This document shows, piece after piece, positions 1 to 64,000 of a DNA stretch of 64,000 bases. The stretch covers positions 4,318,001 to 4,382,000 of the forward strand of contig OX387610.1 of assembly GCA_947568835.1 (NCBI GenBank). The letters are read 5' to 3'. How positions within the stretch are numbered: the stretch's first letter is position 1; each line of letters opens with the position of its first letter. The notes beneath the pieces are model-generated. The model was not told where the DNA came from, did not search any database, and saw nothing but the letters and a program-made list of their open reading frames with translations. The position numbers were made by a program, and so were the translations under genes. This DNA comes from Protonemura montana. Lineage: Eukaryota > Arthropoda > Insecta > Plecoptera > Nemouridae.

Positions 1-261
1 TTCATGTACGCAAGGTTAGCAAGGTTGATGCAATCTTGATGCAGCATGACAGATTATCCCAGCTGGGAGCCGTTGTTAACTCCAGACTTGGGTGAAAGCG
101 TCCAGGAATGCCGTTCTGGGAAAATAGGTATGTTGCAAGCCGAACGAAACATAACTGTGTACTTAAATAAGAAATAACGTTTCGAAGTACGATAGTAAAC
201 CAGCGCCTTTCCAGGAATCTAGAAGTCATTTTTTTTTAGCACCTGACCTTTGTGCACTGAT

Positions 262-750
262 CTCAAATAACCTGGCTAGCGGTTTCTATAGTAAGACTTT
301 GAAGCCAGGCCGCCATCTTGAGAGTCCCTGATTTATAGTTATCTCAAAACACCTGCGCTATTTTTAATGTTTTCACCAGAAGTTTTCGGGGTTTTCGTAG
401 TTTTTATCGGTTTAATTGCCAAAATTGGTTGAAAACTTGTTTCAGAAACTCTAAGATTAGCGTTGAAATCATAGGGACACCTCGTGATTAAAGACTCCAA
501 CATGTAACCGACAAATGGATTGCCTGACTACAATTTTGATCCAGCCGTTGGCTGGATTCTATGCTCTATCCAGGTTATTTGAGATCAGCTGGTTGGATCC
601 TATGCTCCATCCAGGTTATTTAAGATCAGCTGGTTGGATCCTATGCTCCATCCAGGTTATTTGAGATCTGCTTGCTGGATCCTATGTTCTATCCAGGTTA
701 TTTGAGATCAGCTGACTGGATTCTATGTTCTATCCAGGTTATTTGAGATA
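262..750. repeat. 41-bp tandem repeat with an inverted outer copy
   Basis: About five direct copies of a 41-bp unit (beginning ggttatttgagatcagctgg) run from about 545 to 750. A short reverse-complement copy of the unit end (tctcaaataacctgg) lies at about 264-278, so the block is bracketed by inverted ends. The same unit recurs about 52 kb away at 53219-53311 inside an intron of the ionotropic receptor gene, so this is a dispersed repeat family rather than a one-off array. No coding content. Confidence 0.8.
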
Positions 751-762
751 ATTTTTCTTTTT

Positions 763-2080
763 TTTTACCCTATCCAGACAAGTAAACGTCTCCAAGTCAC
801 AAAAAGTGTCTTCTTTGTTAATGCATAGCACCGAGTCTTTTAAAGATCGCTGTACTTAGCGTAATTAGAGCAAAGAATCAGGCGTTATAGAGAAAAGTCT
901 TTGATAAAAACTAACAGCTCAAAGATTATAACTAAAACGCGCGAGAGATTGGTAAAAAAAGGAGATCTGCATCGAACGAAATTATACGATCCTGATGAAA
1001 ATCATTTTAAAGAATTCTTTCATCGCATTTAGTAAGAGATTCGAATGCAATTTACGTCTTCTTCACGATCTGCTTTGTCTCAGACTGTTTTAGCCAGACG
1101 TATTACCAACCTAACGTACCGAGTCTGCGCCCGACTTTTGCCGAGCAAGTAACAAAAGAAAATGCATGTCTCAAAGGACGTACGCCCCATTTGGGTCAAA
1201 GGCGAGCCGCTAAAAAGGCAAAATGTCGGAGCACTTCAGCGCAAAATAATGAAACTAGGTTTTATAAAAAGTAATTAAAAAATTAGTTACGTGGCATTTT
1301 GTCGCCAGCGAATTTGTGTGAGCGTAGGGATTAGTTGCATTACTCTGATTGTAATTAACGTCACCAAAGCGTGGGGATTGTTGTGAAAGGTCACGCTAAG
1401 AGACTGGACAATAGGGTGACTACGGACAGTTGGGTGGGTAGGGGGGAGTGGGCAATCCCACAGCGGTGACACCATTGTAAGGCGAGAAGCAGTCAACGTG
1501 ATGGCATCATTCGTAGAGATATTAAAACTGACAAAAGAAATTAAAGGAGCCATCCTTTAGATGGGTAGCGGCAGGTAATAGAAATATGAAATATAAGATT
1601 GATTGGTTATTGTGTTTAACGACGCACTGTTTTGACAACGGGCCATGTGGCACTGGTCTATTGGCATAGGTCAATGAGTGACCCTGGACAGTAATAAATT
1701 CCACACCATGTTAGACCTACCTGCATCATGGGAAAATTTTTCGATACCTGTCAACGCATGGGGATTTGATTTAACAATTATTATTCCTTTGCAATTTTCC
1801 AAACAACATTCTAACCCCTGGTCAGCACGAAACTATTATTGATTTTATATCTTCAGACACGTTTTTACTTTTTTGTTTTCTTGTCGGCGAAAAAGTTTCC
1901 AGGGAAAGCGTGCGTTAGTCAGGTTTTTCTCTTACCTTTCCTTCTCCTCCCCTAACCACTCCTCATCATTCTCTAACCCACGTCCGTAGCAAACGTCATT
2001 CCTTTTACTGACCCACTGTTAGCTAAGAATTAAGAAGCCTAGAGTCTCTGGGAGTCGAAAAAAATAATATTTTTATTATT
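763..2080. other. Non-coding spacer
   Basis: No convincing gene. The only recognisable element is a SINE tail at 1594-1690, listed separately. Short open frames here have no recognisable domain. Confidence 0.5.
1594..1690 (-). mobile_element. 5S-derived SINE, tail fragment
   Basis: The segment reads gtgtttaacgacgcactg and then 'ggcactggtctattggc', the reverse complement of the conserved 3' tail of the 5S-derived SINE found intact at 47894-48290. Head and body are missing. Confidence 0.75.
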
Positions 2081-2086
2081 AGGAAC

Positions 2087-2528
2087 ACCCATGGTAACAT
2101 AAGATAGCAGAATTGAGAAGCTCTGTCAGGTGATCTCAGCATCTCCATGGCTACCAAACGTTGAATCTACCATTGAACCTCCTATGCTAGGCCATGATAT
2201 ACCCGTGGTAACATAAGATAGCAGAATTGAGAAGCTCTGTCAGGCGATCTCAGCATCTCCATGGCTACCAAACTTTGAATCTACCATTGAACCTCCTATG
2301 CTAGGCCATGATATACCCGCGGTAACATAAGATAGCAGAATTGAGAAGCACTGTCAGGCGATCTCAGCAACTCCATGGCTACCAAACGTTGAATCTACCA
2401 TTGAACCTCCTCTGCTAGGCCATGATATACCCATGGTAACATAAGATAGCAGAATTGAGAAGCTCTGTCAGGCGATCTCAGCATCTCCATAGCCACCAAA
2501 AGTTGAATCTAACATTGAACCTCCTATG
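2087..2528. repeat. 114-bp tandem repeat, about 3.9 copies
   Basis: Direct copies begin at 2087, 2201, 2315 and 2429, exactly 114 bp apart, each starting accc(a/g)(t/c)ggtaacataag. Copies differ by only a few substitutions, and the last breaks down near 2528. No coding content recognised. Confidence 0.93.
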
Positions 2529-3551
2529 TTTCAAAGTTATTTTGTTTTTAAAGTTGGCCACAAAAATAAATAAATTCTCAAAAATTGATGCCGATTTGCT
2601 GCGCCAACTAGATTCTCTCTCAAGGTCAAGGTTGAGGCAGCTCGCTGTGAGTTTGACAGCCGTCATGGCATTCAAGCACAATGAAAACTGGGCGGGTATC
2701 ACCTGCCATCGCGTGCCTGATGCCCTTTATCTGCATGTGTTCTATCAGCAGGAAAAATCATTAAAACCCGACGATAGCTAGACTTTCTCGAGAGAAACTT
2801 TTTCGAAATCTTGCAGGGCTCGAAATACGCAGATATTAAACGCGATTTTCAGATAAAAAACGCTTTTAGCAGTTATTTTTCAAATCTGTGTGTTTAAAAC
2901 GGTCAATACGCAAAAAATAAGAACCTTCAGCCAGCTCTTTTTTTGTTTCTCGAGTGGGTTTATTTAGGTTTTTTGAGATTTTTTGGGGACCTAGCCCCCG
3001 ACCTACATACTCAATTAATGGAACTCTTAAAAAGCTACCAACCGTTCGAGGCTTCGTCTTCCCAAGTGAACAAAGTGTCGCTATATCTCGGCACCCTAAT
3101 AAAGAAGTATTTCTAGCGTCTTCCCCACCCAACCCAACGCAACCCCATCACCGGCTGACGGTCAGTTTTTCGACCGGAAAATGCTAATCTATCGTCCGCA
3201 TTTTTGCCGCATAAATCACTGGCGTCGAAAGATTTCGGGAAACAAGGGGAAAACAGGGATAGGAGGCACATGGGGTGTGGGGGGGGGGGGGGGGTGTACG
3301 CAACTTGACTGATTGAGCGCCGAAAAGAGCCGGGTTCGAGATCGACACGCCACCGATGCTTGAATTCCGCCGACAAACTCTGTTTCTCTTATCTCTAGAC
3401 AGGTGTCAGGTTTTAAAAGTGGGGCAATTCGTTGGAATTGCCCGGCCTCTAGTATCTTATTTTAGGAACATTTTTGGGGGTAGTTTTCAAGTTGTTTGGG
3501 TTCAGAGGGAGATGCGTACATGCGTACATCAAAAATAAGATAGAAATATGA
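2529..3551. other. Non-coding spacer with a poly-G run
   Basis: No recognisable gene. A G homopolymer of about 16 nt lies near 3278-3294. Several short overlapping open frames on both strands show no domain or splice context. Confidence 0.45.
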
Positions 3552-3861
3552 TGGTTTTTAGACCCATGTCTACTTGATTTATCCTCAGCACTAGTTTTAA
3601 GAAAAAACTTTTTGAAATGGGTTTTGAATGCTAAGTAAAGGACAACTAAATTTCCCGACGTTTCGTAACATATACTAGTTACTTCTTCAAGGGTTTGAGC
3701 AAAACCCTTGAACCCAAACCCTTGAAGAAGTAACAGGTACAAGTTACGAAACGTTGGGAAATTCAGTTGTTCTTCACTTAGCATTAAAAACCCAGTTTAA
3801 AAAATGTTTGTCAAAACTTGTGCTTAAAGGTTAGATAAAGTTGACAAGAGTTTAAAAACCA
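3552..3861. mobile_element. Foldback MITE, about 310 bp with arms of about 150 bp
   Basis: The left end (tggtttttagacccatgtct) and the reverse complement of the right end (tggtttttaaactc) match, and the arms stay complementary inward through 'gggttttgaatgctaagt' and 'gaaacgttgggaaatt' up to the centre near 3710. No coding capacity. Relatives lie at 35952-36180, 40959-41294, 41735-41800, 42555-42660 and 18537-18588. Confidence 0.85.
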
Positions 3862-4027
3862 TTAAAGAGTTTGTCTTGGTTGCTTATATAGTTTTTTGTT
3901 AAATGTGCCAGAACATAGTAATTGATATTATATGTCTACCGTCTCTTACTGTCAAGATAGCAAATAATCAGTAAAATTATTTGCTTTTTCTTGGTATTTA
4001 TAGTAGCACAGATGTTAATATGTGAAA

Positions 4028-4221
4028 TCTGATTTAAATTGCAAACGCTTGCGATGCGCGGGGTATTTTATTATTAGGAACACTAATAAACTCTCAGAAA
4101 TTGATGTACAAACGGGGAAACGAGCCCCGATTTCCACTTGTCGCGGGTGTTGCTCTAACCAATCGAGCAACTTGGACTCGTAATTTTTTAGAAGATTTCT
4201 AGTTAAAAACGTTCCTAATAA
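4028..4221 (-). mobile_element. tRNA-derived SINE/foldback element
   Basis: On the minus strand there is a tRNA-like head with an A-box-like stretch (gctcgattggttagagc) and a degenerate B box (gggctcgtttccc). It is followed by a tail with 'ttattagtgttcctaat' and 'gcaagcgtttgcaattt'. The outer end carries an inverted copy of the tail piece gttcctaataa. Same family as 16107-16245, 28070-28310, 55301-55455 and 61156-61592. Confidence 0.8.
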
Positions 4222-4482
4222 CAGATGTGAATAGTTGTTTCGGTACTTATTCAAATTTGTTTAACTCAGTGTTTTGTTGTAAGATCACAGCTTCTTGTTG
4301 TCAGCGTTAGAAATTCTACGACTGCAATAGCTTAATACCATGACAATTACTCAGAGTTCTCGGAGGGATACGAGGAATATCTAAGATAAGTGCCCCCTAC
4401 AGGCACTTTTCAAACCCACCCTTAAACCTTAACAACGGGTTTAAAAGATTTAAATTAAAAAAAAAAGCAGCTTGCCTAAAAA

Positions 4483-5083
4483 ATCTGCGTGTTCGACTGG
4501 GCATGTGACTCTGCCCCAGTGCAACTTTCACGTGTTCGACAGGGCATGTGACTCTGTCCCAGTGCAACTTTCACGTGTTCGACTGGGCATGTGACTCTGT
4601 CCCAGTGCAACTTTCACGTGTTCGACTGGGCATATGACTCTGTTCCAGTGCAACTTTCACGTGTTCGGCTGGGCATGTGGCTCTGCCCCAGTACAACTTT
4701 CACGTGTTCGACTGGGCATGTGACTCTGTTCCAGTGCAACTTTCACGTGTTTGACTGGGCATGTGACTCTGTCCCAGTGCAACTTTCACGTGTTCGACTG
4801 GGCATGTGACTCTGTCCCAGTGCAACTTTCACGTGTTCAACTGGACATGTGACTCTGCCCCAGTGCAACTTTCACGTGTTCGACTGGCAGAGTTGCTCGC
4901 TCTCGGGTCACTCCCGGTGCACTTTTCTTGCTCCAAGAATTTCGACAGTGCAATTGGAAAACAAATGAATGCACTGACTGCTAGCGCTCTCGCTCGGAGC
5001 TGGTGCAAACCCGGTGGAGAGCATGACGTCATCAAGCAAGTTTCAAACCCGCCCTGGTGCAGACCAGTCAAAAACGCGCAGAC
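4483..5083 (+). mobile_element. Repeat element carrying a 43-bp minisatellite (copy 1)
   Basis: About nine direct copies of a 43-bp unit (gtgttcgactgggcatgtga...) run from 4490 to about 4888. They are followed by about 190 bp of unique sequence ending 'cagtcaaaaacgcgcagac'. The start (atctgcgtgtt) and end (aaacgcgcagac) form a short imperfect inverted pair. The whole unit, array plus unique part, recurs inverted at 13457-14591. Each repeat unit contains the palindrome CACGTG. Confidence 0.85.
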
Positions 5084-5444
5084 TTACACCGGCTCTGGGG
5101 GTAGTGTGGAAAGTGTGACCCGGTGTCAACTCTAGAAAACAGCTGACTTAACTGAACACTGCACCAATCAACTGGTTCTTGAACTGGTTCAAAGCTGGCG
5201 GATCAGGGTTAAAGATCCTCTTTGAACCCCTCCCGAAGGTCGAACTACGGACTTCTTAGGTCGCGTGCGGCCCAGTGTCTGGCCGAGACGTGGTTCGTGT
5301 CGATTCGTTGTTTCTGTCTGACAGGTCGGGGGAGTATTATCGTGCACGATATCGGTAGTGAGACCACAAACATGGCCAGAAAACCGAAGACAGTCAGGTT
5401 TCCAACTTGCCTCCCGGATTAATTTGTTTTACCGACCGGTTTCG

Positions 5445-6064
5445 CGTGTTGGTAACACGGGCTCTAGTGAGATCACTAAAGTTAAGCAACGATTCGCAGG
5501 GTAATGTTTTGGATGGGTGACCAACGATCGGTTTGTCGTACTGGATACACTGGTACTCGTAAGATAAATTAAGTTAAGCAATACTGCGCTGGGTTAGGTA
5601 TTAGATGGGTGACCACCGAACGGTTTGGCGTGTTGGTAACACCGATTCTCGTGAGATTACCGAAGTTAAGCAACACTGCGCTGGGTCAGGTATTAGATGG
5701 GTGACCACCGAACGGTTTGGCGTGTAGCTAACACCGGTTCTCGTGAGATCACCGAAGTTAAGCAACACTGCGCTGGGTCAGGTATTAGATGGGTGACCAC
5801 CAAACGGTTTGGCGTGTTGGTAGCACCGGTTCTCGTGAGATCACCGAAGTTAAGCAACACTGCGCTGGACCAGGTATAAGATGGGTGACCACCGAACGGT
5901 TTGGCGTGTTGGTAGCACCGGTTCTCGTGAGATCACCGAAGTTAAGCAACACTGCGCTGGACCAGGTATAAGATGGGTGACAACCGAACGGTTTGGCGTG
6001 TAGCTAACACCGGTTCTCGTGAGATCACCGAAGTTTAGCAACACTGCGCTGAGCCAGGTATTGG
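5445..6064 (+). repeat. 92-bp tandem array of 5S-rRNA-like units
   Basis: Seven units. The 'cggtttggcg' landmark recurs at 5621, 5713, 5805, 5897 and 5989, exactly 92 bp apart. Each unit reads 'cggttctcgtgagatcaccg', 'aagttaagcaacactgcgc' and 'agatgggtgaccacc', which follow the invertebrate 5S rRNA consensus through the internal pol III promoter region (box A, intermediate element, box C). The first about 25 nt of 5S rRNA and its 3' helix I strand are missing, so these are not functional 5S genes. They match the head of the 5S-derived SINE elsewhere in the window. Confidence 0.88.
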
Positions 6065-6065
6065 A

Positions 6066-7950
6066 TTAAAGCGGTGAAAACTAAAGAAAAAAACACAAAT
6101 AATATGGTTGAAAACACTTAAACCATCACGGCCACTTTGACTGAACTCAATATCAATGACTTTCAAGATGGAGGACTTAGCTTCAAAGCCTCTCTACAGC
6201 AACTGCTATCTAGATCATTACAGATCAGTGGGCCATCCACATATAAACAGAACCCCACGGCCTCCAGTCACTTCCAGAACAATAATAATATCCTAGCTGC
6301 AAATTCAGGAAGGCTTTGACCGTGACAGATCGTGCGTCAACTGCATTCAAAATTCCCAGCCATTTGTAATGCCGTGTTTGTCATTTTGGCATCATTAGCG
6401 AAACGTCAGAGCAAATCGGTGTTCGCACCACGGTTTCGGGCCCCGAGGGGCTTTGTGTGGATGTGTGTATGGGGGGGGGGGGGGGGGGTCAGTGCGTTCA
6501 GCGGATGATTAGCGTCGGATTCATGTAGGATTATTCCTGGTGAAATTTCACGCGAACATACTTCATGTTGTTTCCGCTTCTTTCTGTTTGAATTCGTAAT
6601 GATGAAATATTTCTGGATTGTTTGTCTGTCGGTGCTGTTTCCGACTTAGCTATTTAAGTTACAAGACTTGGACATATTTCACGGCGGCAATGTACTGTTT
6701 GCACTACTTTCTGTGTTTGTGTGCATGTAATGTTTTTATTTAGCAGATGCTATTTTGAAATACATTTTCACATTAGCTGTTGTACTCTCTGATAGGATTT
6801 TGATAATAACATAAAATTAAATTATAATCATAAACATTAAATCATCCAGTTTCATTCTACTCTACTACATTTTTTCCCCTATCTTCTACAACATTTTCTT
6901 TAACCTTAACGTAAACATTTCTATGTCTGATTTCCTCATATCTCCTGGTAAACAATTGTAATCTTTTACTCCTTTAAACGCTTTGCTATTTCGGTACTGT
7001 TTCCGACTTGGCTATTTAAGTTACAAGACTTGGACATGGTTTGACATGAATGCAAAAACTATGCATTCAGATACGTACAGCAATTATAATTTTTAAAACA
7101 TTTTGGGGTAATGTTTGGGTTATGTGTGTAAATTATACGCAACGAAAATTATACGCAAACGAAAAAATATTTCCCAGATTTAGTTTTGCAAGAACGTAAT
7201 GTGAAAAAATATAAAATAGCTTAAAAAAAGCGAAATAATTATTTAAATTTAGATATCGGTGATAATACGGAATTGTACACGTGCGGACCGATGAAAGTTA
7301 AAATTAAAATAAAGAAAAAAATTGTGCGTTTGATGACTTTTGTTAATAAGAGTAAAACTTTGAAATTACTTAAAGATATGTAGTTCAACAATTATTGATG
7401 TGGAATTATGTTGATGTTATAAATGATTTGTGTAATTTTGGTGCAGATTTTTGTTGCTAATTATTTGAAAATATCCATGATGCAAGTTTCATTTTTAAAG
7501 AAAAATCGTTGATTTATTTCCTGGTTTGAATAATAGAGCGTTTGACGTAAGAGAGCAGAAACAGGATATGGAATTAAATTTGATATTGAATTGTTGAATC
7601 ATACTTAAATCATGCATCAATTGAGCTTACTTTTATCGAGTTGCTTCGATAAAAGCTGGCAAGCAAGGGACAAAGTTGAATATTAAAGTTGTTTGAAAAG
7701 AATTCTGATTCTTTGATTAGTCTTGATTTCATCCTCTTTCATTTCCTTTGATACCCTGAACTTTGGCACAAGAATCCACTAAAGCTGAATAAAATCTGAA
7801 CAATTCCCGGTCATTCCTGTTAATTCTTTTTTTAACTTGCGATCATGCTTGCAATGTACTACTCTCTCAAAAAATTGTACCCGAACGGGGAATTAAACAC
7901 CAACTTTGTCATTCTGATCAAATGCAATGAAATCTTTCCTAAAATGACAT
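6066..7950. other. Non-coding AT-rich spacer
   Basis: No recognisable gene. It contains a G homopolymer of about 18 nt at about 6471-6488 and a duplicated phrase 'gctatttaagttacaag' near 6649 and 7010. There is also a perfect 10-bp stem with a 6-nt loop at 7630-7655 (cttttatcga / tcgataaaag). Confidence 0.5.
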
Positions 7951-8030
7951 GTCCAGCTCGATTGGTTAGAGCAACACCAGCGACAGGTGGAGACCGGATT
8001 CGAGTCCCTGATTGAGCAAGGATTTTAGGA
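7951..8030 (+). mobile_element. tRNA-derived SINE head fragment
   Basis: The sequence gctcgattggttagagcaa followed by 'gattcgagtccc' gives A-box and B-box tRNA signatures at normal spacing. It matches the SINE head at 61484-61555. The downstream tail is replaced by the dispersed repeat at 8038. Confidence 0.7.
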
Positions 8031-8037
8031 GCGATTT

Positions 8038-8533
8038 CACTAACGCCGTTAAAATCTAGCTAAGTCGGCGTTTAAGGGAGGTTTTGGGGCAAAATGTACT
8101 TTCCTCGTTTAACCAAAATATGGGAATGCTTAAAAAAAATGCCCACAAAAAACAAAAATATAAATTTACGTTTGAATTTGAATTTGAATTTGAATTTGAA
8201 TTTGTAGATGATGTAAATATTCTCTGTAAAATAAATTTTAATTAGCAGCCGTCACTATTTTTCTCTGCCCTAATAGCTTTTTAATAATTTAACCTGGAAG
8301 GATGGGGTTTAACTTTTATACTTTCATTTAGAAGTCAAATTAAGAAGTCCCATTGATATTCTGTTGGTATTTCGAAGTTATTAAATATACCGTTTCGAAG
8401 TAAACACATTGTTAAAACTAATTTTCTCATTCGTCTTGTGTTGCATACCTTTTTTGACTTGCAATGATGAAAATACCATCGTTTTAAAGCAAATTACTGC
8501 GCCAGTTAAATTCACCCCTAAACGGCGTTAAAA
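8038..8533 (+). repeat. Dispersed repeat, inverted partner at 26130-26400
   Basis: The stretch from 'cctggaaggatggggttta' (about 8293) to 'cacccctaaacggcgttaa' (about 8530) is matched in reverse complement at about 26140-26375 with moderate divergence. The palindromic phrase aacgccgtt / aacggcgtt occurs at both ends, as expected of a short inverted-repeat element. A (tttgaa)n microsatellite lies at 8168-8203. Confidence 0.65.
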
Positions 8534-9312
8534 ACTGATTTAAACAATGTTTATGAAATCAGTCATCAAAAAGAGTTTAAGTGTCAATAAAAATTAAACA
8601 CCCGCTCGTTGCCACTTAATTAAAAATCACGAAACAAGCAAACACAGTTCATGACCTAACACATTAACCGAGGGTCGAACTCTGAACCACAGCCCGTCCC
8701 AAAACCGCAAAGTCCTGCTGGCAAATTGTCCCAGCACATCGTGCAATTATGAGACGCATGGTTCCATATCATGTCCATATCACGTCCCCAACATGTCGAT
8801 ACGTTGCACTGGTTGCACGACGCAGACAGACCGGAAAGTGACAACGACATGTGCCCCCTCTTCGTCCTGGGGAAGGAGGTCAAAATGTCAAAATGTGCCC
8901 AGTGGAACATGGATTTGGAATCCATTTAAATTTTCTGCAAGCTCTCGGCCGTTAGAAACAGAAATTCTCTGGATTTACATCCGCAATCGTTTTGCTAGCG
9001 ATGCCACACATAGTTTCTCAAATGCTGTGAAGAAAATTCTATGTTGTTAGCACATTCTTTCGAATATCAGTGCAACTTCGAAATAAAAAGTGCAGTGGTA
9101 CTTTTCGTTTTAGTTTGTAAGCGAGTATGAGCACAAGTACCTCATCGAAACTTTGTATATTCTTTTGAAAGTGTCCGATAAAACTGCTCCAGTCAGCAGG
9201 CTGACCGAAAAGGTACTTTACTTCGTATATAAGGGTTTAAAAGTTATATAGACAAAAAATTCAGACAAATTGGCAAAAAAAAAGATCTTAGAGCACCTTT
9301 AGATTTCAAAAA

Positions 9313-10022
9313 TCAAGTAAAATTCCCGGCATCGGACAGTTCATCACAATGTAAAAGTAATGGGTGGGTGAAACAAGGGTTGTCATGGCAATCTAAAACA
9401 AGTAACCCGTGCCCGGCATCGGGCAGTTCATCACAATGTAATAGTAATGGGTGGGTGAAACAAGGGTTGTCATGGCAATCTAAAACAAGTAACCCGTGCC
9501 CGGCATCTGGCAGTTCATTATAATCTAACAGTAATGGGTGGGTGAAACAAGGGTTGTCACGGCAATCTAAAACAAGTAACCCGTGCCCGGCATCGGGCAG
9601 TTCATCACAATGTAATAGTAACGGGTGGGTGAAACAATATTGTCATGGCAATCTATAAGAAGTAACCCGTGCCCGGCATCGGGCAGTTCATCACAATGTA
9701 ATAGTAATGGGTGGGTGAAACAAGGGTTGTCATGGCAATCTAAAACAAGTGACCCGTGCCCGGCATCGGACAGTTCATCACAATTTAATAGTAATGGGTG
9801 GGTGAAACAAGGGTTGTCATGGCAATCTAAAACAAGTAACCCGTGCCCGGCATCTGGCAGTTCATTATAATCTAACAGTAATGGGTGGGTGAAACAATAT
9901 TGTCATGGCAATCTATAACAAGTGACCCGTGCCCGGCATCGGGCAGTTCATCACAATGTAATAGTAATGGGTGGGTGAAACAAGGGTTGTCATGGCAATC
10001 TAAAACAAGGTCTCTGCTGACA
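9313..10022 (+). repeat. 87-bp tandem repeat, about 8 copies (locus 1)
   Basis: The 'cccggc' landmark recurs at 9325, 9412, 9499 and 9586, 87 bp apart. Each unit contains 'cagttcatcacaatg' and 'gggtgggtgaaacaaggg'. The array ends with aacaaggtctctgctgaca, the same junction that ends the second array at 29113-29515. Open frames through the array are by-products of a period divisible by three. Confidence 0.92.
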
Positions 10023-10369
10023 GTCAAGAAGCAAATAGTTTGACTGCACGCCACCGAGAGGGGGTCAGTGAGCTGACCGCGCCGACTAATGCGACCACCC
10101 CCACCCACCTTCATGTACGGCGGGGGCGGAGGCTGGAAGGACATTCAGTGACTTTGTAGCTCGCTAGGAATGTTTGGGACAAACGAGCCAAAAGGGCTTA
10201 GAACTGCGTTGTATAATCAGAGGACCAGCTGGCTCTTAGTCTGAGTCGCAAATTTTAGGGGCGGCAGGAATTTTGTGAATTACATTTTGCGGAGCATTAC
10301 AGAAAGTGTCATGCCGCGGCAAATGATTTGATCTCAAATTGAAAAATACTTAGACGAGTAATACGTTTT

Positions 10370-10622
10370 GAAACGTTTGGCAAGCCATGTCTTGAGCTGG
10401 ACAACAGCATGGGCTGCAAGCTTTGTTTGGCAAGCCATGCCTTGAGCTGGACAACAGCATGGACTGCAAGCTTTATTTGGCAAGCCATGCCTTGAGCTGG
10501 ACAACAGCATGGGCTGCAAGGTTTGTTTGGCAAGTCATGTCTTGAGCTGGACAACAGCATGGACTGCAAGGTTTGTTTGCAAGTCATGTCTTGAGCTGGA
10601 CGACAGCATGGACTGCAAGCTA
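10370..10622. repeat. 50-bp tandem repeat, about 5 copies
   Basis: Units containing caagccatgtcttgagctgg start at 10381, 10431, 10481, 10531 and 10580, a period of 50 bp with one 49-bp step. Open frames across it on the minus strand are repeat artefacts. Confidence 0.92.
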
Positions 10623-12207
10623 TGAAGATTTTTACTCACAAAAAAAGTATTGGAAATCTTCATGTTTTTGTCATTTTTCCTGGTACAGAAACAATTAATG
10701 AAATTCAGTAGATACTGCTGTCTAGTTACTAGTTATTAGTTACTTCTAGTTATTAATGTTATCGTGTCGTGAATTTTGATCTAATTTAAAAAAAAAAACA
10801 TTGTGAATAACGCCGCAATGAATTAACGTCAAAACAACTTAAAAGACGGCCGTTCCTGTCATGTAAAAAACATTCTAAATTCGTCTGCAAGTCGTCGTTC
10901 TCGCCTGATTCAATTTTCACCGATAAGCTCTAAAATTAACCGCCTTGGTCACAATTTATTCCCGCATTTGGACGTAATGACGTCGTTCACTTAGACTCTG
11001 AACAATGTGCGTCACAGGCGCCACGACGTCGATCAAAATAATTTAATATTAAATTTCTCACTTTTTTTTTTTTTTAATTGCTTATTTTTTCCCATAAAGA
11101 AAGCGATTCCAGTGAACGCCTGGCCGACTGTGCTATTATTACTGCCGGCGACTGTGAATGGAAATTGAGGTGTGCTTTGCTAACCGAAATATACCTTGCC
11201 CGTTTCAACGCGGCGATTCAACACGCTCCGAGTCGACGGGACGTGCTCGTAAATTCGTTATTATTCAAAATTGTGCGGCCAGAAAAAATGCATTATTTAG
11301 CCAACGGATGTTGGCAAGTCGATAATAATTTAGTTAGGAGTGTGCGGGAAAGAAAAGCAGATTGCTGAATGGTTACGTTTCGATTCTGAAATCGAGCGAA
11401 TTTTTTTCAGAAGATGGTAATTTCTTGACGAGTTTAGGGTCTTGAGAATTGGTTTACTCCTGTTTGATCAAGATAGCGTACAGTAGTGTAGTCTAGGGTA
11501 AACCAGAGTATGCAGCGTACACCCACTTTTTTTCAAATCAATGTATTACCGTACACTAAAAACACTCTAGAATACCGCAAACTTTTAATGGTTCTGTAAG
11601 AATTGCAACTCATATTTGATAGTATTGCTTGAATTTGAAAGAATTCAAGACTGCGAAACATTTCACTTGGGTTGTAGACTTTTACAATGACAAATAAAAT
11701 GTTCCGAACCCTTGAGCAGTTTTGTTAAGAGGCAACAATGTAAAACTGCAGACCAGAAGTTATGGTTTAACCATGTTTTACCTTGGCTTTCGTGGGTGAA
11801 AGTTCGTAATAGCAGAGACGAGCGTCCAACCACGCGCACACGAAACTGATTCTAAATCACAGAAACACTGAATCTATATTCGTGAAGCAACTTTCCTCCA
11901 TTTCCTGGATTTGTCAAAACTGATTTACAATCAACAATGCTGTTTACAAAACTGAAATGCAGTGGTTTTATAGCAAATTTGATCAAAACATTCCCAAATT
12001 GACAATAAAACTTTAACTTGCATGATTTTAATTACCTATTAGACTAATTAATACTCTTGATAGTAAGCTGCTGTCGTTATAATACCAATTCCCGACCTAA
12101 TATTGAACGTGACTTGGAAATATTTATAAGTTATTGTCGAAATGACTTGTCCCAAAGAATTAAGCTGTTTGAATTCACAGAAAATGCACATGAAGTTATG
12201 TTAAAAC
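10623..12207. other. Non-coding spacer
   Basis: No gene supported. An open stretch after a long T tract at about 11060-11098 resembles a 3' splice site followed by an exon (to 11368), but the predicted peptide is not recognisable. Confidence 0.4.
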
Positions 12208-12332
12208 TGATTTAAATTGCAAACGCTTGCAATGCGCAGGGTATTTTATTATTAGAAACACTAATAATCTCTACAAAATTGATAGTTTAGGCATCAATTA
12301 TAGAGAGATTAGTTGTGTTCCTAATAATAAAA
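12208..12332. mobile_element. Foldback remnant of the tRNA-SINE family
   Basis: Starts with ctgatttaaattgcaaacgc and 'ttattattagaaacacta', and ends with the inverted 'gtgttcctaataataaaat'. The tail module is therefore present on both sides but the tRNA head is gone. Confidence 0.7.
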
Positions 12333-13456
12333 TGAACTGAATTTGATAGTGAACTAGTATAATGTAGCAATTTTAACTTGTTGTAACCCGCACAAAATCT
12401 CGGCGAACTGAATGCTAGGGTCCGAACTGGACGACTGACTTTACATTGGCAAGCGACCACCCAGTGGTTGCTTTCCATCTAGCCTCGTTAGAGTCCACTT
12501 TTGACCTTAAATTTAATTACCCTCATGGCAGGGTTTCAAATGCACGGGAAGGTTTCTGCATCTCCTACCGAAGATTGGACGAATTCTTGGCTTCTGGGTT
12601 CTTGGTTTTAATTTCTTTTATTTATTTATTCTAGAGAACTCTAGAAGAGCTATAAGAATCGTCAGTACAGAGTTTGTTTATTAAATTGTGGTGTGTGCTT
12701 AACTTTAAGTAAACATTAACAATATGCTTTTATGAGAAACATAATTAAGATACAATTTTTAATTAACTATCAAAATATTCTTTCATTGAGTTTGGCTTAC
12801 ATGCCTACATGTATTAACACTGTTATTACTAGCATTATATTACATGCTAAACAACTCTATCACTTTTATTATAAGTAATAGTTTTATTATAATTTTATTA
12901 AATTTTTTTCAATATACCTAACCTATCTATAAATATCCATACTAGAAAATAAGGCCCACACAATTACAAAGCACTTGTTAGTAGCCAGTAAACAAATACT
13001 AACAAATATCTACAAACCCAGTTTAAAAATATCCTATTTTTGATAACAGAAAGAATTTCTTCTAAAATTCTTAGATTAATTGAAAGTTTGATTCTAAATT
13101 ATCTGTAAAACACGCTGTTTCAACAAGCCAATTTCCTTTCACTTAAAAAAAACAATTTTTAAAACGTACTTCTTTCTTGTGACCATTCAAAAGTGCAATT
13201 ATATAAACTAAAAAAAAATACCTTTTTGTGTCGTTTAACAACCTATAGATACAGCAAGCTGAAAACAAATTTTAAAAATATGTCTGACCAGACTGTCGTC
13301 ATAAAAAAAAAAGTTTTTCATAATCTTTGAGGTAAATTTTAAGGTTGTGAACTCCGCGCAAGTAATTTTCGACTGAACCCACTGTGTCTATTATTCATTC
13401 TAATTTAGTATGTTTCCAGCCCATGCTGACTGCCAAGCTTGCGGTGGGCTGTGTTA
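12333..13456. other. Non-coding AT-rich spacer
   Basis: Mostly A/T-rich sequence with homopolymer runs. I see no gene, RNA gene or dispersed element in it. Confidence 0.5.
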
Positions 13457-14591
13457 TTGCATTTTCGACTGGCCTGCACCAGGGCGGGTTTGAAACTTGC
13501 TTGTTTCGATGCCGTCATGCTCTCCACCGGGTTTGCACCAGCTCCGAGCGAGAGCGCTCCAACCCGAACACGTGATCACTAGCTGTCAGTGCATTAATTT
13601 TTTTTCAATTGCACCGTCGAAATTCTTGGAGCAAGAAAAGTGCACCGGGAGTGACCCGAGAGCGAGCAACTCTGCCAGTTGAACACGTGAAAGTTGCACT
13701 GGGACAGAGTCACATGCCCAGTCGAACACGTGAAAGTTGCACTGGGGCAGAGTCACATATCCAGTCGAACACGTGAAAGTTGCACTGGGGCAGAGTCACA
13801 TGCCCAGTCAAACACGTGAAAGTTGCACTGGGACAGAGACACATGCCCAGTCGAACACTTGAAAGTTGCACTGGGACAGTCACATGCCCAGTCGAACACG
13901 CGAAAGTTGCACTGGGGCAGAGTCACATGGCCAGTCGAACACGCGAAAGTTGCACTGGGGCAGAGTCACATGCCCAGTCGAACACGTGAAAGTTGCACTG
14001 GGACAGAGTCACATGCCCAGTCGAACACGTGAAAGTTGCACTGGGGCGGAGTCACATACCTAGTCGAACACGTGAAAGTTGCACTGGGGCAGAGTCACAT
14101 GCCCAGTCGAACACGTGAAAGTTGCACTGGAGCAGAGTCACATGCCCAGTTGAACACGTGAAAGTTGCACTGGGGCAGAGTCACATGCCCAGTCGAACAC
14201 GTGAAAGTTGCACTGGGACAGAGTCACATGCCCAGTCGAACACGTGAAAGTTGCACTGGAGCAGAGTCACATGCCCAGTCGAACACGTGAAAGTTGCACT
14301 GGGGCGGAGTCACATGCCCAGTTGAACATGTGAAAGTTGCACTGGGGCAGAGTCACATGCCCAGGCAAACACGTGAAAGTTGCACTGGGGCAGAATCACA
14401 TGCCCAGTTGAACACGTGAAAGTTCCACTGGGGCAGAGTCACATGCCCAGTCGAACACGTGAAAGTTGTACTGGGGCAGAGTTTCATGCCCAGTCGAACA
14501 CGTGAAAGTTGCACTGGGGCAGTCACATACCCAGTCAAACACGTGAAAGTTGCACTGGGGCAGAGTCACATGTCCAGTCGAACACGCAGAT
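13457..14591 (-). mobile_element. Repeat element carrying a 43-bp minisatellite (copy 2, inverted)
   Basis: Reverse-complement counterpart of 4483-5083. The unique part is at 13457-13675 (shared phrases 'ctgcaccagggcgggtttg' and 'ggagcaagaaaagtgcacc'). About 21 copies of the 43-bp unit then run to 14591, against about nine in copy 1. It ends at 'cacgcagat', the complement of the start of copy 1. Most units keep CACGTG, and a few read cacgcg or cacttg. No coding content. Confidence 0.88.
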
Positions 14592-16106
14592 CGCCCCTAG
14601 TGCACACCAGGGACGCACCGGGGCAGCCAGTCGAATACGTAATTAGTTTGATAGGAAGCCATTTGACCAAAATCGTCAACTCTGTCACAGACAACCCAAA
14701 TCGTGTATTCTATCCGTGGTCAATAAGCACATTGTCTTGAATTCCGAGACGCTAAACCTATGTGTCACGGGCAAAGCAAAACAGACATCCGTGAAACGTG
14801 ACGTCGTCGTCGACACTTTGTCAAACGCACGTCCAGCTGAATGCGCAGCAAAAAACCAATGGAAATTAATTAACACTCAACGCACGCGCAGTAGATAGAG
14901 TTTCGTTTCAATCGGACTCGATTGAACTCCACGGTCCACTTGATTTGATAGATCGTCGCATTAGAGAGGGCTGTGATTTACGCAGGGCAAGGAATGTTCC
15001 CTTGGTTGACTCAAAAACGTGAAAGGCGATTACACAAGGTCATGCAAATGGCTGCCAGGGATTTTCAAAAATGCATAAAAAATATAAGACATAATCTGTG
15101 ACATAATTTAAAAAATGAAACTTTATATCTGTTTGAAATTGACCGTAGGGGTCGAAGAGATTTATGTGGGGGAATAGGTTTCCTAGTAAACCCTTAGCGT
15201 CAATCGTCATCCATATTTATATTAATTTTAGGATAAAGTAGGCATTGCAAATAGCTGATACCAATTTGTAACGGTACTAGACCACGAGCGTTCCAGGTTC
15301 TTAACCCAAATTTGGAGCGAATTCATATGATTTTCGCCATAAAAATACTGCAGAAAGCGCCGTAAATACCTCTCTCTTTTGCTTTTACGAAGTGTTTCTT
15401 TAGGGTAGGACGCTGTGTGTCAGCCATTTTTACAGAAGTCTTGCAAATACAATGGAGACGACACTCGCAAAGTCTGTGACAAGCTTTCGAGGGACGCCTA
15501 GACACGCAATCTCTTCGGAGACGTCGTGAACAAGGCACATCGATTAGACCAAATGTATCCACAAAAAAAAATCATAAAAGAAATTTTGACAAGTTTCCAC
15601 GTTTTTCGCGCGCTTGGGCACATATTCGCTCGGCTAGCAATCGCGAAAATCTAGATTAATTCCCGTTTTGCGGGTATTGTTCCCGACTCGCTAGTTTCAA
15701 TTTTTGTTCCCGATTCATTGCGAAGTGTTTTCCAATCCTGTCCCAAAAGTCAGTCCTTCGCCCGGGCCGTGCAAAGGGGACGCTGAACGTGGACCGAACG
15801 GTATTCAAAAATCAATGTCGCTGTCGCTGGGACGGCGTTCAACGGAGTGCCTTGAATACCAAATGCAGTCTCGGCGCTGGAGTGTGATTGCTCAAAGGCT
15901 GCTTCAACCTACCATTGCAATTCGGGACGTGGGCGTGTGTCTTTTACATGCGGTTCGGGTTGCCGGTTTTGGAAAGGACCACAGCGAGGTGAAAAATAAA
16001 TGTATATTTTTTTTAGTATGAGGGAAGAGTGTAAGTGTTTACATTTAAGCGCGTGAAAATTCCTCAGATCTTTTTATTCGTAAATGAAGCGACATGTGCG
16101 ATGTGT
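14592..16106. other. Non-coding spacer
   Basis: No gene I can support. Short open frames at 15323-15562 (minus) and 15704-16021 (plus) have no recognisable domain or splice context. Confidence 0.4.
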
Positions 16107-16245
16107 GAAATCTGATTTAAATTGCAAACGCTTGCAATGCGCGGGGTATTTTATTAGGAGGAACAATAATAAACTCTCAAAAATTGACGCTCAAACGGGG
16201 AATCGAACCCCAATCTCAAGGTGACCGATCAAAAGACATGAGCGA
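16107..16245 (-). mobile_element. tRNA-derived SINE/foldback element, partial
   Basis: Contains ctgatttaaattgcaaacgc, 'cttgcaatgcgcggggtat' and, reading the minus strand, a B box in 'ggggttcgattccccg'. The tRNA 5' half is lost. Confidence 0.78.
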
Positions 16246-16683
16246 TATTTGGTTTTACTATTTCATTCATGAACCCTTTGCCAAGAATGCGTTTTTCTGT
16301 AATAAATCTCCAGTCTCGATTTCTATTGGTTTTTAACCCAAAAATATGACCTAGAAAAAAAACTGTAAAGGGTTTACAATAAATGTTGGCACAATTGTAT
16401 TAAACCGTGTCACATCAATGACTGCCATAAGTTTTGGAGCTGACGTCTTGATACAAAAAATAAAATTAGCTGAAGAATTAGCGCTAACCCAAATATAACC
16501 TCTTTTTATTCGGGAGAGGAACGGCTATTTTTTTAATGTTTTGTTTTGCAATTTTGGCAACGCAAAATAAAAATACTTCCAAAGGTCTTCGAAAACAAAG
16601 TAAAATAAACGTACGGTTGCAGTCCTTATATTTCGCCCATAAGAGCTGGACACATGCAAGTCGAGGGAGACGAGGATATGTTT

Positions 16684-16727
16684 GCTTCAAGGTCGCTTCA
16701 AGGTCGCTTCAAGGTCACTTCAAGGTC
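16684..16727 (+). repeat. 11-bp tandem repeat of a TCAAGGTC motif
   Basis: Four direct copies of gcttcaaggtc (the last begins acttc). Each contains TCAAGGTC followed by G or A. TCAAGGTCA is the extended half-site bound by FTZ-F1/SF-1 and ERR-type nuclear receptors. No gene with a start nearby was identified, so a regulatory role is only a possibility. Confidence 0.6.
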
Positions 16728-17906
16728 GATGCAAGAAGTTTAGCAGAGGGTGGCGCGAGACGCGGGCACGCCCACAGTCCGTGAAGGGAATGGAAAAATG
16801 CTGTGTTTACGGAATCGAATTTATTCAACCACGTCCCAACCAGTGTAAGCAAAAGACTCAAAAGACAGTTGTAAGAAGTCAATAAATGATTTTTTTTTAT
16901 TAAAACTGTTTTTATGATTTAAGCGAATGCATAACAGCGTTTTTTTTTTTTAATTTTTTATTAGAGATATTTTAATTTGAAATGTAGAGTTTGTCCACGT
17001 ATTTTCATTAATTCAAAAAAAAATATATCAATTCAACAATACAATACAATACTCAACACTCAATACACAATACCTTTGCTAGAGTTCCCACACCGTGATA
17101 ATAGTTCGAACCACGAACACAGGTCGACAGAGAGGAGAGAGTATTTGAAAACAGAGTCAATTTCACTTTTCAGATGCTGATAAATACCCTCGATTTAAAT
17201 TTGATTCCCAAGCCTTAACGACTCTAATCCCGACTTTATAAAGCAAATGGTCTTATCTGCAACTGGCGCTGTACAGACAACAAACGGCTTTGAAATTGAG
17301 AATTAATCTACAATTAATCCTTGTAACCCATCCCCTGCCCCGAGTCCCAATTGGGGCACAGTCATTCCACTTAACCAATCCCATAATGCGGCACAGTGCG
17401 AAGCATTTCGCTTCCCAGCATTGTAAAACATATACCAAACTATCTGCACTGAAAGGCAGGCAGAGCGGCATGGCTTTATGTTATACTTTTAATTGGAGGA
17501 ATTCCTTTAGCGAACAAACGCCCCTCCTCCTACCCACACCTTCGTACACTGTTACAATAATTAATTAACACCGGCTGATTTCTATGGCGCAGTGGATTTC
17601 AGTTCAACTTTCCCACACTCTCTCGATCTCTGTACGTATAGCGTGTTGGAAATCTCGCAAGTGCGGAAGACTTTTCGGAAAAGTTTTGCTTTTGATAGAA
17701 TCAAGTTCATTAAAATCTCGTTTATCGGGGTTGATATAAAGTGCAGTCACTTCAATTTTCTAGCCGACTGGAAAACTTGGAAAATCTCGAAATCTGTTTG
17801 CCTTCCTGATGTGACAATGAAGCTTTTCTTCAGAACTTTATGGAATTATTACAAAGCCTTGTGGATCACCAATAAGCCACTGGTTTTCTGATTTTTATTT
17901 TTAGAA
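16728..17906. other. Non-coding spacer
   Basis: No recognisable gene. Several open frames of 65-99 codons lack domains and splice context. Confidence 0.4.
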
Positions 17907-17972
17907 ATCTGATTTAAATCGCAAACGCTTGCAATGCGCGGTGTATTTTCTTATTAGGAATCACTCCATCCA
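17907..17972 (-). mobile_element. tRNA-SINE family tail fragment
   Basis: Carries ctgatttaaatcgcaaacgc and 'gcttgcaatgcgcggtgta' with 'ttattaggaatcact'. Only the tail module remains. Confidence 0.7.
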
Positions 17973-18020
17973 ATTGAATAACTTAATTTTTATTCAACAC
18001 ATTAGGCTGTGTTCTTCTAG

Positions 18021-18520
18021 CCGAACGGTTTGGCGTGTTGAAAACACCGGTTCTCATGAGAACACCGAAGTTAAGCAACACTGCGCTGGGTCAGGTATTG
18101 AATGGGTGACCATCATACACATGACCGGTTCTGTTCGGGAGAGAGGTTGGAGGGATGAAAGTTAAGCAACACTGCGCTGGGTCAGGTATTGTAGGGGTGA
18201 CCATTGTACACATGACCAGTTCTATTCGGCAGAGAGCTTGGAGGGATGAAAGTTAGTTCAGCAACTTCACTCGCCTTGATTGTCAACCTTTCGAAAGCAT
18301 GGATTTGTGGAGGAATCCTACTGCTCCCGATGTACCGTCCTTAGGAAGGGACGTTAAGCCGGTGGTCCCTGTGGTGCTCTTCGACAAGAGTAGGACGTGC
18401 CTGCAACGGGTTTCCCCTCTTTCTTCTAGGCTAGGTTAGACATGTTTTGACAACGGGCCCTGTGGCACTGGTATAATGGCGTCGGTGAATAAATGGATGA
18501 TGATGAGGATGATGATAGCA
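18021..18520 (+). mobile_element. 5S-derived SINE with duplicated head and inverted tail
   Basis: The 5S-like head (aagttaagcaacactgcgc) appears twice, at about 18069 and 18160. It is followed by the family body ('catggatttgtggaggaat', 'ggacgttaagccggtggtc') and 'ctaggctaggtta'. The tail then reads 'ttttgacaacgggccctgtg', which is inverted relative to intact copies, and ends in (gat)n. This is a rearranged or chimeric copy. Confidence 0.82.
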
Positions 18521-18536
18521 TTCAAAATCCAGTTGA

Positions 18537-18588
18537 AACAGTTACTAATGTTAAGGTTAGATAAAGTAGACATGAGTCTAAAAACAAT
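18537..18588. mobile_element. MITE end fragment
   Basis: The sequence aaggttagataaagtagaca followed by 'gagtctaaaaacaat' matches the right end of the foldback MITE at 3552-3861 and 35952-36180. Confidence 0.65.
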
Positions 18589-18589
18589 A

Positions 18590-19384
18590 CAAACCTAGAG
18601 TTATCACACAAAAACTGTGATTGAACATCGGTTCGAATCTAAAAAAAAATCAAATCCAAAATCAAAATCGAATCCACGCATACCAATAAATTTACAATAG
18701 TAACACAATCAAGAGTTTGTAATTTAACTTTGTGTTGTAACTTTGCTTGCCTACTTAGCAAACTCCATTGAACAATTTGCCAAATAACTTTATGTGAAAT
18801 TCTCCAGGATATCGAATTCCTTAATAATGTCACCAGCAAGATCATTTCGCGACATACAAGAACTGTTTTTTTTTTTCGTTACAAACCCTCATTTTGCCTT
18901 AACTTACAACAACCACTCTGAAATAAAACCACTGAACGTACAGATTTTCATCCAAAATACAGTCCACTCCACTTCCTGTCTCGTCCAATCAGGCATAACC
19001 AACATTTCTTAGAACTGCCAAAATCACCCCAACGTACGCACGACTTACCAGGCGACGATCCTGAAAGGTGGGGTAAGTACAAGGAAATGCTTTCTCCGTT
19101 CGCCGTCGATCTAATTCGACATCAACGTCCGTGGGCATGTAGGCGTTTGGTAGGCAAGCGCTGATGCGAAACACTCGAGCCATCGTTGAGAACCTAATGT
19201 AATTAGACATTGGTGAAGGTTGGACCGATGACACGTCTCGTCTAACTTGGGACGCGCGGGGGTGAAAGGTCACTGTAGTACCAAGACACCTACGAGTGAC
19301 CTTACATGGTGGTTAAACTGTCGTAACTTATGGGTAATGAGTATAATTAGGGTTCGCTCATCAAAGATTGGTATGAATAATTTG
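18590..19384. other. Non-coding spacer
   Basis: No gene supported. A minus-strand open frame at 18989-19273 has fairly balanced codon use but no recognisable domain. Confidence 0.35.
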
Positions 19385-19750
19385 TTGTGTTTAACGACGC
19401 ACTGTTTTGACACAGGCGCCTCGTCTGCTGGTGTCAGTTAATAAGTGGGAGAAAGAGCACCAAAAGGACCACCGGCTTAACGTCCCTTCCGAAGAACGGT
19501 ACAACAGGATTCCTCCACAAATCCATGCTGTCGAGAGGTTTTATTTTTTTCCATTTCAACCTCTCTCCAAAACAGAATTGGTCGTGAGTTTGATTATCAC
19601 CTATCCAATACCTGAACCAGCGCCGTGTTGCTAAACTTCGGTGATCTCACGAGGACCTGTGTTTCCAAAACGCCAACAGTTCTGTGGTCACCCATCCAAC
19701 ACTTGACCCAGCGCAGTATTTCTTAACTTTCAGTGATATCATGAGAATAA
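19385..19750 (-). mobile_element. 5S-derived SINE with two head copies
   Basis: Minus-strand copy. The tail 'gtttaacgacgcactgttt' is at its plus-strand left end, then the body 'ggattcctccacaaatccat', then two 5S-like heads at about 19605-19650 and 19680-19745 ('aacttcggtgatctcacga', 'gtcacccatccaacacttga'). Internal deletions are present. Confidence 0.82.
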
Positions 19751-20265
19751 TACAAAAAATTCTCTGAATTTTGCCCCTCCATGAATTGCACGTTATCAGC
19801 AAGTTCGTATTTGGAGCTTATGACTCTGTATAGACTGAAAAATAATTCAAATCACTAAATAAAGATGTAAAAATCAATCAATAAGATCTATTCGGTCATC
19901 GTGATCACCCTTTCTTTTTGTCTTGGTCTCACCGTAGTCCGGCACCCGACCGCTAGTGGCGTGCCATCAATTATTTAACAAACTGCCATGCGGGTTCGTA
20001 GCGTGTCCCGGCCTCGTTACACCATTATCCCGACCAGGCGAATAATTAACAAGCAAATTTACGTCCAATTTTCGACAACCATCGACTGCCATTGAAACTT
20101 GAAGTCTTTGAGTTCACTTAAGAGCAAACACGCGTGACAGGGTCGCGTTGTCGGCGTGGTCATTTACTCCAAAAATTAAATCTCACTGCTTGTTTAAGTT
20201 CCCTGGTTATCAATTTTAAGGTATAATTTCAAAATTCCTTTGCGCCACAGCCCTGAGCCACAACC
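19751..20265. other. Non-coding spacer
   Basis: Nothing recognised. It separates the SINE from the 72-bp satellite array. Confidence 0.4.
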
Positions 20266-22178
20266 ATGGCCGATAAGAATAACACAGAGACATTTTTCAA
20301 CCCCTAGAACCTAGTACATTGGACTGCTTGGAAAAACATGGCCCATAAGAATAACACAGAGACATTTTTCAACCCCTAGCACCTTGTACATTGGACTGCT
20401 TGGAAAAACATGGCCCATAAGAATAACACAGTGACATTTTTCAACCTCTAGCACCTAGTACATTGGACTGCTTGGAAAAACATGGCCCATAAGAATAACA
20501 CAGAGACATTTTTCAACCCCTAGCACCTTGTACATTGGACTGCTTGGAAAAACATGGCCCGTAAGAATAACACAGAGACATTTTTCAACCACTAGCACCT
20601 AGTACCTACATTGGATTGCTTGGAAAAACATGACCTATAAGAATAACACAGAGACATTTTTCAACCACTAGCACCTAGTACATTGGACTGCTTGGAAAAA
20701 CATGGCCCATAAGAATAACACAGAGACATTTTTCAACCCCTAGCACCTTGTACATTGGACTGCTTGGAAAAACATGGCCCGTAAGAATAACACAGAGACA
20801 TTTTTCAACCACTAGCACCTAGTACATTGGACTGCTTGGAAAAACATGACCTATAAGAATAACACAGAGACATTTTTCAACCACTAGCACCTAGTACATT
20901 GGACTGCTTGGAAAAACATGGCCCATAAGAATAACACAGAGACATTTTTCAACCCCTAGCACCTAGTACATTGGACTGCTTGGAAAAACATGGCCGATAA
21001 GAATAACACAGAGACATTTTTCAACCCCTAGCACCTAGTACATTGGACTGCTTGGAAAAACATGGCCCATAAGAATAACACAGAGACCTTTTTCAACCCC
21101 TAGCACCTAGTACATTGGACTGCTTGGAAAAACATGACCTATAAGAATAACACAGAGACATTTTTCAACCACTAGCACCTAGTACATTGGACTGCTTGGA
21201 AAAACATGGCCCATAAGAATAACACAGAGACATTTTTCAACCCCTAGCACCTAGTACATTGGACTGCTTGGAAAAACATGGCCGATAAAAATAACACAGA
21301 GACATTTTTCAACCACTAGCACCAAGTACATTGGACTGCTTGGAAAAACATGACCTATAAGAATAACACAGAGACCTTTTTCAACCCCTAGCACCTAGTA
21401 CATTGGACTGCTTGGAAAAACATGGCCCATAAGATTAACACAGAGACATTTTTCAACCCCTAGCACCAAGAACATTGGACTGCCTGGAAAAACATGGCCC
21501 ATAAGAATAACACAGAGACATTTTTCAACCACTAGCACCTTGTACATTGGACTGCTTGGAAAAACATGGCCCGTAAGAATAACACAGAGACATTTTTCAA
21601 CCACTAGCACCTAGTACATTGGACTGCTTGGAAAAACATGACCTATAAGAATAACACAGAGACATTTTTCAACCACTAGCACCTAGTACATTGGACTGCT
21701 TGGAAAAACATGGCCCATAAGAATAACACAGAGACATTTTTCAACCCCTAGCACCTAGCACATTGGACTGCTTGGAAAAACATGGCCGATAAGAATAACA
21801 CAGAGACATTTTTCAACCCCTAGCACCTAGTACATTGGACTGCTTGGAAAAACATGGCCCATAAGAATAACACAGAGACCTTTTTCAACCCCTAGCACCT
21901 AGTACATTGGACTGCTTGGAAAAACATGGCCCATAAGAATAACACAGAGACATTTTTCAACCACTAGCACCAAGTACATTGGACTGCTTGGAAAAACATG
22001 GCCCATAAGAATAACACAGAGACCTTTTTCAACCCCTAGCACCTAGTACATTGGACTGCTTGGAAAAACATGGCCCATAAGATTAACACAGAGACATTTT
22101 TCAACCCCTAGCACCAAGAACATTGGACTGCCTGGAAAAACATGGCCCATAAGAATAACACAGAGACATTTTTCAACT
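20266..22178. repeat. 72-bp satellite array, about 26.5 copies
   Basis: Units start with atggcccataagaataacac at 20266, 20338, 20410 and so on, 72 bp apart. Copies differ mainly at the five bases after 'atgg' and at a few fixed positions, giving recognisable subtypes and a partial higher-order order. The same unit occurs at 26654-26775 (inverted) and 33411-33675. Open frames such as 21395-21610 minus arise because 72 is divisible by three. Confidence 0.96.
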
Positions 22179-22984
22179 TTGATGAAACTTTTAACTCATT
22201 CAATAAAGGTCTAAACTATTTTTTTTTAATTACATCTTCAGACGGGAAAATAGAGCTTTACGTGACCGAATTTGCCGACGTCATTGCTACTGTCTAGAAT
22301 TGAAGTTCAAAATGTTACAAAGTTTTCCCCTCCTCCTTCCCCTAACGCCACCATCTTGAAATAAGACAGTTTCACAGCTTAATCCGAGAGATTACATTGT
22401 TCCTTTATCAAATTTACCGTCCATCTCGTCGCTGAAATCATAGCGGTGCTGACAGCGTCAGCCAGGCCCATTATCTGAAGCAATTACAATTAGAAGACCA
22501 TTGACACAAGCAGACAACAAAATCTAACTAGATCCGAGAACCACTCGGCTGGAAATCAGGCGGACTTCTCCTTTCCCCGCGTTGCATATTTCCCATCAGA
22601 ACTCTACCAGCCAGTTCTGTAGACAATAAGTGATCAAGTTCGTTGCCCTCTCGCTTCTTTGCTAGACTTCCATCGAGTTTTGTTAATGAAGCCTTTAAGT
22701 TTGCCCACAATTAGCAAAGCAATAAGAATTAGCTCATTATTAAATATTTATCAATAGTTATTTATAGCTTTATAATCAAGGATAATTGTTCTTGTTAACT
22801 AATCTATAAAGTAGCAGTGAGGTAGCAATGGTTTGTACCATCTCTAAGGGTAGGTACATAATTTTAAACAGAATATTTAAGATCGTTTGCTGATCTCCTG
22901 CCATGTTTGCTCAAATAATGCTCTGTGATTTGTGATAAGCACAGAGCACAAGGAAGTTGAAATATTTCAACTTTGTGAAACACG
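22179..22984. other. Non-coding spacer
   Basis: No gene, RNA gene or repeat recognised. One 60-codon minus-strand frame (22528-22710) is unsupported. Confidence 0.4.
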
Positions 22985-23215
22985 TGCTTATTGCTATGTC
23001 AATTGTGTGCAGTCCCATATGATAACCAATTTTTAAGATCCTTGTGCGCTATGCTTGTGCCTGTTGCTATGTCAATTGTGTGCAGTCCCATATGATAACC
23101 AAGTTTTAAGATCCTTGTGCGCTATGCTTGTGCTGATTGCTATGTCAATTGTGTGCAGTCCCATATGATAACCAAGTTTTGAGATCCTTGTGCGCTATGC
23201 TTGTGCTTACTGCCA
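22985..23215. repeat. 73-bp tandem repeat, 3 copies
   Basis: Copies begin ttgctatgtcaattgtgtgc at 22991, 23064 and 23137, exactly 73 bp apart, with few substitutions. A degraded fourth start (ctgccatgccgattgtg) follows. Confidence 0.92.
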
Positions 23216-23835
23216 TGCCGATTGTGGGTAGACCTTTACACTAAAGCGTCATTTTTTTGAAATGCTGTGACACAGAAATGCTTTCATTTAAGCGAATCGA
23301 GAAAGCTTATGAACTAAATTGAAAGCGCCATGATGAGGCTGGAAATTCAGTTTCCTTTTTGGTGACGTCACCATTAGTTGCAATATACAATGACAGGAAA
23401 ATAACTTGTTGGGATCTAATTATATTCGTCTGGGAAATACCTTCCAGGATTCAAGGCAGTTTAAGAGGATTATATTATATTTTTATGTTCTGAGAAATAA
23501 TGGGAACCCGCTCGGAAAAGCGCTCGGAAAAGCGGTCGGGAAAGCGCTAATGGAACTCGCTAATGCAACACACTTTCACTGTAACGGCGGAAAACTTTGA
23601 AAAGCTTAAAATTCAAAGCATTTGTCTTAGCTTATCAGTAAAGACCCATGTAAAGCAAGAACTTGAGCGTCTTCCCTGAACACTTTCCTTGGAAAATGAC
23701 TCGAGTAATTTTGTTGTACTTTGCGAATTGAGATACATCTGGAACATATGGGGCTAATAGCATATGGAGTACATTTATTACATTTAGTCCCACGGGAAGA
23801 ACATGCACCTGAGCGATGGTGCAATGTGCTAACCA

Positions 23836-24060
23836 TTGCTCTTATGGGTTAATGTTGCAAGACAGCTGTGTGGTCAGCCATTCTAACTGGTGGACACCAC
23901 AATTGCTCTTATGGGTTAATGTTGCAAGACAGCTGTGTGGTCGGCCATTCTAACTGGTGGACTTCACCATTGCTCTTATGGGTTAATGTTGCAAGACAGC
24001 TGTGTGGTCGGCCATTTTAACTGGTGAACTTCACCATTGCTCTTGTGGGTTAATATTACA
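23836..24060. repeat. 67-bp tandem repeat, about 3.3 copies
   Basis: Copies starting ttgctcttatgggttaatgt occur at 23836, 23903, 23970 and 24037, 67 bp apart. Confidence 0.92.
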
Positions 24061-24420
24061 AGAATTAACTCAATTAAACCTAACTCGCTTAATCCAACAC
24101 TGTATACATAATCTTATCCCCATAAACTCCCCAAGCCCCCAGATTTAAACTAAGTTGAACTTACTGAGAAAAAAGTGTCCCGCTATTTGTCAGTTCTTCG
24201 GTGAACTATCGCTCCAACTTGAGATGTTGCCCGGACACAAAGTTGGTGACCGATCGATGAACAGAAGGAAAACAAGTTTCAAGTTTCCGGATTGGTCAAT
24301 AACGGCCGACAGCTTGTTTTATGAAGACAAATGAACTCTATTATTATAGTAAGACGACCACAGAAGTTATAAAGACATATAAAACCAATGCTATGATGTA
24401 TGAACGTGAATGTACTCCTA

Positions 24421-24810
24421 GGTTAGATGGTGACCAAGCCAGGCTTGTAAGCCATATGTAAGGCAGACTTGGCGCTCTCACTACCAGGATAGCCGGCCAC
24501 AAGGATCGAACCTGGGACCTCCTGAATGCATGGCAGACATGGCGCTCTCACTACCAGGATAGCCGGCCACCAGGATCAAACCTGGGACCTCTCGAATGCA
24601 AGGCAGACATGGCGCTCTCACTACCAGGAAAGCCAGCCACCAGAATCGAGCCTAGGACGTCCTGAATGCAAGGCAGACATGGCGCTCTCACTACCAGGAT
24701 AGCCAGCCACCAGGATCGAACCAGGGACCTCCTGAATACAAGGTAGTCTTGACGCTCTTACTACCAGAAAAGCCAGCCACTAGAATCGAATCTGGCACCT
24801 CCAGAACACA
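24421..24810 (-). repeat. 70-bp tandem array of tRNA-like units
   Basis: The landmark ggcgctctcactaccagg recurs at 24471, 24541, 24611, 24681 and (diverged) 24751, exactly 70 bp apart. On the minus strand each unit has an A-box-like stretch (tggtagtgagagcgcc), a central 'ccttgcattcaggaggtcc' resembling an alanine-tRNA anticodon arm, and a B box (caggttcgatcctgg) at tRNA spacing. The 'gccggc' stretches could form the ends of an acceptor stem. The tandem arrangement and drift argue for a tRNA-derived satellite rather than functional genes. Confidence 0.75.
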
Positions 24811-26129
24811 TTTGTACTGATTTTTAATTTATGTTCCTTGAGAATGCCTCCTTGATTTTTACAAGCCGAGCACGCTTTATGTTTGAAAACTGCATTGACT
24901 TACAAATTGCAATGAAGTTTCCAAGTGGCGGTTGCAAACTGTTCCATGACGACACTTGCTTGCACGTCTCAATCCAACCGCCCCCTCGATTCCAGCGCCA
25001 GATGAAGGTGTCAGGTTTGAATTTAAAAAATCGTCGCGTGTCTTCGCATACAAAACACGGCGATGAAGATCTTAGCACAATTTTGTCTCAAGTCGACGTC
25101 GCCTCGCGGAATTAATGCGTCCTGATTTCGGAGTCCTGATTTGCATGTGGGCGCGGTTTATTCCCTCCTCCTAAGTTCTTGTTTAACCCTATTTCACGAT
25201 CCAGGACCCATTTTTTTTTCAAACTCGCTTTCTTCGATCGGGTGTCTTACCTACTCTGCAGAAAAAAAATTAGGCCTCATCAAAAAAAAAATAAAAAAAA
25301 AAATTATTTACTTTTTGCTGTATTGTCTACTTCTCTTTTCCTTCCTTCTATCAATCCCTTCCACTAACTTCGAATTTCTTTCAGAGCTAATTTACAACAA
25401 GTAGGATTAACCACTAATATAAACTGGATCTAATTACCCAAAGTATATAAAATAATTTTATTTTTCAGTACATTACACATCTGAAGCCCAATGGTAGGTA
25501 CCATACGTATACCTACCATACGTATACCACTATCACATTAAAGTACCTAAGTATTTACTGTTCAACTTTTACAACCTTATGCGACCATCTCAATCGATTT
25601 TCCTTACCAACAAGACGCCAATATCAATTTAAAAACATTTACAATTCAACTGAATTGCTTTGTAGTAAACGAATTTATATCAACATCACGTCACTATCAA
25701 TCCAATGGAGGAGCACTCACACCAAATTATAATGTGATTACATAGCTTTTAACCCATTGGAAATGGCATATTATGAGTAAATCATGTTTTAACCTGTACT
25801 GACAGCGACTGGGCATAGCATATTTGTGAACTATAAATTGTACATTACCGTACCTGGCAGTATTTTATCGATATTCTCTACCTATGAATGTTTCCCCACG
25901 ACGTAAATGTCGCCTGTAAATCATGCCTTACTCAATGTAACGCCTTTTTGCATCTTTATGAGGTCATTGCTTACAGTCATTCATAGGAGTAGTGGTTTAT
26001 GAACCTGCGTATATTGTCGATAATGTCAAAGTTCATTTTTCAGTGATCATTTTGTGACAGAATTTGTGTATAAAAGTGGGATTTTACCAAAATGTTCAAC
26101 TATAAATTTGACCTCTGGGTGCCGATTTT
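24811..26129. other. Non-coding spacer
   Basis: No gene supported. Overlapping open frames on both strands at 24824-25115 have no recognisable domain, and A-rich runs occupy 25265-25305. A short inverted phrase 'ccatacgtatacctaccata' lies near 25500-25525. Confidence 0.4.
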
Positions 26130-26400
26130 AACAACGCCGTTTAGGGGTGATTTTAACCGGTGCCGTAATAAGCTTTTAAACAATAATATTTTAATAATTG
26201 CAAGCCAAAGAATTTAGACAACACACGAAGAACAAGAAAAAAATAGTTTTTAACAAAGCGTTTACTTCAAAACTGAATAATTGGTGACTTGGAAATACAG
26301 ACAAAATATCAATGTGACTTCTTACTTTGATCTCCAAATGACAGTTTAAAAGTTAAACCCCATCCTTCCAGGTTCAAATATTAAACGGTGATTTGGACAG
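26130..26400 (-). repeat. Dispersed repeat, inverted partner of 8293-8533
   Basis: In reverse complement it reads cctggaaggatggggttta and on to 'cacccctaaacggcgtt', the same order and ends as the copy at 8293-8533, with moderate divergence and small indels. Confidence 0.65.
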
Positions 26401-26653
26401 AGAACGGCTGTGAAATAAAAATTATTTTTTGAGTGAACAAAAGTGAGTTCAGCAGGCGCTGGAATTTCTGAGAATTGATCTAAGATTTCAGTCGGAGCGC
26501 ATGGCACTTTCATCAGCAGTTCACGGCACCTCCATCGACGCGAAAATAGCGCAGGAATTTGCTCAAAACCTGCCACACTGCTTTGGTTAACAAGTTGCGT
26601 TTTCTGAACGAAATTTAGAATTTTAACTGACAATCTTTTAAGTGTACTTTTGT

Positions 26654-26775
26654 GATCCAAGCAGTCCAATGTACTGGGTGCTAGGGGTTGAAAAATGTCT
26701 CTGTGTTATTCTTATGGGCCATGTTTTTCCAAGCAGTCCAATGTACTAGGTGCTAGGGGTAAAAAATTTCTCTGC
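26654..26775 (-). repeat. 72-bp satellite fragment, about 1.5 copies, inverted
   Basis: The sequence gcagtccaatgtactgggtg and 'cttatgggccatgtttttcc' are the reverse complement of the 20266-22178 unit. It abuts a SINE fragment directly. Confidence 0.88.
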
Positions 26776-26912
26776 TGACACCGGGTTTCCCCTCTTCCCT
26801 TTTAAGCTAGGTTAAATTTTTCACCATCCACTCATTCACCAACGCCATTAGACCAGTGCCTCAGGGCCCGTTGTTGGAACAGTGCGTCGTTAAACACAAT
26901 AATCAATCAATC
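26776..26912 (+). mobile_element. 5S-derived SINE, 3' fragment
   Basis: Begins 'caccgggtttcccctcttcc' and continues with 'catccactcattcacca' and 'acagtgcgtcgttaaacac'. This is the 3' part of the SINE, joined directly to the satellite fragment on its left. Confidence 0.82.
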
Positions 26913-27367
26913 TACTACACTTTAGCCATGTTACATCATATTTCGTTCTTGTGAACATTATAAGCAATCGCGTCAGTTCTCGTTTCTACATTGATGCGCT
27001 CCTCCACGGAAAAACTCGGAAAATCTAAGTACATATGCATTCAATATTTTCCAGTCCGTGCATTGTAACATAGACGACACAGTCAGGAAATTAAGTTTTG
27101 AAAGCGTGACTGCGTTGAATCCAGGCGCAGCTGTCTATAGCTTTAAAGCATGAGATGCACTTTGCATTTGCTATTCCCGTGGGGAATCCATTGAGATCCA
27201 TTGAGGGAACGGGAAACGTAACAATACCACTTCAGCTTGGAAAGACATTCCTGTCAGTTACGATTTAGATACCTGTCTGCTTCTCGTTTATTATAGATTG
27301 TAATATGTTAGCCTATGTCATCGTTCGTTTCGGTAATCATATGTGAGAGTGGCATTTATTAAAGGGG
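26913..27367. other. Non-coding spacer
   Basis: Nothing recognised between the SINE fragment and the dispersed repeat at 27368. Confidence 0.35.
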
Positions 27368-27865
27368 TTCATATGGAACGTGAAAATCGACATAAGAGCA
27401 AATCTGTTTGCATCGCTTTATTATCACGCATTGCTGAGTCAATAATAAAATACTCAAACAATTATTTTGCGGGAAATTTGTGGGAAATTCGGAAAAACGA
27501 ACTTTTTGCTGTCGCCTTCGGTTTTTCAAGAAGTGATAGAATTGAGTGATTCGCAATTTTTTTTTACATCTTCAATACTAATCTTGAGAGAATAAAAAGT
27601 GTTCAGACATCTTACTTATCTAATTCCGAATCAAATTATTGTTTTTAATGGTGTTAAAATTAGTTTTCTCACCAGTGAATACAATTTTGATAGCGATAAT
27701 TTGTTACTTTATACCCTAAAGCACGAAGATTTCATAAATGTTAGTCTAATCTCGATCAGACAAATAGTATCAATGAAACCGAAGTCCGTGTAAGTCGGTG
27801 CGTGGCGCCAAATTAAGTCCAGTAGCTACCGACAGCGAGTCCGGGCGAGTCGCTCAGACTCGGGG
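27368..27865 (+). repeat. Dispersed repeat with a conserved short open frame (copy 1)
   Basis: Matched in reverse complement at 59840-60368, for example 'aaaatcgacataagagc', 'ttgtgggaaa' and 'aatctcgatcagacaaata'. A frame in the 27599-27793 open stretch encodes YNFDSDNLLLYTL and later FINVSLISIRQIVSMKP. The other copy encodes the near-equivalent YNFDSDILLLCTL and FINISLISIRQIMSMKP. Family not recognised. Confidence 0.65.
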
Positions 27866-28069
27866 AGACCCATGAATCGGATGTCAAGGATGATCCTATC
27901 ATATTTTTGCTAGGAGCTTCTTGGATTTCTTTAGTAAAATAAAGAAAGTTGGTAATTAAATACTTACTTCGCCATTAAGATCGTTTATGGATTTATCTGC
28001 CCTGTTAAAGTACTATCTTCCGACAGTCCAAATAAAAAATGAAAAAAATAATAATAAACTTTTTTTTTT

Positions 28070-28310
28070 TTAATCTGATTTTAATTGCTAACGCTTGTAA
28101 AGAGCAAAGTTTTTATCATCAAGAACACTAAAACCCTCTCAAAAACTGATACCCAAACTGGGACACGAACCCCGATCCTAATCCGCTCAAAAATGACATA
28201 TTTAAGTAGCTCAACGGGCTAGAGGTGGAGTTGGAGGTGGGGATCGGGGTTCGAGTCCAATTTTGGGCATCAGTTACTGTGAGGGGGTGTTCCTAATAAT
28301 AAAAAATAAA
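28070..28310. mobile_element. Palindromic tRNA-SINE/foldback element
   Basis: Two tRNA-like modules face each other. The left one (minus) has 'cgaaccccgatcctaatcc' at about 28167, and the right one (plus) has 'agtagctcaacggg' and 'ggggttcgagtcc' at 28206-28258. Outer ends are ctgattttaattgctaacgc on the left and 'gtgttcctaataata' on the right. Confidence 0.75.
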
Positions 28311-29112
28311 AAATATTATTCGATGATTGCCTTTCCACAACAACGACAACGTTTGTGAACAACGACAGAGTTCACAGAAAATATTTTTAATCCCCACTGA
28401 CAAAACTGTGTCCGCTTCTATCGAAAATATAGCCCCAGCTTCACGTTATTTCAATCTTGACACAGTGCACACAAACATCCTGATTGTATTTTGCCAGAAT
28501 GTCAGAATCCTGACATAATTGCCAACTGCACAACCTTTAACCTTTAATATCCCGTTACTGGGGATTTCGAGCGGTGATGTTAGCACTAAAAGGCACCATA
28601 ACCGTCTTTTCACGAGAATGATAATATGCACCGTGAAACTACGCAGCTTTGTTTGTCATATAGTGCAACATGCTTGCCTCCCACAACGTACAGCGTCGGC
28701 AGGGAGCGGAAAATTGTCTTCGGCGACGTCGAAAGATGACCTTTCAGAGATTAGAATCTGCTGGCGAAACCACAGCGCGGCCAAGCGGAGAAATCACAAA
28801 CCCGTCATAGACCTGCTAGACTTATCAAGGGAAATATCAAGACATAGATTGGCTTCAGTTTCTTAGAGCAAGTTGCCAATCGTGAGGCTCTTGGCAACAT
28901 TTTGATGTAGACCATGCAATGCATTTTGTTGATTCGGATTTAGTATGCTGTAACGTCATGTGACAGGAAATAATTAATATGATTACAACCCTGTTCCAAT
29001 TTAGGCTAAACTACAGATAGAAAGTGGGGTATCTCACCACCATCAGATCTGAGCTTTCTTATAAAAATCATATTTTCTTAGCAAATCTACCCAAAAGAAT
29101 TGCAATTTAGCA
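28311..29112. other. Non-coding spacer
   Basis: No recognisable gene. The open frame at 28519-28866 (115 codons) lacks a domain or splice support. Confidence 0.35.
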
Positions 29113-29515
29113 ATTGGTGAGTGAAACTAGGGTTATTACGGCAATCTAAAGCAAGTTACCCCTACCCGGCATCGGGCAGTTCATTACAATGTAATAGTAA
29201 TGGGTGGGTGAAATAAGGGTTGTCACGGCAATCTAAAACAAGTAACCCGTGCCCGGCATCGGGCAGTTCATCACAATGTAATAGTGATGGGTGGGTGAAA
29301 CAAGGGTTGTCATGGCAATCTAAAACAAGTAACCCGTGCCCGGCATCTGGCAGTTCATCCCAATGTAATAGTAATGGGTGGGTAAAACAAGGGTTGTCAC
29401 GGCAATCTAAAACAAGTAACCCGTGCCCGGCATCTGGCAGTTCATCACAATTTAACAGTAATGGGTGGGTTAAACAAGGGTTGTCATGCAATTTAGAACA
29501 AGGTCTCTGCTGACA
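29113..29515 (+). repeat. 87-bp tandem repeat, about 4.5 copies (locus 2)
   Basis: Same unit, same orientation and same 3' junction (aaggtctctgctgaca) as the array at 9313-10022, but with about half the copies. The 130-codon minus-strand frame across it is a repeat artefact. Confidence 0.92.
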
Positions 29516-29570
29516 AGAGAGCCTGGTCAAGACTGTAGAATATAAGATTACCACAAAGACAGAACTTTAC

Positions 29571-29704
29571 CTTTTCTCTTTGCGTTGTGACTTCTTTTTT
29601 TTGAAGGCCCGCTTGACTCTTAGCAGCAGGAAGGCCGCCCTGTCTATGGTGAGAGCACTCTCGTGAGGCTTCTTCGTGGGCTGTCCTTCCTCGTTGCTAC
29701 TCAT
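29571..29704 (-). CDS. Possible first coding exon, unknown gene
   Basis: Reading the minus strand from ATG at 29704, 44 codons run to a good 5' splice site (AAAAG followed by gtaaagt at 29570). The peptide starts MSSNEEGQPTKKPHES, has a short hydrophobic-basic stretch (AAFLLLRVKRAF) and ends in a Lys/Arg-rich tail (KKKKSQRKEK). No family is recognised. An in-frame upstream ATG at 29749 would add 15 residues. The only supporting context is CpG-rich DNA upstream on this strand (29.93-31.26 kb), which could be a promoter. No downstream exon was found to the left, so the gene would have to continue across a long intron. It may instead be a chance open frame. Confidence 0.33.
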
Positions 29705-29929
29705 CGTGGTCGTCCCTAGCACACGCAACCTGGTCCCTAAACTTTTCACTCAAACATACGAGCTGCAGATTTGCTGCATCGTTCAACAACGCTTGGCCAC
29801 GATTTTAATCCACACACTCATCACTCATCGCGAAAATATAGCCGCACCCTTTAAAACACTAGCGGTAGGTAGTAATAAGTGTGTTACCACTTACACAAAC
29901 ATGCGACCGTTTGGCGGATAGTTTAATTA

Positions 29930-31262
29930 AGCGAACGGCCGCGTCACGGCGTAGCGTTTGGAGCTTATTTGAATATTTGAATATTGGAACGTCCTTCGCG
30001 TCGATTGTTGGGCACCGAGCGTTCTGACACGAGCGTCGGTTCGCGTCTTCGTTGGCTCGAGCCGAAATTGCCGGTTGATCGCACTTAATCGTCTCTGGCG
30101 TCGCTTTCGCGGCGCTTAGTTCTTGGGCCTAATGTCTAGTTGTAATCCTGTGTCGCGACCCGAACGCTGCGCTGAGATCAGGTTCTTCTGCTTTATGACC
30201 CGTAATTGTCTAGAGTTCTGCAAACGGCTTTTTTTTAGTGTTTTGGAGGAGCTGTCATTTTTATAAAATTATCCGGTGGTTGTAGCAATTGCACGAAGAC
30301 TTTAAAAGACTGGTAAGTAGATTGCCTGGTGCTTTATGCTTCTAAAGACACAGAATTTTATTTCTCGCTTTTTTAGGGAGGATCTTAATGCACAAGCATT
30401 AAATATACGTATAAAGTATGCTAGAGCAAAAAGCGAGGTTAAATTTAATTGGCTGGTGAAAGATTTCAACTCTTATCAAACGAGATCTCACAACTAAATT
30501 AAAATAAAACATGCTTTTTGTTTTCGTCGGCTGTTTTTTTATTAATTTTTTCATAAGAAACGGTGAAAATTTGACAGTTATTTAATAGGCTTAGCTCTCT
30601 AGGAAAAGTGTTCAGAAATTATTGACTAATTTTTTGTATGCTGTTAAAATGCTTTAAAAGAGAAGAAAAGGACGTACTTTTAAAATTAAAAACGTAGCCG
30701 GAGACCCTGTCAAGGTGCATAGCTCTAGTTCGGTACGTATAAATTCAATGCCATTTCACGTTTCATAGTTAATTAATCTACGCCCAGACGTTTTAGGTAA
30801 TAAAACTAACATAAAATATCTTTCGACTTCCGTATCTACGTCCCACCTGACCCCATGTATGAAATAATCCACTTTTCGATCGCAATCTAAATTACCAATC
30901 TCGAATCATAAAGCAATATCCTGAACGAAATTAACAAGAGCTCGTCCATCAACAAAATATTCAGCTACCTGAAGTCGAGACGCTTACAAATAAATCACGT
31001 CCTGGCCTCCCCACACAAGAGAATCTCAACCCCTTTTACCACAAGCACAACCCGTCGCGCTCGAATTCAACCCGGCGACTTTCTCGCGACGCGTTCTAGG
31101 TGGCGCCTGCGACGTTGCGAGCCAGCTACACCGACGTCGGTGGCGTCGCGACGGCGGCTGCAGTCGAACTGACGCTCGCGACGCCCGACGCCGAGTCGCG
31201 CCGACGTCGAGACGCCCGTACCTTGGCGCATTCTTGCACGCGCGTTCGGGAACAGTAGCGCA
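29930..31262. promoter_or_regulatory. Two CpG-rich segments, candidate promoter region
   Basis: 29930-30190 and 31040-31262 are strikingly rich in CG dinucleotides (for example 'cgtcggtggcgtcgcgacgg' at about 31135) compared with the A/T-rich flanks. No open frame with a recognisable product lies inside. Such islands in otherwise CpG-poor DNA usually mark unmethylated promoters. The nearest candidate is the exon at 29571-29704 on the minus strand. Confidence 0.45.
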
Positions 31263-33410
31263 GTTATTTTACACTTGGTACCTACTTACTCCGTTACCAG
31301 TGTCGTGCTATCATGGCTTGTATCTGGTTTATTATTCCTCACCAATGGGTATACGAGGAGAAATAAAAGCAATGCTAGGCTAGGGTTAAAAACCCATTGA
31401 AGGGTTATTTACGAAAACGACAGAGAGAACTGTATAGCGATGATCAGTAGGGATGATCATTTTTTCTGAATTCACTGTAGCATAATCTGAAAAAAAAAGC
31501 TTGCACCATCTTGTTACGATCGATTTCTTCAAAAAAATTGCAGTTAAATTGAACAAATCGATACCTCAATTGACTTTCAGGCAATTGACCAACGATCCAA
31601 CCTTACCTAGATCTATTATTCTACATCCTAATTATATTATTTGGGGTTATATATTTTTTATCTTATGGATAAAGAAGAAATATAAATATCTAATCTATTT
31701 TTCTAATCTATTACCAAAGGTCCAACCTAACCTAGAGGCAAAACCTTCTATTTCTATGCCCGGAAAGTCTTTGATTCTAAATCTACCTGTAAATACCTAA
31801 TGTTCTGCTTTCGAATCGATGACAAAACAGCTGTTAAGAGTGCATACCTCTTGGTCTGGAGCAAAGAAGAGAAGCAACGGTAAAATATTGACACTCGCCA
31901 AGAGTACGACAACACTTGCTATACACCTTCATTGATCGAAGTTGACTGACCTTTCTATTTGGATAATAACTAACCAAATCAACATATTTTAGGTACCCGG
32001 CTTGGTCTTTTGGTGCTAACTTACCGTTACACTATATGTATAGTATTTAGCATCCGTGTATTTATTGATAATCATAACACCGTGTTAACTCACTGATTTC
32101 AAGTTTAAAATGTAGGTAAGTTGGAATGACTATGAGAGAAGAAGCGGTTGTTTTTTGTGCGTAATTTTGATACATTTTGTTCCTCCCCTCCAACACAGGA
32201 GAAAACTTGGGTTAGTGACTTAAAAATCAAATAAGAGATAAGGTATGGACCTCAAGGAAAAATTGGATTCAGTGTTATTTAGGAAGAAACAAGTGGTTAT
32301 TTGTGGAAATTCTGGTTGAATTGATAATGGATATCAGTGACAGCTCGTGTATTGCTTCCAAATTAAAGAATTAATGGAAATGAATTGGTTAATTATTTCA
32401 TGAATGATTATAATGTGCTCTTTTTTTCAAGTGGTTTTTTATTTGTTTCATATGCTTGCGTTTGCTGTTTAATTATCTTTGCTTTTCTGCCTTTTCTTGT
32501 CAATGTTTATTTGTTTATAGCAATTGTGACCCAGAGTCGAACCTTTCGGTGTATCAAAAGGTTTCGCGTATCAAAATAGAAAAACGAAGCCAAGAGTTAG
32601 GACGAAAACAATGATTTATTTAAAGAGGTGTTATTCCGGAAGTGAATTCCGGAAGGGTCGCAGCCCTGCAGGATAGTACATCTCTGACAGTACCTACCTG
32701 CCCCAGTGGAGAGACAGGTACCGCACAAATTGGCGGGAAAGTTACAGGATTTATGGGCTCAATAATAAGAAAGGTTGAATGTGTAAAGGAGAGAAATCAA
32801 ATAAAAAAAATCGTAGAAAACCTACCAGTAAGCCACCAAACGTACAGGGTCACAGATATCAATGCCGCAGCTATGGTGTTTGAGTGTCCGTGGAATTCGA
32901 GCATGTCCATTCTGTATTGCAATATCCCATGAGTTTATACAGTTTTTTTATTTCAGACTTGTCTGTATTGGACTTAAAATTGACAAAAAAAAACTCATTG
33001 CACCAAGCGCTTGGAGAGCCTAGCCTTATAGGTACAATAACAAATGATATAGATGCAGTGAGAGGTATTCACTTTATGTATACCTAAGTACACAAAACAT
33101 GAAGCCGAGTATGAAAGCCGAGAAAAATTGGTTAGTTTTAAGTGACAAAAATGCATGAAAACGTAGAAATACAATTCATAATTAAAATTCACAAAAATAT
33201 TTCTGAAACGTGTCTAGCAGTTATGTGACTCCAGAAAAGTGCATCGCATACCCCCATTTAACTCTTCGTACCACACTTTACGAAACACTGATGTAGGGAA
33301 TTCATTTCTTGCAAATATGGTAATTCATTTCTTGCCACAATCCCATGCAAAAATTATCAATGTTTACGTTTCTAGTCTTCAGTACTTAGAAAAATCATAA
33401 CTCATGAGGA
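31263..33410. other. Non-coding spacer
   Basis: No gene supported. AT-rich open frames at 31501-31800, 32385-32579 and 32642-32932 carry no recognisable domain. Confidence 0.4.
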
Positions 33411-33675
33411 TACATTTTTCAACCACCAGCACCTAGTACATAGGACTGCTTGGAAAAACATGGCCCATAAGAATAACACAGAGACAATTTTCAACCCCTT
33501 AGCACCTAGTACATTGGACTGCTTGGAAAAACATGGCCTATAAGAATAACACAGAGACATTTTCCAACCACTAGCACCTAGTACATTGGACTGCTTGGAA
33601 AAACATGGCCCATAAGAATAACACAGAGACATTTTTCAACCCCTAGCACCTAGTACATTGAACTGCTTGGAAATA
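33411..33675. repeat. 72-bp satellite, about 3.6 copies
   Basis: Same unit as 20266-22178 (ggcccataagaataacacag, 'agtacattggactgcttgg'), same orientation, with slightly more drift. Confidence 0.93.
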
Positions 33676-35007
33676 ATATCCATTCTCAGTACAAAATTTG
33701 CTGAGTTAGCCAAAGATATCTTTCCAAGGTAGTAACAAGTACATGAAAGGAATGGTAATAACGCTGCTATCATACAGTACACCTCTGTCCTTGTTCCAAC
33801 TTCTCTTATCTACTCAGCGGCTAACATGACATCATAGCAATTATAAAGTTACTAATAGGAAAGGAAACCAAATAAAAAAACACATAATTATTCTCAGATT
33901 CCATAATTTATTTGTCAATATATGCATAAAATATCATCCATGTTAGTCACCCCAAAGTACAACAATAATATGCAGTGCGGTAAGGTATCTTAGATACCCG
34001 AATATCCTTCACGATTGCATATCACCCATTAGGCCTAGTAAATCGGTAACAATATCACCTTGTGTTCATACGATAAGTCAGTATAAGAAATGCCCATCAA
34101 CAACAATGCGATTGGTGCGGCTTTTGCCATTTTATCGGTCTCGGTTTGGTCTTTTAAGATCACATCGGCAAGAAATGCCATGCTTCTTATCTCATAACTT
34201 TGGTGCCTGGCATTATTGTACTAAAAATAGTCTGTGCTGATTCCAAATATGTGGAGCGTGATCTAGGTTAGTCCGTTGTTGAGCGGTGATTGTGATTATT
34301 TTACGAAGAATCACTTTATTGGTGCTATAAAAAAATATATATCAGATTGTTCACCGTAGCCATTGTTTGTTTTGCAAACCCAAGTAGCGAGAGCCGCACC
34401 CATACGTCCATTGTACAAGTAAAAAAAACAAAAAATACATGAATGCAGTAACATAATTGCATGACTGTCTTGCACGGTGCATTACAAATAAAACCTTTCA
34501 CAATTTAATACTCGTAAAACTAAAGTAACAACTGACCAATAAAATTGCTCAAATCAGTAATCGTGAACCTATAAGGGGAAATTCAATCGGGATGGATGTT
34601 TTGACAGGTGAGAGGGTCAAACTGTCACGAAATGCTCCTTTCTGAGGACCTATACAGTGGAATAGGTCCACAGGCAAAAACAATTATATTCCTGCCAATA
34701 TTTGCCCAATAGACAAGATTAGATTCTTAAGCTTTATCTATGCCCTTGTTCTAGTACAAAGGATATGGATTAAATAGGAAAATGTCTCTAAATTAAAGAA
34801 ACAGCATCAAAATTAACGACTTAATTAAAAAAACTAAACCCAAAGTGGACTGTAACCTTGTTGAAATGAATTCAATGTGAAAAATTTACTTTTTGACCTC
34901 ATTTGTTCACCATCACTGACTTAAATAGCACCCAACTTAAAGTAAGTATCTATCAGTATAACACAACTCTTAAGTACAGGAAGTATCGCAGAGCTAGGAG
35001 CTCAACT
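33676..35007. other. Non-coding sequence downstream of QPCT
   Basis: No gene or repeat recognised. The part next to 35007 would hold the QPCT 3' untranslated region on the minus strand. Confidence 0.4.
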
Positions 35008-37264
<2,257 letters not shown>

Positions 37265-37463
37265 TTTGCTAAACAAAAAACTAACAACGTTCCCGTCGCA
37301 ACAAACCAACCCAACTGACACCTACTCAAATTGGCACTTGCATTTAACTCCACGTTCATATGTCAGCAGGGGAGCAGCACTGTAGCAGCGGCGCTGCAAG
37401 GTTTTTGTCGCTCACGTGATCTTGTAGAAAACTATTTTCGATCTCGTCTCGTCTCTTACAGCC
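37265..37463. promoter_or_regulatory. Shared bidirectional promoter region QPCT/ACO2
   Basis: The 199 bp between the two divergent start codons must contain both 5' untranslated regions and core promoters. It holds the 8-bp palindrome TCACGTGA at 37412-37419, an E-box of the type bound by bHLH-zip factors (USF/TFE family). There is no obvious TATA box on either side. Transcription start sites cannot be placed by eye. Confidence 0.6.
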
Positions 37464-49956
<12,493 letters not shown>

Positions 49957-51071
49957 ACACGAAACACGAGCTATGCAGAGCAAGGTCATCGGCCATGAGC
50001 CGAAAAAACAATGCCACGGTAGCTAGCGCTAGGCTGATTTATTTATTATTTTAAATTATTAAATTGATTTTTCTAACCAAATGTCTGTACATAGTGGAGA
50101 AGTGGATTTCGATCGACTTGGATGATTAGGAGTTTGATGGTGGATTTCTTTGGGCGAGATAAAATCAGTGTGAAGGTCAAAGTCGTGTGCAGTCAAGTCT
50201 AGTACAAAACGACAATAACAGTTTAGTCATTTCTGAGAAATTTGTTTAATTCATGTTTTAAAATATTAAATAGATTTTTTCCTGGATGCTTTAATACGAT
50301 AATCGACTAGTGCCACAGATATTGTTGGAGCAATAAGATGGAATTTCAGCTAAGTAGGTAGTTGAAGATAATCATGTCAGTATTTATCTTTGTGAAATGC
50401 AAAATACATTAAAGGTGCAACCGATATAATCTTGTTGATACTGATAAATAGCGATCAATTATTCTGCGTAAGCCTTCAACGGTAACTTGAAAGACATCTT
50501 TTGTATTGCATAGACTAACACAGTTAGTTACACACGTATTGTAAAATTATTAATTACAATTGATGTATTAAGTCATTTATGGAAGTGATGTTTTATTCAG
50601 ACTTGAATTTTTTTTTGTAGCAATTGAAGTATTGACAAAATAATTGTTTCGTTTCAAATTGATCAAAAATCTTGCTGACGAATAACACGTCGGAAAATTA
50701 ATCGACAACGAAACGTCAACATTTGCAACAAAAATGCCAAATCTGAATCGGATTTCACCAGTTTTTATTGTAACCTTTCCAAATAGTTACCTGATCAATC
50801 ATTCTGAACCAAGGGTCTTTATGAAAAGGCCAACCAAAAGATTCTCTATCTAGGTAGATTAGGAGACCAGTCAATTGCTTATCTCGTGCAGAAGCCAAAC
50901 GTTGCAGTACCTCATCATATCTCAAGATTGACCATTTCTATCTCGGTAAGTTCATTTCTTCCCCAATCCTTAAACCTCTGCTTACATTCCTTTAAGTCCT
51001 TAGTCTTTAGCAATTTCTTCATTGCAAGTACAAATTAGTTTGGCAAAGCCCCTTGAGGTGGCCTAGTAGTC
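49957..51071. other. Intergenic: 3' ends of ACO2 and the ionotropic receptor gene
   Basis: The first several hundred bases after the ACO2 stop should be its 3' untranslated region. Candidate polyadenylation hexamers attaaa lie near 50262 and 50408. The two genes converge here. No other gene or repeat recognised. Confidence 0.5.
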
Positions 51072-54000
51072 TTATTTTCTCGGTAATATCCTCGTCGTCT
51101 TGAAGGGAGGCCTGGCTCGATGCCGAGTTTGCCGTGCCACCGCTGGGCGGAATGCCAGCTCGGCAGCGAGGGCAGCACAGCTGGCAGCAAGGCCAAGTGC
51201 CACCAGCGCTCCGACGGCAGCCACGTGAACCAACTCCACCTGGGAACAAGGAACTGAACTAACAGAGATGCAAAAACAACGTTCTACACTGAGTTTGATT
51301 GCTACTTGATATGATATTCTCATAAATTAGAGATTTCAAAGATATCCTGTGAAAAGTTAATGGTATGGGGAAGATTATTACCCATTTTTGTTTTTATTAA
51401 GAGGTTTTTATTTTGTTTTTCAGCCATTTAAGTTTTTATACTTATACTATAAAGGATGCAAGGCGTTTGGATAATTAAAAGCTAACAAAACAAATGCAGA
51501 ATTTTATCTCTGGTAAGGTAAGTAGTCTTAAATGAACAGGAGGTTAAAATGAAAATATAAGTATTCGATTAGTTGTCCTCATGGAGAAAAGAACTTCACT
51601 GGCAATTTTGTATTTGACCAGACGTAAAACTGGCGCACATAAGCAGTACTTTTTGTTTCTATTCTATCATCGCAACGAGTTGGTTGATTCGTTCGCACCT
51701 GTTGGACGCTTGGTTCACTGGTGGTCGGCACTTCCGGCATTTGCAGAAGGTGTGCCACCACGCCAGAGTCACGCAGCACTCGTAGACTGAAACATGTGCC
51801 AATTTTGTCAAAGGGATCAAGGTCATCATACAAGTATAACAAGGACCCAGGTATCAATCTTGGGAATGCAGGATTTTTTATTTTTGGTGAACCACCTAGA
51901 AGTTGAAACCAGCAAACGCTGTATGGAAGCTGCAAATATTTGTAACCGAATCGGAGTGCGAAGCCAGGACCTTCTGATTGCCAGTCAGGTGCTCTATCAA
52001 CTGAGCTTTCTAGGCACACAGGCTCCAGCATCATATACCTATTTGGTTGCACATTTTTCCACTCAAGCTCCCCTACAATCCTGAGAATCTTGCGAGAGTA
52101 ACGAAACCCAAGACTTTATGACCCCACAAAAGGTTTGACCAAAACACTTTGAATGGAGTTTAAACTATTGCGGAAGGAATAGGAATAAACGATGAGGAAT
52201 AAATGTTGGTTCTTACGATGTTCCCAGGGTTAAGCAACAGAGCTCTTTGTCAGTATTATTGGGTGACCATCAAACAATATTTGGGGTAATTTATAAGGCA
52301 TAACATCCTCTAACATTTTTTATGCAAAAATGTTTGATGCTAACATAAAATATTCAAACTTGCTAAATAACCACCCATTTTACTTGTTATATTTTATAAT
52401 AAAAGGAAATTGAAATCCCTTAGCTCACTTTGACGTAGACTTTTAGTTCCAGGTTTTCCCTGCTTTGTAAGCTTGGGTAATAATGTTTATAATTATTTAA
52501 TAAGCATTAGTAAAGCAGCCAGACTTAAACTGGAAACCACTAGTTAAGCAAAGGCAGAAAAACAGTCTCCTATGTCTAAAGAATCATTCATCAATCATCA
52601 TCATTCCATTGTAGGGGAGATAGCAAAAAATTGTCAAAACCTATTGAAGATATTCTCGGTACAACGCCAACATGGGGCGGTGTGAAACCATCTCAGTGTG
52701 AAACTCACTTTCATCAAACCTTCAGAATGTAAAGATTTTTAACAAAATAATACTTATTTTGTCAATCAACCACCGCAGAAAACATTGTAATTATATTAAA
52801 AAAAGTAAAACTCCTAAGTTGTCAATAAACAAAGTAGTTGTGTGAGTCGTCCTTACTTGTGGTCTATGAGACCCCTGATTGGCCAGTTCTTGGCCACGAA
52901 ACTAGACACTGACTGGGTGAGGAAAGCCTCTGGCACGGGCACCAGCTCGCACCCTCCTGCACGCAGCGTGGATTCCTTAGGGAGGTACACGTCTGACTCG
53001 AGCCAGGCGTAGTGCTCCTCTGCGCAAACTCTACGTGCCCCCGCAGCGCTGTCCAGCGGCATGGAGTTGATGTGAGGGGTGATCAGCTGGTCGTACATGC
53101 GACGCACGAGGCGGCTACTGGTGTTCTGTGCACCAGTGTTGAGAGAATTAGTTGGGTTGGAAGGAAGGAGATTACTAAATGTTCAATTCCAGTGCCATTC
53201 ATTTCCACAAAGAGTGTTACTTGAGATCAGCTAGCTGGATCCTATGCTCTGTCTAGGCTATTTGAGATCAGCTGGCTGGATCCTATGCTCTATCCAGGTT
53301 ATTTGAGATCAGTGTCTACCCCATTGGCCATTACACCTGATTAAAGTAGACCTGCTGCGAGCCTCTTGGTATGCCGAGCTGGTAGCGGGAATCCTCAGCA
53401 AACTCGGCGATGCTCGCGAAGGGCATTAGTGTGCGCTGCACGGACAGCACCGCGGTGAGGACGGCCGAGAGCGCAGCCGCAAGCACAACGCCTGTCAAGC
53501 CGATCACAGCCAGGGCAAGCCGTGCAGACGTTTCGCTAGGAGCAGGCATGCTGTCACCTGGACACATGGTGGAGAACCACATATTTACAACCTTGGGAGC
53601 AAGCCTTGGGAGCAAGCCACCAGCTAGAAACTCTGGTCATCGTGAGATGACTCAAGTTAATCATCACTGCGCTGAGTCAGGTATTGGATGACTGACCATC
53701 AAACGGATGACCAATTCTGTTTGGGAGAGAGGATGAAAGTTAGTACAACTTCACTCTTCTTGCTAATCAACGTCTAGACAGCATGGATTTGTGGAGGAAT
53801 CCTGTTGTTGGCGTTGTACCGCCTTTCAAAAGAGACGCTAAGCCGATGGTCACCTTTGCGCTTTTGACAAGAGTTCCGGCACTAGGTTTTCCCTTCTCTT
53901 AGCATCATTCTCATCATCCACTCATTCACCGACGCCATCAGACCAGTACCGCAGGGCTCATTGTGAAAACAGTATGCTATTAAGCCCTGCTAATCAATCT

Positions 54001-57000
54001 TTTATCTCTAATAGAGATTTCCTATTATAGCGAGAGCAGCTTGAAGTAGTAGCAACGAATGGACGTATTTCCTCACGGCAGATTGGTGCTTTTCTTTATG
54101 ATTCATCCAGCTATATCATAATCTTCATTACCTTGCAAACAAAGCATTGCCGTCGCATGGAAGATTGCATCGGCTAGGCGACACACTTGCATTGCCCATG
54201 AAGAGCGTGCGTAGTGACCAGTGCGTAGGGCTGTAAGGCAGGACGCAGCCAGTAGAGTGCAGCATCCGATGGCCAGCCACAAGCCAGGAGAGAATGCCGA
54301 GAGGATGCCCGAGTCTGCGTTGCCTTCAGGCTTGCGGATGAAGATGTGAGACCTGCACAAGGCAGTGGGCAGACAGTCGAGGATTTCCTGGTCACGATTG
54401 ATGGCTGATTGCATGAATGTCTAGCTTAACCTGGTTATAGTCGATCTGACAGTTAAATTAATTTTTAATGATGTTCTGATATTTTGAAAGTTTTTAATTA
54501 AAATAATTATAAAAATATTTTTAAAAAATTTGATTTTTGCATTTAAATTGTGGTATTCATTCAAGAGTGCACTTTTCTGTCATGTCAAACTAAATTAGTT
54601 TTTAGCTGTCAATATTTTTGCTTTGTGCTAGCCTTTCTTTAAAAATTGAAACTTGATCAATTTGTTTTAATTTTCAACTGGTTTTCGAGTTAAAAAAAAA
54701 AAGTGCAAGACATAGCAGACAATAATTTCTTTGCCTCAAAAAAATCAAATTTAAATTAAATTCTGTGCTAAAAGCTAAATTTACTTGCTTGACGTTTTCA
54801 AAATGTAGTTGATTTAGCGAACATCAAATCTTGAGCCTAAACTGAGTTGAAACCAAGTTTAGCTTGATGTCGGTAGAATCGGCTCTTTAAGGAGCAAGTA
54901 ATTAACATGATTAGCACACTTAAATAAAAGTAAGCATTACTCACAAAATGCTCAATCCCGAACGAGACCTTGCACTGTACATGCATTCATAAACCGTTCA
55001 CTCACCTGAACTGCATAAGTGGCATAAGGAAGGAGACAGCCTCCGCCCTCTCGGCATTCAACGCAAAGTCCCCGAGCGCGAGGTCTGCTTCTCCTCGCAT
55101 CACCATGCCGACCATGCCGTTCCAAGAACCGTTGGCATCTCTCAGCCCGTAGGCGCTGGTGGGGGCTACAATCACCTCGGTGCTGTAAGACAGGCGAAGA
55201 CTTAGACATGGCTGCTTGGTGTGAGACTAGGCTAGGATCGGCGGATTAGTTCTTTAAATTCAGCACATTTTCAAAAATAAGAATCTTGATTAGGATGAAA
55301 TCTTAGTTAAATTGCAAACCTTTGCAATGCGCTGGGTATTTTATTATTTTCAACACTATAAACGTCTCAAAAATTGATGTCTCAAAAAGATCGAGGTTCG
55401 AGTCCCCGTTTGGGCATCAATTTTTAAGACGTTTACAGTGTTGATAATAATAAAAAAAAAAAAAAATCTTGATGTTTCCTTAACTACACATAGTGAAATC
55501 AAAACATTTCTAACAAGAACGCAAAAATGTGTTAGGAGATTTCAAAGTTTCAGTCCCAGTTTTTCACTAGTTCCTTAGTAACAACAGCCTGTTAATTAAT
55601 TCTTTTGCTTAGCAACATTCAATCAGAAGGTGTTGTTTGTTTGTTAACAGTCTGTTAAAGGCTTAACGGCTTTTATATACTTATTTCACATAAAGGAAGA
55701 AGGTTAATAATTCTTTTCATCCATAGAGCGAGACAAGCTTGCCCTTTTCTAAAACAGCCCCTAGACGCAGCCCGCAGAGCAAACTCGGCACCTCCACACA
55801 AAAACATAAAATTGTATCTATTATCGGAAAATGGATAATTGAAACACCTTGAAAGCAAAGAGAATTTTCAATTAGTTGTTGCAGAAGCTGAGACCTGAAG
55901 GACAACCCTAGTTGACCGCAATAAAAGAAACCGTCGCCCATGACTTACGTGAAGTTCATCTTGGCCTCCAGGATTGCCCAGAGCTTCCCCATGGACCCTC
56001 CTAGGCTGGGTTTGCCGTCCACCCCATGCTGAATGGTAACCATAATAGACTGAAACAAAGGGCAGGTAATGTCATGAAGCTGACAGATTTGTTGCGATTA
56101 CCTGCGGAGTCCATTGATTGATTGCATAGTAAGGTTAAGCGTCGCACTGTTTTGACAACGGGGCATTTGGCACTGGTCTAATGGCGTCGGTGAATGAGAA
56201 GTTGTTTAAAGGGATGATGATGAACCTAACTTCGATTAGAAGGGATGAGGGGAAATCCGGTGCTGGCACGTAGCCTACCCCTGTTAATCTTACGAGAACC
56301 GGCGTTTTCAATACAACAAACAGTTCGGTCTATTTAACAGAGAAATAGTTAAGTAGAGGTCTTACGTTCAAAGTGGCAGCACGCACGCGTAGTCCACGCA
56401 GGTTTGTTCTACGCTCGTAGATGTCCTTCGTTGGTCCCTCGAGGCCCCGTGCGGGCCCTTGCCCCTCACTCCTACGGTCCTCCCCAGCCACTGCGGGCCC
56501 ACGATGTGTCTCGGTGCGGTCCAGTGCCGGCCGATCTTCCCGCCAGGTAGCGAAGTGGGCGGCGATAAGTGCGCTTTCGGCGGCCACACGGTACACCTCG
56601 GTCAAGGTCACGTGACTGGACACGCCCTCGGCTGTGGGCGGTGACGAGTCGGCCAATAATAGCTCGCAGTCGAAAGGCACGTGCACATGCTACAAGGGAT
56701 ATAATTTCCATGAACCAATTTATAGCATTGATTTATTTGTTGTCTTAGGCGACGCACTGTTCTGACAATAGACCACGTGACACTTGTCTAATAGGATTGG
56801 TTAATCTGTAGTTAATAAGGATGAGGATAAACCTGGTGTGGCTTTGAAGGTAGTCGGGAAATTCAAGTGCTGGCAAGTAGCCGGTGATTGAGTGGATGAT
56901 GATGACCCTAACATAGCTTAGAAAGAAGGAAGGAAAACCCAGTGCCGGAAAGTAGCCTACTCCTGTCAAAGAGATCAAGGGGACCACCGAAGGAAGGTAC

Positions 57001-58426
57001 AACGCAAACAACAGGTTTCCTCTACAAATCGATGCTGTTGAGAGGTTGATAAGCAAGGCGAGTTAAGTTACTGTACTATTTTGTATTCCTTAAACTGCTG
57101 TTCTGAACAGAACTAGGAATGAGTATGGAGGTTGCCCATCCAATGCCTGACTCAGCGCAGTGTTGCTTAACTTCGGTGATCTCACGAGGACCGATGTTTC
57201 CAACACGCCAAACCGTACGCCTTGACAAATGACTAACTAATTGCACTGCTTTTTAAACACAATCAATGACCGCTGTTGTTTTGGCAAGGTCCGAACCAGA
57301 TCTAGACTGGAAGAACGACATGCACAGGAGAACATTGGACAAACCTGAAGGACCGTGGCGCCGTCCTGTCCGTCGTCCAGAAAGAGCAACCATCGAGGGA
57401 TCGAAGGAAGCTGCAACCGATTTGAAATGTTATTGAATTCTAACAAGCAACGGCGATGAATTGTATTTGGAGTTACTTAGAAACCACAAATCAGTTGTGG
57501 GGTATAAGTCCTGGGGAGATATTGCTAGGAGGCTGGAGACAGCACAAGACCGCGGAAGATCGGACCACCCTAAGAAGATGCTGGAAAGGGGCTACAACAC
57601 AGATATAGGAAAATACTCCTTTCTAGCAGTCAGTGTACGTGCATGGAATCGTCTCCCAAGGGAATTAGTGGATCCCATAGCAGATAATGTCAACAAATTT
57701 AAAACCCAAATTAAAATTCTAAAATTCTAAAATTGTAATTGTACTTAGAGATGATATTAAGATGTTTGTAACCGAGTATAACATGTAACTCAAAACAAAT
57801 GTATAAATAAATTATTATTATTATTATTATGACAAAGCCACAAAAGCAAAAGCCAGCATTTTTTTTTTTTTGCAGAATATCAGCAAAAAATTATTAAACT
57901 AATGAAATTTCAAAAAATGTCACCTATTTTTTTCATTTGTGTTTTAAATATTTTAATTATTTAGTCTGCAATTTGGGGAAAATAATGGCAACTGGAAGAC
58001 GATGCACAATTATAATGAGTGACCAAAATATCTGCGAGATTTCACCCAGAATTCTGTATTTTCATCACTAACCTTGACCATCTTCCGCAGGGCCTGCGCA
58101 GCATGACCACCAGGCAGCAGCACAATCAGCGGTCTGTTGCTTCTACAACGCCACGACGCATGCGCAATTTCCCTGATCCGCGTCACGAGGACCAATGACG
58201 TCATTGTCCCTCTCGTGGACAGCGCTTTGAGCATGCCCAGAGCGCCCGACGCAGCAAGGTCGTCGACCCCAAGCACAACGCATCCGGCGCGCAGCCGCGC
58301 AGCTAGAGCTATAATGACTCCGAGTTGCTGCGCGTTTGTGCAGCGCTCTGTGTTGGCGCACTGGATGCAGCTGGCCAACGCCACTAGGAAGGCGACGGTG
58401 CGATGCGAAGCCATGATGTACTTCAT
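51072..58426 (-). CDS. Ionotropic receptor (variant glutamate receptor family)
   Basis: Ligand-gated cation channel subunit of the protostome IR family, used in chemosensation, thermosensation or hygrosensation. Ten exons on the minus strand: 58073-58426, 57345-57410, 56366-56689, 55949-56049, 55006-55182, 54132-54352, 53352-53557, 52857-53125, 51699-51786, 51072-51239. All junctions are GT-AG and phases close to about 657 aa. There is a signal peptide (VAFLVALASCIQC) and a short extracellular N terminus. The first ligand-binding lobe includes NGSWNGMVGMV, GEADLALGDFALNAERAEAVSF with the conserved Arg. M1 is PGLWLAIGCCTLLAASCL, and the pore region ends at QGDSM. M3 is SETSARLALAVIGLTGVVL then ALSAVLTAVLSV. 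The second lobe contains RVLRDSGVVAHLL, and M4 is VAAVGALVALGLAASCAAL. A subfamily like insect IR75 is possible but not established. Start could be the ATG at 58426 or 58414. SINEs, a 41-bp repeat and a LINE fragment lie in introns. Confidence 0.92.
51895..52025 (-). mobile_element. tRNA-derived SINE (second family) in receptor intron 8
   Basis: Minus strand reads 'aagctcagttgatagagcac' (A box), 'ctgactggcaatcagaaggtc' trimmed at the stem, then 'ggcttcgcactcc' in the B-box position and 'cagcgtttgctggtttc'. Related to 35232-35345. Confidence 0.75.
52206..52283 (+). mobile_element. 5S-derived SINE head fragment
   Basis: The phrases 'cagggttaagcaacagagct' and 'attgggtgaccatcaaaca' match the 5S-like head. 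The body is absent. Lies in receptor intron 8. Confidence 0.65.
53219..53311 (+). repeat. 41-bp repeat, about 2.3 copies, in receptor intron 7
   Basis: The sequence ttgagatcagctagctggat and its next copy match the unit of the array at 545-750. Confidence 0.88.
53629..54000 (+). mobile_element. 5S-derived SINE, near full length, in receptor intron 6
   Basis: Head 'catcgtgagatgactcaagt' with 'tattggatgactgaccatc', body 'catggatttgtggaggaatc', tail 'ttcaccgacgccatcagacc'. Complete order from head to tail with several small deletions. Confidence 0.86.
55301..55455. mobile_element. tRNA-SINE/foldback element in receptor intron 4
   Basis: The left end has 'aaattgcaaacctttgcaat' and 'caacactataaacgtctc'. 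The right end has 'gttcgagtccccgtttgggc' (B box), 'agacgtttacagtgttgat' and an A-rich end. The 'tataaacgtctcaaaaattgatg' stretch, read to 20 bases, is inverted relative to the right side, so the core folds back. Confidence 0.78.
56130..56332 (-). mobile_element. 5S-derived SINE, internally deleted, in receptor intron 3
   Basis: Tail 'aagcgtcgcactgttttgac', middle 'ggtgctggcacgtagccta', then a jump to 'gagaaccggcgttttcaata' and 'caaacagttcgg' from the head edge. The body and most of the 5S part are deleted. Confidence 0.82.
56742..57228 (-). mobile_element. 5S-derived SINE, long copy, in receptor intron 2
   Basis: Tail at 56742 ('cgacgcactgttctgacaat'), body 'gaccaccgaaggaaggtaca' and 'tttcctctacaaatcgatg', 5S head near 57140-57228 ('gcttaacttcggtgatctca'). 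Part of the tail region is duplicated (56880-56960), making the copy longer than 400 bp. Confidence 0.85.
57470..57830 (+). mobile_element. 5'-truncated LINE 3' end in receptor intron 1
   Basis: An open stretch (57461-57730) encodes RGYNTDIGKYSFLAVSV and RAWNRLPRELV. This is the same C-terminal signature as the intact ORF2 at 44457-47204 (RTDIGKYCLAAEGVRLWNNLP), though from a different element. It is followed by an untranslated tail ending in (att)n at about 57814-57830. Confidence 0.8.
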
Positions 58427-58483
58427 TCTGAACAAATTATACAATTCATTGATTGGTTTGCTGTGTTATCTACGCACTTTTTA

Positions 58484-58832
58484 AATAACAGGACATGTGG
58501 CCCTGGTCTATTAATGTCTCTGATAAAACTAGCGTTAAAACGGTAGCGACACGTAGCCCTGTCGAAGAGCATCAAGGGGACCACCGACTTAACGTTCCTT
58601 CCGGAGGACGGTACAACACGAACAACAGGATTCCTCCACAAATCCAGACTGCCAAGAGATTGACAAGCAAGGCGAGTGAAGTTGTTGTATGAACTTTCAT
58701 CCCTTCAACCACTTTTTGAACATAACTGGTAATTTGTTTAATGGTCACCCACCTAATGCCTGACCCAATGTAGTGTTGCTTAACTCACAAGGACCGGTGC
58801 TTCCAGCAAGCCAAACCGTTCGGTGGTATAAG
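58484..58832 (-). mobile_element. 5S-derived SINE just upstream of the receptor gene
   Basis: Minus-strand copy: 'ggccctggtctattaatgtc' tail, 'gaccaccgacttaacgttcc' and 'ggattcctccacaaatccag' body, 5S head 'gtgttgcttaactcacaagg'. It starts 58 bp upstream of the receptor start codon, so it overlaps the promoter or 5' leader. Confidence 0.85.
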
Positions 58833-59839
58833 AATCAAGATAAAAAGAAACAAAAGAATGAAATCGCAAGGGGAATTAAGAATCAAGAGTTGATTTACTT
58901 ACCAGAGATAGTCTTGAAGTGACGTCGCCTGAAAACTCAGTTTTCGTTATTTACTGAAAGCATGAACGTTGTGCTTTGAAGCTGATGAGCACAGGTGCGT
59001 AACAAACGAAAGTAAGAGGACGTACCGCAAAACATCGGCAACGTCTGCAACGTTTTTGGCTTACAAAAAACGGCAAATTAAATGTTATTCTCACCAGATT
59101 TAAGCTGCTTCTCCTTTATGAAAACAATTTTCCTTTGAATTACATATCATTACGCTCGAGCGAACTGGCAACACCGGAATTGGCTGACGCTGTCCACCAC
59201 ACTAAGTTGCTGTCAGTATGACAGGTTTATTTTATTAATACAAATCCATCTATTGTCCAGCATTGAAAGAAACGTGTCCGCGACTCAATCAATGTCAGCA
59301 GGTAAACAAAGCGTGAATCGATATTGATTGATCAACTGCACAGAATTGACATCTGTCAGCTGAAAGGTTCGTTCTTTCAACTGAATGTGTCTTCTATTGT
59401 CGTTAAGTCTTGCTCCATTCAATAGTGAGTGGTACCACCCACCTACACCTGGTTCCGGTAGGCACATGGCTCAGTGGCAATCAAACGATTGGGAAATGTG
59501 TTTGTGAATTATTGATGACTACAAGCAAAGCTACAAGTATTTATTTCGCTTATCTATATGTGAATGAGACTAGAAGTTTTTTTTTCTATATTAATATCAC
59601 GCGACTGAATTCCCTGGTACCATCCAGAAGCAATTTAGTAGTACCTATTTTTTGGAGTTGGGGCATTATGGTCGGCTGTAAAATATTCGGTCATAACGGT
59701 TGCTAGCATGGGGAAGTATTTTTCAAATCGGTTAGGTTAAATCCTAACCTCCCGACCTAAAACTAGCACAGGTCATCATTGCACGTGGTATCAATTGCAA
59801 TCGGGTAGTTTTAAGGAGGTAATGAGTACCTACCTAAGC
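58833..59839. other. Non-coding spacer
   Basis: No recognisable gene or repeat between the SINE and the dispersed repeat at 59840. Confidence 0.4.
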
Positions 59840-60368
59840 ACCGACCGCGCGTCTGAGCGACTTGCCCGCACTCGCTGTCGGTAGCGAGTGTACGTAATTT
59901 GGCGCCGCGCGTCGATGTACACGGACGTCGGTTTCATTGACATTATTTGTCTGATCGAGATAAGACTAATATTTATGAAATTGTCGTAGTTTAGGGTACA
60001 TAATAACAAAATATCGCTATCAAAATTGTAATTACTGGTGATGTTTCGGCGTTGAAACACGGGCGGAGTTTTTTTACTAATTTTAACATCAATTAAAACA
60101 TTAATTTTATTTGGAATTAGATAAATAAGACGTCTGAAATGTTATTCTCTCAAGATTAGTTTTGTAGATGTAATAAAAAATTGCAAATTACTCGACCCTC
60201 TTACTTCTTTGGAAACCGAAGGCGACAACGAAAAGTTCGTTTTTCCAAAGTTTCCCACAAATTTCCTGCAGAATAATTGTTGAGTATTTAATTATTGACT
60301 CAGCAACACATGAAAATAAAACCATGCAAACAGATTTGCTCTAATGTCGATTTTCACAGTCCATATAA
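59840..60368 (-). repeat. Dispersed repeat with a conserved short open frame (copy 2)
   Basis: Reverse-complement partner of 27368-27865. The minus-strand open frame (59830-60060) preserves the peptide seen in copy 1 (YNFDSD, FINISLISIRQIMSMKP) and extends into an Arg-rich tail. Family not recognised. Confidence 0.65.
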
Positions 60369-60526
60369 TATTAAACTTAAATTATCTTCACATTGTTTGT
60401 CCTAAGAAATAAAACATATTTCCTTATTTTCCATGTTTAACGTTTTAATGTGACATCTTATAATTTTTAAGCCCGTTATTTTTATGATTTAAGTGATTTG
60501 CTTTTATGTTTTTTTGTTTTTAGGTT

Positions 60527-60870
60527 TCACATCGGAAGGCCGTCTTTGATCTCAGTATCAAACTGAAATCCACTGAGTTCAATATTGAACGTGCGATAAT
60601 CACTGGGCAGGGCTCCGGTAGCGTGCACCGATAACGCAATCTTCTGGCCCATTTTGAAGACGCCGTCGACGACGGCCGTGTTATTCAAATGGGTAATCGC
60701 ACAGAGGAACGTCTTGGATTCCGTCTGAGCGAGAATGTGGCTGTAGATGGACAGCTTGGCGTCTGGCGGCCAGCTAGCGATTGCGGGATTGGTGGTGCGA
60801 ACGAAAGTGATCTGAAGATTTCTCTTTGCCTCGGTGATAGCCGTGCCGTCAGCGATCGGGAATGAAAAGA
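60527..60870 (-). CDS. Orphan terminal exon, unknown protein
   Basis: On the minus strand a clear 3' splice site (ctcttgcag at 60879-60871) leads into 344 bp that stay open for 113 codons to a TGA at 60529-60527. The peptide starts FSFPIADGTAITEAKRNLQI, contains SIYSHILAQTESKTFLCAIT and ends FNIELSGFQFDTEIKDGLPM. It alternates hydrophobic and polar residues as in a beta-rich domain. GC content is higher than the flanks, as in the ACO2 and receptor exons. I do not recognise the family. The exon starts with 2 nt completing a split codon, so upstream exons must lie beyond 60880 to the right, but none was found by eye. It may be a real gene that continues outside the window, or a decayed copy. 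Confidence 0.45.
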
Positions 60871-61155
60871 CTGCAAGAGAAGGGACGCCGGGGTCAAAAT
60901 ATGCCAGCTCGGGATGGCAGAAAGCACGGACTTTACGTTACAAATATATTTCATTCAGAATCACTAACAGAAAAAAAATAAAAGAAAATAAACCAACACA
61001 CTGCGTCTAACTTAAATTGAACTTCTAGAAATTCATTTTTTGTCCCAGATGCCAAAGGTTTTTTAAATAATTGAGATTTTGTCAGCAAACTTCAAGGCGC
61101 TGCGGTGCTAAGAGGTGCATAGCGATTGACAAATGAGTTTTAGAATAGTTCAAAT

Positions 61156-61300
61156 CTTATTTAAATTGCAAACGCTTGCAATGCGCGAGGTGTTTTATTA
61201 TAATGAACACTAAAACCGTTTAAAAAATTGATGCCCAATCGGAGACTCGAACCCCGATCTCCACCTATCTCGCATTGCAAGCGTTTGCAATTTAAATAAG
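61156..61300 (-). mobile_element. tRNA-core foldback element with 34-bp inverted ends
   Basis: The left arm (61156-61189, starting cttatttaaattgcaaacgc) and right arm (61269-61300) are perfect inverted repeats apart from a 2-bp deletion. The roughly 80-bp loop contains, on the minus strand, the T-arm half of the SINE tRNA head ('ggggttcgagtctccg'). Confidence 0.85.
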
Positions 61301-61480
61301 TTTTCAGCCTAACACAGCAACGAATCCAACGTCAAATTGGAGTTACTCAAGATTGACAGGTTATGACGTGGTATAGCGTCACTAGAATCAGAGTGACTGT
61401 GAGTATTCACAGCCTCTTGGTTCTACTCCTTGGAGATCCGTCATTCTCATCAAATACACAAAAATCGTCTCAAAAAGCCA

Positions 61481-61592
61481 GTGTCCAAGTAGCTCAATGG
61501 GTTAGAGCAACACCCGCGACAGGTGGAGATCGGGGTTCGAGTCCCCGTTTGTGCATCAATTTTTGAGACGGTTACAGTGTTCATAATAATGA
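61481..61592 (+). mobile_element. tRNA-derived SINE with well-preserved head
   Basis: Best tRNA-like head of the family: 'agtagctcaatgggttagag' (A box), 'acccgcgacaggtggagat' (anticodon-arm region), 'cggggttcgagtccccg' (T arm with B box), then 'catcaatttttgagac' and 'gtgttcataataatg'. The head could drive pol III transcription. The acceptor stem does not close as a perfect tRNA, so it is not called a tRNA gene. Confidence 0.82.
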
Positions 61593-61688
61593 TTTTTAGA
61601 AACTTTTTCATTTCGCAGGTCCCTAAAAATGTTGTAACAAAAATTTCGTTGGTGTTTAAACATTTGAGAAACACAGCGGATCCCTAAC

Positions 61689-62158
61689 TTGAATAATCGA
61701 CTTCGCAACTGTGTTGTCAACATGTCAACATGTCACATGTCAGCACGTGTTGTCACAGCAACGTTGGTATCACTGACAAAATCCCGATTAATTAAAAAAT
61801 CATTAGCAATCATTAGCAAAAATCAGTTAAACATATCAAGAAAAAATCCAGCCTACAGCAGCGCCACCTTTTTTAACCATCTACCAGTCGACCTTAAAAT
61901 GAAAAGGGCTCGGATTCCCGAATTTAAACATGGGCTAAAGGTGCACCGTCTAAGTATCTGACGCTACAAAATAATAGGTTATTTTTGATAGAACTGACAG
62001 GGTGCAAACCAAATTTGTTTTCACTCTTCTAAACGTGTTTATGTGTATGTTTACGAACCCATCTTGTTCAAGTTTCTCGAGTTTCTTATTTTATGACTGT
62101 CTGCACAATATTTCATGTTTTTTAAGACAATAAATCAAAATAAAAATAAATAAAAATA
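61689..62158 (+). mobile_element. 5'-truncated LINE 3' end
   Basis: The open stretch 61689-61961 encodes NPAYSSATFFNHLPVDLKM, the terminal motif typical of LINE ORF2 proteins (SATFFNHLP corresponds to VRLWNNLP in the intact element). An untranslated region and an (aaat)n-rich tail at about 62130-62158 follow. Upstream RT sequence is lost. Confidence 0.7.
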
Positions 62159-62996
62159 TCGGACTGAGAACGAATGTTTAACAGTTCAATAAAATATGGA
62201 CTCAGGTCGAAGGAGGTTTTCTTTTACTCCAACCAAAGTTTGGTCCGCGTACCCCTTGAGCTACGGGAAGAGTTTAGCGGGGATAGCCATGTGCTGCATT
62301 GTTTTTAAAGCTTCACAAAACTGCTGGACACTTTTTAGAAATGGATATTTTATAATTTTAAGCACAAGCCACCCCACGAATTGAATGTTTATGAGTTCAT
62401 GATTTTGCCACCTGTAATTAGCCCTACTTTTCTCAGCTTTCAATAGTGTTTAAATTTGTTTACTATCTTTAACAGGTCATGAGATTAAAATAAAAATCTG
62501 TTTTTGGACTACATCATTTATTTGCTAGCAGTTTTGAAGATTTCAATTTGTTGAGGTTATGCCAGTTTCTGTTTTATTTTGATTTGATGTCGAAAGACCC
62601 AATTGCGATATACCTATACACAGGTTTCATATATATATCTATAAGAGTATACACATTCAAGGGTACTCGGTGTTACCAAAATTATAGAAAGGTACACAGG
62701 TGTCGAAAGTTTGGGAAACACTGGTTTAAGACACTGGATAGGAAACACTGATTAAACACTGCTGCTGAAAGAAAGATATTTACTATGTCAAGTCGACCCA
62801 TGGCATTTATGGCATTTTGCCATAAACCGAACTCTTCTAACTCTCCTGATCGAGTACGCGCGCAGCTCCTTGATAGCATCACAGAGAATCATAGACTAAC
62901 CAATAGATTGGCGAAGTGGTTCAGAGCCGTGTTTTTAACGGTTTTGCTCTGTTGAAAATTACTTGCGGTTCTAAAACAAAAACCCTTCAAAGTCGA
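62159..62996. other. Non-coding spacer
   Basis: No recognisable gene. Open frames at 62196-62384 and 62682-62882 are unsupported. Confidence 0.35.
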
Positions 62997-63086
62997 CGTT
63001 TTGTCAGCGTTGGCGGCGACATCTTCAGGAGTCTTCAGGACCTCTTCTTGATTCCTGAAGGTGTCAGCGCCAGCGCCGACGAAACG
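62997..63086. repeat. 90-bp inverted repeat (foldback)
   Basis: Left arm 62997-63030 (cgttttgtcagcgttggcgg...) pairs with right arm 63053-63086 (tcctgaaggtgtcagcgcca...), with about 28 of 34 positions matching and a 22-nt loop. Probably the core of a MITE. Confidence 0.75.
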
Positions 63087-64000
63087 AAAACCACCTAGGT
63101 CCTTTTCAAGTCAAGCTCAACAGACAGAGCAAACCAGCTAAACACACAACGAAAATATCCAAACTTTACTTCTAGTTTGATAAAACGTTACTTCTTTGCT
63201 GAAAGGTTTTCGACAAAACGCGTCTATATTAGCATATTCATGGGCTTTCATCGTGAACAGCACCCAAAGAGTAGCACGGTCAGATGACCGCAAGGTAGCC
63301 CATTCAACACTTCATTTGAACTATAGTAACTTAATCAGTTGTCTCAACATAACTCTTTTTATGTCTCTGCCAAACCAGGGTGATGTAACGCTAATTTTAC
63401 CAAAAGCTTAAATAAATATTACATGGTGCTTCTCACTGCCAGTCATTCCCTTCGACTTCAACTAAACTGGTTTAAAATAAAAGTCATTGGGTGCTTACAA
63501 AACTTTTCGAATCCATCTGGGATTTTCCGAGTCGACATGGTGATGATGCGTAGGTGCTGAGTTCACAAGTTGCGTTACTTCACTGAGTGGTTGTGTTCAT
63601 GTTTATCTTCACTCGCTTGCTGGTTTGTAGCATGAATAACGGAGGTCGAAACAGGTGGGAATTTTGAATTTGCACACACACCATTAAACGTCAAATCACA
63701 CGATTCTTTCAATTTAAAAACTACCATCTGTGTCAGTTACCAACTGCAGTCGTGACTGGCACTAGCGCGCAGCCGCGCGTGAAAACGCCAGAATTTGGTG
63801 GTTCCAAGCATCATTTGAAGTTAAAACAAACGGTCGTAACATATCGAAAAATAGCGGTATCTATGGAAATATTAACACTGACAAAAGTAAATAATTTTAG
63901 AGGCAAATTTTCGCAACTCATTATTTAAAAAAAAAAAACGTAATTTTGTGGTTTGAACTCAGCGTTGGGAATTGGTTGGACGTGTTAAAATTTTGACACC
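63087..64000. other. Non-coding spacer
   Basis: Nothing recognised up to the end of the window. Confidence 0.35.

Follow-up and report, generated by a model that had tools for sequence, protein, structure and literature searches.

A 92-bp tandem array in the stonefly Protonemura montana as the probable remnant of a multi-headed 5S-rRNA-derived SINE copy

The 92-bp tandem array described here probably represents, at a rough chance of three in four, the heads of a multi-headed SINE copy. On this reading the SINE, which is 5S-rRNA-derived and about 433 bp long, has had its first 92 bp become a minisatellite. A function is not needed to explain it. The window, by which we mean the whole stretch of DNA analysed, is 64,000 nucleotides long, and it was compared with the genome, an assembly of 258 Mb whose 34 contigs include 11 longer than 12 Mb.

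The array was called by TRF with a period of 92, 6.9 copies and 88% matches. Tiling with a 92-nt unit divides it into seven units (Table 1). A sequence-only reading of the window had proposed seven 92-bp units in tandem, and both methods bear this out. It had placed the array at 5445..6064; the array is there, and its true start is 5431, at the 5′ terminus of the SINE. This terminus is reached at the 5′ end only, and no SINE body follows the last unit. Units 1 and 2, at the 5′ end, match the others with identities of 0.73–0.82, and units 3–7 match one another with identities of 0.89–0.99. The slight differences between units, which had been read as an internal phylogeny, are therefore real.

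Table 1. Coordinates of the array, its units, the SINE copies and other repeats in the window.
Feature	Position	Strand	Basis
92-bp tandem array, about 6.9 SINE heads	5431..6066	+	TRF; 92-nt unit tiling
Unit 1, nt 1–92, diverged, 84% to tiling unit; starts at SINE 5′ terminus	5431..5522	+	
Unit 2, diverged, 83% to tiling unit	5523..5614	+	tiling, unit comparison
Unit 3	5615..5706	+	tiling, unit comparison
Unit 4; GTAGCTAACACC common to units 4 and 7	5707..5798	+	
Unit 5; 99% identity with unit 6	5799..5890	+	
Unit 6	5891..5982	+	tiling, unit comparison
Unit 7, ends at nt 84; SINE body absent after it	5983..6066	+	
SINE copy, one head and one 91-bp internal duplication (18068–18255)	18021..18516	+	TRF (duplication)
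Old SINE copy, partial and near-complete head at the same junction, then body pieces	19374..19747	−	
SINE head fragment, nt 31–92	38396..38457	−	
SINE copy, 5′-truncated head and body	47906..48286	+	
SINE copy, 5′-truncated head and body	53627..53999	+	
SINE fragment, head nt 1–43 and 3′ part of body	56134..56329	−	
SINE copy, single head	56729..57219	−	
SINE copy, single head, 5′ end ACCGAACGG	58450..58824	−	
70-bp array, about five units	24456–24806	−	
LINE	43141–47204	+	
AATG repeats after the LINE	47350–47405		
Other minisatellites, units 41–114 bp	549–749, 2087–2528, 4488–4887, 9325–10009, 10375–10621, 13675–14586		
Other minisatellites, units 41–114 bp	20265–22177, 22984–23226, 23832–24063, 29108–29502, 33412–33673		

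The relation of the units to 5S rRNA was examined with the Rfam 5S_rRNA model, whose gathering score is 38. One search gave matches of 49.6 and 38.2 bits within the array, and a second search of the array region gave 52.7, 38.2 and 34.5 bits, two of which reach 38. On these scores the 5S likeness of the array is well above chance. Over 5S nt 1–92, 72 of 89 aligned positions are identical between the genome's own 5S and the consensus of 213 near-complete units, which were taken from 28 array loci including the window; the likeness claimed from the letters of the window is thereby confirmed. The array unit corresponds to nt 1–92. It starts at the equivalent of 5S nt 1 and is missing about 28 nt at the 3′ end. 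The sequence-only reading was thus right that the 3′ end of the gene is lacking and wrong that the 5′ end is. It was also right that the units are not 5S genes, as none is a full-length gene close to the species' 5S.

In the numbering of the 5S promoter, box A lies at about 50–64 and box C at about 80–97. Going by this numbering, each 92-nt unit presumably contains box A and most of box C. At non-CpG positions the variability among units is 0.023 in box A, 0.037 in box C and 0.047 elsewhere, and at CpG positions it is 0.10; these descriptive values are at most a weak hint of constraint on the promoter.

The SINE itself consists of a full 5S-like domain, then a body, then a simple-repeat tail. 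The 5S-like domain of one single-head copy (L045) scores 62.1 bits over positions 1–120 of the Rfam 5S model, and that of another SINE scores 66.8 bits over the same positions. Both strands of the closing helix, CCGAAC and GTTCGG, are present in the two single-head domains examined. Because the SINE has the full domain, the array unit is a 3′-truncated piece of it. Nineteen of 20 single-head copies begin with ACCGAACGG or with a sequence one letter off, after unrelated flanks; in the single-head copy L059 the match starts at nt 4. Ten of the 20 copies carry exact terminal repeats of 10–13 nt, one in the flank and one beyond the tail; the number rises to 16 when repeats of 6–8 nt are included, the short ones being counted without a chance control. 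The tails of these 20 copies are mostly AAT-rich. The element therefore has the 5S-derived 5′ region, the target-site duplications and the simple-repeat tail of a 5S-headed, SINE3-like SINE. Copies with the same head are scattered through the window, as had been noticed before; in the one at 18021..18516 a 3′ part is inverted (18443–18516).

The window also holds a LINE with an endonuclease and a reverse transcriptase, together with a PHD-finger match below the Pfam cut-off. AATG repeats follow it. This LINE is a possible partner of the SINE. A comparison by eye of the SINE 3′ end with this LINE alone gave no clear match.

Arrays of the 92-bp type are widespread. The window array used as a query was matched at no fewer than 40 distinct places and an array from contig C2 at no fewer than 39, each count including the query's own place; the union comprises at least 60 loci, window included. 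The sequence-only reading had raised the question of other 92-bp arrays in the genome, and these searches answer it with at least 39 other places in one search and at least 59 in the union. For closer comparison we used 28 distinct loci, which are 30 minus an overlapping duplicate and minus one of a duplicated pair, with the window counted once. TRF gives 5.6–13 copies at these loci, a range biased by the seven-unit query.

The boundaries of the arrays tell what they are. At seven of the 28 loci (L015, L024, L026, L027, L030, L032 and L038) the last head continues into the SINE body, which is poor at L032 (69%) and short at L027. The body is absent at the remaining 21. Heads also run into the body at all eight further loci, which were chosen by a match to two heads plus body: two heads at L067, L068 and L066 (the last with an extra partial head), three at L064, four at L069, and four or more at L065, L070 and L071. 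The array starts at nt 1–5 in 14 of the 28 loci, where about 1.5 would be expected under uniform starts. Within 1.2 kb of the array boundaries, and at E ≤ 1e-5, different array loci share nothing but the SINE body, the duplicated pair L011 and L012 excepted. From the shared body, the starts at nt 1–5 and the heads that run into the body, it follows that these loci are SINE copies with repeated heads. The earlier suggestion of a tandem amplification limited to the SINE head is thus supported by the same sequence, by the start at the SINE 5′ end and by body-attached heads at 15 loci. A carrier element with shared flanks was considered and rejected, as only the SINE body and the one duplicated pair are shared. 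The two loci of this pair, L012 and L011 (C15:1496909 and 1538599), lie 42 kb apart with identical 3′ flanks of at least 1.2 kb, and represent a recent duplication or an assembly duplicate.

A single head was found in 20 of 20 single-head loci examined, and no extra heads were listed among the 39 best matches to a query of one head plus body (self excluded). Five arbitrary 10-kb stretches contained six or more SINE places; 91-bp duplications were present at two of these and a 92-bp array at none. Given the prevalence of one head in these samples, multi-headed copies are a minority.

The junction between heads is nearly constant. Of 206 joins, 203 link nt 92 precisely to nt 1; the count was made at loci from the 92-bp queries and on contiguous head hits only, with large gaps and overlaps excluded beforehand. 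Mean unit identity is 0.936 within loci and 0.904 between loci, and for 108 of 213 units the nearest unit lies in the same locus. Head variants were compared in 14 of the 15 body-attached loci, L030 being left out. Judged by eye, variants shared by most heads of a locus and rare in others occur at L024, L038, L065 and L069, and alternating heads occur at L015, L038, L070 and L071. Variants shared within a copy and heads that alternate indicate that the arrays grew in place. The picture is one of in-place expansion by small blocks, with the junction already present beforehand. No positional kinship was found between the last and the next-to-last heads at 14 loci (difference 0.001, 49 of 500 permutations). 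Copying of arrays from neighbours was rejected: identity is 0.908 on the same chromosome and 0.909 otherwise, a result reached by 1237 of 2000 permutations.

The genomic placement of the arrays is uneven. Of the 60 listed array loci, 54 lie on six smaller contigs of chromosome size (C5 and C11–C15; 102 of the 258 Mb), compared with 21 of the 40 listed single-head copies (Fisher p = 4e-5). A second single-head query placed 21 of 39 on these contigs (p = 7e-5), and copies with one 91-bp duplication gave 24 of 39 (p = 0.001). Other copies with two true heads and a body were on them in nine of the ten matches listed. Contigs were divided into larger and smaller ones only once the first list had been seen, and the p-values are descriptive. 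Ranking by likeness could bias the locus lists; the two 92-bp queries, taken from different contigs, agree. The array loci are also clustered. Their nearest neighbours lie at a median distance of 296 kb; loci placed at random on the contigs that carry them give 785 kb, and the observed median was reached in 1 of 2000 simulations (n = 59, one of the duplicated pair left out). For single-head copies the observed clustering was reached by 180 of 2000 simulations (n = 35, five on C16 left out). The 92-bp type shows no subtelomeric preference, with 2 of 60 listed loci within 1 Mb of a contig end. The 91-bp type, described below, lies nearer the ends: the median distance is 0.93 Mb and 19 of 37 loci, merged from 45 of 126 matches listed, are within 1 Mb.

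The course of events that we propose has five steps. It begins with the SINE as described above, whose high-identity copies carry target-site duplications. In some copies nt 92, just after the box-C core, is joined exactly to nt 1, giving two or more heads, each with the region from box A to box C and its own putative start point. This junction probably arose once or a few times and spread with SINE copies or by gene conversion. Since transcription could start in either head, the daughters of a two-headed copy could have one head or two. At each locus the heads next multiplied in blocks of one to three units; growth in place is shown by the shared variants and alternating units, and unequal exchange or replication slippage may have been the process. 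Lastly, the window copy would have lost everything after nt 84 of its last unit, including the body. We take this copy to be old because its 5′ units have diverged and its body is gone. The order of these steps is testable, since junctions, flanks and unit variants can be read.

Among the observations against this explanation are that 21 of the 28 loci are without a body and that the same SINE makes 91-bp arrays with another junction. The number of origins is a further point. Most arrays have heads of the type C33 G39 G70, and at L027 they are nearly always T33 T39 A70, as in the 20 single-head copies. A tree of the bodies has no starred branch. Multi-headed bodies are scattered in it (11 copies need nine changes, and 102 of 500 shuffles need no more). 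Single-head copies cluster in it (0 of 500 shuffles as low), but 20 of these had been picked by likeness to one query. The scatter of multi-headed bodies and the occurrence of arrays in both head subtypes also fit a recurrent origin.

The same data bear on a different route, in which the heads multiply at the RNA or cDNA stage. The reverse transcriptase of the partner LINE would reach nt 1, jump to nt 92 of a SINE RNA (another one or the same) or of a 5S-like RNA, and copy the head once more, so that insertions are born multi-headed and the junction recurs. The near-constant junction, the two head subtypes, the lack of clustering of multi-headed bodies and the position of nt 1 as the 5′ end in 19 of 20 single-head copies are all in line with such a jump. 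So are the variants common to all heads of L038 and L065 and to 10 of 11 heads of L024, as if from one RNA. The terminal duplications speak against it. In 6 of 30 array entries a 10-nt stretch of the 5′ flank recurred, with at most one mismatch, in the 1.3 kb downstream; mismatched control pairs gave 45 of 232, so the rate is that of chance. Of six multi-headed copies inspected by eye, four had both ends nearly complete, and none was cleanly flanked by a duplication; in L068 a 10-nt repeat stands 3 nt ahead of the first head and again 64 nt beyond the body. With terminal duplications at chance level, retroposition of the multi-headed form itself lacks support, which weighs against the explanation preferred here as well. 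In addition, microhomology should merge the ACC of nt 1–3 with the ACC of nt 90–92, and the commonest junction keeps both. Alternating units would need later growth in place in any case. We consider this route unlikely, though it is the rival that survives best.

The SINE has given rise to a second minisatellite. Its 91-bp unit consists of head nt 49–92 and body 1–47, with AAGTTA microhomology at both ends. It occurs once duplicated in the window (Table 1) and at L040, L017, L023, L026 and L038, and extends up to long arrays near contig ends. The 91-bp arrays are more uniform than the 92-bp ones, with complete matches 96–99% identical to the query. The 70-bp array of the window contains a B-box-like GGTTCGATCC and looks tRNA-like by eye; neither ARAGORN nor Rfam called it. 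Arrays of this type occur in at least 39 other places. A 68-bp minisatellite at L018, L023 and L030 has a likeness of 25–48 nt to SINE nt 236–283. At the loci examined, 47 further TRF rows show no SINE likeness; they form 25 families, several of which recur on other contigs.

These repeats invite a broader reading, that internal pol III promoter segments are themselves prone to tandem repetition. The fixed junction would then mark a promoter-linked event, for instance a reverse transcriptase that switches from one pol III RNA to another, or a replication fork stalled where the promoter is bound. The region from box A to box C, nt 49–92, is common to both SINE array types (nt 1–92 and nt 49–139), and the 70-bp array with its B-box-like motif can be cited as a third. 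The 68-bp minisatellite counts against the idea, because its likeness to the SINE falls outside the promoter. We regard this reading as doubtful.

It is very improbable that the array came first, as an independent 5S-derived satellite that seeded the SINE heads. In favour of it, arrays occur at many places and their unit equals the 5′-most 92 nt of the 5S-like domain. The units are without the 3′ strand of the closing helix that is present in the SINE, and therefore the unit cannot be the SINE's whole source. Furthermore, three motifs of the window array, with two occurrences each, were absent from 20 single-head loci, from another 35 loci with arrays or several heads, and from the remainder of the window; this search covered a sample of loci and not the whole genome. 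As these motifs turned up nowhere else in that sample, the window array is not a visible seed, and the suggestion that it is the source from which heads are drawn is not supported for it. Two more motifs, GTTGGTAACACC and GGGTCAGGTATTAGATGGG, recur in other array loci, 10 and 8 times respectively, and in none of the 20 single-head loci. The shorter CTGGACCAGG is present once among the 20 single-head loci.

An assembly artefact is less probable still. Tandem repeats are error-prone, and the flanks of L011 and L012 are identical at a distance of 42 kb. Against this, units differ, flanks differ between the other loci examined and unit numbers vary. The number of units in the window array may still be off. 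Finally, decay of ordinary tandem 5S rRNA genes can be practically dismissed despite the 5S likeness of the array, because the real 5S genes of this genome score 109–118 bits in clusters with kilobase spacing, unlike the units, which carry SINE-specific changes and at some loci join the SINE body; ordinary 5S gene identity is ruled out on these grounds. The real 5S genes lie near contig starts, on C11 (first 106 kb, both orientations), at the start of C15 and on C23. None of the 60 listed array loci is at a real 5S gene cluster.

The preferred reading, a SINE copy with repeated heads, ties a dispersed retroelement to the birth of a satellite and finds the intermediates kept in one genome: copies with one head, with two or three heads and a body, with anything from four to about thirteen heads, and finally arrays that have no body. 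The case is of moderate interest because these intermediates are visible side by side in a single genome.

SINE3-type 5S-headed SINEs and dimeric SINEs are known classes. The copies described here resemble them in the 5S-derived head and in head duplication, and differ in having 2 to about 13 heads and in behaving as a minisatellite. Dimeric SINEs are mentioned in PMC10702118. The literature searched yielded no description of a 5S-headed SINE with its heads in tandem, which does not prove absence.

Several systems combine 5S-related sequence or SINEs with tandem repetition. PcP190 of frogs is tandem DNA related to the 5S transcribed region, as here; its repeats are about 190 bp long with a 120-bp 5S-like part and are described as 5S rDNA-like, whereas the immediate source here is a SINE and a spacer is absent. 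The centromeric repeat of Hoplias is likewise reported to be a satellite DNA derived from 5S rDNA. In the toad Pelobates cultripes, tandem SINEs are concentrated on certain chromosomes, two in the toad, according to PMC9164646; the likeness holds at the level of tandem SINEs. The plant TRIM element Cassandra also is a retroelement with 5S promoter sequence in tandem arrays. It is an LTR element, and its repeat is an LTR plus internal domain (PMC7215508), whereas here it is the bare head.

The closest parallel is with the SINE-derived satellites (sSats) of squamates, in which parts of tRNA-headed SINEs stand in tandem (Vassetzky, Kosushkin and Ryskov 2023, PMC10702118). In both cases the tandem unit covers less than the whole length of a SINE, the end unit reaches a SINE terminus and sub-variants alternate. 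The sSats of snakes are subtelomeric, and the 91-bp type tends the same way. The differences are that the head here is 5S-derived and not tRNA-derived, that the 92-bp unit, which spans box A to box C, starts at the 5′ end of the SINE, and that the 92-bp arrays are interstitial and mainly on the six smaller contigs. With a unit that is a SINE portion, an end unit that extends to the SINE terminus and at least four middle monomers (seven units in the window), the 92-bp arrays belong to the SINE-derived satellite kind. The authors of the squamate study treat the restriction of sSats to squamates as uncertain. The arrays of P. montana suggest that SINE-derived satellites are not limited to the tRNA-headed SINEs of reptiles.
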